Assembly (NCBI RefSeq): GCF_025961475.1
Contig: NZ_JAOQNS010000003.1
Coordinates: forward strand, 134,501 to 198,500
Length of the DNA: 64,000 nt
From: Rhodobium gokarnense
Lineage (GTDB): Bacteria; Pseudomonadota; Alphaproteobacteria; Rhizobiales; Rhodobiaceae
Direction: 5' to 3'
Of this stretch, positions 1-64,000 are shown piece by piece; position 1 is the first letter of the stretch, and the number at the start of each line of letters is the position of its first letter. Made by a program: the position numbers and the translations under genes. The notes under the pieces were generated by a model. The model searched no databases, had not been told where the DNA came from, and was given only the letters and a program-made list of their open reading frames with translations.

Positions 1-1092
1 AACGGCCGCCGCATAGCGCTCCGGCGGCGCATCGCCGATGACGTCGACGGGATTGCCGTGCGACCAGGTCTCCGGCAGTTTCTCATCGAGCGTCGCCATC
101 GTTCCCGCGGACAGCGTCGCCAGCTTGCCGTTGCGGTCTTCCAGGGCGTCGGCGGCAAGAACGCCCGCACCGCCGCCATTGGTGACGATGGCGAGCCTTT
201 CGCCGCGGAACGGCTTGACGAAATGGAGCGTCTCTGCCGCGGTGAAGAGTTCGTCGAGCGAGAAGACGCGCAGCACGCCGGCCCGGCGCAGCGCCGCATC
301 GAAGACGATGTCGGAGGCGGCGAGCGCGCCCGTGTGGGAGGCCGCGGCCTCGGCCGCCGAGGCGTTGCGCCCGGCCTTGATGGCGACGATCGGCTTCAGG
401 CGCGAGGCGAGCCGCGCCGCCGACATGAAGCCGCGCGCCTCGTTGATGGATTCCAGATAGAGCAGGATCGCCCGCGTGCGCACGTCGGAGGCGAAATAGT
501 CGAGGAGGTCGCCGACATCGACGTCGAGCATGTCGCCGAGCGAGACCACGGCGCGAAAGCCGATGCCACGCGAGGCCGCCCAGTCGACGACGGCGGTGAC
601 GAGCGCCCCCGATTGCGACAGGAAGACGAGGTCGCCGTCGCCGGGCATGACATGGGAGAAGCTGGCGTTGAGCCCGACCGGCGGCACCAGCAGGCCGAGG
701 CAGTTCGGCCCGACGATGCGCATGCCGTAGTGGCGCGCGATCCGGCCCGCCTCCTCGGCGAGGCTGCCGGAACCCTTGCCGAGGCCGGCCGTGATGATCA
801 GCACCGCCAGGGCGCCGCGCTTGCCGAGTTCTTCCACGGTGTCCGGAACGTATTTCGCCGGTGCCGCGACGATGCCGAGTTCCGGTACGCCGGGAAGGTC
901 GGCAATGGACGCGTGACAGGGATGCGGTCCGACATGGTCGTGCTTGGGATTGACCAGCCAGACCGGACCGTCGAAGCCGGCGGTCATCAGGTTGGCAAGC
1001 ACGGTGGCGCCGACGCTGCCGGGACGGGGACTGGCACCGATCAGCGCAATGGACTGCGGTTTGAAGAAGGAGGAGAGGTTCTTGACGGACAC
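1..1092 (-). CDS. CoA-binding acyl-CoA synthetase (ADP-forming type), C-terminus cut by the window edge
   Basis: The 364 residues present begin SVKNLSSFFKPQSIALIGAS, the Rossmann CoA-binding domain of NDP-forming acetyl-CoA synthetases. Next comes LVNPKHDHVGPHPCHASIAD and then the succinyl-CoA-ligase-like region. In this family the enzyme interconverts acyl-CoA and acid with ATP/ADP; the ATP-grasp half would lie left of base 1 and is not seen. I placed the start at a GTG (1090-1092) because a GGAGG sits about 10 bases upstream and the conserved domain begins at once. No ATG is available at that point. The acyl substrate cannot be inferred. It is divergent from the protease inhibitor gene. Confidence 0.75.
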   Translation of the reverse strand, partial: MSVKNLSSFFKPQSIALIGASPRPGSVGATVLANLMTAGFDGPVWLVNPKHDHVGPHPCHASIADLPGVPELGIVAAPAKYVPDTVEELGKRGALAVLIITAGLGKGSGSLAEEAGRIARHYGMRIVGPNCLGLLVPPVGLNASFSHVMPGDGDLVFLSQSGALVTAVVDWAASRGIGFRAVVSLGDMLDVDVGDLLDYFASDVRTRAILLYLESINEARGFMSAARLASRLKPIVAIKAGRNASAAEAAASHTGALAASDIVFDAALRRAGVLRVFSLDELFTAAETLHFVKPFRGERLAIVTNGGGAGVLAADALEDRNGKLATLSAGTMATLDEKLPETWSHGNPVDVIGDAPPERYAAAV

Positions 1093-1366
1093 TGGAGGGG
1101 CCTCCGTTTATGGCGAACCGGGCCTTTTTTTATTGCAACGCAGCATACACCATAGGAGTGCATCTGCCAACGCCTGCCGGTATTGCAATATTATCATATT
1201 CTTAATGATAGCAGGTTGCATTCCGCACGCGTTCGCACCTGCGAGAAGAGAGCCCCGGAACCGCGGATTTCGGAACGGGTCCGGAAATCGCCGCGGTGGC
1301 GGGCGTTTACGGGGCGCTAACGGTTTGCCGATCAACTGTATTCATGCGAGTCGAGAGGTGCCGCAC

Positions 1367-1801
1367 ATGTTCCGTACCCATGCGTCTGCGTCGATCAGCG
1401 CCACCGCCCTTTTCCTTGCCCTTGCGGCCGTCGCGGCCGGGCCGGCCAGCGCCCAATCGTCGGAGCCGGCGATCACTGCCGCCTGGACCATCGGAGACGA
1501 TTTCTCCAATGCCAGTTGCGAGGCGGAACTGAGCAACGAGGCCGGCCCCAACGGCGCTCGCATCGCCCGCCTTTCCGACTGCGCCGGGCTCTATCCGGTG
1601 CTCGCCCCGGTGCGCGGCTGGCGCCCGGACGGCATGGGCGGGATCGTCCTCGTCGACGGGGCCGGCGCCGCGGTCGTCACCTATGCGCTCGGCGAGGCCG
1701 ACGCGCTGTTGTCCGTCGAGCCGGAAAACGTCTTCCTGCGCCTGGCGCCGAAGGACAGCGGCGCCCTCATCACCGGCACCATCGGCGAAACCCTGGACTG
1801 A
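1367..1801 (+). CDS. Exported AprI/Inh-type metalloprotease inhibitor
   Basis: This 144-residue protein has a clear Sec signal peptide (hydrophobic residues about 8-28, ending GPASAQ). A small domain follows with two cysteines (NASCEAEL and LSDCAGLY) and the spaced W/G pattern GWRPDGMGGIVLVD. That matches the Inh family, small periplasmic beta-barrel inhibitors of serralysin-type zinc proteases that protect the producer. The start has a GAGAGG ribosome site 9 bases upstream. No target protease is encoded in this window, so the partner is unknown. Family assignment is from the pattern, without alignment. Confidence 0.65.
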   Translation: MFRTHASASISATALFLALAAVAAGPASAQSSEPAITAAWTIGDDFSNASCEAELSNEAGPNGARIARLSDCAGLYPVLAPVRGWRPDGMGGIVLVDGAGAAVVTYALGEADALLSVEPENVFLRLAPKDSGALITGTIGETLD

Positions 1802-1822
1802 CCGGATAGCGTTGGAGCGCCG

Positions 1823-2998
1823 TCAGGTGTTCTTCTTCAGGAATCCGTCCATGCGCTCGATGGCGCGGGAGATGTTCTCCGTCGAATTGGCGTAGGAAAG
1901 CCGCATATAGCCCTCGCCGAGGACACCGAAATCCGGCCCGCCAATGGTCGCGACCCCGGCCTCCTCCAGCAGCGCGGAGGCCAGCTCCTTCGCCTTCCAG
2001 CCGGTCTTTGAAATGTTGGCATAGGCATAGAAGGCGCCGGCCGGCATCAGGCAGGAAACGCCCGGCAGCGCGTTGAGCCCGTCGACGATCACCTTGCGGC
2101 GTTCGTCGAAGGCACCGACCATCTCCGAAACGCAGTCCTGCGGCCCGGTGAGCGCGGCCAGCCCCGCCCACTGCGTCGGCGCGTTGACGCAGGACCAGGC
2201 GTTGACGGCAAGCTTCCTGACCTTGTCGTAGAGCCCCTCCGGCCAGACCGAATAGCCGAGCCGCCAGCCGGTCATGGCATAGGTCTTCGACCAGCCGTCG
2301 AGCAGGATCACCCGGTCGCGGATCTGAGGGTAGGACATCAGCGAATGGTGGACCGCGCCGTCATAGGTCATCTGGCCGTAGATCTCGTCGGACAGGATCG
2401 CAACGTCCGGGAACGCGGCAAGCCCCTCCACCAGCCGGGCGATCTCCTCCTGCGGCGTAACGCCACCGGTCGGGTTTGCCGGCGAGTTGAGGATCATGAG
2501 CCGGGTTGCGGGCGTGATCAGCCCGAGCGTTTCCTCGGCCGAAAAGGCAAAGGCGTTGTCCTCGCGGATCGGGATCGGCATCGGCCGCGCCCCGGTGAAC
2601 TCGATCATGGAGCGGTAGATCGGAAAGCCCGGATCGGGATAGAGGATGTCGACGCCCGGCTCGCCGAACATCAGGATCGCGGCGAACATCGTCACCTTGC
2701 CGCCGGGCACGATCAGCACCCGTTCCGGCGAGACGGCAGCGCCCGTGCGCCGCTCCACGTCGGTGGCGACGGCCTCGCGGAGCGGCAGGATGCCGGTCGC
2801 CGGCGTATAGCCGTGATGGCCCTCGCGCAGCGCCGTAACGGCGGCTTCCACGATATGCGGCGGGGTCGGGAAGTCCGGCTGGCCGATGCCGAGATTGATG
2901 ATGTCGCGGCCGGCGCCCGCAAGCTCGGTCGCCCGCGCCAGAACGGCAAAGGCGTTTTCCTCGCCGATGCGATCGAATCCGGCAATCGTGGTCAGCAT
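1823..2998 (-). CDS. Fold-type I PLP aminotransferase (class I/II, aspartate aminotransferase-like)
   Basis: The 391 residues have a complete class I aminotransferase pattern: LGIGQPDFPTP near the N-terminus, GYTPATGILPLREA at 63-76, NSPANPTGG (Asn175), SDEIYG (Asp204, Tyr207), the PLP lysine in GWSKTYAMTGWRLGY (Lys238) and a C-terminal substrate arginine in YMRLSYAN. It transfers amino groups between an amino acid and a 2-oxo acid in the cytoplasm. The closest general type is the Ib-subgroup aspartate/aromatic transaminases, but the amino acid preference cannot be read from sequence. It converges with the inhibitor gene, 21 bases away, and is divergent from the SDR gene. Confidence 0.85.
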   Translation of the reverse strand: MLTTIAGFDRIGEENAFAVLARATELAGAGRDIINLGIGQPDFPTPPHIVEAAVTALREGHHGYTPATGILPLREAVATDVERRTGAAVSPERVLIVPGGKVTMFAAILMFGEPGVDILYPDPGFPIYRSMIEFTGARPMPIPIREDNAFAFSAEETLGLITPATRLMILNSPANPTGGVTPQEEIARLVEGLAAFPDVAILSDEIYGQMTYDGAVHHSLMSYPQIRDRVILLDGWSKTYAMTGWRLGYSVWPEGLYDKVRKLAVNAWSCVNAPTQWAGLAALTGPQDCVSEMVGAFDERRKVIVDGLNALPGVSCLMPAGAFYAYANISKTGWKAKELASALLEEAGVATIGGPDFGVLGEGYMRLSYANSTENISRAIERMDGFLKKNT

Positions 2999-3286
2999 GC
3001 CTTGTCTCCCTTGTTATCCTGGCGGCGTCGCAGCGCCGCCCGTCGCTGTCGCGCGCGAACAAGACATAGCGGTAAAGACGTGCTAGAGGCTAGCGCCATC
3101 AGAAACATCTCACCTCCGGCCGCCCGCCCGCCTCGAGACCAGACAGGTCCGCGGGTAAATGTTCAGAGCGCCCTGAAAGGGCATGTTCGAGATCGCCAGC
3201 CGGACCCGTGCCCGCGTTGCAGCACTTGGCGCGAGGGGGTGCCCCGCGGGGCCGCCGTCGGCACGTAGAAAATCGAAGGAAATACC

Positions 3287-4042
3287 ATGTCGGACCGGCT
3301 CGCCGGAAAACGGACACTCGTCACCGCCGCCGGCCAGGGCATCGGCCGCGCCACCGCCATCGGCTTTGCCGAAGCGGGCGCCGAGGTCATCGCCACCGAC
3401 GTCGCGCCGGAGCAGTTGGAAGACCTGGCCGCCCTCGGCGTTGCCAGATGCGTCGCCCTCGACGTCACCGACACGGCCGAGACCTATGCGGTCGCCGAGG
3501 ACCTCGGCGCCATCGACGTGCTGTGCAACTGCGCCGGTTACGTCCATCGCGGCACGGTGCTCGATTGCGACGAGATCACCTGGGACTACTGCTTCGACCT
3601 CAACGTCAAGTCTATGCACCGCACGATCCGCGCCTTCCTGCCGGCAATGCTGGGCCAGGAGGGCGGCTCGATCATCAACATGTCGTCCGGCACCTCCTCG
3701 ATCCGGGGCACCCCGGCGCGCTACGTCTACGGCGCCACCAAGGCCGCCGTCATCGGCCTGACGAAGGCGATCGCCGCCGATTTCGTCAAGGACGGCATCC
3801 GCTGCAACGCCATCTGCCCGGGCATCGTCAGGACGCCGTCGCTGGAGGGCCGGGTCGCGGAACTCGCCGTCGAACTCGGCGCCTCGATCGAGGACGCCTG
3901 GGCCCATGTGCTGGACAGCCAGCCGAGCGGCCGCGTGGCCGACCCGGAGGAGATCGCGGACCTGGCGATCTACCTCGCCTCCGACGAATCCGCCTTCGTC
4001 ACCGGCACGGAAATCGTCATCGACGGCGGCTGGGTGCTGTAG
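3287..4042 (+). CDS. SDR-family NAD-dependent dehydrogenase (DHRS6/2-keto-3-deoxy-L-fuconate dehydrogenase-like)
   Basis: This classical short-chain dehydrogenase has 251 residues. The nucleotide motif TAAGQGIG is at 13-20, and an Asp after beta-2 (Asp38) favours NAD(H). NCAG is at 81-84, the catalytic Ser at about 133, and YGATK at 148-152. The segment RCNAICPGIVRTPSLEGRV and the ending SAFVTGTEIVIDGGW resemble DHRS6/BDH2 and bacterial sugar-acid dehydrogenases. It oxidises a hydroxyl group on a small acid, with substrate uncertain. The TRAP transporter to the right imports organic acids and could supply substrate, but the genes are convergent and not in one operon. The ribosome site AAGGAA precedes the ATG by 6 bases. 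Confidence 0.82.
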   Translation: MSDRLAGKRTLVTAAGQGIGRATAIGFAEAGAEVIATDVAPEQLEDLAALGVARCVALDVTDTAETYAVAEDLGAIDVLCNCAGYVHRGTVLDCDEITWDYCFDLNVKSMHRTIRAFLPAMLGQEGGSIINMSSGTSSIRGTPARYVYGATKAAVIGLTKAIAADFVKDGIRCNAICPGIVRTPSLEGRVAELAVELGASIEDAWAHVLDSQPSGRVADPEEIADLAIYLASDESAFVTGTEIVIDGGWVL

Positions 4043-4478
4043 GGCTCGGGGTTAGCGCCGCAACACGCACGCGACGTTGCTCCTGGATTGCCGCGTCGGC
4101 CTATCGGCCTCCTCGCAATGACATTTTTTTGCGTCATCGCGAGCGCAGCGAAGCGATCCAGTACGGCGCGAAAGGTTAGACCACCACGGCCGCCACCCCC
4201 TCTGCCGTCATCCCGGCCGGAGCGCAGCGGAGAGCCGGGACCCAATGCCCGCCGCGGCATGGTCGCCCGCATCGGGCTTTGCGCGGCCTGTCCCCGGCGC
4301 AAGACCCCCTGCCACGAGCGAACGGCATACCGTGTGGAGAGGGGCAATAGGCCCCGGGTCAAGCCCGGGGTGACGGGGAGAGAGCGCGGCAATGTCGAGC
4401 GTCATCGCGAGCGCAGCGACGCGATCCAGTGCGGCGCACGCAGCTGGACTCCGGTGATGACCGGGCACGCCACCCCGA
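4043..4478. repeat. Intergenic repeat array between convergent genes
   Basis: This 436-base spacer holds no convincing gene. It carries two families of dispersed intergenic repeat. Family A begins CGTCATCGCGAGCGCAGCGA and continues AGCGATCCAGTACGGCGC. It occurs at 4132-4169, again at 4400-4437 with few changes, and in related inverted form at 4083-4122 (CTGGATTG ... CTCGCAATGAC). Family B, of the type CGTCATCCCGG ... AGCCGGGACCCA, lies at 4206-4244, with an inverted relative (GGTCAAGCCCGGGGTGACGG) at 4357-4376. Such elements are common in Hyphomicrobiales genomes. Their position between two convergent genes suits an RNA-processing or termination role, but that is inference. Confidence 0.75.
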
Positions 4479-5882
4479 TCAATGCGTCGTAATCATCTCC
4501 GGCCCCATCAGAGACGTCGGCAGCACGGTGGAGATCCACGGCACATAGGTGACCAGCACCAGGAACACGGCGAGGATGCCGAGCCAGGGCAGCGCCGCAC
4601 GGACCACCGCCATCACCGGCATGCCGGCGACGCCGGACGTCACGAAGAGGTTCAGCCCGACCGGCGGCGTGATCATGCCGATCTCCATGTTCACCACCAT
4701 GATGATGCCAAGATGGATCGGATCGACGCCGAGCTGGATGGCGATCGGAAAGACGAGCGGCGCGACGATGACGATGAGGCCCGAGGGCTCCATGAACTGG
4801 CCGCCGACCAAGAGAAGCAGGTTGACGGCAATCAGGAACGTCCACCAGGAAAAGCCGAAATCGAGCATTGCCGCGGCGATCGCCTGGGGCACCTGCTCGC
4901 TGGTCAGCACGTGCTTCAGGATCAGCGCGTTGGCGATGATGAACATCAGCATGATGGTCAGCCGCCCGGCTTCCAGCAGCGTGCGCTTGGTCTCCGGGTG
5001 GAGGCAGGCGGGAACGAAGCCGATGACGATGGCCGCGATGTTGCGCAGGATCGCGGTCGGCAGTGCCTCGCCCTTCTTGCGCCAGGCGACGTTCTTGAGC
5101 GGCCCCATGTCGCGATAGACGAAATTGGCGATCAGGAAGGCATAGACCGCGGCGACGGCCGCCGCCTCCGTCGGCGTGAAGACGCCGCCATAGATGCCGC
5201 CGAGGATGATGACGATCAGCATCAGCCCCCAGAACGCATCGGCGGCGGAGACGAGGATTTCCCGCCAGCCCTTCCAGTCCTCCGCCGGCAGGCCGCGCAC
5301 GCGGGCCGCCACATAGATGCCGACCATCAGCATGCCGCCGGCAATCAGGCCCGGAATGACGCCGGCAAGGAACATCCGCCCGACCGAGACGTCGGTTGCC
5401 GCCGCATAGACGACCATGACGATGGACGGCGGGATGAGGATGCCGAGCGTGCCGGCGTTGCAGATGACGCCGGCAGCGAAATCGCGGGTGTAGCCGACCT
5501 GGCGCATGCCGGCGATGACGATGGAGCCGATGGCGACGACGGTGGCCGGCGACGAGCCGGAGAGCGCGGCGAACAGCATGCAGGCAAAGACGCCGGCGAT
5601 GGCGAGGCCGCCGCGCATATGGCCGACGACGGCAATGGCAAAGCGGATGATGCGCTTGGCGACGCCGCCCGTCGACATGAAGGCCGACGCCAGAATGAAA
5701 AACGGGATCGCCAGGAGCGTGTAGTGCTCCATGGACTCGAAAAGCTTGCCGGCGATGGAGGCGAGCGAGTCGTTGGAGAACAGGAGCAGGATGACGAGGC
5801 TGGAAAGACCGAGCGAGACCGCGATCGGAACGCCGATGGCAAGGAGCGCAAGGACCAGCGCAAAGAGGATGACCGCACTCAT
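4479..5882 (-). CDS. dctM: TRAP transporter large permease, DctM type
   Basis: This very hydrophobic 467-residue protein of the DctM family is the ion-coupled channel of TRAP uptake systems, usually with 12 or 13 membrane segments. Diagnostic stretches are SGSSPATVVAIGSIVIAGMRQVGY, where the pore hairpin carries the conserved small residues, and GGQFMEPSGLIVIVAPLVFPIAIQLGVDPIHLGIIMVVNMEIGMITPPVGLNLFV near the end. At 467 residues it is about 40 longer than usual. The extra part is around LKNVAWRKKGEALPTAILRN ... CLHPETKRT in the central loop. Its ATG overlaps the dctQ stop by four bases, so the two are translationally coupled. It works with DctQ and DctP to import a C4-dicarboxylate-like acid. 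Confidence 0.92.
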   Translation of the reverse strand: MSAVILFALVLALLAIGVPIAVSLGLSSLVILLLFSNDSLASIAGKLFESMEHYTLLAIPFFILASAFMSTGGVAKRIIRFAIAVVGHMRGGLAIAGVFACMLFAALSGSSPATVVAIGSIVIAGMRQVGYTRDFAAGVICNAGTLGILIPPSIVMVVYAAATDVSVGRMFLAGVIPGLIAGGMLMVGIYVAARVRGLPAEDWKGWREILVSAADAFWGLMLIVIILGGIYGGVFTPTEAAAVAAVYAFLIANFVYRDMGPLKNVAWRKKGEALPTAILRNIAAIVIGFVPACLHPETKRTLLEAGRLTIMLMFIIANALILKHVLTSEQVPQAIAAAMLDFGFSWWTFLIAVNLLLLVGGQFMEPSGLIVIVAPLVFPIAIQLGVDPIHLGIIMVVNMEIGMITPPVGLNLFVTSGVAGMPVMAVVRAALPWLGILAVFLVLVTYVPWISTVLPTSLMGPEMITTH

Positions 5883-6508
5883 CGCCCGGCTCCTTCCCCG
5901 GACGTGCCGTTTTCGTCATGGGCGGCGCGGGCCTCGTCGACCAGTTCCTCCGCCTCGTGGCTGGCGATGATCATGGTCGTATCGCCCTTGAAGATGCTCA
6001 CGGCGATCTGCAGGAAGCGGAACAGGATGAGGGCGAGCCCGAAGGGCAGGATGAAATAGGGGATGTAGCGCGGCAGCCGCTCGTAGCGCACCTCGCCGTC
6101 TTCCACGAGCCCGAAGAGCGTCTGGATCCAGTGCGGGAACGGAACGTCCTCGACCTCCAGGAAGGCCAGCTTGAAGAAGAACTTCGACCAGTACTCCCAG
6201 GCGCCGTAGAGCATCATCCCGGCATAGGCGATGCAGGCCGCAACGGCGATCAGCGCCAGGATTCTCTGGGTCTTCCTCGGAAACCGCAGCGCCACGGCGT
6301 CAACGCCGAGATGGGCGGTCATCTTGACCGCGTAGGACGCCCCGAAGATCACCAGCCAGGCGAAGAAATAGGTGGTCAGTTCCAGCGCCCACAACAGATT
6401 GTCGTTGAAGACGTAGCGGGCGACGACGTTGGAAAAGGTGGTGACGGTCATCAGCGCCAGCAGGACGGCGATGGCCGTTTCTTCTATTTCATTGACGATC
6501 CGCGACAC
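5879..6508 (-). CDS. dctQ: TRAP transporter small permease, DctQ type
   Basis: The protein has 209 residues and four hydrophobic segments, with the family pattern SNVVARYVFNDNLLWALELTTYFFAWLVIFGASYAVK near the N-terminus. This small membrane subunit bridges DctM. I chose a GTG start at 6508 (SRIVNEIEETAIAVL) because a GAGGGGG ribosome site stands six bases upstream and the family's first helix follows directly; upstream codons in frame give low-complexity, non-membrane sequence. A charged tail of about 35 residues after the last helix (ASHEAEELVDEARAAHDENG) is longer than usual. It is separated from dctP by 154 bases that hold a strong hairpin. Confidence 0.88.
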   Translation of the reverse strand: MSRIVNEIEETAIAVLLALMTVTTFSNVVARYVFNDNLLWALELTTYFFAWLVIFGASYAVKMTAHLGVDAVALRFPRKTQRILALIAVAACIAYAGMMLYGAWEYWSKFFFKLAFLEVEDVPFPHWIQTLFGLVEDGEVRYERLPRYIPYFILPFGLALILFRFLQIAVSIFKGDTTMIIASHEAEELVDEARAAHDENGTSGEGAGR

Positions 6509-6613
6509 AGGAGCCCCCTCGTTTGCCCGGTGGATTGCCACCGGCCCGGCCGCCCGCTCCCCGCCGGCGGCACAAGGCGCTGCGGCGCCTGCCCTCAAGG
6601 CCAAGCGCCCGAA

Positions 6614-6639
6614 GGGGAGCCGCGCGGCCGCGGCTCCCC
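6614..6639 (-). promoter_or_regulatory. Intercistronic hairpin between dctP and dctQ
   Basis: A perfect inverted repeat has arms GGGGAGCCGC and GCGGCTCCCC around a six-base GC-rich loop, with no T-run after it on the transcribed strand. Hairpins at this place are typical of binding-protein transport operons, where they stabilise the upstream message so that the solute-binding protein is made in excess over the membrane subunits. This role is inference. Confidence 0.6.
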
Positions 6640-6662
6640 CGTATTGCCTCAAGGCAAAGGGA

Positions 6663-7754
<1,092 letters not shown>

Positions 7755-7882
7755 TTATCCGGGGATATTGAACGAGACGGAGCACGCGGGCAACCGGCAT
7801 TGACGCCGCGAATGCAACCTTTCGGTAACATTTCGCCGGCGCAATGGGTCGAATCCGACACATCGCACGGCCGGCGCCGGGA

Positions 7883-9247
7883 TCACATCGGCTCGGACAG
7901 CACCTCGTCCTTGTCGAGAGCGTAGCGCTTCATCTTTTCGTAGAGCGCCTTGCGCGACAGGCCGAGGGCCTCGTAGGTGGCCTTGAGGCTGCCGTCCTGG
8001 CGTTTGATTTCGGCGGCGATCAGCGAGCGCTCATAGGCCGCGACGCGCTGGGCGAGCGGCGAGCCCTCCGACCCCTCCTCCGCCGCGTTCGCCGGCTCCT
8101 CGCCGTCAAGGCCGACGGAAAGGCCGAGGACGAAGCGGTCGGCGACGTTGCGCAATTCGCGGACATTGCCCGGCCAGTCGTGGGCGGTGAGCGCCGCCAT
8201 CAGTTCCGGCGTGAAGTCCGGCACCTCGCGGCGGAAACGCGCCCGCGCCTCGCGCGCCAGGTGATGGAAGAGGATCGGCAGGTCTTCCTTGCGCTCGCGC
8301 AGCGGCGGCACGGTGACGGTGACGACGTTGAGCCGGTAATAGAGATCGCTGCGGAACCGGCCGTCGGCGCAGGCCTCCTCCAGGTCGACCTTGGTGGCGG
8401 CGACGAAGCGCACGTCGAGCGGGATCGCCTTGTTGGAGCCGAGCCGCTCGATCGAGCGCTGCTCGATGACCCTGAGGAGCTTGACCTGCAGGTCGAGCGG
8501 CATGGATTCGATCTCGTCGAGGAAGACGGTGCCGCCCGCCGCATGCTCCAGCTTGCCGATGCGTTGGCGGATGGCACCGGTGAAAGCGCCGGCCTCGTGG
8601 CCGAACAGCTCGGACTCGATGATATCGCTCGGCAGCGCGCCGCAATTGATGGCAACGAACGGCTTGTCGCGCCGTGGGCCTTCGTCGTGCAGCGCCCGCG
8701 CGACGACCTCCTTGCCGGAGCCCGTCTCGCCAAGGAGCAGGACGTCGACGTCGGCCTCGGCCAGCGCCTCCACCTCGCTGCGAAGCCGCTGCATCACCGG
8801 GGTGCGGCCGATGAGGCGGGCGATCAGCCCGGTCTCCTCGTCGAGCGCCTGGCGCAGCGCCCGGTTTTCCAGCACCAGCCGGCGCGTATGCAGCGCCCGC
8901 AGCACCGTGTCGTTGAGCCGGCTCGCCGGAAACGGCTTTTCCATGAAGTCGTAGGCGCCCGCGCGCATCGCCTCCACGGCGAGCGGCACGTCGCCATGGC
9001 CGGTGATCAGGATCACCGGAAAGGCCGGATCGATGTCGAACGCCCGGCGCATCAGGGTGAGGCCGTCGTTTCGCGGCATGCGGATGTCGGTGACCAGCAC
9101 GCCGTAGAGCGTGCGGTTGACGTGGTCGAGCACGGTGTCGCCGTCGGCATAGGTGTGGACGTTGTGGCCGCCGAGCTCCAGCCCCTGTGCCAGCGCATCG
9201 CGGAGGTCCGCCTCGTCGTCGACCAGAAGAACGGTGCTGTGCTCCAT
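7883..9247 (-). CDS. dctD: C4-dicarboxylate response regulator, sigma-54 activator DctD
   Basis: The 454-residue NtrC-family activator starts with a receiver domain: VDDEAD at 9-14, phospho-acceptor Asp54 in TDIRMP, and Lys104 in EKPF. The AAA+ domain has Walker A GETGSGKE at 173-180, GAFTGA at 220-225 for sigma-54 contact, and Walker B TVFLDEIE. A C-terminal Fis-type helix-turn-helix (SLKATYEALGLSRKALYEKMKRY) completes it. It is read with dctB, 21 bases downstream of it, and stands just upstream of the dctP sigma-54 promoter, so it should switch on dctPQM when phosphorylated by DctB. Confidence 0.93.
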   Translation of the reverse strand: MEHSTVLLVDDEADLRDALAQGLELGGHNVHTYADGDTVLDHVNRTLYGVLVTDIRMPRNDGLTLMRRAFDIDPAFPVILITGHGDVPLAVEAMRAGAYDFMEKPFPASRLNDTVLRALHTRRLVLENRALRQALDEETGLIARLIGRTPVMQRLRSEVEALAEADVDVLLLGETGSGKEVVARALHDEGPRRDKPFVAINCGALPSDIIESELFGHEAGAFTGAIRQRIGKLEHAAGGTVFLDEIESMPLDLQVKLLRVIEQRSIERLGSNKAIPLDVRFVAATKVDLEEACADGRFRSDLYYRLNVVTVTVPPLRERKEDLPILFHHLAREARARFRREVPDFTPELMAALTAHDWPGNVRELRNVADRFVLGLSVGLDGEEPANAAEEGSEGSPLAQRVAAYERSLIAAEIKRQDGSLKATYEALGLSRKALYEKMKRYALDKDEVLSEPM

Positions 9248-9268
9248 GAATGTCCTTTGAAATGACGC

Positions 9269-11092
9269 CTATTCAGCCGCGTTGAGGACCGGCTCGCTGA
9301 GCGGCACCTTGATGGTGAACACCGAGCCGCCTTCCGGCCGGGCCTCCGCCACGATCGTTCCGCGAAAGTCCTGGATGATCTTATAGGCGATGGACAGGCC
9401 GAGCCCCAGCCCCTCGCCGACATCCTTGGTGGTGAAGAACGGATCGAAGATGTGCGCAAGATCCGCCTCGGAAATCCCCGGTCCGTTGTCGCTGACGGCG
9501 ATGATGCCGTCGCAAGAATCCTTGGAGATGTCGACCCGCACCATCGGGTCATTGCGCCCGGCGACCGCGTCGAGGGCATTGCCGACGATGTTCATCAGCA
9601 CCTGTTCCAGCCGCACCTGGCCGGCATCGACGACGACCTCACCGGCCTCGTGGAAGACGTCGACCTGAACGCCTGCCTTGCGCATCCGCGGTCCGAGCAG
9701 CATCAGGGTCTCCGACAGGGCCGGGGCCACCGAGATCGGCCGGGTCGTCGCCTCCGGCTTGCGGGCGAACGTCTTCAGGTGCCGCGACAGGCCGGCGAGC
9801 CGGTCGACGAGGGCGCCGATGCGCTGCAGATTGCCCGATGCCTCCGGCTTGCGGTCGCGCTCAATCAGCAGGGCCGCATTGTCGGCATAGGAGCGGATCG
9901 CGGCGAGCGGCTGGTTGAATTCGTGGCTGAGCGCCGCCGACATCTGGCCGAGGGCGGCGAGCTTTGCGGCCTGCACCAGTTCCGACTGGGTGCGGCGCAG
10001 CTCCTCCTCCGTCGCCTCGCGTTCCCGGACCTCGCTGGCGAGCCGGGCGTTGGCGAGCGTCAGTTCCCGCGTGCGGTCGCGCACCCGGCGCTCCAGGCGC
10101 AACGCCGCCGCCCGGTCGTGCCGCATCTGCCGCGAAAGCCGGCCGCGCCGGTCGACGAGATATCCCGCCCCGGCCGTCGCGATCAGGCCGGCAAGCAGCA
10201 CCGTCAGCACCAGATTGCTCATCTGGGCGCGGGCGAGCGCGGTGTCAGAATAGACCCGGAGCGTCCAGTCATAGAGCGGCAGGAACGCCGTCTCCTCCAG
10301 ATAGCGGTGTGCGCCGTTGCCGACTTCGTCCGGCAGGTCGACGAAGGCGAACTCGCCGTCATGGCTCTTCGGCGATTGCACCACCGGAGGATCGCCGGTG
10401 GCCATGCGGCTGAGGGCCCGGCCGCGCGCGCCGAACAGTGGCCGGCCCCGCCAGTCCTCCCGGTTCGACAGCACCACCCGGCCGGAAAGATCCGTGGCGA
10501 CCACCGGATCCTTGGAGAGCGCCCAGGCCTGTTCCACGTCTTCCAGCGACACCTTGGCGACGACGACGCCGATCACGGTGTCGTCCTTGCGCACCGGCGC
10601 GGCAAAGAGATAGGAGCCACGCTCCGTCGTCGTGTCGAAGGAAAGGAACCGGCCAAGCCGGCCTTCCATCGCCGCGCGGAAATAGGGCGCATTGGCGAGG
10701 TTGGTCTCGGCGACCGGCTTGCTGGCGACCAGCACCGTCCCGTCGGTGTCGATGAACAGCACCTCGTCGGCGCCGGTCATCGCCGTCGCCGTCACCGCGA
10801 TCCTGAGCGCCGCCGGCCGATCCGTCTCGGTGCCTTCGCCGAAATGGGCGACGACGTCCGGGTGCCGCGCGATCAGCGGCGGCAGGATGCGGTACTTGTC
10901 GAGGAAGCCTTCCAGGCTGACGGCATGGAAGTCGAGGGCATCGCGCGCCCGCGCCGCCTGCTCGCGCAGGAACAGCCGCTCCGCCCCGAGCCCGGTCAGG
11001 ATCGCAACGACGGCAGTGGCCACGAGGCCGGCAATGATAACGGCCCCGGTCGCACCGAGGCCGAAGGGCAGTCCGCGACGCACACGCTTCAT
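9269..11092 (-). CDS. dctB: C4-dicarboxylate sensor histidine kinase DctB
   Basis: This 607-residue membrane kinase has transmembrane helices at about 12-33 and 293-312, enclosing a periplasmic double-PAS-type sensor with VLFIDTDGTVLVASKP and YFRAAMEGRLGRFLSF, as in DctB. A coiled linker (about 325-378) leads to the H-box SHEFNQPLAAIRSYADNA with phospho-His390. The ATPase domain has the N-box NIVGNALDAV, then VSDNGPGIS and GLGLGLSIAYKIIQDF. It senses external dicarboxylates and phosphorylates DctD. The Arg-rich N-terminus is cytoplasmic. Confidence 0.93.
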   Translation of the reverse strand: MKRVRRGLPFGLGATGAVIIAGLVATAVVAILTGLGAERLFLREQAARARDALDFHAVSLEGFLDKYRILPPLIARHPDVVAHFGEGTETDRPAALRIAVTATAMTGADEVLFIDTDGTVLVASKPVAETNLANAPYFRAAMEGRLGRFLSFDTTTERGSYLFAAPVRKDDTVIGVVVAKVSLEDVEQAWALSKDPVVATDLSGRVVLSNREDWRGRPLFGARGRALSRMATGDPPVVQSPKSHDGEFAFVDLPDEVGNGAHRYLEETAFLPLYDWTLRVYSDTALARAQMSNLVLTVLLAGLIATAGAGYLVDRRGRLSRQMRHDRAAALRLERRVRDRTRELTLANARLASEVREREATEEELRRTQSELVQAAKLAALGQMSAALSHEFNQPLAAIRSYADNAALLIERDRKPEASGNLQRIGALVDRLAGLSRHLKTFARKPEATTRPISVAPALSETLMLLGPRMRKAGVQVDVFHEAGEVVVDAGQVRLEQVLMNIVGNALDAVAGRNDPMVRVDISKDSCDGIIAVSDNGPGISEADLAHIFDPFFTTKDVGEGLGLGLSIAYKIIQDFRGTIVAEARPEGGSVFTIKVPLSEPVLNAAE

Positions 11093-11163
11093 GGGTGGGA
11101 CTTTATCCCATCACACGCGGCGATTGGAATGCGCCCTGTGACGGATGCGTGACGAAGCGGTCG

Positions 11164-11889
11164 TCAGGCGGTGATCGCCGCTTCCACCTCGTTGACGAAG
11201 CCGCGGTCGATGCCGAGCCGCTGGACGAGCTGGTCGAGATAGGATTTTTCCGCCGGATGGTCGAGGTCGATTGCAACCCGCGAGGCCGTGTAGATCTGCA
11301 TGGCGAGTTCCGGCGTGCGCGCCTTGGCGACGATCTTGTCGATGTTAAGCGGCGAGCGCAGTTCGTCCATGACGAAGGCCTTGGCCTCCACGTCGAGATC
11401 GAGCGTGTCGAGCTTGTCGAAGATGCGCTGCTGCTCGGTGGCGTCGATATGGCCGTCGGACTTGGCCGCCGCGATCATCGCCATGACCATGGCAAGCCCG
11501 GCTTCCTGTTGCTCGGCCTCGGACGCCGCGAACGGGTTCTTCTTCGGCGCCTCGAGCGGACCCGGCTCAGCGGGTCCCGCGATCTGGCCGCCCGGCGCCG
11601 CACCGGTCGCCGCGCCCGTCACCGAACCGGTGCCCTGCCAGTTCTGATAGGCCTTGTAGGCAAGGCCGCCGAGGAGGGCGAGGCCGCCCATCGTCGCCGC
11701 ACTGCCGGTGATCGAGCGTCCCGTCTCCGTGCCGAGCAGCAGCCCTGCCAGGCCGCCGGCCGCCAGGCCGGACTTCAGCGGGTTTTCCCTGGTATAGTCC
11801 TGCACCTGGCCGACCCGGTCGCCGACGGTGCCGCCGCCGGGGATGCCGGTGCCCATGAATTGATCGAGAAGCTTCTTGGCGTCGAACAT
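11164..11889 (-). CDS. TerB-like/DUF533 protein (YebE type)
   Basis: The 241 residues fall into two parts. The N-terminus has a Gly-rich hydrophobic stretch (SGLAAGGLAGLLLGTETGRSITGSAATMGGLALLGGLAYKAYQNW) that may enter the membrane. The alpha-helical C-terminal TerB-like domain shows AMIAAAKSDGHIDATEQQRIFDKLD, with the acidic DGHID motif of this fold. DUF533/YebE proteins are widespread inner-membrane proteins of unknown role; relation to tellurite resistance is by fold only. It stands alone between two-component and regulator genes. The 275 bases upstream show no clear promoter or terminator. Confidence 0.75.
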   Translation of the reverse strand: MFDAKKLLDQFMGTGIPGGGTVGDRVGQVQDYTRENPLKSGLAAGGLAGLLLGTETGRSITGSAATMGGLALLGGLAYKAYQNWQGTGSVTGAATGAAPGGQIAGPAEPGPLEAPKKNPFAASEAEQQEAGLAMVMAMIAAAKSDGHIDATEQQRIFDKLDTLDLDVEAKAFVMDELRSPLNIDKIVAKARTPELAMQIYTASRVAIDLDHPAEKSYLDQLVQRLGIDRGFVNEVEAAITA

Positions 11890-12164
11890 TGTCTCTCCCT
11901 CGCATGGCGCGTTCGTTCGCTAAGCGAGGTGGGGGTTTTGCCCCCCGCAAACAAGACCCGGCGTCCCTTGCCGAGAAGCGAATCCGGCTCAACGATCTGT
12001 TGCCCGGCAAACCTGTCGCATGCGGAATCGCGCCGCGTTAACGGCTTGGAAAGATGCAACCCTCCTAATGCACCGATAAAGACAACAACTTAGAGATCGA
12101 ACTGCGGCGCCATCTCTCACCCCCCAACGGCGCCGTCTTCTTTTTCCGTCTCAGCTTGCCGGCG

Positions 12165-13553
12165 TCAGTTGGTCCGCATTTCGCGCGCGTCCTCCGGTGC
12201 GGCGATCTGCGCACGTTCCGAAATCCGCAGCCGCCGCATCTTGCGCCACAGCGTGGTGCGGTCGATGCCGAGATATTTCGCGGCGAGCGACTTGTTGCCA
12301 CCGGCCCGCGCCAGCGCCGTCTGGATCTGCACCCTTTCGTCCGCCTCCGACGGCCGCGCCGCCGGCTTCACGCTGACCACCGGCAGGTGGTCGAAGTTGC
12401 GGATGTCGTGCGGCAGGCTCTCCGGCACGATAACGTTGTCGACACAGCAGATCAGCGCGTGCTCGATCGCCGTCTCCATCTCCCGCACATTGCCCGGCCA
12501 GGGATAGTCGATGAGCAGCCGCCGTGCCTCGGGCGAGTAGCTGAAGTCGCGCGGGTAGCCGCGTTCGGCCAGCTTGTCGCAGAAATGGGCAAGGAGCAGC
12601 GGGATGTCGCCCGGCCGCTCGCGGATCGGCGGCACGGTGATCGGGAACACCGCAAGACGATAATAGAGATCGGCGCGGAAATCGCCGGCCTCCACCAGGC
12701 CGCGCAGGTTGCGGTTGGACGCGGTGATGATCCGGACGTCGGCCGTCACCGGCGTGTCGGACCCGACCGGCTCGAACGCCCCGTCCTGCAGCGCCTTCAG
12801 GAGCTTGGTCTGCAGATGGGCCGGCAGCGCCGAGACCTCGTCGAGGAACAGGGTGCCGGTATCGGCCGCCTTCAGCTTGCCCGGCCGCTCGCCGTTGATC
12901 TCGCCGAGGGCGCCGCGGGCATGGCCGAAGAGTTCCGCCTCAAGCAACGGCTCCGGCGTCGAGGCGCAGTTGAACTCCACGAACGGGCGCCGCGAGCGGT
13001 TCGACAGCCGGTGCAGGAGCCGCGCGATATGGGTCTTGCCGGTGCCCGTCTCGCCCTGGATCAGCACCGGCGCCTGCATCGGCGCCACCCGCTCGACCCG
13101 CTCCAGGATCTCCATCATCGTCGGGTCCTTGGTGACGAGGTCGCCGCTGGAGCGCGAAAGCAGCGTTTCGAGGCGTCGCTCGTCGGTCTTGTCGCGCAAA
13201 ATGACGAGCCTGAGATTGCCCTGGGTGTCGCAGGCGCGACAGCAGTGGAACTCCAGATCCCGCATCTCGCCGCGCGCATTGATACGCATTTCGAACTGTA
13301 TGAGATTCGGGGTCATGGCGCTTTCCGCCTGCGCCGGCGCCCGTTCCAGTACCCTGTCCAGCGCATCCTTGAGATCGACGCCGCGGATGTCGGCGAGCGA
13401 CTGCAGCGGTCCGGCCCCGGGCGCCACCAGCAGTTCGGCGGCCGCCGGGTTCTGGTAGAGGACCGTCCCCTGGCGGTCCGTCAGGAGAACGCCCTCGTCG
13501 ATATAGGATACGATAGCTTCGAGCAGAGGAACGAGATCGTCGATCTCCCTCAT
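12165..13553 (-). CDS. Fis-family AAA+ transcriptional regulator with PAS domain and altered GAFTGA loop
   Basis: The protein has 462 residues. An N-terminal PAS-like domain (about 8-125: EAIVSYIDEGVLLTDRQGTVLYQNPAAAELL) has Cys104, Cys105 and Cys108 in FHCCRACDT. The bacterial enhancer-binding AAA+ domain follows, with Walker A GETGTGKT at 167-174, Walker B LFLDEV at 235-240 and the R-finger region. The Fis helix-turn-helix is GGNKSLAAKYLGIDRTTLWRKMRRL. Where GAFTGA should be, after ELFGH, the sequence is GALGEI (214-219). Regulators with this change often cannot contact sigma-54 and act with sigma-70 instead. It is divergent from the SCP2/RND cluster, its likely target; the ligand is unknown. 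Confidence 0.85.
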   Translation of the reverse strand: MREIDDLVPLLEAIVSYIDEGVLLTDRQGTVLYQNPAAAELLVAPGAGPLQSLADIRGVDLKDALDRVLERAPAQAESAMTPNLIQFEMRINARGEMRDLEFHCCRACDTQGNLRLVILRDKTDERRLETLLSRSSGDLVTKDPTMMEILERVERVAPMQAPVLIQGETGTGKTHIARLLHRLSNRSRRPFVEFNCASTPEPLLEAELFGHARGALGEINGERPGKLKAADTGTLFLDEVSALPAHLQTKLLKALQDGAFEPVGSDTPVTADVRIITASNRNLRGLVEAGDFRADLYYRLAVFPITVPPIRERPGDIPLLLAHFCDKLAERGYPRDFSYSPEARRLLIDYPWPGNVREMETAIEHALICCVDNVIVPESLPHDIRNFDHLPVVSVKPAARPSEADERVQIQTALARAGGNKSLAAKYLGIDRTTLWRKMRRLRISERAQIAAPEDAREMRTN

Positions 13554-13631
13554 GGACTGCCCTTCCCTTGTTTCGGACCGTTTTCGGCGGTCCGGGTCCC
13601 TCCAAATCGGCGCGCTTCTGTGGCGCGTTCC

Positions 13632-13650
13632 TGTTGCATCATATGCAACA
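13632..13650. promoter_or_regulatory. Palindromic operator candidate TGTTGCAT-N3-ATGCAACA
   Basis: Two perfect eight-base arms flank CAT. The same half-site recurs at least four times up to base 13781, including the small palindrome GTTGCAGCAAC at 13744-13754. Repeated spaced palindromes upstream of a gene divergent from a Fis-type regulator are what binding sites of such a regulator look like. The pairing of site with protein is inference. Confidence 0.55.
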
Positions 13651-13806
13651 TTTTCTAATCAACGCAACAGTACGAAACAGACACCATCGCAATTTCCGGT
13701 GTCAATTCAAACAGCTTCTATTGATTAATCGCAACGGCCTCCTGTTGCAGCAACTGCTGCAGCGCGCTGCATCCCGCAACATAAAAGCATTAGTATTTTC
13801 AATGAC

Positions 13807-13835
13807 TTGCCATATGCCAACTTCTTTGCTTAGAT
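13807..13835 (+). promoter_or_regulatory. Possible sigma-70 promoter for the SCP2/RND operon
   Basis: TTGCCA at 13807-13812 is followed after 17 bases by TTAGAT (13830-13835), a fair match to the housekeeping consensus. It lies about 70 bases before the first gene and just downstream of the repeated half-sites. This fits a sigma-70-type activation by a regulator that lacks GAFTGA, but weak matches of this kind are frequent in AT-rich DNA. Confidence 0.35.
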
Positions 13836-13902
13836 ATTTCTAAAATAAGCATGTGACGAACAACGGACATGCCATAAGCCGCTTTCAAGAGGGAGGATTG
13901 AG

Positions 13903-14298
13903 ATGGCTGACTTGTTTTCCGCCGAGTGGATGGCGAGCTTCCAGAACGCGTGGAACGCCGAGCCGGACCTGTCCGGCGAACTGGCCAAGATCGGGTTCAA
14001 CTCCAACATCGGTTACGGCTTCAAGGGCGAGGACGCCCCGCGCGGCATTCTGGTCGTGGAAAACGGCGTCGCCACCAGCGCCGGCGCCTATGCCGGCCAG
14101 CCGCTGAACTGGGACCTCAGGGCCGACGCCGCCACCTGGCAGGGCTGGATCTCCAAGCCGCCGGGCATGATGGGCCTCGGCATGGCCTACACCTCCAAGA
14201 AGCTGCAATTCGCGGTCGGCGACTACGCCGCGATGATCAAGGACCCGCGCATGGCCGGTCCGTTCATGAAAAGCTTTTCAGTGATGGCGCGCGTCTGA
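13903..14298 (+). CDS. Small SCP2-like (sterol carrier protein 2 fold) protein
   Basis: This soluble 131-residue protein has no signal peptide. LFSAEWMASFQNAWNAEPDLSGELAKIGFN, the WDLRADAATWQGWI segment and the late KKLQFAVGDYAAMIKDPRM (the family's characteristic Gx(K/L)x..GD) fit the SCP2 lipid-binding fold. Such proteins bind acyl or other hydrophobic ligands. Its ribosome site AGGGAGG is optimal. The stop overlaps the start of the RND adaptor gene by one base, so it is translationally coupled to an efflux pump. A role delivering or sensing a hydrophobic pump substrate is inference. Confidence 0.6.
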   Translation: MADLFSAEWMASFQNAWNAEPDLSGELAKIGFNSNIGYGFKGEDAPRGILVVENGVATSAGAYAGQPLNWDLRADAATWQGWISKPPGMMGLGMAYTSKKLQFAVGDYAAMIKDPRMAGPFMKSFSVMARV

Positions 14299-15467
14299 TG
14301 ACCCTGACCCTGCCGCAAAAACGGGTGCTGGCGGTGTGCGCGGCGCTCCTTGCCGCGTCCACGACCGTTCCGGCCGCCGCACAGGAGCGCTACGTGACTG
14401 CCGACGTCTCCGAAGTCGGCAGCACGTCGCTGATCGGCGGCACGGTCATCCCCTACAAGGAAGTGGTGCTGTCGGCGATGGTGCCGGGCCAGGTCCGCCT
14501 GCTTGCCGGCCGCGAGGGCGACGCCTTCCAGCAGAACGCGCTGATGGTGCAGATCGACGACGCCGACCTGCAGGCCCGCCGGCGCTCCGCCGTCGCCGCC
14601 CTGCAGGCGGCCGAGGCCGCGCTCCGCCAGGCCCAGGTGCAGTACAACCGCGAACTGATCTCACCGCAGATCAACCGTGGCATGTCGCGCTCCACCGGCA
14701 TGGCGATGCCGCAGATGTTCGACACCTTCTTCGCCCGGCCGTTTTCCAGTGGCGTCGGCGCCAGCAATCCCTGGGTGGAGCGCTATGCCGACCTGCACAG
14801 CCAGCAAAGCGGCATGGAGCAGGCCCAGAGCCAGATCATGCAGGCCCGGGCGCAGCTTGAAGAGATCGACACCAAGATCCGCGATGCCCGCGTCGTGGCG
14901 CCGTTCCCCGGCACCATCGTCGCCCGCATGATCGAGGAGGGCGACACCGTCCAGCCGGGCCAGCCGCTGCTGAAATTCGCCTATGTGGATTACCTGCGGA
15001 TCCAGGCCGAGGTGCCGGTCAAGCTGGTCGGCAACCTCTACCAGAACATGTTCGTGCCGGCCCGGCTCGACGTCGGCGGCGGCATCGAGGTCAACGCCCG
15101 CGTCGCCCAGATCTTTCCGGTCGCCGACCAGTCGCGCCACACCGTGACGGTGAAGTTCGACCTGCCGCGCGGCATCCCCGCCGCCCCCGGCGTCTATGCC
15201 GAACTGCGGCTGCCGAACGGCGCCGTCAACGCCACCTCGCTGCCGACCGTGCCGCGCTCGGCGCTGATCCAGCGCGGCAGCCTCTTCGGTGTCTTCGTGC
15301 GCGGCAGCGACGGCGAGCCGACGCTCAAGATGGTGCGCGTCGGCGGCGACGCCGGCGACGACCGGGTGACCATCCTCTCCGGCCTGAAGGGCGGCGAGGA
15401 AGTGGTCGTCAACCCGACGGCGAGCACAGGGCGCAGGCCGAACGCCCGCGCCGAGACGACCGACTGA
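14298..15467 (+). CDS. RND efflux periplasmic adaptor (HlyD/MFP family)
   Basis: The 389 residues open with a signal peptide ending VPAAAQ. The order is typical of membrane fusion proteins: a beta-barrel and lipoyl half (GTVIPYKEVVLSAMVPGQV ... REGDAFQQNALMVQIDDADLQA), a coiled-coil hairpin of about 110 residues, the second lipoyl half (DARVVAPFPGTIVARMIEEGDTVQPGQPLLKF) and a membrane-proximal domain. The hairpin is interrupted by a Met/Phe/Ser-rich insert (GMSRSTGMAMPQMFDTFFAR). It joins the pump to an outer-membrane channel; no TolC-type gene is in the window. It lies 69 bases before the pump gene. Confidence 0.9.
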   Translation: MTLTLPQKRVLAVCAALLAASTTVPAAAQERYVTADVSEVGSTSLIGGTVIPYKEVVLSAMVPGQVRLLAGREGDAFQQNALMVQIDDADLQARRRSAVAALQAAEAALRQAQVQYNRELISPQINRGMSRSTGMAMPQMFDTFFARPFSSGVGASNPWVERYADLHSQQSGMEQAQSQIMQARAQLEEIDTKIRDARVVAPFPGTIVARMIEEGDTVQPGQPLLKFAYVDYLRIQAEVPVKLVGNLYQNMFVPARLDVGGGIEVNARVAQIFPVADQSRHTVTVKFDLPRGIPAAPGVYAELRLPNGAVNATSLPTVPRSALIQRGSLFGVFVRGSDGEPTLKMVRVGGDAGDDRVTILSGLKGGEEVVVNPTASTGRRPNARAETTD

Positions 15468-15536
15468 CTGCAATGACAATGCGCGCAGGCGGGCCAACCG
15501 CCGCGACCAAACGGGATGGAAACAGGGTCGCCGACA

Positions 15537-18500
15537 ATGGCTGACACGAACGACACCACGACCGGATGCAGTGCCAACGGCAATGGCAAGAATGGCAAGG
15601 GCGAGCACGTCCACGCCCCCGGCCTTGCCGGCTCGATGGCGCGCACCTTCATCCATTCGCCGCTGTCGCCGCTGTTCCTGGTCTGCTGCCTGGCCGCCGG
15701 CATCCTCGGCCTCGCCTTCACGCCGCGCCAGGAAGACCCGCAGATATCCGTGCCGATGGTCGACATCTTCATCCAGTATGAAGGCGCCTCGGCGGCCCAG
15801 GTGACCAGCCTTGCCATCGATCCGCTGGAGCGGATGATGAGCGAGATCCCCGGCGTCAAGCACGTCTATTCCGCCTCCCAGCGCGGACAGGGCATGGTCA
15901 CCGTGGAGTTCGACGTCGGCGAGAAGATGGAACCCTCGCTGGTCAAGCTCTACGACAAGCTGTTCTCCAATCTCGACAAGATCCCGCCCGGCGTCTCCGA
16001 GCCGCTGGTCAAGCCGAAGGGCGTCGACGACGTGCCGGTGGTGGCGCTGACCCTGTGGTCGGAAAGCCTCGACGACGCCGCCCTTCGCCTCGTTGCCCTG
16101 GAACTGGTGCAACGCCTGAAGGAAGTGCCGAACACCTCCCAGAGCTTCATCGTCGGCGGCCGGTCGGAAGAGATGCGGGTGGAAATCCAGCCCGAGCGCC
16201 TCTCCGGCTTCGGCATCAGCATCGACCAGGTCGCCGGCGCCATCACCTCGGCCAACGAGAAGAAGCGCGTCGGCTACTCCGAGATCGACGGCACCAGCTT
16301 CAACGTCTATTCCGGCACCTTCCTGAAGCACGCCTCCGATCTCGAACACATCATCGTCGGCACCTATAACGGCAGCCCGGTCTACCTGCGCGACGTCGCC
16401 AAGGTCACCGAAGGCGCCGGCGAGGCGACCAACAGCGTCCAGTATTTCACCGGCCCGGCCTGGGCCGAGAGCGGCGCGCCCTCCGCCGCCAGCGTCCCCG
16501 ACGGCGCGCCCGCCGTCACCATCGCCATCGCCAAAAAACCCGGCAGCAACGGCGTCACCGTCGCCGATGCCGTCCTCGACAAGGTCGAGCAGCTCAAGGG
16601 CCGGATCATTCCGGGCAATGTGGAAATCGCCGTCACCCGCAATTACGGCGAGACCGCCAACGACAAGGTCAACGAGCTGATCGTCAAGCTGTTCGTGGCA
16701 ACCGGCGCCGTCACCCTGCTGATCTGGCTGTTCCTCGGCATCCGCGCGGCGCTCGTCGTCCTCATCGTCATCCCGGTGGTGATCCTGATCACCGTCTTTT
16801 CCGCCTGGATCCTCGGCTACACGATCGACCGGGTGTCGCTGTTCGCGCTGATCTTTTCCATCGGCATCCTGGTCGACGACGCCATCGTCGTCGTGGAGAA
16901 CATCTACCGCCGCTGGCTCCTGAAGGGCGAGGTCGACACCCCGACCACCATCGACGCCGTACGCGAGGTCGGCAACCCGACGATCCTCGCCACCTTCACG
17001 GTCATCGCCGCGCTCCTGCCGATGGGCTTCGTCTCCGGCATGATGGGCCCCTATATGGAGCCGATCCCGGCGCTCGGCTCGGTCGCGATGCTGTTCTCGC
17101 TGATCGCCGCCTTCCTGTTCACGCCCTGGCTCGCCTACCGCATCCGCCCGTCGCTGGCGAAGCTCCACAAGGCCCAGGAAGCCGAGCACCGCCAGAGCGA
17201 GGCCCTCGGCCGCTTCTACCGCCGCATCCTGACGCCGTTCATCGAGAGCCCGGCCAAGGGCCGCATGTTGCGGATCGGCATCTGGCTCGTCTTCGCCCTC
17301 TCCTGCGTCCTCTTCTACACCACGGACGTGGCGGTGAAGATGCTGCCCTTCGACAACAAGCCGGAATTCAACGTCGTCGTGAACATGCCCGACGGCACGG
17401 CGCTGGCCGAGACCGCCAATGTCACCCAGAGGTTCGTCGACGAGATCCTGAAGATAGACGAGGTGACCGCCGTCCAGAGCTATGCCGGCACCTCCTCGCC
17501 GTTCAATTTTAACGGCCTGGTGCGCCATTACTATCTGCGCCAGCAGCCGTGGCAGGCGGATATCCAGGTGCAACTCCTCGACAAGGGCGACCGCGCCCGC
17601 TCCAGCCACCAGATCGCCGCCGAGACCCGGAAAATCCTGACGCCGATCGCCGAACGGCTGGGCGCGCGCATCGCCGTCGTCGAAATGCCGCCGGGACCGC
17701 CGGTGCTGCAGACCCTCGTTGCCGAGGTTTACGGCCCGACCGAGGACATCCGCGTCCAGGTCGCCAAGGATCTGACGAGGATCTTCGAAGAGGCGCCGAG
17801 CGTCGTCGACGTCGATAACTATCTGGACGATCCGCACGAGCGCTGGCTGTTCGAGATCGACCGCCAGAAGGCCCTGCGCGAAGGCGTCTCCATCAAGGAC
17901 ATCAACCGCCAGCTCGGCATGGCGCTCGGCGGCTACAAGCTGGGCGACGCCAAGCTCGGCCACGAGCTGGAGCCGCGCTACATCGTCCTGCAGGCACCGC
18001 TCAACGTCCGCAGCCAGATCGCCGCCCTCGGCGAGTTACCGATCCGCACGGCAAGCGGCAATTTCGTGCCGCTGTCGGAGCTCGGCCGCTTCACCGCCGT
18101 GCCCCAGGACAAGACCGTCTACCACAAGGACCTGAGGCCGCTCGAATACGTCACCGGCGACGTCGCCGGCCGCCTCGGCGCGCCGATCTACGGCATGTTC
18201 GCCGTCGGCGACCTCCTTGCCGACTACACCCCGCCGGACGGCGGCACGCTTGCGGCTGCCTGGGTCGGCCCGCCGACCGACGGCTTCCAGTCGGCGTTCG
18301 AGTGGACCGGCGAATGGACGGTCACCTACGAGACGTTCCGCGATATGGGCATCGCGTTTGCCGCCGCCATGGTCCTCATCTACATGCTGGTGGTCTGGGA
18401 GTTCGGCAATTTCCGCCTGCCCGGCATCATCATGGCGCCGATCCCGCTGACCCTCATCGGCATCGTCCCCGGCCACTGGCTGCTCGGCGCGGAATTCACC

Positions 18501-19649
18501 GCCACCTCCATGATCGGCTTCATCGCGCTCGCCGGCATCATCGTCCGCAACTCCATCCTGCTCGTCGACTTCTCGCGCCAGGCGGTGGAGAACGACGTGC
18601 CGGTGACAGACGCCGTGGTCCAGGCCTGCCGCACCAGGACGCGGCCGATCATGATCACCGCGCTCGCCCTCGTCGCCGGCTCCAGCGTCATCATCACCGA
18701 CCCGATCTTCCAGGGCATGGCGATCTCGCTGATGTTCGGCGGCATGGTCTCGACGCTGCTGACGCTGGTGGTCATCCCGCTCGCCTGCGTGCGCACCCGC
18801 CAGGCGATCGTCCAGAGCGTCGAATATTCCAGCGGCAATGGCTTCGGCGACGCCGCCGCAAGCGCCGCAGCCATGCCGATCAACGCCGAAGAGGCCGCGG
18901 AAAACGCCCGGGCGACTGCCAATCCGGCCACCGCCGAACCGCAGCGCCGCGGTCTTTTTAGCCGCATCGCCGAAAGCACCCCCGTGCAGACGGCGAAGAT
19001 GACGCTGACCATGGGCTTTTATGCCCTTCGCGCCATGCCCTATTTCGCCTGGCTCGCCATCAAGGAAGCGGGCAAGGGGCTGTTCGCCCGCAAGGAAAAG
19101 CCTGCCGCCCCCTTCACCCCGGCCAATCCTGCCCCGCCGGCCGCGGCGGCGGCACCCGCGGCAGCGACGCCCGCACCCCAGGCGCCGGTCACTCCCGCAC
19201 CGCAGGCGGCCGCCCAGCCCTATGTCGCCCCGCCCCCCCAAGCGGCCCCGGCGCCCGCAGCGCCGCAGGCACCAGCACCCGCAGTCCCCGCGCCGGCAGC
19301 GCCGCAGCAAAGCGTTTCCGAGCCGACCGTGCCGCCGATGCAGACTCCGGCCGAGGAACCGCCGATGCCGACCGGCCCGCAAGGCACCGGGCCCGCCACG
19401 GTACCCGCCGCCGCAGAGACAGAGACCGTCGTCGCCGATCCCGCGCCGGCACCGGCCAAGTCGGCCGCCGCCAAGCGGCCCGCCCGCCGCGCCGTCTCCA
19501 AGCGCACCACGGCCCGCACGGCATCGAAGGCAGGGACGGAGGCCGGCGCCAAGGCGAAGAAGGCAACGACCGCCCGGACGCAGAAAAAGCCGGCACCGAA
19601 GACGCCGGACGCCAGAGCGACGGCCAGGGAGGACGAAGATGTATCCTGA
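15537..19649 (+). CDS. RND efflux pump permease with long Ala/Pro and Lys-rich C-terminal tail
   Basis: This 1370-residue inner-membrane transporter belongs to the AcrB/HAE superfamily. It has the first helix after SMARTFIHSPLSPLFLVCC, two large periplasmic loops, and the proton-relay Asp pair in SIGILVDDAIVVVENIYRR. The second half ends at IIVRNSILLVDFSRQA and MVSTLLTLVVIPLACV. About 270 residues follow the last canonical helix: a hydrophobic segment (MTLTMGFYALRAMPYFAWLA), a long Ala/Pro run, then a basic stretch like histone H1 (AKRPARRAVSKRTTARTASK) ending acidic. I preferred the ATG at 15537, with an AGGG-type site 9 bases ahead; 15516 is possible. It overlaps the next gene by 11 bases. 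Confidence 0.88.
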   Translation: MADTNDTTTGCSANGNGKNGKGEHVHAPGLAGSMARTFIHSPLSPLFLVCCLAAGILGLAFTPRQEDPQISVPMVDIFIQYEGASAAQVTSLAIDPLERMMSEIPGVKHVYSASQRGQGMVTVEFDVGEKMEPSLVKLYDKLFSNLDKIPPGVSEPLVKPKGVDDVPVVALTLWSESLDDAALRLVALELVQRLKEVPNTSQSFIVGGRSEEMRVEIQPERLSGFGISIDQVAGAITSANEKKRVGYSEIDGTSFNVYSGTFLKHASDLEHIIVGTYNGSPVYLRDVAKVTEGAGEATNSVQYFTGPAWAESGAPSAASVPDGAPAVTIAIAKKPGSNGVTVADAVLDKVEQLKGRIIPGNVEIAVTRNYGETANDKVNELIVKLFVATGAVTLLIWLFLGIRAALVVLIVIPVVILITVFSAWILGYTIDRVSLFALIFSIGILVDDAIVVVENIYRRWLLKGEVDTPTTIDAVREVGNPTILATFTVIAALLPMGFVSGMMGPYMEPIPALGSVAMLFSLIAAFLFTPWLAYRIRPSLAKLHKAQEAEHRQSEALGRFYRRILTPFIESPAKGRMLRIGIWLVFALSCVLFYTTDVAVKMLPFDNKPEFNVVVNMPDGTALAETANVTQRFVDEILKIDEVTAVQSYAGTSSPFNFNGLVRHYYLRQQPWQADIQVQLLDKGDRARSSHQIAAETRKILTPIAERLGARIAVVEMPPGPPVLQTLVAEVYGPTEDIRVQVAKDLTRIFEEAPSVVDVDNYLDDPHERWLFEIDRQKALREGVSIKDINRQLGMALGGYKLGDAKLGHELEPRYIVLQAPLNVRSQIAALGELPIRTASGNFVPLSELGRFTAVPQDKTVYHKDLRPLEYVTGDVAGRLGAPIYGMFAVGDLLADYTPPDGGTLAAAWVGPPTDGFQSAFEWTGEWTVTYETFRDMGIAFAAAMVLIYMLVVWEFGNFRLPGIIMAPIPLTLIGIVPGHWLLGAEFTATSMIGFIALAGIIVRNSILLVDFSRQAVENDVPVTDAVVQACRTRTRPIMITALALVAGSSVIITDPIFQGMAISLMFGGMVSTLLTLVVIPLACVRTRQAIVQSVEYSSGNGFGDAAASAAAMPINAEEAAENARATANPATAEPQRRGLFSRIAESTPVQTAKMTLTMGFYALRAMPYFAWLAIKEAGKGLFARKEKPAAPFTPANPAPPAAAAAPAAATPAPQAPVTPAPQAAAQPYVAPPPQAAPAPAAPQAPAPAVPAPAAPQQSVSEPTVPPMQTPAEEPPMPTGPQGTGPATVPAAAETETVVADPAPAPAKSAAAKRPARRAVSKRTTARTASKAGTEAGAKAKKATTARTQKKPAPKTPDARATAREDEDVS

Positions 19650-21009
19650 TCGCTTGAGGTCGACCCTCCTCGTCGGCACCGCCGCCATCGCTGTCCTCGG
19701 CTTTTCCCTCATCGACCGGGAGGCAACGGCCCTCGACCGGTCCCCCTCCGCCCGGCCACACGTCGCCTCGACGCGCTACGACGCGCCGGCTGAGAAAATG
19801 CGACCGGCGACGATGACGCCGCGGCTCGGCGCACGCTACGGCATGCCCGCGACCAGCCGCGGCGCCACCCTCGCCCAGGTATCCGGCACCGCCGGCCAGT
19901 ACACCGACTATCCGCCGATCGGCTTCGATCCGGAACAGCTCGGCCGCCAGAATGCGAGCATCCCGTCATCGCACACGGGAAATCCCGCACAGCCGCAGTG
20001 GCCCAATCAGGACGCGTCTCCCAACGTCGCCACCTATCCGCCGACCGGCACCAACCCGGCCTATCCGCCGGTCGCTCCCGGCAACCGCACCGGCGCCTGG
20101 CAGCCGGGCGCCGCGCCGGCCGCCCAGCCGACGGCGCCCGCCTATCCGCAACCGGCCCCCGCCTACGGCCAGCAGCCCACCTACGGCCAGCAACCGCAGG
20201 CATATGGCCAGCCGCCGCAGGCATACGGACAACAGCCGGCCTATGGTCAGCAGCCCCCCGCGCAGCCGGCCCCCGCCTATGCAGTCCCGACCTATGGCGC
20301 GACGGGATATGGCGCAACGGCCTATCCGCAGCAGGCCTATCCGGCGCCGCAGCCCTACGCCGCACCCGCCTATCCGAACGCCGGCGGGACCTACGGCCAG
20401 GGGCAGGTGCCCGCGCCGACCTACGCGGCCCCCACCTACACGGCACCCGGTTATGCGGCACCGGGCTACACCGCCCCGGCCTATGGCGCGCCCGGGCAGA
20501 CCAATCCTTATCCGCAGCAATGGCAGGGCGGGCAGCAACGGCCCTATCCGAACGCCTATCCGGCGCCGCAATGGGGCGGCCAGTGGCGCCCCTACCCGCC
20601 GCAGGGCGGCAATCCGTTCGGTTACCGGCCGCAAGGCATGAACACGGCTCCCTATGGCGCGCCGCCGGCCTATGCCCCGGCGCGCCCGGCTACTCAGCCG
20701 ACACGCCCGGCACCGCGCTCCGACGGCAGCATGTGGGCGACCGACCGTGCCCCGAACCTTGCTGCCGCCAATCCCAACCCATTCGCGGCCGATGCCCGCC
20801 ACGCGGACTACGCACCCGTCGGCGGCTTTGCCTGGGAGACCGGCAACAACACGCAACAGGCATCCACCTGGCGCGCGTCGCCGGCGACGCGAACCGCCGC
20901 CGCCAACCCCTATTTCGGCGATTACGCGCCGACAGAGACCCGCAACCGCTGGCCGATCCACCGCCCCCATGTCGCAAGCGCCGGCATGTCCGGCTGGACC
21001 TACCGGTAG
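19639..21009 (+). CDS. Exported Pro/Gln/Tyr-rich low-complexity protein
   Basis: The 456 residues start with a signal-anchor-like N-terminus (LRSTLLVGTAAIAVLGFSLIDREATA). A disordered middle follows, dominated by degenerate repeats of PAYGQQP, PQAYGQP, TYGAT and APGYTAPAY. A more complex end contains SMWATDRAPNLAAANPNPFAADARH and a final WPIHRPHVASAGMSGWTYR. No known domain is recognised. A GGGAGG site lies 7 bases before the ATG, and the gene begins inside the end of the RND gene. Composition resembles prion-like or matrix-forming secreted proteins. Co-translation with the pump suggests an exported structural or surface component, but function is unknown. Confidence 0.8.
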   Translation: MYPDRLRSTLLVGTAAIAVLGFSLIDREATALDRSPSARPHVASTRYDAPAEKMRPATMTPRLGARYGMPATSRGATLAQVSGTAGQYTDYPPIGFDPEQLGRQNASIPSSHTGNPAQPQWPNQDASPNVATYPPTGTNPAYPPVAPGNRTGAWQPGAAPAAQPTAPAYPQPAPAYGQQPTYGQQPQAYGQPPQAYGQQPAYGQQPPAQPAPAYAVPTYGATGYGATAYPQQAYPAPQPYAAPAYPNAGGTYGQGQVPAPTYAAPTYTAPGYAAPGYTAPAYGAPGQTNPYPQQWQGGQQRPYPNAYPAPQWGGQWRPYPPQGGNPFGYRPQGMNTAPYGAPPAYAPARPATQPTRPAPRSDGSMWATDRAPNLAAANPNPFAADARHADYAPVGGFAWETGNNTQQASTWRASPATRTAAANPYFGDYAPTETRNRWPIHRPHVASAGMSGWTYR

Positions 21010-21023
21010 AAAGGCGTAAGGCA

Positions 21024-21752
21024 GTGACGCGCACCCCCACCATGCTGGCGATAACGGCGATGGCCCTTTTCGGGCCTGCGGACGGCGCCTTCGCCCAGGT
21101 GGCGACCAATCCCTGGACGACGCCGGCAGCACCTCCGGCGGCGACCGGCGGCAACCCGTTTTCCGGACGCAGCGCCTATGCCGCCCCGCAATATGCAACG
21201 CCGTACTACGGCGCCCCGGCGCCCGCCGCGCCGAACCCGGCCTATCCGCCCGCCGACAATGGACAGGCCGCGACGGCCTACGGCCAGCAGACCTATCCGG
21301 CCCAGCCCTATTCCGGTCAGGTCTATTCCGGGCAGCCCTATGCGAGCGCGCCGGGCTATGGCACGACGCCCTATTCCGCCGTACCGGCCTATCCGACACC
21401 CTATGCCGTTCCGGACTACCGGCCGGACGCAGGCACGACCGGCCAGCAGGCAACCACCGGCGATCCGGCCCTTTCGGGCTACGGCACCGGCAACGCCTAC
21501 GGCGCGCCCCTGACGGGCACGTTCGGCAATCCTTATTCCAGTCTTTATCCGGGAACCGGCGCCCTTGCCGGGCTTGGATACGGCATTCCGCTCACCGGCG
21601 GATACCTGCCGGGATTGGGCTTGGCAGCACCCGGGGGATGGCAGTCCCCCGGCTACTACGCAAGCCCGTATTCCGGCTCTCTGGCGCCCTTCTACACACC
21701 CTATGCGACCGGGTTGCCGGGCCTTGGCGGGCTCGGGCCCTACGGGATGTAG
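21024..21752 (+). CDS. Second exported Tyr/Pro/Gly-rich low-complexity protein
   Basis: The 242 residues start from a GTG with TAAGG upstream (MTRTPTMLAITAMALFGPADGAFAQ, a good signal peptide; an internal ATG at 21042 is the alternative). The mature part is rich in Tyr, Pro, Ala and Gly with repeats such as YSGQVYSGQPY and TPYYGAPAPA. It ends in a Gly/Leu/Tyr-rich stretch (GTGALAGLGYGIPLTGGYLPGLG). It shares the motif NPF(S/A) and the general composition of the preceding protein, so the pair may be diverged paralogues. It is 14 bases downstream and clearly in the same operon. No enzymatic domain is seen. Confidence 0.78.
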   Translation: MTRTPTMLAITAMALFGPADGAFAQVATNPWTTPAAPPAATGGNPFSGRSAYAAPQYATPYYGAPAPAAPNPAYPPADNGQAATAYGQQTYPAQPYSGQVYSGQPYASAPGYGTTPYSAVPAYPTPYAVPDYRPDAGTTGQQATTGDPALSGYGTGNAYGAPLTGTFGNPYSSLYPGTGALAGLGYGIPLTGGYLPGLGLAAPGGWQSPGYYASPYSGSLAPFYTPYATGLPGLGGLGPYGM

Positions 21753-21857
21753 CGGGAACGCACAACGTGAAACGGGCATGACGCCCGAAAGTCTCGGGAG
21801 AACTCCCTCGTCTCGAGGCTCAAGATCCAGGGAGGGAGAACCGTGAGGAGAGTAGAT

Positions 21858-22247
21858 ATGAAAAAGTTGCTTACCGCAACTGCACTGGCCGGCTTCCTCG
21901 GCCTCGTCGGCACCGCCGTCACCACCAACGACGCGGCCGCCTGGTGGGGCTGGGGCCCGGGCTGGGGCAACGGCACCGGCGACGGGAATTTCTCCATGAA
22001 CTTCTCGGGCCGCGGCAACGGCTACGGCTATGGCCATCCCGGCTATGGCGGTTATGGCGGCCCCTGGGGCGGTTATCCGGGCGGCTGGGGTGGCTATCCG
22101 GGCGGCTGGGGCGGATATCCCGGCTACGGCTATGCCCCCTATGGCTATGCGCCCCCGGCCTATGGCGCCCCGTACGGCTATCCCCCGCAGATGCAGCAGC
22201 AGCCCCAGCAGCCGCAGCAGCAGCAGCAGTCGGGCCAGAGCCAGTAA
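21858..22247 (+). CDS. Sulfur-globule-type Gly/Tyr/Trp-rich exported protein
   Basis: The 129 residues open with a signal peptide (MKKLLTATALAGFLGLVGTAVTTNDAAA), then WWGWGPGWGNGTGDGNFSMNFSGRGNGYGYG. Then come near-perfect seven-residue repeats GYPGGWG (DNA unit of 21 bases, 22071-22124) and a Gln-rich tail. The WWGWG start, the NFSMNFSGRG block and Gly/Tyr/Pro repeats recall the small structural proteins that coat periplasmic sulfur globules in purple sulfur bacteria (Sgp/CV family). That role is inference here; it could instead be a surface or matrix protein. The ATG has GAGGAG upstream; a GTG at 21843 is the alternative. Confidence 0.62.
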   Translation: MKKLLTATALAGFLGLVGTAVTTNDAAAWWGWGPGWGNGTGDGNFSMNFSGRGNGYGYGHPGYGGYGGPWGGYPGGWGGYPGGWGGYPGYGYAPYGYAPPAYGAPYGYPPQMQQQPQQPQQQQQSGQSQ

Positions 22248-22448
22248 GCCGGTCCGGCGCGAGCGGATCCCGGTCCCGTTTCAGGCAACCGGCGCCCTGG
22301 CGCCGCCGGACCGGGACCGCTTGCGCCGCCCACCCGATCTTGCGACCCGCCGCAGAGCGTTGCGGCGGGCTCGCGCCACGGGGCGTTTCACCGTGACGAC
22401 GAAGCGCCCTGTCCGCTCGATCTCTGCAACGACAGGAAAGGCGAGGCT

Positions 22449-23321
22449 ATGCAGATCAAGGGTACAGCCACCGGACTGCTGATGGGAGCGCTGAGCCTTC
22501 TCAGTGCCGGCGCAGTCGCGGCGGCAGAGACCGCCGGAGCCACCACCGAATTCACCGCCGATGCGGTCATCACCATGCCCCAGCGCGGCGTCCAGAGCGG
22601 CACGCTCTACGTCTCGGCAGACGGCGTGCGCATGGATTCGCTCCACCAGGGCCGCCGGGTGATCGAGATCCGCATGCCCAAGGAGGGCATTGCCCGCATC
22701 GTCTTCCCCGACGAGCGCACTTATATGGAAATGCAGTTGCCGCCCTCCGGCGCCGGCGCATCGATGGGGCCGCAGACCGTGCCGTGCGAGCCATCCGACG
22801 ACGTCGGCTGCGAGAAGGTCGCCACCGAACAGCTCGGCGGCACCGAGGTCGAGGTCTGGGAGGTGACGCCCAAGGGCGCGCCGAAGCCGATCCGCATCTG
22901 GTGGGACGCCAACCGCAAGATGCCGATGCGCCAGGCGATGCCCGACGGCTCGGTCATGCAGGCCGCACTCCAGAACACCGAGGATTTTGGCGGCCGCACC
23001 GTGGAGCGCTGGGAGGTCTCGTTCCGCTCGCCGGACGGGCGCTATGTCACTGGCACCATCCTCTACGATCCGGAATACGCCCTCAGCGTCTATGAGAACA
23101 TGCCCGGCGGCATGGTCCGCGAGCTGCGCAACATCCGGCCCGGCAAACCCGACGCCGCGCTGTTCGAGGTGCCGGCAGGGTTCAGCAAGATCGAGCCGCC
23201 GCGCCCGCCGGCCCCGCCGCAGGGGCAGGGCATGCCGCAAGGCCAGCAGATGCCGCCCCCGGGCTACGGCCAACCGCCGGCGGGGTATGGACAACCGCCG
23301 CAGATGCCGGCGCAGCAATGA
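22449..23321 (+). CDS. Exported DUF4412-like protein with PQG-rich tail
   Basis: The 290 residues carry a signal peptide (LLMGALSLLSAGAVAAAETA). A beta-rich domain (about 30-240: FTADAVITMPQRGVQSGTLYVSADGVRMD, RVIEIRMPKEGIARIVFPDERTYMEMQ, VEVWEVTPKGAPKPIRIWWD) resembles DUF4412, a LolA/LolB-like fold for hydrophobic ligands. Two cysteines stand in VPCEPSDDVGCEKV. The last 50 residues are Pro/Gln/Gly-rich (GYGQPPAGYGQPP), echoing the two low-complexity proteins encoded upstream. A strong terminator follows about 95 bases later, closing the cluster. A role as a periplasmic carrier for the same hydrophobic material is inference. Confidence 0.65.
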   Translation: MQIKGTATGLLMGALSLLSAGAVAAAETAGATTEFTADAVITMPQRGVQSGTLYVSADGVRMDSLHQGRRVIEIRMPKEGIARIVFPDERTYMEMQLPPSGAGASMGPQTVPCEPSDDVGCEKVATEQLGGTEVEVWEVTPKGAPKPIRIWWDANRKMPMRQAMPDGSVMQAALQNTEDFGGRTVERWEVSFRSPDGRYVTGTILYDPEYALSVYENMPGGMVRELRNIRPGKPDAALFEVPAGFSKIEPPRPPAPPQGQGMPQGQQMPPPGYGQPPAGYGQPPQMPAQQ

Positions 23322-23415
23322 GACAAGGTGTCGGGCCTTCCCCCCGCGAAGGCCCGGCATGAGCCCGCGAGCGCGGCGGCATCCGGGGGGAGGGCTGCCG
23401 CAGACGCGGGTCAAA

Positions 23416-23453
23416 GCCGGCGCGATCTCACCCGTCGCGCCGGCATTTTTGTT
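23416..23453 (+). terminator. Rho-independent terminator closing the RND cluster
   Basis: Ten-base arms GCCGGCGCGA and TCGCGCCGGC surround a nine-base loop and are followed by ATTTTTGTT. It ends three bases before the stop of hypX on the other strand and may serve both directions. Confidence 0.9.
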
Positions 23454-23456
23454 GCC

Positions 23457-25133
23457 TCAGGCTTTCGTGGAGCGATGGCGCGCCAGCGTCAGCGGCGTCC
23501 GCGACTTCGGCACCTTGCGCAGGAAGTTGTTGCGGGCGACGTGGTAGCTCGGATCGAAGCCGTAGAAATTGCGCTTCATCTTCTCGATCTCCTCGGCGCG
23601 ATAGGCGGCGAGCGGTTTGTCCGCCTCGTCCCGCGCCCGCGCCATGCGCTTGTCCCAGATCCGCCGGGCGAGGCCCGGGGTGGCGGCGAGCGCCAGCGCC
23701 TCCTGCAGGATGTCGTCCTCCAGCGCGACCGGATCCGACGTCAATGCCTTGTCGACAAGCCCGAGCCGCACCGCCTCGGCAACGCCCATGGGCAGTCGCG
23801 CCGCCGCGATCCGCTCCGCATTCTGAGGGCCGACCCGCTTCGGCAGGAGATAGGTCCAGTATTCGGACCCGTAGAGATTGCCCATGTCCTTGTAGTGGGG
23901 ATTGAGGACGACGCCGTCGCGCGCCCAGACCTGATCGGCGGCGAGCGCCAGGAAGACACCGCCGGCCCCGGCATTGCCGCGAAGCGCGGAGACCACCAGC
24001 CGGTCGGTTGTGGTGATGATCGCCCGGCAGAGGTCGTCCATCGCCTCGATATTGGCGAGCGACTCGTCGGCCGGACTATCGGCGGCCTCGATGACGCCGA
24101 GATGGAGCCCGTTCGACCAGGTGTCCGGCCCGCCGGTCAGCACCAGCACCTTGGTCGGCTGCGACAGCGCCTCCACATAGGCGTCGCGCAGACGCAGGCA
24201 CTGATCGGTCGACATCGCCCCGTTGTAGAAGACGAACTCCAGGAACCCGACGTCGCCCGCCTCGGTATAGGTGATCTCGCGATAGCCGTCCGGCACGTCC
24301 GGCAGCGCCGCGGCCCGTCGCCCGAGCACCCGCACCGCGGGCAGCTTCAGGGCGCCGTCGTCAGTCGCCCTCAGATGGCCGATCCAGATCGCCCCGGTGC
24401 GCGTTGCCCGCGCGACGGCCGTGCCGGAGCGGGCGATCAGCGCGCCCGCTTCGCCCGTCAGGCCCTCGGCCGGATGGACGTCGTAATGGTAGAAGGGCGT
24501 TCCCTCGATCTCGTCGAGCAGGCCCGGCGATCCATCGGCCGAGCGGATCTTGCGCAGCACCCTGAGGGTCGAATCCCGCTGCCAGTCGATGGTCCGGTCG
24601 CCCTGACGGCAGGGCGGATTGGCGACGCCCGTCACCTCCCAGTCGCTGCCGCGCGAGCGCCGCTCCGGCGAAAAGTCGCCGATGGCGATCATCGCCAGCG
24701 CCTCCATCACCGCCTCGACGGCCGCCTCCGTCACCTCGTTGCGGTAAAGGCTCGATTTGGCCGCCGGCCGCATGGCGAACTCGCGCCAGGCCCAGACCGG
24801 TCCGGCATCGAGCTCGGCCTCGGCCTGCAGGACCGTCACGCCCCAGATCTTTTCGCGCCGGAGGATCGCCCAGTCGAGCGCCGACGGGCCGCGGTCGCCG
24901 CGCACGCCCGGATGGACGATGAGGCAGGGCACGGCGGTGAAGACGTCCTCCGGGATCGCCCGCTTCAGGAACGGCGCCAGCACTACGTCGGGCTTGAAGA
25001 GGGCGACCGCCTCGCGGGTCACCGCATCGTTGATGTCGAACTCGACCGAGACCTCCATGCCGTGCTCGCGCAGTTCCACGAAGAGCCGCTGGGCGAGGCT
25101 GTTGAAGCTGTGGACGAGGAAGAGAACGCGCAT
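23457..25133 (-). CDS. hypX: Hydrogenase maturation protein HypX (HoxX), CO-ligand synthesis
   Basis: The two-domain protein has 558 residues. The N-terminal half is like formyl-THF transferases (MRVLFLVHSFNSLAQRLFVELREHG; CLIVHPGVRGDRGPSALDWAI; VLQAEAELDAGPVWAWREF). The C-terminal half is like enoyl-CoA hydratases (VLVLTGGPDTWSNGLHLGVIEAA; SALRGNAGAGGVFLALAADQVWA; NPHYKDMGNLYGSEYWTYLLP). HypX makes the CO ligand of [NiFe]-hydrogenase from formyl-tetrahydrofolate under aerobic conditions. The start is set at 25133, where homology begins. The frame is open 58 codons further upstream, but that stretch is not HypX-like. It lies near hypABCDE but is separated from them by a diguanylate cyclase gene. 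Confidence 0.9.
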   Translation of the reverse strand: MRVLFLVHSFNSLAQRLFVELREHGMEVSVEFDINDAVTREAVALFKPDVVLAPFLKRAIPEDVFTAVPCLIVHPGVRGDRGPSALDWAILRREKIWGVTVLQAEAELDAGPVWAWREFAMRPAAKSSLYRNEVTEAAVEAVMEALAMIAIGDFSPERRSRGSDWEVTGVANPPCRQGDRTIDWQRDSTLRVLRKIRSADGSPGLLDEIEGTPFYHYDVHPAEGLTGEAGALIARSGTAVARATRTGAIWIGHLRATDDGALKLPAVRVLGRRAAALPDVPDGYREITYTEAGDVGFLEFVFYNGAMSTDQCLRLRDAYVEALSQPTKVLVLTGGPDTWSNGLHLGVIEAADSPADESLANIEAMDDLCRAIITTTDRLVVSALRGNAGAGGVFLALAADQVWARDGVVLNPHYKDMGNLYGSEYWTYLLPKRVGPQNAERIAAARLPMGVAEAVRLGLVDKALTSDPVALEDDILQEALALAATPGLARRIWDKRMARARDEADKPLAAYRAEEIEKMKRNFYGFDPSYHVARNNFLRKVPKSRTPLTLARHRSTKA

Positions 25134-25491
25134 GCGGGCAGGGAACTCCGGAACCGTTGGGCGAACGCGACAGATTGGTCGAGTAGATCGCATCTCTTCT
25201 GCACCACGTTCCCCGGTATTATGCAACTGACCTGCAGCCTGGACCGCGCGGAGGTATCCGAGCCAGGTTTCGGTTTGCGGACCATCAGCCCGGGACGGGA
25301 AAACCAAAGCGCGGTGATGTCATGACATCACCGCGCCGAACTTTCGAACCGGATCGACGAGACGAGGATTTTAGGGTGGCTGCAGACGTTCCCGGAGCGG
25401 CGCGAAAGATCGCCCGGTGAGGGGGGCGATACATCGGCCTGGCTATTTTGCCTTGCCCTACTCTGGCACGCGGCGTCAAAAGGTCAGAACG
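25134..25491. other. Spacer between hypX and the diguanylate cyclase gene
   Basis: These 358 bases have no convincing gene apart from the unused upstream extension of the hypX frame. They contain the 28-base palindrome at 25309-25336. No promoter element for hypX is obvious. Confidence 0.5.
25300..25336 (-). terminator. 28-base perfect palindrome with T-rich tail, probable terminator
   Basis: Bases 25309-25336 read the same on both strands: GCGCGGTGATGTCA followed directly by its reverse complement. As RNA this gives a 12-pair stem with a CATG loop. Leftwards it is followed by TTTGGTTTT, so it probably ends transcription of the diguanylate cyclase gene before hypX. A protein-binding operator for hypX is the alternative. 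Confidence 0.6.
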
Positions 25492-26307
25492 TCAGGCAAT
25501 TTTCGCCATCGTATCGACGGCTGCCGGCTCGGCGATCCCGACTGCAACACGATTGCGCCCCAAACGCTTGGCCTCATAGAGCTTCTTGTCCGCAGCAGCC
25601 AACAGGTCATCGACCGAACCGGCAAACGGGTTCTCCGCAACACCGAAACTCGCCGTTACCTTGACGTCGACATTGAGCGACGCAAAGTCCAGTTTCGCGA
25701 TCTGTCGGCGCATGTTTTCGGCAGTGCTGGCCGCGTCTCCGGCGCCCGCATTGATCAAGAAGACACCGAACTCCTCGCCGCCAAGGCGGCCAACAATGTC
25801 CGTATTCCGGCTTCCCTCCTTGATCGCGTTCGCCACTGCGACAATGACCCGATCGCCGACACCGTGACCGAAGCGATCATTGATGCTCTTGAAGTAATCT
25901 ATGTCCACCACGATGAATGACGTCTTGAAATGGTGACGGTGCGAGAGAGAAAATTGACGCTCCGCCTGGTCGAAAAAGGCACGCCGATTTGCGAGCCCGG
26001 TCAACGGATCTTCTGCCGCCAACCGCGCAACGGTCTGTTTCTGCAGGAAAAGCCGATATTGGAGCTGACACAATCTGTAGCTGACCGTCGGCGCTGCCAA
26101 TAGGGGCACAAGGACCGCCGGGATGAGCGCGAAGGTTAATTGATGCCACCTGGAGAATATTATTAGAATGATCGATGTCACAACAACGGAGACGACAAGC
26201 GAGAAGACGGTCCATAAAACAACTTGAACGGCTATATCCCGCTTTGTTTCAATTTTTTGGCGCATAGAATCTAACAGCGGCGATTGATTTTCAATTCGGA
26301 CAGTCAA
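25492..26307 (-). CDS. Membrane-bound diguanylate cyclase (GGDEF)
   Basis: The protein has 271 residues. Two transmembrane helices (about 28-51 and 58-79) precede a GGDEF domain starting at DPLTGLANRRAFFDQAERQ. The active-site motif is GGEEF (176-180), and an RxxD inhibitory site (RNTD, 167-170) stands five residues before it, as in feedback-controlled cyclases. The metal-binding segment VDIDYFKSINDRFGH is intact, so it should make cyclic di-GMP from two GTP. There is no sensor domain beyond the short membrane hairpin. Its GC content is visibly lower than that of its neighbours. It sits between hypE and hypX on the same strand, with no evident link to hydrogenase. Confidence 0.92.
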   Translation of the reverse strand: MTVRIENQSPLLDSMRQKIETKRDIAVQVVLWTVFSLVVSVVVTSIILIIFSRWHQLTFALIPAVLVPLLAAPTVSYRLCQLQYRLFLQKQTVARLAAEDPLTGLANRRAFFDQAERQFSLSHRHHFKTSFIVVDIDYFKSINDRFGHGVGDRVIVAVANAIKEGSRNTDIVGRLGGEEFGVFLINAGAGDAASTAENMRRQIAKLDFASLNVDVKVTASFGVAENPFAGSVDDLLAAADKKLYEAKRLGRNRVAVGIAEPAAVDTMAKIA

Positions 26308-26507
26308 GCTTCTCCGGTTATTTTTCGGTAAAATTCAGCTTCAAGAACCGACATTTCTCCAAAAAATAGTCGAATAATCGGGGTGTTTTCTTGTCGCATA
26401 CTGGCTTTTCGCCAAGGATTTGTGTTGCCCTTTTTCTTCGAACAGCCTGGCGCAGGCGAAAGGCGTGTGGCCTGTCGGTCCGCAAGAGCGGGGCAAATCG
26501 GACGCCC

Positions 26508-27560
26508 TCAGCAGATGCGCGGAAGCTGGTCGCCGGAAAGCCAGTCGACGATGCGCCCGCCGCCGAACGCGGTGGTGAGCTGGACGAAGCGGTTGTCGTC
26601 GGCAACGACCTCGCCGATCAGCGCCGCATCGCGCCCGAGCGGGTGTCCCTGCATGGCGGCGAGCACCGCCTCGGCATGGTCCGGCGCGACGACGGCAACG
26701 AGCTTTCCCTCATTGGCCACATAGAGCGGATCGAGGCCGAGGAATTCGCAGGCCGCATGGACCTGGGGCCGGACCGGGATCGCGGATTCCTCAAGCCGGA
26801 ACCCGACACCGGAGGACGCCGCCACCTCATTGAGGGTCGCGGCAAGCCCGCCCCGCGTCGGATCGCGCATCAGCCGGAGACAGGGACCACCGGCTGCGAC
26901 CATATCGGCGACGAGGCCGTGCAGCGCGGCGGAATCCGACAGGATTTCCGTCTCGAAGGTCAGGTTCTCCCGCTTCGACATGACGGCAATGCCATGGTCG
27001 CCGATGGTGCCAGAGAGGAGCACCTTGTCGCCCGGCCGCGCCGCATCCGCGGAAAGCGAAAGCCCCTCCGGCACAACGCCGATGCCGGTCGTGGAAATGA
27101 AAACACCGTCGGCCTTGCCCCGCTCCACCACCTTGGTGTCGCCGGTGACGATGGCAACGCCCGCATCCCTTGCCGCCGCCGCCATCGAGCCGACGATCTG
27201 CGCGAGGTCGGAGAGCAAAAAGCCCTCCTCGATGATGAAGCTGGCGGAGAGATAGAGCGGTCGCGCCCCGGCCATCGCCACGTCGTTGATGGTGCCGTGG
27301 ACGGCAAGCGAGCCGATGTCGCCGCCGGGAAAGAACAACGGCGAGACCACGTAGCCGTCCGTCGTCATCACCATCCGGCCTTCAGAGACGTCGAAGGCCG
27401 CCTGGTCATTGCCGGCGGAAAGCATCTCGTTGTCGAAGGCGGCAACGAAGAGATCGGCGACGAGCTGGGCCATCGCCCGCCCGCCGGCGCCATGGGAGAG
27501 ATCGACCCGGCCGTTCCTGATGTCGAGCTTGCGCCGAAAGGGCTTTTCCGGCCGGTTCAT
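26508..27560 (-). CDS. hypE: Hydrogenase maturation protein HypE
   Basis: The 350 residues are PurM-like. VDLSHGAGGRAMAQLVADLF lies near the start, GDTKVVERGKADGVFISTTGIG in the ATP-binding core, and the C-terminus ends exactly in PRIC, whose last Cys receives the carbamoyl group. HypE dehydrates this thiocarboxamide with ATP to the thiocyanate that gives the CN ligands of the [NiFe] centre. It overlaps hypD by four bases (ATGA). The carbamoyl transferase HypF needed to charge it is not encoded in the window. Confidence 0.95.
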   Translation of the reverse strand: MNRPEKPFRRKLDIRNGRVDLSHGAGGRAMAQLVADLFVAAFDNEMLSAGNDQAAFDVSEGRMVMTTDGYVVSPLFFPGGDIGSLAVHGTINDVAMAGARPLYLSASFIIEEGFLLSDLAQIVGSMAAAARDAGVAIVTGDTKVVERGKADGVFISTTGIGVVPEGLSLSADAARPGDKVLLSGTIGDHGIAVMSKRENLTFETEILSDSAALHGLVADMVAAGGPCLRLMRDPTRGGLAATLNEVAASSGVGFRLEESAIPVRPQVHAACEFLGLDPLYVANEGKLVAVVAPDHAEAVLAAMQGHPLGRDAALIGEVVADDNRFVQLTTAFGGGRIVDWLSGDQLPRIC

Positions 27561-28702
27561 GAGGCCCTCTTGACCCGCGAAGCGGCCCGGAACCTTCCAT
27601 AGGTCCAGTGGGCGGCGCAGGCGCCTTCGGAAGAGACCATGCAGGAGCCCATCGGCGTTTCCGGCGTGCAGACCGTGCCGAAAAGCTTGCAGTCGGCCGG
27701 CTCCTTGACACCGCGCAGGATCGCTCCGCAGTCGCAGGCCGGATTGTCGTCCGCCGGAATGTACTCAAGGTCGAACCGCGCCTCGGCGTCGAAATCGGCG
27801 TATTTGGCTTTGAGCTTCAGCGCGCTGTAGGGCACCTCGCCCAGCCCGCGCCACTCGAAGGAGCGGCGCAGCTCGAAGACCTCGGCGACCTCGGCCTTGG
27901 CGACTTCATTGCCCTCGGGCGTCACGGCCCTTGTGTATTCGTTCTCCACCTCGTGCCGGCCCTCATTCACCTGATCGACCAGCATGGCGACGGCCTGCAG
28001 GACGTCGAGCGGCTCGAAGCCGGCGATCACCACGGGCTTTTCGAACTCCTCGGCAAAGAAGGCATAAGGCTCGGTGCCGATGACGGTGGAGACATGGGCC
28101 GGGCCGACGAAGCCGTCGATGCGGACCGTGCCGAGATCGCGCACGTCCGGGCTTTCCAGAATGTTCTGGATCGCCGACGGCGTCAGCACGTGGTTGCAGA
28201 AGACGGTGAAATTGGTAAGGCCCTTCTTCCCGGCCAGCTTGATGGCGATCGCCGTCGGCGGCGTGGTGGTCTCAAAGCCGATGGCGAAGAACACCACCTC
28301 GCGACCCGGCTCCGCTTCCGCGATCCGCAGCGCATCGAGGGTGGAATAGACCATGCGGATGTCGGCGCCCTCGGCCTTCGCCTTCATCAGACTGGTGCCG
28401 TTCGATCCCGGCACCCGCATCAGGTCGCCATAGGTGCAGAGCGTCACGCGGGGGTCGCGGGCAAGCCGGATGGCGGTGTCGATGCGCCCGACGGGCAGCA
28501 CGCAGACGGGGCAGCCAGGCCCGTGGACCATGCGGACATTAGCCGGCAAAAGGTCCTCCACCCCGTAGCGCGAGATGGCGTGCGTATGCCCGCCACAGAA
28601 CTCCATGAAGGCGTAGTCCCGGTCCGCCCGCACGGACTGCGCAATTCGAGAAGCCAGTTTCTTTGCCAGCGCACCATCACGGAATTCGTCGACAAATTTC
28701 AT
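27557..28702 (-). CDS. hypD: Hydrogenase maturation protein HypD
   Basis: The 381 residues show all HypD signatures: FMEFCGGHTHAISRYGVEDLLP, MVHGPGCPVCVLPVGR, and a C-terminal [4Fe-4S] region NPACDCGAILRGVKEPADCKLFGTVCTPETPMGSCMVSSEG. HypD with HypC forms the scaffold on which the Fe(CN)2CO unit is assembled. It starts 13 bases after hypC and overlaps hypE, so C-D-E are one coupled unit. Confidence 0.96.
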   Translation of the reverse strand: MKFVDEFRDGALAKKLASRIAQSVRADRDYAFMEFCGGHTHAISRYGVEDLLPANVRMVHGPGCPVCVLPVGRIDTAIRLARDPRVTLCTYGDLMRVPGSNGTSLMKAKAEGADIRMVYSTLDALRIAEAEPGREVVFFAIGFETTTPPTAIAIKLAGKKGLTNFTVFCNHVLTPSAIQNILESPDVRDLGTVRIDGFVGPAHVSTVIGTEPYAFFAEEFEKPVVIAGFEPLDVLQAVAMLVDQVNEGRHEVENEYTRAVTPEGNEVAKAEVAEVFELRRSFEWRGLGEVPYSALKLKAKYADFDAEARFDLEYIPADDNPACDCGAILRGVKEPADCKLFGTVCTPETPMGSCMVSSEGACAAHWTYGRFRAASRVKRAS

Positions 28703-28715
28703 CCGACAAACGCCT

Positions 28716-28949
28716 TCATTGCGCAGCGTCCGAGGTCAGGCCAGCCTCAGCGAACAGCGCCAGGGTCTTTTCCGCCTCCGCCTTGTCGAGCCTGGAGAGC
28801 GCATAACCCACATGGAGGATGACGTAGTCGCCGACCGCCACGTCCGGCACCAGGGCGATGGAAATCTCCTTGCCAACGCCGTCGAGGCTGACGCGCGCCA
28901 TGTCGTCGCCGAGCAGTTCGGTGACTTCCGCCGGAAGCGCCAGGCACAT
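28716..28949 (-). CDS. hypC: Hydrogenase assembly chaperone HypC
   Basis: This 77-residue HypC/HupF-family protein begins MCLALPAEVTELLGDDMARVSLDGVGKEISIALVPDVAVGDYVILHVGYALSRLD. The essential Cys2, which binds the iron unit, is present. The length is normal. It lies 24 bases downstream of hypB. Confidence 0.95.
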   Translation of the reverse strand: MCLALPAEVTELLGDDMARVSLDGVGKEISIALVPDVAVGDYVILHVGYALSRLDKAEAEKTLALFAEAGLTSDAAQ

Positions 28950-28973
28950 GAGACGATCCTTTCCCGCGATCCC

Positions 28974-29897
28974 CTATTCGGCGGCCTTCACTGCGCCGAC
29001 AAGGCGCGCCGCGATCCAGTCGCAAAGCGCACCGAGCCCCTCGCCCGTGCGCGCCGAGACCTCCACGACCTCGATCCGCGGATTGACCTTGCGGGCATAG
29101 TCGACGGCCTTTGCGACGTCGAAATCGACGTGCGGCAGGAGGTCGGTCTTATTGATGACCATGAGGTCGGAGACCGCGAACATGTCCGGATATTTGATCG
29201 GCTTGTCCTCGCCTTCCGTGACGGAAAGGATCACCACCTTGTGCGCCTCGCCGAGGTCGAAGCCGGCCGGACAGACGAGGTTGCCGACATTCTCGATGAA
29301 GAGGACGCCGCCCGGCGTCAGCGGCATGTCGTCGAGGGCGTGGCCGACCATGTGCGCATCGAGATGGCAGCCCTTGCCGGTGTTGACCTGGACCGCGGCA
29401 ACGCCGGTCTCGCGGATGCGGTCGGCGTCATGGGAGGTCTGCTGGTCGCCCTCGATGACGGCGATCGGCAGTTTTTCCTTCAGGTCTTCGATGGCGCACA
29501 CCAGCAGCGTCGTCTTGCCGGCCCCGGGCGAGGAGACGAGATTGAGGACCAGCGTGCGCGTCCTTGCGAAGTAGCGCCGGTTGTCGGCCGCATAGGCATC
29601 GTTCTTCGCAAAAATGTCCTGCTCGATCCGGACGATCCGCTCCTGGGAGAGCCCGGTCACATGGACGCCCGCCGGCCCGGCGCCGAAATCGATGGTCCCG
29701 TCCGCACCGTGGGAATGGGCATGAGAATGCGCGTGGGAATGATCGTGCCCATCTTCGTGGTCGTGATGGTGGTGGTGCCCATGGTCGTGATCGTGATCGT
29801 GGTCATGCCCATGATGGTGATCATGGCCATGGTCGTGGGTGTGCTCGCCCTCCTTGCCGGGCTTTTCCGGGTTGCCGCATCCGCAGACCGTACACAT
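28974..29897 (-). CDS. hypB: Hydrogenase nickel incorporation GTPase HypB, His-rich
   Basis: The protein has 307 residues. It begins MCTVCGCG, the high-affinity metal-binding motif. A histidine/aspartate-rich nickel-storage stretch of roughly 50 residues follows ([20 protein letters not shown] and onward). The SIMIBI GTPase domain has Walker [10 protein letters not shown] and later [15 protein letters not shown] for guanine recognition. HypB inserts nickel together with HypA. The start is at 29897, overlapping the hypA stop by one base; the frame is open upstream but not HypB-like. The length of the His-rich stretch suggests nickel storage as well as delivery. Confidence 0.96.
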
Positions 29898-30238
29898 CAC
29901 GCCACCTCCAGTTCCTTGAGCTTCAGTTCCTCGCCGCTCGTCGGCTGCAATTGGTGCCCGCCACAATGGGGGCAGGGATCGTATCGCTCCGCGATCGGCA
30001 CTTCCCTTGCGCAGTCGAGGCACCAGGCCTTCGCCGGAATGCGCAGGATGTCGAGCTCCGCCCCATCCGCCACCGTGCCGCCGGCGACCGCCGAAAAGCA
30101 GAATTCCATCGCCTCCGGCGAGACATGGGAGAGCGCGCCGATTTCCAGCCGCACCACGGCCACCCTGTCAAAGCCCTCCCGCCGCGCCGTCTCGGCGACG
30201 ATCTCGATCAGGCTCTCGGTCAGCGACATCTCATGCAT
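29897..30238 (-). CDS. hypA: Hydrogenase maturation nickel metallochaperone HypA
   Basis: At 113 residues it is the exact family length. It begins [14 protein letters not shown], with the nickel-binding His2. The zinc domain has two CxxC pairs ([10 protein letters not shown] and [10 protein letters not shown]). A start 12 bases upstream (MSRDMHEM) is possible but would bury His2. It is the first gene of hypABCDE. Upstream on this strand there are 165 bases shared with a divergent gene; they hold the palindrome CCGCAATGTTGCGG (30343-30356) but no sigma-54 or FNR-type element that I could find. Confidence 0.95.
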
Positions 30239-30342
30239 GTCACGGCTCATATGACGATCAGAGTATATAAGCAAATCGCCTTCCCGTTTAGAGCGGCTTT
30301 GCGAATTTTTTCCCGCAGGAGCACCGGGTAAAACCGCCGCAT

Positions 30343-30356
30343 CCGCAATGTTGCGG
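30343..30356. promoter_or_regulatory. Small palindrome in the hypA/30404 divergent region
   Basis: CCGCAATGTTGCGG is a perfect inverted repeat (arms CCGCAA and TTGCGG, two-base centre) about 105 bases upstream of the hypA start and 48 bases before the divergent gene. It is a possible operator; no regulator is assigned. Confidence 0.3.
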
Positions 30357-30403
30357 AGGCTGGACGCCTTGGCGCCGACGCATTCCGGCGCTAGAAACAC
30401 CCC

Positions 30404-30781
30404 ATGGTTCGCTTGCTGTTCTCAGTCTTGATCTCATTTGCGCTCGTCTTCAGCGCTGCCGGCCATCTTGCCATGGCCAGCACGGCACGCGTTGCAGCGC
30501 CGGCAAGCCACGCGACCATGCACCACGCTCCCGATATCGGCACCAACGCCGTCTCCCACGACCGGCTGGCCGCCGGGACCGTCACGGCCGCCGATCCCTG
30601 GAACTGCTGCCAGCCGTCGCCCGGCGCGGGAACCCATGCCTGCGCGGTCGATACGGCGCTTTTTCTTGCCGCTCCGGCAATGCCGCCGCTTTTCGTCGGC
30701 GCTCCTTCCTATGTCCAGGCCGACGACCAGGCCTTCGGGCGCGCTCCGGCGATACCGCTGAAGCCGCCGCGCGCCGCCTGA
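30404..30781 (+). CDS. Small exported protein with His and Cys residues (DUF2946-like)
   Basis: The 125 residues carry a signal peptide (LLFSVLISFALVFSAAGHLAMA). A short mature part has scattered His, a CC pair (DPWNCCQPSPGAGTHACAV) and a C-terminal KPPRAA. The arrangement His-rich, then CC, then Cys, then a closing Pro-Pro-Arg, resembles small DUF2946-type proteins often found in copper loci. The assignment is weak. The DUF411 metal protein encoded next supports a metal connection. Confidence 0.45.
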   Translation: MVRLLFSVLISFALVFSAAGHLAMASTARVAAPASHATMHHAPDIGTNAVSHDRLAAGTVTAADPWNCCQPSPGAGTHACAVDTALFLAAPAMPPLFVGAPSYVQADDQAFGRAPAIPLKPPRAA

Positions 30782-30911
30782 GCGCGACACCGAAGACGAT
30801 TCCAAACCCATTTCGATGAACTCTCGGGCCGGTCCGCCATGCGGCCGCCGAGATGCGCAAGGAGCCGGCAGGTCAAGCACCGCCGGGCGCTTGCGCCAGG
30901 GAACCAGAACC

Positions 30912-31397
30912 ATGAATGCACATCTCACCCCCCGCCTTTCCGCAACGACCCGCCGCGGCCTCCTCGGCGCCGCCCTTGCCGGCGCCATGCTGGCCATGCC
31001 GGTGGCCTCGACGGCCGCCGAGATGCCGGACATGCATGTCTACAAGTCGCCGACCTGCGGCTGCTGCCATGTCTGGGTCGACATCATGAAGGAGGCCGGC
31101 TTCAACGTCACGGTGACCGACACCGACGACATCATGGCGCCGAAGGAGCAGGTCGGCGTGCCCGACGAGCTTTCCTCCTGCCACACGGCGATGGTCGACG
31201 GCTATGTCATCGAGGGCCACGTGCCGGTGCCGGCGATCCGCAAGCTGCTGACCGAGCGCCCGAAGGTGCGCGGCATCTCCGTGCCCGGCATGCCCTACGG
31301 CTCGCCGGGGATGGGCGAGGAGCCCGACGCCCGTTATGATGTCGTCACATTCGGCGGCGGTAGCGAGTCCAAGGTGTTCTATAGTGTCGGCAAATAG
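30912..31397 (+). CDS. Exported DUF411 metal-binding protein
   Basis: The 161 residues open with an RR-containing export signal (TTRRGLLGAALAGAMLAMP). The DUF411 core is MHVYKSPTCGCCHVWVDIMKEAGFNVTV, with the CGCC metal site at 49-52, then DELSSCHTAMVDGYVIEGHVP with a further Cys-His. It ends RGISVPGMPYGSPGMG. DUF411 proteins are periplasmic and linked to copper or silver handling. I used the ATG at 30912, at the start of the signal sequence; the open frame upstream is not signal-like. It is followed directly by the cytochrome gene, which begins inside its end. Confidence 0.8.
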   Translation: MNAHLTPRLSATTRRGLLGAALAGAMLAMPVASTAAEMPDMHVYKSPTCGCCHVWVDIMKEAGFNVTVTDTDDIMAPKEQVGVPDELSSCHTAMVDGYVIEGHVPVPAIRKLLTERPKVRGISVPGMPYGSPGMGEEPDARYDVVTFGGGSESKVFYSVGK

Positions 31398-31920
31398 GAA
31401 AGGACGGCTGCGCTTCGGCGCGGCCGGAATGGTCCTGGTGGCCGTCGCCCTTGCGGCGGCGGCCATCGTCTCGGACGATCCGCCCTCCCTCGCCCATTCC
31501 GAGGCAAAGGGCGTCATCAAGGAGCGCATGGACCTGATGCAGGGCCTGAAGGACACCGTGAAGGCGGTGACCCCGATGTTCAAGGGCAAGGCCCCCTACG
31601 AGAAGGCGAAGGTGAAGGCGGCAGGCAAGCATATCCATGCCCATGCCGGCGCGGATATGACGGAGCTCTTTCCCAAGGACAGCCTGCAGCACCCGTCGGA
31701 CGCGCTGCCGAAGATATGGGACGACTGGCCGGATTTCACCTCGCGCGCCAAGGACCTGAAGAGCCTCGGCAAGGACCTGGCAAGGACCGCCGGCAAGAGC
31801 GCACCCGAGGGCGTTACCCTGTCGCCGGAAGTGGCAAAGCTGCTGCCGGCGACGGCGACCTTCAAGAAGATCGTCAAGACCTGCACCTCCTGCCATGAAA
31901 CCTACCGCAAACCGTGGTAG
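31384..31920 (+). CDS. Cytochrome c' (class II c-type cytochrome)
   Basis: The protein has 178 residues. A basic start and a hydrophobic segment (GMVLVAVALAAAAIVSD) are followed by a four-helix-bundle type sequence opening EAKGVIKERMDLMQGLKDTVKAV. A single C-terminal haem motif CTSCH (167-171) ends in HETYRKPW, the hallmark of class II cytochromes c. Cytochromes c' bind NO and CO in the periplasm and may carry electrons. The start chosen is a GTG at 31384 that overlaps the DUF411 stop; an ATG at 31429 would shorten the signal. The mid-region segment HIHAHAGADMTELFP is unusually His-rich. Confidence 0.85.
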   Translation: MSANRKGRLRFGAAGMVLVAVALAAAAIVSDDPPSLAHSEAKGVIKERMDLMQGLKDTVKAVTPMFKGKAPYEKAKVKAAGKHIHAHAGADMTELFPKDSLQHPSDALPKIWDDWPDFTSRAKDLKSLGKDLARTAGKSAPEGVTLSPEVAKLLPATATFKKIVKTCTSCHETYRKPW

Positions 31921-31984
31921 CAACGGCTGACGCACCGTTTCGACCGGCGGTCCCGCCGGTCTCCTCCAGCCACAGCCGGGTTCC

Positions 31985-32800
31985 ATGACCTACGAGCACC
32001 TCAAGGCCGCCGTCTTCGACTGGGCGGGCACCATGGTCGACTTCGGATCGACCGCACCGATGGGCGCCTTCGTCGACGTGTTTTCGGAATTCGGCGTGCC
32101 GATCTCCATCGCCGACGCGCGAAAGCCCATGGGCCTGCCGAAGCTCGACCACATCAGGGCGCTCGGCGCCATGCCGCATGTATCTGATGCCTGGCGCGCG
32201 GCCCATGGCGGCGCGCCCTTCGACGAGGCGGCCGCCAATGAGGTCTACAGGCTCTACGTGCCGCGGGTCAGCGCCGTCGTGCCGGACTATGCCGACCTTA
32301 TTCCCGGCGCGGCAGAGACGGTCGCGGCCCTCCGCGCGGGCGGCCTCAAGATCGGCTCGACCACGGGCTACACCCGCTCGGTCATGGAAGGCGTGCTGCC
32401 GCGCGCGGCTTCCCAGGGCTATGCCCCCGACAACCTCGTCTGCGCCGACGACGTGCCGGAAGGCCGGCCGACGCCGCTGATGATGTATCGCTGCTTCCTC
32501 GACCTCTGCGTCTGGCCGGCCTCGGCGGTCGTCAAGGTCGACGACACCGCGCCCGGCATTGCCGAGGGCCGCGCCGCCGGCTCCTGGACCGTCGGCGTCG
32601 CCCTGTCCGGCAACGAGGCCGGGCTGTCGCTGGAGGAATATGGCGCCCTCGGCGATGCGGACCGCCGGGCCTTGCGGGAAAAGGCCGGCAGCGTCCTTGC
32701 CGATGCCGACTACGTCATCGACACCGTCGCCGACCTCTTGCCGGTGATGGACGAGATCGACCGGCGCCTCGCCGCCGGTGAGCGGCCGCGAACGGACTGA
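31985..32800 (+). CDS. phnX: Phosphonoacetaldehyde hydrolase PhnX
   Basis: This HAD-superfamily protein of 271 residues begins AAVFDWAGTMVDFGS, with nucleophile Asp12. Lys53 in MGLPKLDHIR is the Schiff-base lysine special to phosphonatases. The later motifs STTGYTRSVM and VKVDDTAPGIAEGRAAGSWTVGV complete the HAD fold. It splits phosphonoacetaldehyde to acetaldehyde and phosphate in 2-aminoethylphosphonate use. The partner transaminase PhnW and a phosphonate transporter are not in this window, so it is an isolated gene here. Confidence 0.92.
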   Translation: MTYEHLKAAVFDWAGTMVDFGSTAPMGAFVDVFSEFGVPISIADARKPMGLPKLDHIRALGAMPHVSDAWRAAHGGAPFDEAAANEVYRLYVPRVSAVVPDYADLIPGAAETVAALRAGGLKIGSTTGYTRSVMEGVLPRAASQGYAPDNLVCADDVPEGRPTPLMMYRCFLDLCVWPASAVVKVDDTAPGIAEGRAAGSWTVGVALSGNEAGLSLEEYGALGDADRRALREKAGSVLADADYVIDTVADLLPVMDEIDRRLAAGERPRTD

Positions 32801-32803
32801 ACC

Positions 32804-32896
32804 TCAATCGACGTCCGCAATCGCCGGCGTCGACAGCAGTGCCGATCCCACCATGTCCGCCACCCGGTCCGGATAGCTGACGACCGTCGCGGTCAT
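32804..32896 (-). CDS. Short ORF coupled to the end of zwf, 30 residues
   Basis: An ATG overlaps the zwf stop as ATGA and opens a 30-codon frame: MTATVVSYPDRVADMVGSAL, then LSTPAIADVD and a stop. In many bacteria the gene after zwf is pgl, so this could be a remnant or a leader-like peptide. No match to a known protein is evident. It ends three bases from the convergent phnX stop. The coupled start is the only support for real translation. Confidence 0.3.
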   Translation of the reverse strand: MTATVVSYPDRVADMVGSALLSTPAIADVD

Positions 32897-34365
32897 TCTC
32901 CGGGCTCGGCCTCGATTTCGCGCCATTCCCGCCCGTCCCGGTGGATCAGCGCCAGCGCGGCTTCGGGTCCGGAGCCGAGCGCGTCATAGGGGTGCGGGCG
33001 CTCGCCGCTTTCCTGCCAGGCGGCGATCACCGGATCGACCCAGGCCCAGGCCGCCTCCGCCTCGTCACCGCGCATGAACAGGGTCTGGTCGCCGCGGATG
33101 ACGTCCATGATCAACCGTTCATAGGCATTGCCGAGGGCGTCCGTCCGCCCGCCCAGCGTCTCCGCGAAGCTCATGTCGAGGGGCACGCGCAGGAACCGCA
33201 TGCCACCGGAGCCCGGCTCCTTGATGGTCATCATCAGGGTGATGCCCTCGCCCGGCTGCAGCCTCAGGATCAGCGCATTGCCCCCGGCCGGCCGCGACTG
33301 CTCGAAGATGTTGTGCGGCGGCTCCTTGAACTGGATCATGATCTCCGAGACATGGGCCCTGAGCCGCTTGCCGGTGCGCAGGTAGAACGGCACGCCGGAC
33401 CAGCGCCAGTTGGAGATCGCCGCCTTCAGGGCGACCGCGCTTTCCGTCATGCTTTGCGGGTTTTCCGCTTCCTCGCGATAGCTCGCCCCGCCGTTTCCGG
33501 CCCGGTACTGGCCGCGCACCGTGTTGCGGATATCGAGCGGATCAAGCGCCTTGATCACCTTCAGCTTTTCGTCGCGCACCGAATCCGCGTCGAACCGGGC
33601 CGGCGGCTCCATGGCGATCAGGCACATCACCTGCATCATATGATTCTGCACCATGTCGCGCATGGCGCCCGCATGGTCGTAATAGCCGCCGCGCCCGGCA
33701 ATGCCGAGGGTCTCGGCGACCGTGATCTGCACATGGTCGATGTGCTGGGAATTCCACAGAGGCTCGAAGAGGGCGTTGGCAAAGCGCAGCGCCATCAGGT
33801 TCTGCACCGTCTCCTTCCCGAGATAGTGGTCGATCCGGTAGATCTGGCACTCGTCGAAGCAGCTCTTGAGCCGGGCGTTCAGATCCTTTGCCGATTGCAG
33901 GTCGTGCCCGAAGGGCTTTTCCAGGACGATGCGGCTGCCTTCCGTGGCGATCCCCGACTTGCCCAGGCGCACGGAGATTTCGGCGAACAGCGACGGGGCG
34001 ACGGAGAGATAGAAGGCGCGGACCGGATTGGCCCCCTCGTTGACGAGGTCCTTCAGCTCCTGCCAGCCGTCCTCGCCCCGCACGTCGAGCTTCACATAGT
34101 GGAAGCAGTCGAGGAAATCCTTGACGCACCGGTCGTCGCACCGGCCCTTCGGCAGATGCTTGTCGAGCGCTTCGGCCATCTCGGAGTGAAATTGCTCCTT
34201 CGACTTCTCGCCGCGGGCGACGCCGATGATCCGCGTTTCCCTGGGGATCTGGCCGATGGAAAAGCGGTGGCAAAGGGCCGGCAGGATCTTGCGGTGGGCA
34301 AGGTCGCCGGTGATGCCGAAAACGACGAGGTCAAACGCCTCGACGGGAGTGATGTTCAAAGACAT
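32893..34365 (-). CDS. zwf: Glucose-6-phosphate 1-dehydrogenase
   Basis: The 490 residues carry the NADP fold motif FGITGDLAHRKILPAL, the substrate site RIDHYLGKETVQNLMALRFAN and the late region GERPHPYDALGSGPEAALALIHRDGREW. It oxidises glucose-6-phosphate to 6-phosphogluconolactone and supplies NADPH, feeding the Entner-Doudoroff or pentose phosphate route. The gene follows the nif operon on the same strand, 140 bases after its last gene, with a possible terminator between. The usual partners pgl and edd are absent here. Confidence 0.95.
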   Translation of the reverse strand: MSLNITPVEAFDLVVFGITGDLAHRKILPALCHRFSIGQIPRETRIIGVARGEKSKEQFHSEMAEALDKHLPKGRCDDRCVKDFLDCFHYVKLDVRGEDGWQELKDLVNEGANPVRAFYLSVAPSLFAEISVRLGKSGIATEGSRIVLEKPFGHDLQSAKDLNARLKSCFDECQIYRIDHYLGKETVQNLMALRFANALFEPLWNSQHIDHVQITVAETLGIAGRGGYYDHAGAMRDMVQNHMMQVMCLIAMEPPARFDADSVRDEKLKVIKALDPLDIRNTVRGQYRAGNGGASYREEAENPQSMTESAVALKAAISNWRWSGVPFYLRTGKRLRAHVSEIMIQFKEPPHNIFEQSRPAGGNALILRLQPGEGITLMMTIKEPGSGGMRFLRVPLDMSFAETLGGRTDALGNAYERLIMDVIRGDQTLFMRGDEAEAAWAWVDPVIAAWQESGERPHPYDALGSGPEAALALIHRDGREWREIEAEPGE

Positions 34366-34465
34366 GGGGCGTGGGGTCCTTGGGAAGACGGCAAGAAACG
34401 CCCGCCTGGGGGCAGGCGTCAGACCAAGAACCTGTGGTGCCGGGACCCGAACGTCAATGGCGGAA

Positions 34466-34496
34466 CGGAAACGGGACCGCCGAAGGCCCCGTTCCG
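34466..34496 (-). terminator. Possible terminator after the nif operon
   Basis: Read leftwards, GGAACGGG and CCCGTTTCC form a stem with one bulge around a GC-rich loop containing TTCG, followed by GTTCCGCC. It lies 10 bases after the last nif-operon gene and before zwf. The U-tail is poor, so efficiency is doubtful. Confidence 0.4.
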
Positions 34497-34505
34497 GGAG
34501 CCGCG

Positions 34506-35528
34506 TCAGACCGTTTTCGCGATCGCCTCCGCCGCCACCGCAAAGTCGCGCACGCCCATCTCAAGGCCCGGCACCGACGCCGCATCGCCGAGGAGGAAGG
34601 CATCGGGCTCAACGGTCGAGCGCCGCGTCGCGGCCGCGACCGGGCACCAGCCGTCGGCTTCCGCAAGGCCCGAGACCTGGGCGATCCGGCCGGCCGCCTG
34701 GGCCGGGATGAAGTTGATGACGTCGCCCCGGACGGCACCGTTTTCGCCGATCAGCCGGCGGCTCTTCCGATCAATAGCAACGACGCGCCCGAAGGCGGCG
34801 GTGCCCAGATGCTCGAATCGGTCGCCGAATCGCGCCTGCAAGGCCGAAACCCGCCCGCGCCGCACCGCCGAAGCCTCGGATTCGTCGACCATCACCACCC
34901 GCGCCTTCGGCTTCGCCGTAGCGAGGTAGGTCGCGATCTCGTCCGCCCGCTGGTATGGCCCTTCCGGAAAGCGCATGCGGCCGGCCGGTACGCGGATGAC
35001 CACCGTGCCGCCGTCCGCCATTGCCCGCACTTTCGCGGCGAGTTCCGCCGCGCCCTGGCGGTCGGTCCAGCCATGGGGGAAGGCGATGCTCGCGGCCCGG
35101 TCGTAGCCGTCGATGCCTTCCTCGCGCATGGAAATGCCCGGCGCGAGCACGACCCGGTCGAAGGAGAACGCCCGCCCGCTCAACGCCTCGGCGCGCTTTG
35201 CGCCCCAGTCGATGCCGCGGATGTCGTCGATCGCAAGCTCGATGCCGTTGGCGGCAAGGCTTGCGAAATCCCCGCCCTGGCGCGGTGCGGAGACGAAGGA
35301 GCGATAGGCGCCCGGCGCCAGCCGCTTCGGATCGCGCTCGATCATGACGACCGAGGCGGCAGGGTCCGCCGCCCTGATCGCGGTGGCCGCGGCAACGCCG
35401 CCCGGTCCGCCGCCGATGACGAGGATACGGGCTCCGCTCCCGAACCGGGAGACGAAGGGAGCCGCCGCAAGGGCGCCGGCCGCCGCCGCGCCCGTGAATA
35501 GAAATTGCCGCCTGGAAAATCTGACCAT
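34506..35528 (-). CDS. FCSD-like (flavocytochrome c sulfide dehydrogenase type) flavoprotein lacking one redox Cys
   Basis: The 340 residues start with a twin-arginine signal (RFSRRQFLFTGAAAAG). The FAD-binding motif VIGGGPGGVAAATAI (37-51) follows. The C-terminal WCPVAAATRRSTVEPDAFLLGDA is the FccB pattern, carrying Cys295. The matching central motif, in FccB usually RCPPGPYER, reads RFPEGPYQR here with Phe187 where the partner cysteine should be, so the disulfide that takes part in sulfide oxidation cannot form. The gene begins four bases after nifM stops. The start used is ATG 35528; a TTG at 35549 with AGAGG ahead is possible. The role in nitrogen fixation is unknown. Confidence 0.75.
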   Translation of the reverse strand: MVRFSRRQFLFTGAAAAGALAAAPFVSRFGSGARILVIGGGPGGVAAATAIRAADPAASVVMIERDPKRLAPGAYRSFVSAPRQGGDFASLAANGIELAIDDIRGIDWGAKRAEALSGRAFSFDRVVLAPGISMREEGIDGYDRAASIAFPHGWTDRQGAAELAAKVRAMADGGTVVIRVPAGRMRFPEGPYQRADEIATYLATAKPKARVVMVDESEASAVRRGRVSALQARFGDRFEHLGTAAFGRVVAIDRKSRRLIGENGAVRGDVINFIPAQAAGRIAQVSGLAEADGWCPVAAATRRSTVEPDAFLLGDAASVPGLEMGVRDFAVAAEAIAKTV

Positions 35529-35532
35529 CGCG

Positions 35533-36438
35533 CTACACCGTTCTGCCAAGAACCTCTAGATCCGCCCGTGATGCCGCCCGCTCCGGCGCCGCTCCCTTCA
35601 GCAATGCCGCCATCCAGTTGGTCTGGGTCTTTTCGCGGCGTTTCTTCATCATCGCCCCGGCGATCCTGTCCCGCGCCTCGGCAAAGGGCACCTGGCCCGC
35701 CGGGTGGACGATCTCGCAATAGACGATGTGGAACCCGGCCTCGGTCTCGACCACGTCGCCGACGGCGCCTTCGGCAAGCGCGAACAGCACCCGGTCGATC
35801 TCCGGATAGAGCTTTCCGGCAGGCACCCGGCCGAGCCGACCGCCTTCCAGCGCACTCGGGCATTCCGAGTGGCGAAGGGCAAGGTCGGCAAAGCGCGCGC
35901 CGAGGTCTTCCGGCGCGGCGCCGGCAAGGTCGGCCTTCAGCCCGTCGATCCGCACTCTCGCGGCGGCGCGCCGGTTTTCCGGGATGTCGTCGTTGATGGT
36001 GACGAGGATGTGCCGGACCGTACGGGTCTCCGGCGCCTGGAACTTCATTGGATGGGCATCGTACCAGCCGCGCACCTCGGCCTCGTCCGCTTCTGGCGCC
36101 ATAGAGGCGACCTTTTCAAGGACCGCGTCGACCATCAGCTCGCGCTCAAGGGCCGAGCGCAGGCTCTCCGGCGTCAGGCCGTTCGCCTTGAGATCGGCGG
36201 CAAAGGCATCGAGGCTTTCGTAGCGACCGGAAACCTCCTCGAAGGTCTGGGTCAGCGAGCGTTCCGGGATGACGACGCCGGCCGCCTCGGCGCTTTCCAG
36301 CACCAGGGCCTCCACGCGCAGGGCGTGGCGCGCATCGGCATCGGCCCGGCGCTGTTCGGCCCCGTCGAGCTGATCGTAGCGCTTGCCGTAGCGGGCGAGC
36401 GCGGCGCGCATCAGATGGTGTGCCAGAACGCCCGTCAT
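35533..36438 (-). CDS. nifM: Nitrogenase maturation peptidyl-prolyl isomerase NifM
   Basis: The 301 residues start with a helical region typical of NifM (AALARYGKRYDQLDGAEQRRADADARHALRVEALVLESAEAAGVVIPERSL ... RYESLDAFAADLKANGL). A parvulin domain follows (TRTVRHILVTINDD ... GGRLGRVPAGKLYPEIDRVLFALAEGAVGDVVETEAGFHIVYCE). NifM helps fold and activate the Fe protein NifH. The ATG overlaps the nifZ stop by four bases. There is no signal peptide, in line with a cytoplasmic isomerase. Confidence 0.9.
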   Translation of the reverse strand: MTGVLAHHLMRAALARYGKRYDQLDGAEQRRADADARHALRVEALVLESAEAAGVVIPERSLTQTFEEVSGRYESLDAFAADLKANGLTPESLRSALERELMVDAVLEKVASMAPEADEAEVRGWYDAHPMKFQAPETRTVRHILVTINDDIPENRRAAARVRIDGLKADLAGAAPEDLGARFADLALRHSECPSALEGGRLGRVPAGKLYPEIDRVLFALAEGAVGDVVETEAGFHIVYCEIVHPAGQVPFAEARDRIAGAMMKKRREKTQTNWMAALLKGAAPERAASRADLEVLGRTV

Positions 36439-36920
36439 TGCGCCCCCTCTTCGATCGTCTCGTCCTGCGCAGTAGTATCGCCGGGCGCAGCCGCCAGCGC
36501 CGTCTCCGGCACCTGCAGCGTGCGCCCGCGGAACCGCACGTGGTAGGCAACGCCCCCCGGCGCATCGCGCACCACCTTCAGGATCTCGCCCGGATCGCCC
36601 TTCGCGGCGACCACATCTCCGTTGATACCGAGAATGATGGAAGCGACGACCTTGTCGCCGAACTCGAAAAGGCTCGGCACCCACGGCTCCTCGCCGCCGA
36701 TCAGTTCCCGGTCGCGGCAGCCGACCAGCTTGTCGCTGTCGGTGAAATGGACGGTGTAGATGACCTGGTCCTGCAGGAAGGTGCCGATATCGCGCACGAC
36801 CCCGGTCGAGCCGCGACGCACCAGGAGCGCGCCGGTCGCCTCGCCCGGAAAGGTGCCGTCATTGCGCAGATTGCGCACGACCCGGACTTCGTCGCCATAA
36901 TCGAAACGGGGCGGCTCCAT
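36435..36920 (-). CDS. nifZ: Nitrogen fixation protein NifZ
   Basis: The 161 residues begin MEPPRFDYGDEVRVVRNLRNDGTFPG, the NifZ signature, with GSTGVVRDIGTFLQDQVIYTVHF later. A second, related beta-barrel-like repeat is seen in FEFGDKVVASIILGINGDVVAAKGDPGEILKVV. NifZ takes part in forming the P-clusters of the MoFe protein. ATG 36920 is preferred because AGTAGG lies 8 bases upstream; a TTG two codons earlier is in frame. It follows nifW by nine bases. Confidence 0.93.
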   Translation of the reverse strand: MEPPRFDYGDEVRVVRNLRNDGTFPGEATGALLVRRGSTGVVRDIGTFLQDQVIYTVHFTDSDKLVGCRDRELIGGEEPWVPSLFEFGDKVVASIILGINGDVVAAKGDPGEILKVVRDAPGGVAYHVRFRGRTLQVPETALAAAPGDTTAQDETIEEGAQ

Positions 36921-36929
36921 GGACAAAAC

Positions 36930-37250
36930 CTACTTCAAGAGGGTGTCGAGCGGCACGAAGGCCGGCTTCGAATTCTGGTCGTTGAAGACCTTGAAGACCT
37001 TTTCGGTCCGGGCGTCAGACGCAACGAAGTCCTGATAGGCCGTCGTCAGGTGGCGGCTGTAATAGCCCATCCAGCCCTCGTCGCCCGTCGGTCCGTCTTT
37101 GTCGGCTTCCAGATAGTCGTGGAACCGCTGCAGGATGTGCAGCCGGTTGACGAAGACCACCTGCGAATCGTAGGCGATGCCGAAGAAATCGAGGAAATCT
37201 TCCGCGCTGGAGAGATCTTCGAGTTCGGCTTCCAGTTCGTCGTTTCTCAA
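36930..37250 (-). CDS. nifW: Nitrogenase stabilising protein NifW
   Basis: The 106 residues match the NifW family length, with LEDLSSAEDFLDFFGIAYDSQVVFVNRLHILQRFHDYL and a C-terminal KVFNDQNSKPAFVPLDTLLK. NifW protects the MoFe protein from oxygen and aids its assembly. The start is taken as a TTG ([12 protein letters not shown]) whose last two bases belong to the stop of the TPR gene, a TTGA overlap indicating coupled translation. The open frame further upstream is Arg-rich and not NifW-like. Confidence 0.9.
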   Translation of the reverse strand: MRNDELEAELEDLSSAEDFLDFFGIAYDSQVVFVNRLHILQRFHDYLEADKDGPTGDEGWMGYYSRHLTTAYQDFVASDARTEKVFKVFNDQNSKPAFVPLDTLLK

Positions 37251-37804
37251 CGGTCCGTCCTCTCTCGGTCGGGGGTGTCGATGGTCTCGCGGGCAAGCTC
37301 GAGCAGGCCGGCGCCGCCGATACGGTTGGCGACGTCGAGACGGCAAAGCGTTTCCAAGGGCGCAATGGCCTCTTCCATGCGGCCAAGCCGCATCAGGAGA
37401 TAGCCTGCGCCCTTCAGCGCCCAGAGATAGAAGCGCAGGAGCGCCATATTGGCGGTGCCGGCCCGGTCGATGTCGGCGGCTGAAAGCGCCTGCCAGTCGC
37501 CGGGAATGTTGAGGCGCCGCCCGGCTGCCTGCATGGCGAGGTCGGCGATCTCAAGGGTCGCGGAAAAATCGTGGCGGAAATAATAGAAGCGGTAGATGGC
37601 GACGATGACGGTGAGGTCGTCGGGTGCCTTGGCCAGCGCCTCTTTGAGGAGCGCTTCGGCCACGTCGGGCTCCACACCCGAGCGCGCCTCTTCCAGAAGC
37701 GCGGCGATCTCCGGCGCGACGGGCTCGTCGAAATAAAGCTCGCCCCCCGACATGTCGAGGAGGTCGACGGTCGGCGCGTCTGTGATGACGGCGGACTCAG
37801 CCAT
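37247..37804 (-). CDS. TPR-like helical protein of the nif operon
   Basis: The 185 residues are mostly helical, with tetratricopeptide-like pairs: [51 protein letters not shown] and [35 protein letters not shown]. Such a gene is often found beside nifW or cysE in rhizobial nif clusters; its function is not established. It overlaps the cysE stop by eight bases and the nifW start by three, so it is firmly in the operon. A role as assembly scaffold is inference. Confidence 0.75.
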
Positions 37805-38522
37805 GGGATGCCTCCCGCACCGGAGGTTCGCAGACATCGTGCGCTGTGCAGTCGTCGCACGTATCGTCCCCGGCCTTCTTGCCGAGCTGGCCTTCCAGCT
37901 CGTCGATCCGCTTGACGAGGCAGGAGATGGCTTCTGCCACCGGGTCGGGGATGAGGTGGTGGTTGAGGTCGATGCCGTGCGGATTGAAATAGGCGACCTT
38001 CTTGGATTTCCTGACGACGCGGCCGGGAACGCCGACGACGGTCGCGCCCGATGGCACGTTTTCAACGACCACCGAATTCGCCCCGACCTTGGAATTGCAG
38101 CCGATGCGGATGGCGCCGAGCACCTTGGCGCCGGCCCCGACGACGACGTTGTCTTCCAGCGTCGGATGGCGTTTGCCCTTGTTCCAAGTCGTCCCGCCGA
38201 GCGTCACGCCATGATAGAGCGTGACGCCGTCGCCGATTTCCGCCGTCTCGCCGATGACGACGCCGGCGCCGTGGTCGATGAAGAATTTCTTGCCGATGGT
38301 CGCGCCCGGATGGATGTCCACATTGGTCAGCAGTCGGCCGACCCAGGAGAGGAAGCGGGCGAGGAACCGGTGGCCCCGCTTCCACAGGCGATGGGCGATG
38401 CGGTGCCAGATGAGCGCATGGACGCCCGGATAGGTGGCCATGATCTCAAGCGTGGAGCGCGCGGCCGGGTCGCGTTCGAAAACGCAAGAAATGTCCTCCC
38501 GGATGTCGCGCCACAGGCCCAT
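37797..38522 (-). CDS. cysE: Serine O-acetyltransferase of the nif cluster (CysE/NifP)
   Basis: The 241 residues start [28 protein letters not shown]. The hexapeptide left-handed beta-helix contains [42 protein letters not shown], with the catalytic Asp-His pair. The C-terminal tail is Cys-rich ([13 protein letters not shown]) and longer than usual. It makes O-acetylserine for cysteine synthesis. Beside nifS and nifV it fits NifP, which raises cysteine supply for Fe-S and cofactor assembly. It starts five bases after nifV ends. Confidence 0.9.
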
Positions 38523-38526
38523 GCCG

Positions 38527-39672
38527 TTATCCGATCTCCACGGTGATGTCGCGGCTTGCATCGCGGTGCATGTCGAGAAGGTCGAGCGGCGTCGGCGAGC
38601 GCTTGCGGGTTTCCGCAAAGGTGCGGATGCGGGCGAGCACCGTCTCCGCCTCGTCCCTTGTCAGCGGCACGCCGAGCCCGTCGAAGGCGTGCTGCACCGC
38701 ACGGGTGCCGGAATGCTTGCCGAGCACGACCTCGTGGCAGCGGCCGATCTCGGCCGGATCGAGGCCCTGGTAGTTGAGCGGGTTCTTCAGGAGCCCGTCC
38801 ACATGGATGCCGGCCTCGTGGGTGTAGACGGCCGTGCCGATGATCGACTTCTGCAGCGGCACCGGGCGGCCGGAGGCTTGCGCAACGAGATCGGAGAGCG
38901 CGGAGAACTCGGCGAGCGCGACGCCCGTGTCGCGCTGATAGAGATGCTTCATCCCCATGACGAACTCTTCCAGCGGCGCGTTGCCGGCGCGCTCGCCGAG
39001 CCCGTTGACCGTGGTGTTGACGTGGGTCGCGCCGTGCTGGGCGGCGGCCAGCGAGTTCGCCGTCGCCAGCCCGAAATCGTCATGGGCGTGCATTTCCAGC
39101 TCCAGGTCCGTGGCGGCCCTGAGGCGCTGGAAGATCGCAGCGGTGGCAAACGGCTCCAGAATGCCGACGGTATCGGCGAAGCGGAACCGGCGCGCGCCGG
39201 CCTTGGCGGCCGCGTCCAGCACCTGCAGCAGGAACTCGATGTCCGCGCGGGACGAGTCCTCGCCGCCGATGCAGACCTCGAAACCGGCATCGAGCGCCTT
39301 CGGCACCATGTCGGCGATGCGCTTCAGCACCTCGTCGCGGTCGCGGCCGAGCTTGTGGCGGATCTGCTGGTCGGAGACCGGGATCGACAGGTCGATGATG
39401 GAAACGCCGAGGCCCTCGGCAGCCGCCAGATCGGCCGGAGCCATCCGGCACCAAACGAGGAGGTCGGCGGCAAGGCCGAGATCGGCGATCGCCCGGATGG
39501 TCTCGCGCTCGGCCGGGCCCATCGCCGGGATGCCGACTTCCAGCTCCGGCACCCCAAGCCGGTCGAGCCTTGTGGCGATTTCCAGCTTTTCTTCGGTGGT
39601 GAAGGCAACGCCCGCGGTCTGTTCGCCATCCCGCAGTGTGGTGTCGTCGATGATCACGGGCGTGTGGGCCAT
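38527..39672 (-). CDS. nifV: Homocitrate synthase NifV
   Basis: The 381 residues belong to the DRE-TIM metallolyases: [21 protein letters not shown] at the start, [16 protein letters not shown] for metal binding, and [21 protein letters not shown]. It joins acetyl-CoA and 2-oxoglutarate to homocitrate, the organic ligand of FeMo-co. The ATG at 39672 has AGAGGAA about 6 bases upstream and is preferred over an ATG two codons earlier. It starts 11 bases after nifS. The NifV assignment over isopropylmalate synthase rests on context. Confidence 0.92.
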
Positions 39673-39683
39673 CGCCATTTCCT

Positions 39684-40922
39684 CTACGAATAGGCCGGCG
39701 CGAAGGCGGCTTGCGGGTCTTCCACCGGACCGTCCGCGCCCCAATAGGGCGAGAGCTTCCGAAGCTGGGCGACGATCGGCGGGATCGCCTCAACGACCCG
39801 GTCGATCTCGGCCTCGGTGTTGTGGCGCGACAGCGAGAAGCGGATCGAGCCATGGGCGGCCGTATAGGGGATGTCCATCGCCCGCATCACATGGGACGGC
39901 TCCAGCGAGCCGGAGGTGCAGGCCGAGCCCGACGACGCCGCGATGCCGAGCTTGTTCATCAGCATCAGGATCGCCTCGCCCTCGATGAACTCGAACGCGA
40001 TGTTGCAGGTGTTCGGCAGCCGGTGGTCCGGATCGCCGGTCACGAAGCAATGCGGCACCGCGGAAAGAATCCCCTCCTCCAGCCGGTCGCGCAGGTCGCG
40101 GACCCGCGTCTGCTCCTCGTCCATGTGCTGGAGCGCCAATTCCGCGGCCTTGCCGAGACCGACGATGAAGGCGGAGTTCTCCGTGCCAGCGCGCCGGCCG
40201 CGCTCCTGGTGGCCGCCGCGCAGCATCGGCCGGAACCGGACGCCGCGGCGCAGGTAAAGAACGCCGATGCCCTTCGGGGCGTGCAGCTTGTGGCCGGAGA
40301 GCGACAGCATGCTGATCGCGGTCTTTTTGAGATCGATCGGCACCTTGCCGACGGCCTGCACCGCATCGGTGTGAAACATGACCCCGGCGTCGTAGGCCAT
40401 CTCGGCCATCTTCTTTACCGGGAACAGGGTCCCCGTCTCGTTGTTCGCCCACATGACGGAGACGACAGCGACCTTATCGGACAAAAGCGCCTGGTATTCG
40501 CGAAGGTCCAGCCGGCCCTTCATGTCCACCTTCAAATAGTGGACGATGTAGCCGTCCTTTTCCAGGTGCTCGCAGAGCGCCAGCACCGCCGGATGCTCCA
40601 CATTCGTGGTGATGATCTCGCGCCGGTTCGGCTGCGCCCGCAGCGCGGACAGGATCGCCGTGGAGTCCGATTCCGTGCCGCAGGACGTGAAGATGATCTC
40701 GCTGTCATGGGCAGCGCCGATCAGCTCCTGGATCTGCCCCCGCGCCGTCTTCAGGGCCTGGCCGACCCGATTGCCGAACTGGTGCATGGACGACGGATTG
40801 CCGAACTGCTCGGTGAAATAGGGCAGCATCGCCGTCACCACCTCGTCGTCGACACGGGTGGTCGCGTTGTTGTCGAGATAGATACCGTCCATCGTCGTCC
40901 CCATCGGTCTATGCGCGGTCAT
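39684..40922 (-). CDS. nifS: Cysteine desulfurase NifS
   Basis: The 412-residue group I desulfurase contains [30 protein letters not shown], the PLP lysine in [11 protein letters not shown] (Lys212) and the active cysteine in [16 protein letters not shown] (Cys335). It mobilises sulfur from cysteine for clusters built on NifU. The start overlaps the nifU stop (ATGA). ATGs at 40904 and 40892 would remove the first 6 or 10 residues and are possible, since homology begins at [12 protein letters not shown]. Confidence 0.95.
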
Positions 40923-41857
40923 GACTGAACCAGTTCGCCGAGCGGCACCATCGCCGGCTTCTTCGCCGGACCCTTGGCAAGCTGGCTCGCCGGAATGACG
41001 CGGACGAACTCGCCGAGTTCTTCGACCAGCTTTTCCTGGATGCCGTTGAGGGTGACCGAGGCGAGCTGGCAGTTGATGCAGGCGCCCTTCATGTTGACGT
41101 AGACCTTGTCCTCCATGACCTCGACCAGTTCCACGTCGCCGGCATCGGCCTGCAGCATGGGGCGCATGCTCTCGATCACCTCGTCGATCTTCTTGATGCG
41201 CTGGACGCCGGTCATGCCGGCCACCAGCGCTGCCGGGGTCGCTTCCACGACGGGCTTGGGCGCCGCCTCCGGATCGAAGGTCGCGCCGGCCTCGGCCAGC
41301 ACCTTGGCGAGGATCTCCTCGATGCCCTCATGGCAGGACGCGCAGCCGCCGCCGGCCTTGGTGTAGTGGGCGACCTCCTCGACCGTCGTCAGCCCGTTGG
41401 CCCGCACGGTCTCCTCGATGAGGACGGCATCGACGGCAAAGCACTTGCAGATCAGCGCACCTTCCTCGTGGTCGTCCTTCCACTCTTCGCCCTTGTAGTC
41501 GGCGACCGCCGCCTGCAGCGCTTCCCGGCCCATCACCGAGCAGTGCATCTTTTCCGGCGGCAGGCCGTCGAGATAGTCGGCGATGTCCTGGTTGGAGACC
41601 TTGAGGGCCTCCTCCAGCGTCATGCCCTTGATGATTTCCGTCAGCGCGGAAGAAGACGCGATCGCCGAGCCGCAGCCGAAGGTCTGGAAGCCGGCATCCT
41701 CGATCACCTCGGTGTCGGGATTGACCTTCAGCGTCAGCCTCAGCGCATCGCCGCAGGACAGCGAGCCGACATCGCCGGTGGCGTTGGCGCCGTCCACCGC
41801 GCCGGCATTGCGCGGATTGTAGAAGTGTTCCTTGACGGTCTCGGAATAGTCCCACAT
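40919..41857 (-). CDS. nifU: Nitrogenase Fe-S cluster scaffold NifU
   Basis: This is a full-length three-domain NifU of 312 residues. The IscU-like domain has Cys35, Cys62 and Cys106 ([21 protein letters not shown]). The central [2Fe-2S] domain has CKC at 137-139 and CASC at 172-175. The C-terminal Nfu domain has CINC at 260-263. It builds [4Fe-4S] clusters for NifH and for cofactor assembly with NifS. The start is set at [15 protein letters not shown]; the open frame upstream runs through the iscA gene and is a shadow. It lies 35 bases after iscA. Confidence 0.96.
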
Positions 41858-41892
41858 GGCGTCGTCTCTCTGCTGCTGAAGGAGGGGAGGCT

Positions 41893-42216
41893 CTAGGCGG
41901 CGAAGCTCTTGCCGCAGGCGCATTTGTGGGCGGCGTTGGGGTTGTCGAAGGTGAAGCCGGAGCCTTCCAGGCTTTCGACGAAATCGATGGTGGTGCCGAT
42001 GAGCATCTCCGCGCTCGTCGGCTCGACATAGACCGTGGTGCCGTTGCAATCGACGACGTGGTCGCCCTCCGAAGGCTTTTCGACCAGCGCCATGCCGTAT
42101 TGCAGGCCCGAGCAGCCGCCGGAATTGACCGCGATCTTCAGGCCGGTCAGCGGTTGGTCGGCAGACGCGATCAGCCGGTCGATGGTCTCGCGGGCCTTGT
42201 CGGTCAGGGTCAGCAT
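41893..42216 (-). CDS. iscA: IscA/HesB-type Fe-S carrier, first gene of the nif operon
   Basis: The A-type carrier has 107 residues and the three expected cysteines, in [13 protein letters not shown] and in the C-terminal KCACGKSF. These proteins carry or transfer Fe-S clusters; the copy beside nifU in diazotrophs is often called nif-IscA or IscN. The start is set at [14 protein letters not shown], with GAGGA 9 bases ahead; an ATG five codons upstream is possible. It is the first gene after the sigma-54 promoter at 42260-42274, with a leader of about 30 bases. Confidence 0.93.
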
Positions 42217-42259
42217 GGGCTCGGTCCTCATCCCGTGGAGTGGTGTCGGGAGAAGATGA

Positions 42260-42274
42260 GCAAGAGCCGTGCCA
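42260..42274 (-). promoter_or_regulatory. Sigma-54 (-24/-12) promoter of the nif operon
   Basis: Read leftwards, TGGCACGGCTCTTGC matches the RpoN consensus fully. It is about 45 bases upstream of the iscA start and is served by the three NifA-type sites and an IHF match further right. Confidence 0.92.
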
Positions 42275-42291
42275 GCCGTTTAAGGCTTTCT

Positions 42292-42304
42292 TAAAGCGTT
42301 GATT
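42292..42304 (-). promoter_or_regulatory. IHF-binding site match
   Basis: On the minus strand AATCAACGCTTTA fits the consensus WATCAA-N4-TTR at every position. It lies between the -24 element and the first NifA-type site, the usual place for the IHF-induced bend that brings NifA to RNA polymerase. Confidence 0.7.
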
Positions 42305-42342
42305 CTGAAGGAATCCGCGGCGAATGGAGGATCAGGAACCTC

Positions 42343-42358
42343 TGTCGGCTTTGCGACA
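42343..42358. promoter_or_regulatory. NifA upstream activator sequence 1
   Basis: TGTCGGCTTTGCGACA has the form TGT-N10-ACA, with further inner symmetry (TGTCG ... CGACA). It is centred about 76 bases upstream of the -24 element. Confidence 0.85.
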
Positions 42359-42376
42359 ATTCAGAGATCCGGCATG

Positions 42377-42392
42377 TGTCGCTGCTGCGACA
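42377..42392. promoter_or_regulatory. NifA upstream activator sequence 2
   Basis: TGTCGCTGCTGCGACA fits TGT-N10-ACA and is nearly a complete palindrome (TGTCGC ... GCGACA). Its centre is 34 bases from that of site 1, just over three helical turns. Confidence 0.85.
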
Positions 42393-42428
42393 TCTTTGCA
42401 TGTTTGCGGCGGGCATTGACCGGACGCA

Positions 42429-42444
42429 TGTCGGCAATCGCACA
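42429..42444. promoter_or_regulatory. NifA upstream activator sequence 3
   Basis: TGTCGGCAATCGCACA fits TGT-N10-ACA with less inner symmetry than the other two. It lies 52 bases from site 2, about five helical turns. Confidence 0.65.
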
Positions 42445-42503
42445 GCCTTGCCCACCATATCCTGCGAGCGTGCGGCAACGAAGGTCGCCAATGCCCTCGG
42501 GGC

Positions 42504-43616
42504 TCATTCCTTCGCCAGCGCCGCGCTCTTGATGAGGGCGTGGACGAGGTCGCCGACTTCGAGCCCGAGCGTGTCCCAGGATTTCCGCGTGATGCGGGCA
42601 AGGAGCGGCGCACCGCGCCCGCCGGGGCCGATCTTCAGGAACACGGTCATCTGGAACTCGCCCATCGGCTGGACGTCAGTGATGCGCGCGACCGGGCCGT
42701 TGAGGATGCTGGAGCCGCCGCTCGCCCGCGAGCGGGTGAGGCCGACGTCGGAGGCGGCAATCCGCAGCCGGCGCACCGAACCGACCGGGCCGAGATTGCC
42801 CGGAATGAGGAACTCCGCGCCGGAGACGAGGAGGGTGGAAAGCCCGTAGGCCTCATCGATGTCGGTGACCTTGCCGGCAAGGACGGCCGTTGCCTCCGGC
42901 ATGCGCGCAAGCGGCAGGCTCGGGTCGGCGAGGAGATCGCCGATCGGCCCGTTCGCCCGCACCGTGCCCCTGTCCATCAGCACCATGCGGTCGGCGAGCC
43001 GTTCGGCTTCCAGCAGGTCGTGGGTGACGAACAGGACCGGAATCGCCAGTTCCTCGTGCAGCCTTTCGAGATAAGGCAGGATCTCGTTCTTCGCAAAGCG
43101 ATCGAGGGCGGCCAGCGGCTCGTCCATCAGGAGGATTTCCGGCGTCGCTAGGATCGCCCGGCCGATCGCCACCCGCTGGCGCTCGCCCCCGGACAGCCTG
43201 AGCGGCGAGCGGCCGAGGAGCTCGGTGAGGCCGAGGAGCCGCACCACCTCGTCGAGATCGAGGCCGGCGCGGGTCGCCCGCGTGCGCCGCTTGCCGAAGA
43301 GAAGGTTCTCGCGCACCGACAGATGGGCGAAAAGGCTCGCCTCCTGGAAGACATAGCCGATCGGCCGCTTGTGGGTCGGAACGAAGGTTTTGTCGCCCTG
43401 CCAGACGGCCCCGTTGACAACGAGGCGCCCCTCTTCCATCCGCTCCAGCCCGGCGATGCAGCGAAGGATCGTCGTCTTGCCGCAGCCGGACGGGCCGAAC
43501 AGCGCCGTCATGCCGCGCGCGGGAAAGGAAAAGGAAACGTCGAGGTCGAACGCGCCCCGGCGGCCCCGGAAGCGCGCTTCGATCTCCGGCGGCGTATCGG
43601 TATCGGAAAGAGTCAT
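42504..43616 (-). CDS. modC: Molybdate ABC transporter ATPase ModC
   Basis: The 370 residues carry Walker A GPSGCGKT (41-48), Q-loop VFQEASLF, signature LSGGERQR and Walker [16 protein letters not shown]-terminal mop/TOBE-like domain shows [27 protein letters not shown]. It energises molybdate import with ModA and ModB. Its ATG overlaps the modB stop by four bases. The ORF ends 230 bases before the nif promoter, on the same strand, so read-through could add to nif expression, although no terminator was identified. Confidence 0.95.
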
Positions 43617-44278
43617 GTCAGCCGGTTCCGCAGCCGGCGTTCGGTCACCATCATGACGAGGATGACGAAGAAGGAAAAGACCAGCATGCCGGCCGACAGC
43701 ACATGCGCCTTGCCCCATTCCAGCGTCTCCACATAGTCGTAGATGGCGATGGAGAGCACCTTGGTCTCGCCGGGGATGTTGCCGCCGATCATCAGGACGA
43801 CGCCGAATTCACCGACCGTATGGGCAAAGCCGAGGACTGCGCCCGTCAGCAGCCCCGGCCGGGCGAGCGGCAGGGCGACGGTGAAGAACGTATCGAGCGG
43901 CGAGGCCCTCAGCGTTGCCGCCACTTCCAGCGGCCGGTCGCCGAACGCCTCAAACGCGTTGCGCACCGGCTGGACGACGAAGGGCAGCGAGTAGATCACC
44001 GAGGCAACGACGAGGCCGGAGAAGGTGAAGGGCAGCGTATGGCCGAAGATCGCCGCCGCGCCCTGGCCCAGCGGGCTCGACGGAGCGAGCGCGATGAGGA
44101 GGTAAAAGCCCAGCACGGTCGGAGGCAGCACCAGCGGCAGCGAGACCACCGCGCCGACTGCCTCCTTCCACCAGGCCCTGGAGCGGGCGAGCCACCAGGC
44201 GATCGGCGTGCCGACGACGAGCAGCACCGCCGTGGTGATCGTCGCCAGCTTTACCGTCAGGATGACCGCTTCCCACAT
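43613..44278 (-). CDS. modB: Molybdate ABC transporter permease ModB
   Basis: The 221-residue integral membrane protein begins [31 protein letters not shown]. The permease signature [29 protein letters not shown], contacting ModC, is followed by [34 protein letters not shown], characteristic of ModB. It starts 35 bases after modA. Confidence 0.95.
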
Positions 44279-44313
44279 GGGCGCCCGCTCCTTCGTTCCG
44301 AATCCGTCGCCGT

Positions 44314-45078
44314 TTATTCCACGCCGTAGCCATACCCTTCAATGATGGCGGCCGCGGACGGTCCCTTCAGGAAGGATAGGAAGGCCGCGGCCGCCTCCCC
44401 CTCGGCGCCGGTCTTGAGCAGAACGGCGTCCTGGCGGATAGGCTTGTAGAGGTCGGTCGGCACCGGCCAGCGCGAGCCGTCCTCGTTGCCCGCGATCTGC
44501 GAGAGCGCGACGAAGCCGAGCTGGGCGTTGCCGGTGGCGACGAACTGGAAGGTCTGGGCGATGTTGTCGCCGAAGACGAGCTTGGACTCGACCTTGTCGT
44601 AGAAGCCGAGCGCCTTCAGCGCTTCCACCGCCGCGGTGCCATAGGGCGCGGTCTTCGGATTGGCGACGGCAAGCCGGGTGAAGCCGTCGCCCTCAAGCAC
44701 CTTGCCCGCGTCGTCGACGAGGTCCGGATCGGTGCTGTAGAGCACGATCTTGCCGACGGCATAGGTGAAGCGGCTGCCGTCGACGGCAAGGCCTTCCTTC
44801 TCGGCCTTTTCCGGCCGCGCTTGGTCGGCGGCAAGGAACACCTCGAACGGAGCGCCGTTGGCGATCTGGGTGTAGAGCTTGCCGGTCGAGCCGAAGGAGA
44901 GCACGGCGTCATGGCCGGTCTCGGCCTTGAAGGCCTCGCCGATGTCCTTGGCCGCGGCGGTGAAGTTCGCGGCGACGGCGACCTTGACCTCGCCGGCAAG
45001 CGCCGGGGCGGCAATGCCTGAAATCAGGGCGGCAAGAAGGGTGGCCCGGCCGAAGCGGGCGGTCGTTTTCAAAAACAT
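44314..45078 (-). CDS. modA: Molybdate-binding periplasmic protein ModA
   Basis: The 254 residues open with a signal peptide ([17 protein letters not shown]). The ModA core follows: [57 protein letters not shown], in which Ser and backbone groups bind the oxyanion. [19 protein letters not shown] and [27 protein letters not shown] follow. It captures molybdate for ModBC. The start at 45078 is where the signal peptide begins. It follows modE by 61 bases. Confidence 0.95.
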
Positions 45079-45139
45079 GAGGAACTCCTCTGGTTGGATG
45101 GGGGCGAGAGACTGCTCGCCGGGTCGTCGGGAGGACGGA

Positions 45140-45949
45140 TCAGTCGACGCCGAGAATGATGTGGGAGGCCTTGATGAGGGCGCAGGCGCGCTCGCCCGGC
45201 TGGAATTCCAGGTCCTCCGCGCTTGCCTTGGTGACGATGGCGACAAGCGTCTTGCCGGCGCCGATGTCGAGGACGACCTCGGTGTTGACGGCGCCGGGGC
45301 TGACGGAAGCGACGGTGCCGCAGATGCGGTTGCGGGCCGAGGTCCTGGCGGTCTCGTCCGCGCGCATCAGGATCGGCGTCGACGCCTTGATCAGCGCGAA
45401 CACCTCGCGACCCGGATGGATGCCGAGCGAGATGGCGCTCTGGTTGGTGATGATCGCCGTCAGCGTCGTCTCCCCGGAGATGTCGAGCGAGATCTCCGAA
45501 TTGACGGCGCCGGCCTGCACATGGCTGACGATGCCGTAATAGGTGTTCCGGGCGCTGGTCTTCATGGCAAAACTCCACAAAAGGGGACTGAGGCCGCCGT
45601 CGGCCGTTCCGGAGAGCGCGGCATCGAGGTCGGCAAGCACGGTATTGAGCCGTTCGGTCAGGAGCTTGTGGGCGGCGATCGCGCGCCGCCCCTCGCGGGT
45701 GACCTCGGCGCCGCCGCCGTGCCGGCCGCCCGGACGGGCGACGACGAGCGGCTTGGAGAAGAGGTTGTTGAGGGCGTTGACGGCATCCCAGGCGCCCTTG
45801 TAGCTGAGCCCCTGGTCGCGGGCGGCGGCCGAGATCGAGCCCAGCCGGTCGATGGCGTCGAGCAGCCGGAACCGGTCTTCGCCGGCGCGGTGCCCCTCGG
45901 CATCGAGGAAGGAAAGGACGGGTGTGAGAACGTTGGTGTCGGTGGTCAT
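45140..45949 (-). CDS. modE: Molybdate-responsive regulator ModE
   Basis: The 269 residues have an N-terminal winged helix-turn-helix of the ModE/LysR type (RFRLLDAIDRLGSISAAARDQGLSYKGAWDAVNALNNLFSKPLVVARPGGRHGGGAEVT). Two mop domains (TSARNTYYGIVSHVQAGAVNSEISLDISGETTLTAIITN and TSARNRICGTVASVSPGAVNTEVVLDIGAG) bind molybdate. With molybdate bound it normally represses mod genes. ATG 45949 is used; a GTG six codons upstream is in frame. The palindrome at 45952-45976 covers the ribosome site, so it should control its own operon. Confidence 0.95.
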   Translation of the reverse strand: MTTDTNVLTPVLSFLDAEGHRAGEDRFRLLDAIDRLGSISAAARDQGLSYKGAWDAVNALNNLFSKPLVVARPGGRHGGGAEVTREGRRAIAAHKLLTERLNTVLADLDAALSGTADGGLSPLLWSFAMKTSARNTYYGIVSHVQAGAVNSEISLDISGETTLTAIITNQSAISLGIHPGREVFALIKASTPILMRADETARTSARNRICGTVASVSPGAVNTEVVLDIGAGKTLVAIVTKASAEDLEFQPGERACALIKASHIILGVD

Positions 45950-45951
45950 GG

Positions 45952-45976
45952 CGTTATTTACTTCCACTACATAGCG
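45952..45976. promoter_or_regulatory. ModE-box (Mo-box) candidate in front of modEABC
   Basis: CGTTATTTA and TACATAGCG stand as inverted arms around a seven-base spacer. Seven of nine positions are symmetric, close to the known form CGTTATAT-N6/8-ATATAACG. It spans the region directly before and over the modE start, a place suited to autorepression when molybdate is plentiful. Confidence 0.7.
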
Positions 45977-46025
45977 GATGGCATGTCAACCACTGAGCCG
46001 GAATGCAGCCTTTGTGCCAATTGGG

Positions 46026-46053
46026 AAAAATACCGGAAATCCGGTATTTTTTT
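46026..46053 (-). terminator. Rho-independent terminator after the ggt-type gene
   Basis: AAAAATACCGG and CCGGTATTTTT pair around AAAT and are flanked by an A-run on one side and a T-run on the other, so it can work in both directions. It separates the leftward catabolic operon from modE. Confidence 0.88.
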
Positions 46054-46154
46054 AAGATTCAGACTGTCGGAAAGATGACGGGAAGGACCGGCGTGTCGTG
46101 GTCGCGGCGGAAATTCTTGTCGCAAAGCCGACACGCGCGCCGGGGCGCGGAGGT

Positions 46155-47774
46155 TCAGAAACCGACCGCCTGGCCGTCCTTGCGATAGTCGCTGCCGGCG
46201 ACGTAGCCCGCTTCCAGGCGGTGGATGAGCTGGGCGCCGCCGAAGCCGAAATCCTCTTCCGGCGCGCGCAGGCTGATGTCGTGGCCCATCGCTGCCAGCG
46301 CTTCGACCACGGCCGGCGGAAAGCCCTGCTCGATCGCCACGCGCCGGCCGGATTCGAAGCGCCAGCGCGGCGCGTCGGCCGCGGTCTGCGGGTTCTGGCC
46401 CCAGACCTCAGTCCGCAGCACCATCTGCAAATGGCCCTGCGCCTGCATCGGCCCGCCCATGACGCCGAAGGTCATGGCCGGCTTGCCGGCCCGCGTCACG
46501 AATCCGGGAATGATGGTGTGGAAGGGCCGCCGGCCACCGGCGACCTCGTTGACATGACCGGGCGCAAGGGTAAAGCCCCAGCCGCGATTCTGTAGCGAGA
46601 TGCCGGTGTCCGGGACGACGACGCCGGAGCCGAAGCCGGCAAAGTTCGACTGGATCAGCGAGACCATCATCCCGGCCGCATCGGCCGCGGCGACATAGAC
46701 GGTGCCGCCGGCGCGTGGTGCGCCGGCCTCGGCGATGCGGGCATGGTCGGGGTCAATCAACGCCGCTCGCTCGCGAAGATAGGCCGGATCGAGCAGTTCC
46801 TCCGCAGAAAGCCGCATGGCGGCGGGATCGCTGACATGGCGTTCGGCATCGGCGAGCGCCAGTTTCATCGCCTCGATCTGCAGATGCAGCGCTTCGGCGC
46901 CATCGGGATCCATGGCGGCAAGGTCGACGGCCCGCCCGCCGGCCCCGCCACGCAGCGCCTCCAGGATGCCGAGCGCGATCAGGGCCGCGATGCCCTGTCC
47001 GTTCGGCGGGATCTCGTGCAGCGCCACATCGCCGAAGGACTGGGAGAGCGTTCCGCACCAGTCGCAGCTATGGGCGGCGAGATCCTCCTCGTCGAGGGCG
47101 GCACCGTTCTGCCGGGCGAAATCGGCAATGCGCGTTGCCAACTCGCCGCGATAGAAGGCCTCGCCCCTCGTCTCGGCGATCAGCCGCAGGGATCGGGCGA
47201 GCGCCCGCGAGCGGTAGCCTTCGCCCGGTGCCGGCGCCTTGCCGCCCGGCAGGAAATGGGCGGCAAAGCCCGGCTCGCCGGCAAGCATTTCGCCGTCGCG
47301 GCCCCAGCGCGTCCCGATCGCCGGGCTGACCGGAAAGCCGTCCTCGGCATAGGCGATGGCGGGGGCGAAGAGATCGGCGAAGGGAAGCGCGCCGAACCGT
47401 TCCGAGAGGGCCTGCCAGCCGGAGACGGCGCCGGGCACGGTGACGCTCTCCCACCCCCGCTTCGGGATCGCGCCAAGAGCGGCGAAGCGCTCCGGCGACC
47501 ATTTGCGCGGCGCCCGGCCGGAGGCGTTGAGGCCGTGCAGCTCCTCGCCGTCCCAGACGATGGCGAAGGCATCCGAGCCGAGGCCGTTGCCGGTCGGTTC
47601 CACGACGACGAGCGTGATGGCGGCGGCGAGCGCGGCATCGACGGCATTGCCGCCGGCCAGCAGCATCCGCAGCCCGGCCTGGGCCGCCAGCGGCTGCGAC
47701 GTGGCGACGACGTTGCCGGCCATCACCGGCGTGCGCCGGGCAGGATAGCCGGCGTGGTAGTCGAACCCTTGCAT
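46155..47774 (-). CDS. Gamma-glutamyltransferase-like Ntn hydrolase, no signal peptide
   Basis: The 539-residue member of the GGT superfamily contains GGNAVDAALAAAITLVVVEPTGNGLGSDAFAIVWDG near the start. The self-cleavage/nucleophile threonine is Thr358 in RAGGTVYVAAADAAGMMVSLIQSNFAGFGSGVVVPDTGI. The small subunit ends in GFGGAQLIHRLEAGYVAGSDYRKDG. There is no export signal, unlike classical periplasmic GGT, so it should act in the cytoplasm on a gamma-glutamyl or other amide. It is the last gene of the gntR-lyase-leuDC-mlrC operon, 19 bases after mlrC, and a terminator follows. The true substrate is unknown. Confidence 0.88.
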   Translation of the reverse strand: MQGFDYHAGYPARRTPVMAGNVVATSQPLAAQAGLRMLLAGGNAVDAALAAAITLVVVEPTGNGLGSDAFAIVWDGEELHGLNASGRAPRKWSPERFAALGAIPKRGWESVTVPGAVSGWQALSERFGALPFADLFAPAIAYAEDGFPVSPAIGTRWGRDGEMLAGEPGFAAHFLPGGKAPAPGEGYRSRALARSLRLIAETRGEAFYRGELATRIADFARQNGAALDEEDLAAHSCDWCGTLSQSFGDVALHEIPPNGQGIAALIALGILEALRGGAGGRAVDLAAMDPDGAEALHLQIEAMKLALADAERHVSDPAAMRLSAEELLDPAYLRERAALIDPDHARIAEAGAPRAGGTVYVAAADAAGMMVSLIQSNFAGFGSGVVVPDTGISLQNRGWGFTLAPGHVNEVAGGRRPFHTIIPGFVTRAGKPAMTFGVMGGPMQAQGHLQMVLRTEVWGQNPQTAADAPRWRFESGRRVAIEQGFPPAVVEALAAMGHDISLRAPEEDFGFGGAQLIHRLEAGYVAGSDYRKDGQAVGF

Positions 47775-47793
47775 GGTGCGGTTCCGGTCCGGA

Positions 47794-49266
47794 TCAGTAG
47801 ATCAGCGCGCCGTCGGCGTCCGGGTCGAGCGGCCAGAGCGGCCGGGCGACGCGCCGATAGGGCACCCTCGTGTAGTCGTTGCGGATCAGAAGACCGTCGG
47901 AGTGGACGTGGATGACGCCCTTCAGCAGCGGCCCGTAGCCGGCCATGAAATGGTTGGAGGACTTCAGCACCAGGATCTTGCGGGCGCGCGGATCGATGCC
48001 GAGCGAGGTGAACATCTCCGTGCCGAGCGCCTGGGTGCGGGCCGAGGTCAGCACCACGTCGATGCCGCCGATGCGGACCGCGGCGGCCATGCCAAGCAGC
48101 GTGGTGGCATTGCCAAAGCTCTGCCAGGCCTCCGGCGCCAGCGCCGTCACTTTCGCGCGCACGTCGAGCGGCTGGTTGGAGGTCCGCCCGGCCTTGCCGC
48201 CGATCCGGATATCCAGCTCCGCGCCGAGCCCGGCGGCAAAGCAGGTCCGCACCGCCATCGGATCCCATAGCGGGCCGAGGGCGGCGCTCTCCACGTCGCG
48301 CTCGATCAACCGGCGCAGAATCGAGGTGTTGTCGGCCGCAGCGCCGCCGCCGGCATTGTCGGACGCATCGGTAACGGCCACCGGTCCCTCGGGCGCGTCG
48401 AGCGCGGCATCGATACCCTCGTCGATGGAAAGAAACGTCGGCGTCGTCACGCCGCGCAGCTTCATGAACGCGCGGCCGACCTTTTCGGCCATCGCGTCGC
48501 CGAGCGCCTTGTCGCCGTCGCTCATCACCAGAACGCCGGCGCCCATTTCGGGGACATCGGCGTAAGGGTAGCTGTGGCTGACCGAGATCGACAGGATCCC
48601 CGGCGTCTTTTCCTCCTCGCGCACCCAGTCGATGAATTCGCGCATCAACGGATGGGTGGTCGGAAAGCTGCCGACCTGGTGGCAGGTGAAGACCGACTTC
48701 ACCGGCGCGACCCGGCCCTTCAGGGTATCGAGCACGATATCGAAAAGGTTCTCCGCCTCGTCGTCGCAGTCCGTGTGGGGATATTCCTTGTAGAACACCA
48801 TGATATCGCACGCATCGAGCCGCTTGCGTGTCAGGTGGCAATGGGGATCGAGCTCGGCCGAAATCAGGCAGTCGGGACCGACGATCTCGCGGATGGCGCT
48901 GAGGAGATCGCCCTCCACATCGTCATAGCCGAAGGCCACCATGGCGCCGTGCAGGCCCATCACCACGGCATCGAGCGGCAACGCCGCACGCAGGTCCTCC
49001 AGGATGCGGTCGCGCATGAATTCATAATCCTGGCGGTTGACCGGGCCGCCGGGGCTGGCATGGAAGCAGCTTCCCTCGATGAAGGTGAAGTCGTTTTCCG
49101 CCGCGCGGCGCCGGCCGACCGGGATCTGGGCGGTGCAGGGACGGGGGCCGTCATCGGGGTGCTCGCCGGGACCGTAGAAGACCGAGTCGCGGAAATCGTG
49201 GAGGCTCGTCGGCAGCGGCGAGAACGTGTTCGATTCGGTTCCCATCGTGGCGGTGAAGATGCGCAT
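47794..49266 (-). CDS. M81-family (MlrC-like) metallopeptidase
   Basis: The 490 residues begin MRIFTATMGTESNTFSPLPTSLHDF. The zinc region follows: VMGLHGAMVAFGYDDVEGDLLSAIREIVG, then SAELDPHCHLT and FYKEYPHTDCDDEAENLF. GGGAAADNTSILRRLIE and KSSNHFMAGYGP occur in the C-terminal MlrC domain. MlrC cleaves linearised microcystin fragments, and many family members have unknown peptide-like or amide substrates. It is placed between the leuC-like and ggt-like genes in one operon, 15 bases after leuC. Confidence 0.88.
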   Translation of the reverse strand: MRIFTATMGTESNTFSPLPTSLHDFRDSVFYGPGEHPDDGPRPCTAQIPVGRRRAAENDFTFIEGSCFHASPGGPVNRQDYEFMRDRILEDLRAALPLDAVVMGLHGAMVAFGYDDVEGDLLSAIREIVGPDCLISAELDPHCHLTRKRLDACDIMVFYKEYPHTDCDDEAENLFDIVLDTLKGRVAPVKSVFTCHQVGSFPTTHPLMREFIDWVREEEKTPGILSISVSHSYPYADVPEMGAGVLVMSDGDKALGDAMAEKVGRAFMKLRGVTTPTFLSIDEGIDAALDAPEGPVAVTDASDNAGGGAAADNTSILRRLIERDVESAALGPLWDPMAVRTCFAAGLGAELDIRIGGKAGRTSNQPLDVRAKVTALAPEAWQSFGNATTLLGMAAAVRIGGIDVVLTSARTQALGTEMFTSLGIDPRARKILVLKSSNHFMAGYGPLLKGVIHVHSDGLLIRNDYTRVPYRRVARPLWPLDPDADGALIY

Positions 49267-49281
49267 ACGAAAAGGTCTCCT

Positions 49282-50568
49282 TCAGATGGTCGAGCGGATG
49301 GGCCTGGGGGGAAGGCTTGCCGGGTCGGCGATGACGCCGGCCGCGGCACTGGCGGCAACGCTGGCGGCGCCGGCGAGGTAGATCTCGGCCGTGCGGCTGC
49401 CCATGCGGCCGGTGAAGTTGCGCGAGGTGGTGGCGATGCAGACCTCGCCGTCGCCGAGGGCTCCGAGGTGGAGGCCGGCGCAGGCGCCGCAGCCGGGCGG
49501 CGTGATGGTGCAGCCGGCCGCAGCAAGGGTCGTCATCAGCCCTTCCCGAAGCGCCTGCTGCATGACATGGCGCGAGGCCGGCGTAACGATCATGCGCACG
49601 CCGGGGGCAAGCTCGCGGCCGGCAAGCACGGCGGCGGCGGCGCGGATGTCCTCCAGCCGGCCATTGGTGCATGAGCCGATCAGGGCCTGGTCGATGCGAA
49701 TGCCCGCGACCTCGGCGAGCGGGCGCACATTGTCGACGGTCGGCGGACAGGCGACCATCGGCGTCAGCCCGGTCAGGTCGAGACGGACCTCGCGCTCATA
49801 GGCCGCGCCCGGATCGGGGCGTCCGGCCTCGGGCTCGATGGCGATGCCGAGGGCGGCGAAATGGGCCTCGGTGACGGCATCGCAGGGCACCATCGCGGCC
49901 TTGGCGCCCTGTTCGACGGCCATGTTGCAGAGCGTCATGCGCGCGGCCATGTCGAGATCGGGAAGCGCGTCGCCGACGAACTCCACCGCGCGGTAGGTGG
50001 AAAGCCGCGCGCCGTATCGGTAGAGCAGCGCGAGCGCGATGTCCTTGGCCTCGCAGCCGGCGGGCAGCCGCCCGTCGAGCCGGATGCGGATCGTCGCCGG
50101 CACGCGCAGCCACATGCGCCCCGTCGCCCACACATAGGCGGTCTCCGAAGCGCCGAGCCCGGTGCCGAAACAGGCGGCAGCGCCGAGCGTCGTCGTATGG
50201 GAGTCCGCGTTGAACACCAGGGTGCCCGGCCGCGCGAGCCCCTGTTCGACCGCGATCTGGTGCGAGATACCGGCGCCGACATCGTGGAACTCGGCAATGC
50301 CCTGGTCGGCGATGAAGCGCCGCCCGCCGGTGTGGACGGTGGCGAACTCCGCCGTCGCGGCCGGGGCGAAGTGATCGAAGAAGAGGCCGAGCTTTTCCGG
50401 CGCGGCCACCCGCTCGATGCCGGCCTCGGCGAGAAGCGCGATGATGGTGTCGATGGCATCATCCGGCGTGAAGCACCGGTCGGGCGAGACCTCGGCGAAA
50501 TCGCCTGCCCGGAGCGGCCGGCCGGCGGCACGCGAGAGGATCTTTTCGGCAAGCGTCAGGGCCGTCAC
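49282..50568 (-). CDS. Aconitase/isopropylmalate-isomerase family large subunit (LeuC-like)
   Basis: The 428 residues include [41 protein letters not shown], and the [4Fe-4S] cysteines in [13 protein letters not shown] and [13 protein letters not shown]. It dehydrates or isomerises a hydroxy-dicarboxylic acid together with the small subunit encoded next to it. Because it lies with an ICL/PEP-mutase-type lyase rather than with leucine genes, a catabolic substrate such as a substituted malate (as for 2,3-dimethylmalate dehydratase) is more likely than isopropylmalate. The GTG start overlaps the leuD-like stop (GTGA). Confidence 0.85.
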
Positions 50569-51104
50569 GCAAGGGCCCTCCGGCTTTTGGCAAGGCGTGC
50601 CATCAGGCCGCCGTCGCCGAGGATGGCGATCAGTTCGGCGGGCAGCGGGGCGAAGGTGAAGGTCTCGCCCGCCCCATCCGGCGCCGTGAGGATGGCGGTG
50701 CCCTGCGACAGGTTCGCCGCCAGCGTCGCGCCGTCGCTTGCCGCCCGAGACAGCTCCGGCGACTGGATCACCGGCAGGCCCGTGTTGATGCAGTTACGGA
50801 AGAAGATGCGGGCGAAGGAGGCGGCAACGATGAGGCGGACGCCGGCGCCACGCAGCGATGTCGGCGCCTGTTCGCGCGAGCTGCCGCAGCCGAAATTCTC
50901 GCCGGCAACGAGGACCGGGCAGTCGGCAAGCCGCGCCGGCCATTCCTCGCCGAGACCGGTAAGGGCATAGGCGGCCTGGCGCGCCGGGTCGCGCTCGAAC
51001 AGGTAGCGCCCGGGATAGATCAGGTCGGTGCTGATATCGTCGCCGAGTGTCGCGATCCGCCCGCCGACCGTCATGTCGGCGGCTCCCGATGCCGCCGCCG
51101 TCAT
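50565..51104 (-). CDS. Isopropylmalate-isomerase family small subunit (LeuD-like)
   Basis: The 179-residue swivel domain shows [15 protein letters not shown] and [50 protein letters not shown], where the substrate-binding Gly-Ser-Ser-Arg lies. It pairs with the LeuC-like subunit. Its start overlaps the lyase stop by four bases and its stop overlaps the leuC-like start, so lyase, small and large subunits are one translational chain. Specificity is undetermined. Confidence 0.87.
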
Positions 51105-51979
51105 TCGCGCCCCTCCGCGATGGCGCGGTAACGAGCGTCGAGGGCGCTCACCTCATCGAGCCCGACGACGGCATTGAATTCATCGAAATCGGTCATCCGA
51201 TCGCGCAGGGCGAGATAGGTGCCGCTGCGTTTCACCTCGCCATAGACGTCGAGGAGCGCGCGGGTGACGGCAAAGACGGTGTCGGGGCACTGCAGAAAGC
51301 GAAAGCCCATGGCGGCCAGCTCGTCGCGGGTCAGAAGCGGCGACTTGCCGCCCCAGGCCCAGTTGAACACCGTCGGCCTGTCGAAGGCCGGAGGGATCGC
51401 GCGGCACTGGTCGACGGTCTCCGGCGCTTCGAGAAAGATCGCGTCGGCGCCCGCCTCGGCATAGGCCGCGCCGCGTTCCAGCGCATCCTCAAAGCCGGTG
51501 ACGGCGATCGCGTCGGTGCGGGCGATAATGAGGAAATCGTCGTCGCGCCGGGTATCCGCCGCCGCCTTGATCTTGGCGACCATCTCGCCCGCCGGCACCA
51601 CCCGCTTACCGGCCATGTGGCCGCAGCGCTTCGGGCTGACCTGATCCTCCAACTGCACGCCGGCGATGCCGGCCGCCTCCAGCTCGCGCACCAGGCGGGC
51701 GGTGTTGAGGTGGTTGCCGTAGCCGTCGTCGCCGTCGGCGATGACGGGGATCCCGACCCGGTCGGCGATGCGCCGTGCGGTCTCCACCAGCTCGGAGAGC
51801 CCGAGATAGCCCACATCCGGCCGGCCGAGGCGCGTGGCCGAGACGCAATAGCCGCTGACATAGGCGAGCGGCAGGCCGGCCTGTTCGGCGAGCATGCCGG
51901 ACAGCGCGTCGAAAACGCCGGCCATCGGCAGGATGCCGGTGTCGGCCATCAGGCGGCGGAGGTCCGCTGCGGCGGTCAT
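51101..51979 (-). CDS. Isocitrate lyase/PEP mutase superfamily lyase
   Basis: The 292-residue TIM barrel opens MAGVFDALSGMLAEQAGLPLAYVSGYCVS. The metal region is VIADGDDGYGNHLNTARLVRELEAAGIAGVQLEDQ, and the active loop SPKRCGHMAGKRVVPAGEM has the catalytic cysteine of the C-C lyases (2-methylisocitrate, dimethylmalate or oxaloacetate type). It should split a substituted malate or isocitrate-like acid into a 2-oxo acid plus a second acid. It is the second gene of the operon, overlapping gntR by four bases. Product identity is inference. Confidence 0.87.
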   Translation of the reverse strand: MTAAADLRRLMADTGILPMAGVFDALSGMLAEQAGLPLAYVSGYCVSATRLGRPDVGYLGLSELVETARRIADRVGIPVIADGDDGYGNHLNTARLVRELEAAGIAGVQLEDQVSPKRCGHMAGKRVVPAGEMVAKIKAAADTRRDDDFLIIARTDAIAVTGFEDALERGAAYAEAGADAIFLEAPETVDQCRAIPPAFDRPTVFNWAWGGKSPLLTRDELAAMGFRFLQCPDTVFAVTRALLDVYGEVKRSGTYLALRDRMTDFDEFNAVVGLDEVSALDARYRAIAEGRE

Positions 51980-52830
51980 TCGGCGTCCGCCCCCTCGCGC
52001 CCATCCGGCACGACGTCCTCGAGCGGGCCGGCAATGGCATGGAATTCGGTCTCGGAGGCAGCGTTCTGGCGGAGCGACATGCGGTAGCAGAAGCTGTCCC
52101 AGCGGAACGACGAGCGCAGCATCAGCATCGGCTTTTCGTCGATGCCATAGACCAGGCGGAACAGAATGAAGATCGGCGAACGGGGCGCCAGGCCGAGCAG
52201 CGGCGCGAGCTCGTCCGGACACGGCGCCGCGCGCATCGTCTGCTCGGCGCTGGCGGCGACCTGACCGCGGGAGCGCAGGATGTCGACGAGCTGATGGCGG
52301 CTCAGTTCCTCCTCCGTCACCAACTCGCCGAGGCGCTCGGGCAGATGGACCGACGTGTGCACGACCGGCTGGCCCTGCCGGCTGCGCAGGCGGCGGATCC
52401 ACAGCGTCCGCGCGCGGCGCGACACGTCCAGCGCCTCGGCGACGTCCGGTGGCGGCGCCTGCCAGCGATATTCCAGCACCCTGACGGTCATGTCGGCGCC
52501 CTGGGCGAGCAGTCCCTCGATTTCCTGGGTGAGGTCGACCACCGTCGGCTCGGAGTTCTGGACGATGCGGGTCGCGCGGCCGCGGCTGCGAATGACCAGC
52601 CCCTCGCGTTCGAGCTCCTCGATCGCGCGGCGCACGGTGATGCGCGACACGCCGAAGCGCTCGATCAACGCGCTCTCGCTCGGCAGGATCCCGAGTTCGC
52701 CATGCGCATCGGCCATGATCTCACCGCGCAGGGTCTGCATCACCTGCCGGTAGAGCGGCGCGGCCATGCGCCGTCGTGCCGGCGCGCGTCGGGACTGCCT
52801 CTTTTTCTCTGCGGCGTTCGCCTCGCCCAT
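51976..52830 (-). CDS. GntR/HutC-family regulator
   Basis: The 284 residues carry the winged helix APLYRQVMQTLRGEIMADAHGELGILPSESALIERFGVSRITVRRAIEELEREGLVIRSRGRATRI, followed by a UTRA ligand domain (WIRRLRSRQGQPVVHTSVHLPERLGEL ... FILFRLVYGIDEKPMLMLRSSFRWDSF). HutC-type regulators usually repress catabolic genes until a pathway metabolite binds. The start at 52830 is chosen over an upstream ATG at 52947, which would add a basic, low-complexity lead. It is divergent from the ABC importer; the palindrome at 52981-53019 is its likely operator. Confidence 0.88.
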   Translation of the reverse strand: MGEANAAEKKRQSRRAPARRRMAAPLYRQVMQTLRGEIMADAHGELGILPSESALIERFGVSRITVRRAIEELEREGLVIRSRGRATRIVQNSEPTVVDLTQEIEGLLAQGADMTVRVLEYRWQAPPPDVAEALDVSRRARTLWIRRLRSRQGQPVVHTSVHLPERLGELVTEEELSRHQLVDILRSRGQVAASAEQTMRAAPCPDELAPLLGLAPRSPIFILFRLVYGIDEKPMLMLRSSFRWDSFCYRMSLRQNAASETEFHAIAGPLEDVVPDGREGADAE

Positions 52831-52980
52831 GATCTTTCCATCCAATTGCACTGCATTCCGCCACTTGCCTGCTTCTTCGCCCGTCCGCAACGGCAATTGC
52901 CTGCCAATCCGGCAGCGGCATTCAAAAACTGCGTTCCTTTTAATCACTCCTCAAATGCATGATAGTCAAGAGAAAAATAC

Positions 52981-53019
52981 ACATATCATAATAAGCTTGT
53001 CACACTTGTTATGATATGT
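52981..53019. promoter_or_regulatory. Inverted repeat in the gntR/dpp divergent promoter region
   Basis: ACATATCATAA and TTATGATATGT are perfect 11-base arms separated by 17 bases, in a stretch much richer in A and T than the rest of the window. Position and symmetry fit an operator pair for the GntR regulator, able to control both the catabolic operon and the importer. Promoter elements probably overlap it (TATGAT-type hexamers are inside the arms). Confidence 0.6.
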
Positions 53020-53093
53020 TTACGTAAATACCGCTAGCTGTGCCCAGAGCGCGGCGGCTTGTCCTCCGACCCCCTTTTCTTCTGGAGTGGTTC

Positions 53094-54686
53094 ATGCATC
53101 GAAGAAACTTCCTGAAGGGTGTGGCAGCGGGTTCCGCCGCAGCGCTCTTTTCGCCTCGCCTGTCCCTTGCGGCAGAGTCCCGTGTCCTGAAATTCGTTCC
53201 CTCGGCCGACGTCACCGTCGTCGATCCGGTGTGGACGACGGCCTATGTGACGCGCAATCACGGCTACATGGTCTTCGACACGCTCTACGGCTACGACGAC
53301 AACTTCCAGATCCGGCCGCAGATGGTCGCCGGCCACGAGATCGGCAAGGACGGCCTGGAATGGCGCCTGACCCTGCGCGACGGCCTCAAGTTCCACGACG
53401 GCGAGCCGGTTCTGGCGCGCGACGTCGTCGCCAGCATCCGCCGCTGGGCCGATCGCGACGTGTTCGGCAAGGACCTGATGGCGGCGACCGACGAGCTCAG
53501 CGCGGCCTCCGACAAGGTCGTCGTCTTCCGCCTCAAGCGGCCGTTCGCGCTGCTGCCGGCCGCGCTCGGCAAGATGACCTCGCGCATGCCCTGCATCATG
53601 CCGGAGCGGCTGGCGATGACGCCGCCGTCCGAGCAGGTGACCGAGGTCATCGGCTCCGGCCCGTTCCGCTTCGTCGCCGACGAGCGGGTCCAGGGCGCGC
53701 TGACGGTCTACGAGAAGTTCCAGGACTACGTCCCGCGCGAGGGATCGGCCGTCGGCAGGACCGGCGGGCCGAAGATCGCCAATGTCGACCGGGTGGAATG
53801 GCATGTCATGCCGGACGCTGCGACGGCTTCCGGTGCCCTGCAGGCCGGCGAGGTCGACTGGGTGGAATCGCCGTTGCCCGACCTGTTGCCGCTGTTGCGC
53901 AGCCAGGACGGCATCGAGGTCAAGCTGCTCGACACCTCCGGCACGATCGGCTCGATGCGGCTCAACCACCTGCATCCGCCGTTCGACAATCCGGCGATCC
54001 GCCGCGCGGTGCTCAGCGTCATCGACCAGAAGAACTTCATGCAGGCGGTGGCCGGCGAGGATCCGTCCATGTGGCGCGCCGGTGTCGGCGTGTTCACCCC
54101 GGAAAGCCCGATGGCGAGCGATGCGGGCATGGACATCCTGAACGGTCCGCGCGACTTCGAGGCCGGCAAGGCGGCGATCGCGGAGGCCGGCTACAATGGC
54201 GAGCCCGTGGTGCTCCTCGCCGCCAGCGACTACGCCGCGCTGCGGGCGGAAGCCGAGGTTGGCGCCGACACGCTGAACCGGCTCGGCCTCAACGTCGACT
54301 ACCAGTCGCTCGACTGGGGCACCATCCAGCAGCGCCGCCGCAGCCGCGAGCCGCTGGACAAGGGCGGCTGGTCCTGCCTCTACACCGGCATCAACGGCCT
54401 GGAGGCATGGGACCCGTCGAGCCACCAGAACTCGCGCGGCCTCGGCGATGCCGGCCAGTATGGCTGGCCGGTGAGCGACGAGCTGGAAGCGGCCCGCAAG
54501 GCCTGGCTGGAGGCCCCCGACCTGGCCGGCCAGAAGGCCGCCTGCGAGCGGATCCAGCTCGGCGTTTTCGACGTCGTGCCCTACATTCCGCTCGGCCTGC
54601 ACTACGCGCCGGCGGCGTTCCGCAGCACGGTGTCGAACATCCCCTACGGCTTCGCCCAGTTCTACGGCGTCACCAAGAGCGCCTGA
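53094..54686 (+). CDS. ABC importer substrate-binding protein, DppA/OppA family
   Basis: The 530 residues belong to SBP family 5. The N-terminus MHRRNFLKGVAAGSAAALFSPRLSLA carries a twin-arginine-like RRNFLK, suggesting Tat export. Family features are RPQMVAGHEIGKDGLEWRLTLRDGLKFHDGEPVLARDVVASIRRW and FDNPAIRRAVLSVIDQKNFMQAV. These proteins bind peptides or other amino-group compounds. A GGAG site lies 7 bases before the ATG. It heads a complete importer operon divergent from the gntR-lyase operon, so the ligand is probably that operon's substrate. Confidence 0.9.
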   Translation: MHRRNFLKGVAAGSAAALFSPRLSLAAESRVLKFVPSADVTVVDPVWTTAYVTRNHGYMVFDTLYGYDDNFQIRPQMVAGHEIGKDGLEWRLTLRDGLKFHDGEPVLARDVVASIRRWADRDVFGKDLMAATDELSAASDKVVVFRLKRPFALLPAALGKMTSRMPCIMPERLAMTPPSEQVTEVIGSGPFRFVADERVQGALTVYEKFQDYVPREGSAVGRTGGPKIANVDRVEWHVMPDAATASGALQAGEVDWVESPLPDLLPLLRSQDGIEVKLLDTSGTIGSMRLNHLHPPFDNPAIRRAVLSVIDQKNFMQAVAGEDPSMWRAGVGVFTPESPMASDAGMDILNGPRDFEAGKAAIAEAGYNGEPVVLLAASDYAALRAEAEVGADTLNRLGLNVDYQSLDWGTIQQRRRSREPLDKGGWSCLYTGINGLEAWDPSSHQNSRGLGDAGQYGWPVSDELEAARKAWLEAPDLAGQKAACERIQLGVFDVVPYIPLGLHYAPAAFRSTVSNIPYGFAQFYGVTKSA

Positions 54687-54693
54687 TCCCGTC

Positions 54694-54721
54694 GACGCGG
54701 CCCGGGCGATCGGGCCGCGTC
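54694..54721 (+). promoter_or_regulatory. Intercistronic hairpin after the binding-protein gene
   Basis: Perfect 11-base arms GACGCGGCCCG and CGGGCCGCGTC enclose GGCGAT, without a T-run. It stands between the binding-protein and first permease genes, so it may protect the upstream message or attenuate downstream transcription. Confidence 0.6.
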
Positions 54722-54851
54722 GTGAACCGCGTGTCGCCTTCGACAACGACGGGCGATAGGCTTCATCACATCGTTTTGGTGCAGTGTCCTGTCCGCGGCG
54801 GCCGAGCCGCCCTGGCAGGAGCCTCAAGAGAATTCAGCCGGGATTGCGTGC

Positions 54852-55789
<938 letters not shown>

Positions 55790-55793
<4 letters not shown>

Positions 55794-56689
55794 CGATGCC
55801 TGCGACCACGCTTGCCGCGGCCGAGCGGCCGGACCTGTTCGCCGTGCCCAAACGGCGGACCGGCGTTCTGGGGTTCCTGATCGGCAACCCGCGCATCACG
55901 ATCGGCGGCGGCATGCTCGTGCTCATCGTGCTGATGGCGATCTCGGCGCCGCTCCTTGCCACCCACGATCCGCTGTCCCTGGCGCCCTGGCTGCGCGCCC
56001 GCTTCCCCTCCGCCGAGCACTGGTTCGGTACCGACATGCTCGGCCGCGACATCTATTCCCGGGTGATCTACGGCGCCCGGGTCTCGCTCACCGTCGGCAT
56101 CTCGGTCGCCGTGCTGACCTCGGTCATCGGCCTCTTCATCGGCCTCATCGCCGGCTATCTGCGCTGGGCCGACGGCATCCTGATGCGCATCATGGACGGC
56201 CTGATGGCCATTCCCTCCATCCTCCTTGCCGTGGCGCTGATGGCGCTGACCCAGGGCAGCATGGTCAATGTCATCATCGCCGTGACGATCGCCGACATTC
56301 CCCGCATGTGCCGCCTGGTGCGCGGCGTCGTGCTGTCCGCGCGCGAACAGCCCTATGTGGAAGCCGCAGTGGCGACGGGGACCCGCACCCACGTCATCAT
56401 CCGCCGGCACATCCTGCCCAACACGCTGGCGCCGATGATCGTCCAGGCGACCTATATCTGCGCCTCCGCGATGATCGTCGAGGCGATCCTGTCCTTCATC
56501 GGCGCCGGCACGCCGCCGACGACCCCGTCCTGGGGCAACATCATGGCCGAGGGCCGCGCGCTCTGGCAGATCAAGCCGTTCATCGTCTTCTTTCCGGCCG
56601 TGTTCCTGTCGGTGACGGTGCTGGCGGTCAACCTGCTCGGCGACGGCCTGCGCGATCTGCTCGATCCGCGCGCCGCGACCCGCACGTGA
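55790..56689 (+). CDS. ABC importer permease, DppC family
   Basis: The 299-residue membrane protein shows the DppC/OppC features [28 protein letters not shown] and [28 protein letters not shown], with [11 protein letters not shown] at the end. The frame opens with a TTG at 55790 that has GAGGA 7 bases ahead and overlaps the dppB-type stop. An ATG two codons later (55796) is the alternative start. Confidence 0.92.
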
Positions 56690-56699
56690 GGCACCGAGG

Positions 56700-57722
56700 A
56701 TGAGCCTGCTCGAAATCGAGGGCCTCAGGGTCCAGTTCCGCACCGCCACTGGCGTCTCGCGCGCCGTCGACGGGCTGAGCCTTGCCGTCGAGGCCGGCCA
56801 GGTGCTGGCCATCGTCGGCGAGAGCGGATGCGGCAAGTCCGTCACCGCCATGTCGATCCTCGGCCTCCTGCCGGAGGAGATCTCCCGCGCCGACGGCACC
56901 ATTCGCTTCGAGGGCCGCGACCTTCTGAAACTCGACGAGCGCGCCATGCAGAAGATCCGCGGCAAGGCCGTGTCGATGGTCTTCCAGGAGCCGATGACGT
57001 CGCTCAATCCGGTGCTCACCGTGGGTCGGCAGATCGGCGAGACGCTTCGCCTCCACGAGGGGCTCGGCCGGCGCGCCGTCGAGGCGCGCGCGCTGGAGAT
57101 GCTGCGCCTCGTCGGCATTCCCGAGCCCGAGCGCCGTCTCAAGCAGTATCCGCACGAGTTGTCCGGCGGCATGCGCCAGCGGGTGATGATCGCCATGGCG
57201 CTTGCCTGCAATCCGCGCCTCCTGATCGCCGACGAGCCGACGACGGCGCTCGACGTCACGGTTCAGGCGCAGATCCTGGACCTGATGCGCGACCTCATCG
57301 GCCGCACCGGAACGGGCATGGTGCTGATCACCCACGATTTCGGCGTGGTGGCGGAAATGGCCCAGCGTGTGGTGGTGATGTATGCCGGCCGCAAGGTGGA
57401 GGAGGCGCCGGTGCGCGAGCTCTTCGCCGCGCCGCGACATCCCTATACGCGGGCGCTTCTTCAATCGATGCCGCGGCTGACCGAGGGCGCGGAGGCGCCG
57501 GAGGAGCTGACCGAAATTCCGGGCGCCGTCCCGGCCCTGACCGAACCGGTGAAGGCCTGCACCTTCGAGCCGCGCTGTCCGCGCGCCACGGAGCAATGCC
57601 GCACGCTCTATCCCTCCTTCGTAGAGTGCGGCGACGACCACATGGTGGCCTGCTGGAATCCGGAACCGCAATCGGACGAGGCGGTGGCGGAGCCGCGCCG
57701 GCAAGGGGAGATGAAGGCATGA
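56700..57722 (+). CDS. ABC importer ATPase, DppD family
   Basis: The 340 residues carry Walker [10 protein letters not shown], signature [15 protein letters not shown] and Walker [15 protein letters not shown]. The family's C-terminal oligopeptide-transporter extension has cysteines in [16 protein letters not shown], likely a [4Fe-4S] site as in DppD-type ATPases. It drives import together with the DppF-type ATPase, whose start overlaps this stop by four bases. Confidence 0.93.
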
Positions 57723-58696
57723 CCCAGACGCCACCGGTCCTCGACGTCCGCGACCTGTCCAAGACTTTCGCCATCCGCCGCAGCTTTTTCGGCCGCGGCG
57801 GCGGGGCGGTCCACGCCGTCGACGGCATCAGCTTTGCCATCGCGGAAGGCGAAACGCTCGGGCTCGTCGGCGAGTCGGGCTGCGGCAAGTCCACCGCCGG
57901 GCGCGCCATCCTGCGGCTGACGGAGCCGAGCGCCGGCGAGGTCTGGCTGGACGGCGAGCGCATCGACGAGCTCAGCGCGGGCGAGATGCGCCTGAAGCGG
58001 CGCGACATCCAGGTCGTCTTCCAGGACCCCTATTCGTCCCTGAACCCGCGCCTGCGAGCGCGCGACATCGTCGCCGAGCCGCTGCGAAACTTCGCCACCA
58101 TCGGCGCCGGGGAAATCGAGGCACGGGTCGGCGAGCTGTTCAACCGGGTCGGCCTGCGGCCGGACCAGATGGACCGGTTTCCGCACGAATTCTCCGGCGG
58201 CCAGCGCCAGCGCCTGGTCATCGCCAGGGCGCTCGCGCTGAAGCCGCGCGTCATCATCTGCGACGAAGCCGTCTCCGCCCTCGACGTCTCGGTGCAGGCG
58301 CAGGTCATCAACCTGCTGGCGCGCCTGCAGCGCGAGACCGGCGTCGCCTTCCTCTTCATCTCCCACGACCTTGCCGTCGTCGAACATGTCAGCCACCGGG
58401 TGGCGGTGATGTATCTCGGCCGGATCGTCGAGATCGGCGACAAGGCCGCGCTCTATGGCCGGCCGCGCCATCCCTACACCAAGGCGCTGCTGTCGGCTGC
58501 GCCGGTACCCGATCCGGATGCGAAACGCGACCGGACAATCCTGCAGGGCGAGGTGCCGAGCCCGATCAACCGGCCGAGCGGCTGCCACTTCCGCACGCGC
58601 TGTCCGATCGCGGCGGCGACGTGCGCGGAAGTCTCGCCGGTGCTGCGCGACGTCGGCGACAACCACCAGGTCGCCTGCCACCTGGTCGAGGGCTGA
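57719..58696 (+). CDS. ABC importer ATPase, DppF family
   Basis: The 325 residues start [21 protein letters not shown]. Walker A is GESGCGKST, the signature FSGGQRQRLVIARAL and Walker B VIICDEAVSALDVS. The Cys-containing tail is GCHFRTRCPIAAATCAEV. It completes the five-gene importer. The open frame upstream of 57719 runs through the dppD-type gene in another frame and is not coding. It converges with the LysR gene 30 bases away. Confidence 0.93.
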   Translation: MTQTPPVLDVRDLSKTFAIRRSFFGRGGGAVHAVDGISFAIAEGETLGLVGESGCGKSTAGRAILRLTEPSAGEVWLDGERIDELSAGEMRLKRRDIQVVFQDPYSSLNPRLRARDIVAEPLRNFATIGAGEIEARVGELFNRVGLRPDQMDRFPHEFSGGQRQRLVIARALALKPRVIICDEAVSALDVSVQAQVINLLARLQRETGVAFLFISHDLAVVEHVSHRVAVMYLGRIVEIGDKAALYGRPRHPYTKALLSAAPVPDPDAKRDRTILQGEVPSPINRPSGCHFRTRCPIAAATCAEVSPVLRDVGDNHQVACHLVEG

Positions 58697-58726
58697 TCCC
58701 GGCCCGACGGCCGCGCGCCGCGCCGG

Positions 58727-59614
58727 TCATGCAGCGGCGAACTGGGCGCGATCCCGCTGGACGGCGTCGACGATGAAATCCGCCGCCGCCGTCACCCGCG
58801 GAATGTCGCGCAGGTTCTCATGTGTCACCAGCCAGTAGGCGCGGCGCGCCGACAGCGCCGGCAGGACCCGGACGAGATCGGCTTCGGGCCGGGCGACATA
58901 GTCGTGGAGAACGCCGATCCCGGCACCGCCGCGAATGGCGGCGAGCTGACCGATGGCGCTGGAGATTTCGATCGCTGAGCGCCAGTTCCGCAGGAACTCC
59001 GAGGCGTAGTTGAGACCCGGCGCGTAGACCAGGTCGTCGACATAGCCGACGAGCCGATGGCCGGAGAGGTCGGCGGCGGTCGCAGGCGGCGGGCGGCGCT
59101 CCAGGTAACCACGCGAAGCGTAGAGGCCGAGCGTGTAGTCGACGAGCTTGCGTTCGCGCAGCCGCCCCTTCTCGGGCCGGTCGATCAGCACGGCGATGTC
59201 TGCCTCGCGCCGCGACAGGGAAAAGCTCCGCGGGGTCGGCACGAGCTGGACGCGGAGCTTGGGATAGTGCTCCGACAGCACCCCGAGACGCGGGGCGAGG
59301 AAGGCGACGCCGAAACCGTCCGGCGCGGCGATGCGCACCGTGCCGGAGATCGCAGCAGCGGTCGCATCGAGCCGCGCCTGCGAGGCCAGGAACTCCGCCT
59401 CCACACGCTCCAGCGACTCCACAAGATCCGCGCCGGCCTCGGTCAGGTCGCAGCCATGGGTGCGGCGGATGACGAGCTTCGTTCCGAGCGCCCGTTCCAG
59501 CGCGGCGACGCGCCGGCTGAGGGTCGCCTGGTTGATGCCGAGGCTGCGCGATGCCGCGAGCATCTGGCCGGCGCGCGCCACAGCCAGGAACATCCTTGCG
59601 TCTTCCCAGTTCAT
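58727..59614 (-). CDS. LysR-family regulator divergent from mmsA
   Basis: The 295 residues begin MNWEDARMFLAVARAGQMLAASRSLGINQATLSRRVAALERALGTKLVIRRTHGCDLTEAG, the LTTR helix-turn-helix. A shortened effector domain starts at GTVRIAAPDGFGVAFLAPRL. It is 107 bases from the divergent dehydrogenase gene, the classical arrangement of a LysR regulator with its target. The inducer is unknown. Confidence 0.9.
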   Translation of the reverse strand: MNWEDARMFLAVARAGQMLAASRSLGINQATLSRRVAALERALGTKLVIRRTHGCDLTEAGADLVESLERVEAEFLASQARLDATAAAISGTVRIAAPDGFGVAFLAPRLGVLSEHYPKLRVQLVPTPRSFSLSRREADIAVLIDRPEKGRLRERKLVDYTLGLYASRGYLERRPPPATAADLSGHRLVGYVDDLVYAPGLNYASEFLRNWRSAIEISSAIGQLAAIRGGAGIGVLHDYVARPEADLVRVLPALSARRAYWLVTHENLRDIPRVTAAADFIVDAVQRDRAQFAAA

Positions 59615-59721
59615 GGCACCTCACGTGATGGCAATTTGTGCATATCGCTTTCGCATTTCATGACATTGCCTTGCAGGAAATACAATGGGACACCGGTCTG
59701 GCACAACAAGGAGGATTGGTG

Positions 59722-61227
<1,506 letters not shown>

Positions 61228-61250
61228 ACGATCGTCGCAGGTCGCAGCCC

Positions 61251-61273
61251 GGCCGGACAGGATAAGTCCGGCC
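61251..61273. terminator. Hairpin between convergent mmsA and aldoxime dehydratase genes
   Basis: GGCCGGAC and GTCCGGCC form a perfect stem around AGGATAA. No T-run is present on either side, so termination would be weak or Rho-assisted. Confidence 0.45.
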
Positions 61274-61301
61274 GCGGCGCGATGGCGAAAACCCTTTGGG
61301 A

Positions 61302-62360
61302 TTACCCGATCTTCCGTGCCTCGAACCAGGGAAGCAGTCCCGTTTCGGGCGCGCAGTTGAGATAGTCGAATGTCTGCCCGGTGTCGGGCAGGACGAACAC
61401 CTCGTGCCAGGTGCGAAGCTGATTGGCCGCGCCGTATTTCTTGTAGCGCGCGATCGCGGCCGCGAAGATCGCGTGGTGGGACTTATGGCGTTCCGACCAG
61501 TCCTCCAGATGTCCCAGAGACAGGAAATACCCAAGGGCATGCGCTTCCGGCAGCTCGTTGAAATCCGCGCCGATGGATTGCTGGTAGCGCAAGGAACAAC
61601 AGCCCGCCGGCACGGCATTGTCGCGCAGATAGCTCATCCCCTTTTCAAGCGGGACGCGCAGCTTTTCCTCGAAATCTTCGCGCTGCTCGCGGTCGCAGTT
61701 GCCCCAGAAGGTTGCCGAGCGAATGACGGCGAGATTTCCCGGCGCCTCGACGACCCACCGCGCCCCGCGCGTCTCGCGACGGACCGGCGGCGCGAGCCGG
61801 TCGCCCGCCATTGACGGAAAGGTCTCGACCGCGGCAAGGGGAATGCGGTCGCGCATGGCGCCGAAATAACCGCAATAGGGGGTCGGATACGTCGCCACGT
61901 TCGGCGACCGCCCGAGGCCGGCCGGATAGTCGGCCCAATAGAGGGTTTCCTGCCGCCCGACCGGAATGGAGAGGCTTTCGCGGAAATACCCGCAAGCCTC
62001 CGAGAGCCGGGCCGGATCGTTCCAAAAGTCGCTTGCCTCGAACGCCGCGGCCCAGTCCTTGTGGGCGTCCTCGTCGACCCAGTAGGCCGCAATGATGTGG
62101 TTGAGCTGCCCGGCGTCATCCACGTGCCGGGCGTGGTCGACGACGTCCGGCCCGCTCAAGCCGGACAGCGACTGCCCGGCAAATGCAAAGAACGGCGATG
62201 CGTCCAGCGTCGGCGCATCCGGGCCCTGGATGCCGAGGAACTCGACGAAATAGGCCTCGTGCTTGGCGGGAATCCCGGCCGACCACCGCTGGACCGTCGG
62301 CTCGAACCCCTTGGGCTTTCGCAGCGGATTGATGCGGGTCGTGCTGGTGCTGGTCTGCAT
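61302..62360 (-). CDS. oxd: Haem-dependent aldoxime dehydratase (phenylacetaldoxime dehydratase family)
   Basis: At 352 residues it is the family length. The conserved pieces are VDEDAHKDWAAAFEASDFWNDP, TETGRQETLYWADYPAGLGRSP-like PVGRQETLYWADYPAGLG, VIRSATFWGNCDREQREDFEEKL (the Ser near 215), HLEDWSERHKSHHAIFAAAIARYKKYG (proximal haem His about 295/296) and RTWHEVFVLP (catalytic His319). The enzyme removes water from R-CH=N-OH to give the nitrile. The start is at 62360, GAGG 8 bases ahead. It follows the LysR gene by 100 bases on the same strand, and a nitrilase gene is divergent from that regulator. Confidence 0.92.
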   Translation of the reverse strand: MQTSTSTTRINPLRKPKGFEPTVQRWSAGIPAKHEAYFVEFLGIQGPDAPTLDASPFFAFAGQSLSGLSGPDVVDHARHVDDAGQLNHIIAAYWVDEDAHKDWAAAFEASDFWNDPARLSEACGYFRESLSIPVGRQETLYWADYPAGLGRSPNVATYPTPYCGYFGAMRDRIPLAAVETFPSMAGDRLAPPVRRETRGARWVVEAPGNLAVIRSATFWGNCDREQREDFEEKLRVPLEKGMSYLRDNAVPAGCCSLRYQQSIGADFNELPEAHALGYFLSLGHLEDWSERHKSHHAIFAAAIARYKKYGAANQLRTWHEVFVLPDTGQTFDYLNCAPETGLLPWFEARKIG

Positions 62361-62460
62361 GCGGCGCCTCGGAACTGGCTCCAGTCTTGGCGGGATGGGG
62401 GTCGTTTGGAAGGGACATTTCCGCAAGGACCCTTGCGCGAATACGCCCGGCCGGTGGAGG

Positions 62461-63366
62461 TCAGAGCGCCTGCATGGCGGGATCGTTCTGGAACAGGGCC
62501 TTGAGAAACGTCGTCACCGTTCGAATGCGCGGCGAATATTGCAGGTCGTTATGGGTGCTCAGCCAGATGTCGCGACGCGTGGAAACGGCGCCGTGCAGCA
62601 CCGGCACCAGGTCGGGGCGCATCGTTGCCGCAAAGCTCGGAAGCAGCACCATGCCCAACCCGCCGGCCGCGGCGCTGATCTGCGCGATCATGCTGTTCGA
62701 GCGGAACGTGACTTCGGGATCCTCGATCACCTCGTCCAGCCACTTGACGGTGTCCACCTGGATCAGGTCGTCGATATAGGTCGCAAAGAGATGCTGATCG
62801 AGATCCTGCCGCGATGTCGGCGTCCCGTGCCGCGCGAGATAATCTTCGCTCGCATAAAGGCCCAGCTCGAACCCGCCGATCCGCTCCGAAACGAGGCCCC
62901 GGCCGGGCGGCGCGAAGAAACTCATGAACAGGTCCGCTTCCCGGCGGGCGACGTAGACCGTCTGCGCCGACGTCACCAGTTCGACCGTGAGATGCGGTGA
63001 CGTCCTGCGAAGCTCCCCGAAGCGCTCCGCCAGATAGAGCGAGGCGATGCCCTCCATCGTCGCCAGGCGCACGCTGCCGGTAACAGCGGCCTCCTCGGCA
63101 TAGAACTCCTCGCGGATACCGATGATCGCGCTTTCCACCTTGGCGGCGTGCGAAAGGAGTTTCTCGCCGTTCTCGGTGAGCTTCAGTCCGGTGCGGTGCC
63201 GCTCGAAGACGGTCAGTTCCAGCGCGCTTTCCAGTTGGACGAGACGACGGCTTACCGTCGACTGGTCGACCTTCAGCCGCATGGAGGCCCGCGCCAGACT
63301 GCCGGCGCGCGCAGCATGCAGGAAGAAGCGGAGATCGTCCCAGTCCAGGCGCTCGAATGCGAGCAT
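62461..63366 (-). CDS. LysR-family regulator of the aldoxime/nitrile genes
   Basis: The 301 residues begin MLAFERLDWDDLRFFLHAARAGSLARASMRLKVDQSTVSRRLVQLESALELTVFERHRTGLKLTENG, with the LTTR DNA-binding motif, then an effector domain from GSVRLATMEGIASLYLAERF. A GGAGG site lies 8 bases before ATG 63366. It sits between an aldoxime dehydratase gene (same strand, downstream) and a divergent nitrilase gene, so it probably controls both. The palindrome at 63399-63416 is a candidate site. Confidence 0.9.
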   Translation of the reverse strand: MLAFERLDWDDLRFFLHAARAGSLARASMRLKVDQSTVSRRLVQLESALELTVFERHRTGLKLTENGEKLLSHAAKVESAIIGIREEFYAEEAAVTGSVRLATMEGIASLYLAERFGELRRTSPHLTVELVTSAQTVYVARREADLFMSFFAPPGRGLVSERIGGFELGLYASEDYLARHGTPTSRQDLDQHLFATYIDDLIQVDTVKWLDEVIEDPEVTFRSNSMIAQISAAAGGLGMVLLPSFAATMRPDLVPVLHGAVSTRRDIWLSTHNDLQYSPRIRTVTTFLKALFQNDPAMQAL

Positions 63367-63398
63367 TTGTCTACCTCCGGGGATGACGTTCGGCGTGT

Positions 63399-63416
63399 TT
63401 GCAAGGTGCCTTGCAA
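63399..63416. promoter_or_regulatory. Palindrome in the lysR/nitrilase divergent region
   Basis: TTGCAAGG and CCTTGCAA are perfect arms around TG, and the whole contains a T-N11-A pattern as in LysR-type sites. It is 33 bases from the regulator start and 71 from the nitrilase start. Confidence 0.55.
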
Positions 63417-63486
63417 CAATCGGCGTACCCACCTTCCCGGCGCGATGTTACCGTTTTGTCGCAGATCAAAACATAAGAGATCGTTG

Positions 63487-64000
63487 ATGTCATCTTGCGT
63501 AAAAGTCGCCGCCATTCACGCCGCCTCGGTATTCCTCGATCGCAAGAAATCGACAGAAAAGGCCATCGGCTTGATCCGCGAGGCGGCCCGCTCTGGCGCC
63601 GAACTCATCGCTTTTCCGGAGTCCTTTATCCCCGGTTTTCCCGTCTGGGCGGCCCTCTGGCCGCCGATCGACAACCACGATCTCTTTGCCGCGATGGCCC
63701 GGGAGTCGGTGCTGGTCGACGGGCCGGAGATGAACATGCTTCGCGCCGAGGCGCGCGAGCTTGGCGTGTTCCTGTCCGTGGGCTTCAGCGAGAAGTCCCC
63801 GGTCAGTGTCGGCGGGCTGTGGAACGCCAATGTGCTGATCGGCGACGACGGATCGATCCTGACGCATCACCGCAAGATCGTGCCGACCTTCTATGAAAAG
63901 CTGATCTGGGCGTCCGGCGACGGCGCCGGCCTGGCGGTCGCCGACACGCGGCTCGGCAAGATCGGCGCGCTGATCTGCGGCGAGAACGCCAACCCGCTCG
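63487..64000 (+). CDS. Nitrilase, 3' end cut by the window edge
   Basis: The first 171 residues are present. All three catalytic residues of the nitrilase superfamily can be seen: Glu45 in IAFPESFIPGFP, Lys130 in HHRKIVPTFYEKLIW and Cys164 in ALICGENANPL. The segments RKIVPTFYEKLIW and CGENANPL are those of true nitrilases rather than amidases. It hydrolyses a nitrile directly to carboxylic acid and ammonia. With the aldoxime dehydratase two genes away it would complete an aldoxime to acid route. The rest of the gene lies beyond base 64000. Confidence 0.9.
   Translation, partial: MSSCVKVAAIHAASVFLDRKKSTEKAIGLIREAARSGAELIAFPESFIPGFPVWAALWPPIDNHDLFAAMARESVLVDGPEMNMLRAEARELGVFLSVGFSEKSPVSVGGLWNANVLIGDDGSILTHHRKIVPTFYEKLIWASGDGAGLAVADTRLGKIGALICGENANPL

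What the first reader, a model, noticed from the sequence alone, without database searches (positions are those of the whole stretch)
12165..23321. Undescribed-looking export cluster: regulator, SCP2 protein, RND pump, low-complexity proteins and sulfur-globule-type protein
Seven rightward genes run as tightly spaced or overlapping units under one divergent regulator and end at one strong terminator. The set joins a cytoplasmic lipid-binding-fold protein, an RND adaptor and pump, two Pro/Gln/Tyr-rich secreted proteins, a Gly/Tyr/Trp protein like sulfur-globule coats, and a LolA-like exported protein with the same PQG tail. I know of no named system with this content. I propose that the pump and SCP2 protein handle a hydrophobic or elemental substance and that the low-complexity proteins package or coat it outside the cytoplasm.
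Basis: partly seen in the sequence, partly recalled or inferred. Interest (0 to 1): 0.78.

Follow-up and report, generated by a model that had tools for sequence, protein, structure and literature searches.

The report
Conserved sulfur-globule transport operon
Bacteria that burn sulfur through the reverse-Dsr pathway keep a little-noticed gene set, found here, that joins a fat-carrier protein, a membrane pump and the coat proteins of their sulfur storage granules, and it offers a first concrete candidate for the machinery that builds those granules.

Summary
The cluster is real. The window comes from a close relative of Rhodobium orientis. SCP2–MFP–RND, usually followed by Pro/Gly-rich secreted proteins, sulfur-globule proteins (SGP) and a LolA-fold carrier, recurs across Alphaproteobacteria, Gammaproteobacteria and Magnetococcales. 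Most members add a ParA ATPase; many gammaproteobacteria add a divergent dynamin-like GTPase. SCP2 is confined to carriers of the Dsr sulfur-oxidation key gene: own order 8/8 dsrA+ against 5/53 without SCP2 (p=4e-7), and 47/50 SCP2+ genomes elsewhere. Where the genes have separated (Chromatiaceae), both SCP2 and the pump subfamily are retained. Several relatives of the window SGP pass Pfam's SGP cut-off. Models show true SCP2 and LolA-type folds. The divergent regulator type comes with TGTTGC palindromes and a sigma-54 promoter before SCP2 (18/25, expected 0.03). The pump family carries an extra hydrophobic helix and a basic tail, usually ending RRGIRLK. Prior knowledge found: in A. vinosum, globule protein SgpD is encoded beside an exporter (PMC10386293). 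Best reading: a dedicated system that hands a hydrophobic cargo to periplasmic sulfur globules. Cargo and direction are not shown.

The parts
12165..13553 (-). sigma-54 enhancer-binding regulator (PAS, AAA+, HTH_8), divergent
   Evidence: Pfam PF00158 E 3e-60, HTH_8; the same divergent gene in about 25 of the loci collected by genome contigs
13632..13650 (.). palindrome TGTTGC-N7-GCAACA, probable upstream activating site of the regulator; further half-sites at 13664, 13743 and 13776
   Evidence: only match in the window, 0 in 100 shuffles; 2-7 half-sites per intergenic region in 25 loci, about 0.15 expected; half-site positions
13815..13829 (+). degenerate -24/-12-like element TGCCAACTTCTTTGC, 88 bp before the SCP2 start
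   Evidence: family consensus TGGCA[CT]N5TTGC present in 18/25 loci at this place; in the window the -24 GG is lost, so promoter use here is uncertain
13903..14298 (+). SCP2-fold protein, 131 aa, predicted cytoplasmic, no conserved Cys
   Evidence: AF2 pLDDT 95.3; Thermus SCP2 2cx7 Z 16.1; Cys count
14298..15467 (+). RND membrane-fusion (adaptor) protein
   Evidence: TIGR01730 149 bits
15516..19649 (+). RND pump, 1377 aa; DD in TM4 (SIGILVDDA), Arg at the usual TM10 Lys position
   Evidence: PF00873 E 5e-148; motifs
18786..19646 (+). C-terminal extension of the pump: extra hydrophobic helix at about 18993-19085, then a Pro/Ala/Lys-rich linker; family terminal motif RRGIRLK absent in this copy
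19639..21009 (+). Pro/Ala/Gln/Tyr-rich protein with N-terminal hydrophobic segment, 456 aa
   Evidence: no Pfam/NCBIfam hit
21024..21752 (+). Ala/Gly/Pro/Tyr-rich secreted protein, 242 aa, GTG start
   Evidence: no Pfam/NCBIfam hit
21858..22247 (+). sulfur-globule-type protein (Gly 28%, Tyr 11%, signal peptide, NFSMNFSGRG motif)
   Evidence: PF17228 E 1e-4, 23.6 vs cut-off 26.7 bits; orthologues in the same slot reach 31-69 bits; alignment A5
22255..22329 (+). strong RNA hairpin after the SGP gene (no T-run)
   Evidence: -59.8 kcal/mol, z -4.7
22449..23321 (+). exported LolA/RseB/LprG-fold protein (DUF4412-like) with Pro/Gln/Gly tail and an invariant Cys pair
   Evidence: AF2 pLDDT 82.9; LolA/EPDR1/LppX hits Z 8-12.7; alignment A4
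23416..23444 (+). intrinsic terminator
   Evidence: 11 bp stem + T-run

Best explanation
A dedicated, usually sigma-54-controlled accessory system of reverse-Dsr sulfur oxidisers that serves the periplasmic sulfur globule. Shown by sequence: conserved gene linkage; restriction to dsrA+ genomes; co-retention of SCP2 and the pump subfamily when unlinked; SGP-family coat genes in the cluster; lipid-carrier folds on the predicted cytoplasmic (SCP2) and exported (LolA-like) sides of the pump. Inferred: the cytoplasmic SCP2 protein binds a hydrophobic ligand non-covalently and offers it to the inner membrane; the proton-driven RND pump with its adaptor moves it to the periplasm; the LolA-like carrier takes it on to the growing globule, which the SGP and Pro-rich proteins coat. 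Cargo most likely a globule-specific lipid or organic cap of the sulfur chains, or polysulfane/S8 itself. In members that have them, ParA and the dynamin-like GTPase probably position the globule and shape its membrane pocket; the window genome has no close homologue of that ParA.
For: Gene order SCP2-MFP-RND-secreted low-complexity-SGP-LolA in Alphaproteobacteria, Gammaproteobacteria and Magnetococcales. dsrA association: 8/8 vs 5/53 in the own order, p 4e-7; alphaproteobacterial class sample: both SCP2+ genomes among the 6 dsrA+ of 385; 47/50 elsewhere. Own genome has a dsrABEFHCMK-like gene order, with dsrEFH marking the oxidative type (genes other than dsrA read by eye). 103/116 genomes of a family that includes Chromatiaceae have SCP2; where SCP2 is unlinked the over-57% pump subfamily is still present, while five dsrA+ SCP2- alphaproteobacteria show at most the 44-50% paralogue. 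SGP Pfam hits. Folds. Pump tree groups by class, so not a recent transfer. Literature: A. vinosum SgpD, 28-fold induced on sulfide and localised to globules, is encoded beside a hydrophobe/amphiphile exporter (PMC10386293).
Against: No cargo is known and direction is inferred from RND pumps in general. Sulfur is already made in the periplasm, so export of sulfur itself is not obviously needed. A few loci lack SGP or LolA-like genes. Whether the exporter beside sgpD belongs to this subfamily could not be checked (no named A. vinosum record at hand). Deleting sgpD had no phenotype (PMC10386293). No direct expression data for these operons were read.
Confidence: 0.55

Rival explanations
1. Sulfur retrieval: the system works inwards. 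Zero-valent sulfur mobilised from the periplasmic globule reaches the cytoplasm through or beside the pump, and SCP2 holds it before transfer to the Rhd/TusA/DsrE relay that feeds rDsr.
For: SCP2 is predicted cytoplasmic and confined to dsrA+ genomes; in Chromatiaceae it can stand away from the pump, as expected for a cytoplasmic sulfur-handling protein; how periplasmic sulfur enters the cytoplasm is an open question (own knowledge).
Against: RND pumps are known as exporters; SCP2 has no conserved Cys (57 of 80 have none), so it cannot act as a persulfide relay; many dsrA+ alphaproteobacteria lack it.
Confidence: 0.17
2. Envelope lipid transport: the set moves an ordinary or specialised lipid (hopanoid, quinone or similar) that the envelope or intracytoplasmic membranes of sulfide-exposed cells need; globule proteins are merely co-regulated neighbours.
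For: SCP2 and LolA/LprG/LppX folds are lipid carriers; UbiJ-SCP2 is a structural relative; RND-based lipid conduits are known (BstABC, PMC10942540).
Against: Strict dsrA association and SGP genes inside the cluster in three classes.
Confidence: 0.18
3. Detoxifying efflux: a pump expelling toxic polysulfides or organic sulfur compounds, expressed together with globule genes because both answer sulfide.
For: Pump and adaptor are of the multidrug type by sequence.
Against: No outer-membrane channel gene was recognised in the clusters; dedicated cytosolic and periplasmic carriers, ParA and dynamin partners do not fit simple efflux.
Confidence: 0.07
4. Hitch-hiking: the set is unrelated to sulfur and merely inherited with rDsr lineages.
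For: Pump tree follows class-level taxonomy.
Against: Sporadic presence within one order tracks dsrA exactly in one direction (p 4e-7), and SGP-family genes sit inside the cluster.
Confidence: 0.03

Closest known systems
Sulfur globule proteins SgpA/B/C/D of Allochromatium vinosum (Pfam SGP PF17228)
   Same: Exported, low-complexity, Gly/Tyr/Trp- or Pro-rich proteins; orthologues in this cluster pass the SGP cut-off; sgpD also lies beside an exporter gene (PMC10386293)
   Different: A. vinosum sgp genes are described as separate transcription units and no SCP2/LolA partners are named in the paper read; here the coat gene is in one gene cluster with pump and carriers
BstABC bacterial sterol transport (RND, periplasmic and outer-membrane-side carriers; Methylococcus, PMC10942540)
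   Same: RND pump plus dedicated carriers for a hydrophobic cargo
   Different: Different carrier families here (SCP2 and LolA fold), tied to rDsr, with globule coat proteins and, in many members, ParA/dynamin
MmpL/LprG-LppX lipid export of mycobacteria
   Same: RND pump and a LolA-like-fold lipid carrier (LppX Z 8.0)
   Different: No SCP2, no adaptor, no globule proteins (own knowledge)
UbiJ/UbiT and other bacterial SCP2 proteins
   Same: SCP2 fold (UbiJ Z 8.2, Thermus SCP2 Z 16.1)
   Different: No sequence-level Pfam or PDB match; linked to an RND pump and rDsr, not to ubiquinone synthesis
McdAB carboxysome positioning (ParA type)
   Same: ParA ATPase encoded next to proteins of an inclusion in most cluster members
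   Different: ParA not in the window's operon, and no close homologue of it in this genome; cargo is periplasmic, so a membrane-spanning link would be needed

Membership tests
Sulfur globule protein family (PF17228) | profile score above the gathering cut-off | tested here: inconclusive
   Window protein 23.6 vs 26.7 bits; five orthologues in the same slot pass, incl. a same-genus one at 54 bits
Sulfur globule protein family (PF17228) | Sec signal peptide and Gly/Tyr/Trp-rich mature part | tested here: met
   sequence and composition; signal peptide judged by eye
Sulfur globule protein family (PF17228) | localises to sulfur globules | not testable with these tools
   needs microscopy
SCP2 superfamily | SCP2 fold | tested here: met
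   Z 16.1 over 122 residues to 2cx7
SCP2 superfamily | binds a lipid or other hydrophobic ligand | not testable with these tools
   no binding data
HAE-type RND pump with adaptor | ACR_tran domain, DD proton-relay motif, MFP partner | tested here: met
HAE-type RND pump with adaptor | about 1050 aa, both ends cytoplasmic | tested here: not met
   subfamily is 1215-1485 aa with an extra hydrophobic helix and basic tail; topology of the tail not determined
HAE-type RND pump with adaptor | outer-membrane channel partner | tested here: inconclusive
   none recognised in the clusters; a TolC elsewhere in the genome not searched
LolA/RseB/LprG-like carriers | open beta half-barrel fold and export signal | tested here: met
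LolA proper (lipoprotein carrier) | LolA sequence family | tested here: not met
   only weak DUF4412 hit in Pfam, nothing in NCBIfam

The most novel reading that the evidence does not exclude
An undescribed biogenesis machine for a bacterial storage inclusion: a cross-envelope system (SCP2, RND pump with a tethering tail, LolA-like carrier, coat proteins, and in many members ParA plus dynamin) that builds, shapes and positions periplasmic sulfur globules.
Probability: 0.35. Interest if true: 0.88.

Novelty: new variant of a known kind. Interest (0 to 1): 0.74.

Why it matters
Sulfur globules are among the most visible inclusions of bacteria, yet beyond their coat proteins I found no described machinery for their assembly, and the route of sulfur between globule and cytoplasm is open (own knowledge). 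A conserved gene set limited to rDsr organisms gives named, deletable candidates, and its presence in Magnetovibrio, Sedimenticola and Chromatiaceae means it could be tested in cultivated, some of them genetically tractable, strains.

Tried and rejected
Generic multidrug pump: rejected as sole reading because of the dsrA restriction and linked carriers/coat genes. SCP2 as persulfide carrier: rejected, no conserved Cys. REG as a global sulfur regulator: perfect palindromes elsewhere in genomes with REG lie in unrelated or coding contexts in the cases inspected, so it looks local. Finding SgpD-like proteins near the pump of an A. tepidum-like genome by their proline pattern failed. Sequence search of the PDB with SCP2 gave only weak chance-level hits. 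The 'Halobacteria' hit (L047) groups with gammaproteobacteria in the pump tree, so it is probably a mislabelled bin.
Full report
What is there. Downstream of the divergent regulator the order is SCP2-like, RND adaptor, RND pump, two Pro-rich secreted proteins, a sulfur-globule-type protein and a LolA-like exported protein. Gaps are -1, 48, -11, 14, 105 and 201 nt. A terminator follows; a very strong hairpin without a T-run separates the SGP gene from the last gene and could set different expression levels. The window lies in a 5.1 Mb genome very close to Rhodobium orientis (97% identical pump).

Is it conserved? SCP2 homologues are rare in the class (2 of 385 alphaproteobacterial genomes; 8 of 61 order relatives) but 386 candidate stretches in the species-level genome collection encode a relative. 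Named carriers among the best 80 include Rhodobium, Magnetovibrio, Magnetospira, Magnetococcales, Sedimenticola, Thiodiazotropha, Thiohalobacter, Thiomargarita and other sulfur oxidisers. In most loci where the contig allows it, SCP2 is followed directly by the adaptor and pump; a dozen or so SCP2 genes stand alone, some as second copies. Of 37 loci with at least 3.8 kb after the pump, 26 have an SGP-type protein, 29 the LolA-like gene and 30 a ParA ATPase; nine have DUF302 and ten a small membrane coiled-coil protein. Sedimenticola/Chromatiaceae-type loci replace the regulator by a divergent dynamin-like GTPase. Gene calls in these loci are my own ORF picks by cross-locus similarity, not curated annotation.

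Link to sulfur. In the own order every SCP2+ genome is dsrA+ (8/8), against 5/53 of the others (Fisher p 4e-7). In the class sample dsrA occurs in 6 of 385, including both SCP2+ genomes. Of 50 SCP2+ genomes elsewhere 47 have dsrA hits; the three without are draft assemblies. In a family that includes Chromatiaceae 103 of 116 genomes have SCP2; of the 13 without, 9 lack dsrA too. The own genome carries dsrA and, by position and sequence read by eye, dsrBEFHCMK. In crown Chromatiaceae SCP2 sits alone, but the same genomes keep the pump subfamily (58-65% identity) in a cluster with adaptor, ParA, coiled-coil protein, usually the LolA-like gene and the dynamin-like GTPase. dsrA+ alphaproteobacteria without SCP2 have at most a 44-50% paralogue. 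Co-retention of unlinked partners argues for joint function. One such genome has a HiPIP 90% identical to the A. vinosum sequence I supplied from memory, so it is a close relative of that model organism.

Proteins. The SCP2 model (pLDDT 95) matches Thermus SCP2 at Z 16.1 and UbiJ at about 8. 57 of 80 homologues have no Cys, so binding must be non-covalent. The LolA-like model matches LolA, RseB, EPDR1 and LppX-type carriers; the family has an invariant Cys pair. SGP-slot proteins share a signal peptide, AWWG start and a GDFSMNFSGRG-like motif, and five of nine relatives scanned pass Pfam's SGP cut-off. The pump keeps the TM4 DD motif, has Arg where AcrB has Lys in TM10, and carries an extension found throughout the subfamily: an extra hydrophobic helix (54 of 59), a Pro/Ala/Lys-rich linker, and a terminal RRGIRLK motif (46 of 59 by a strict pattern; missing in the window copy). 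If the helix spans the membrane the tail would be periplasmic, if not cytoplasmic; this is not settled.

Regulation. In 25 loci with the divergent regulator, the intergenic region holds 2-7 TGTTGC/GCAACA half-sites (about 0.15 expected) and in 18 a strict sigma-54 -24/-12 element pointing to SCP2, 60-140 bp before it (0.03 expected; 0 on the other strand; 0 of 15 loci without the regulator). The window has the palindrome but a degraded -24 box. Perfect palindromes elsewhere in the same genomes lay in other contexts in the cases inspected, so the regulator looks dedicated.

What it does. The carriers flank a pump, the coat genes are in the same cluster, and the host pathway is fixed. The most economical reading is a system that delivers a hydrophobic component to the periplasmic sulfur globule. 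Cargo, direction and the role of the Pro-rich proteins are inferences. Alternatives (sulfur retrieval into the cytoplasm, general lipid transport, efflux, hitch-hiking) are weighed above.

Known or new. Full-text searches for the combination found no description (only open-licence papers are held). The nearest prior note is that sgpD of A. vinosum, encoding a globule-located protein strongly induced by sulfide, lies next to an exporter gene (PMC10386293); whether that exporter is of this subfamily was not tested. So the coat proteins are known, the conserved system around them appears not to be.

Noticed in passing
RND homologues in L022-L134, e.g. L067:11868-15836, L062:11918-15910: Pump C-terminus: extra hydrophobic helix, long Pro/Ala/Lys-rich linker and terminal RRGI[RK]LK motif conserved across gammaproteobacteria, Magnetococcales and many alphaproteobacteria; a likely tether or docking peptide. 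The Rhodobium-type copies lack the motif.
   Followed up: partly
L127:4516-5710 and most cluster loci: ParA/MinD-type ATPase and a small membrane coiled-coil protein encoded downstream of the pump, suggesting active positioning of sulfur globules
   Followed up: partly
L127:14864-16423, L067:8080-9615: Dynamin-like GTPase divergent from the cluster in Sedimenticola/Chromatiaceae types, next to nadA in many
   Followed up: no
G000:C11:118973-122119; L159:7822-11103: Second RND subfamily, about 45% identical and about 1100 aa, present beside the long one in many sulfur oxidisers and also in a dsrA- genome (G404)
   Followed up: no
window 22255-22329: Very stable hairpin between the SGP and LolA-like genes, possibly protecting the sgp mRNA or limiting read-through
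   Followed up: no
L160:10394-12457: Two tandem TauE-like permease genes (identified by eye) directly before dsrA in the own genome
   Followed up: no
window 23457-28702: Genes after the cluster, opposite strand: hypE and hypD (NCBIfam equivalogs), a GGDEF-like protein and a HypX-like protein (by eye), pointing to a hydrogenase locus next door
   Followed up: partly
window 39684-43718: NifS-type cysteine desulfurase and ModC ATPase, suggesting a nif/mod region in the same window
   Followed up: no
L042, L053, L065, L066, L073, L081, L096: SCP2 copies of 67-70% identity standing alone without adaptor or pump, some probably second copies; neighbours not analysed
   Followed up: no
L047: Contig filed as a Halobacteria archaeon carries the full gammaproteobacterial-type cluster; probably a mislabelled bin
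   Followed up: partly
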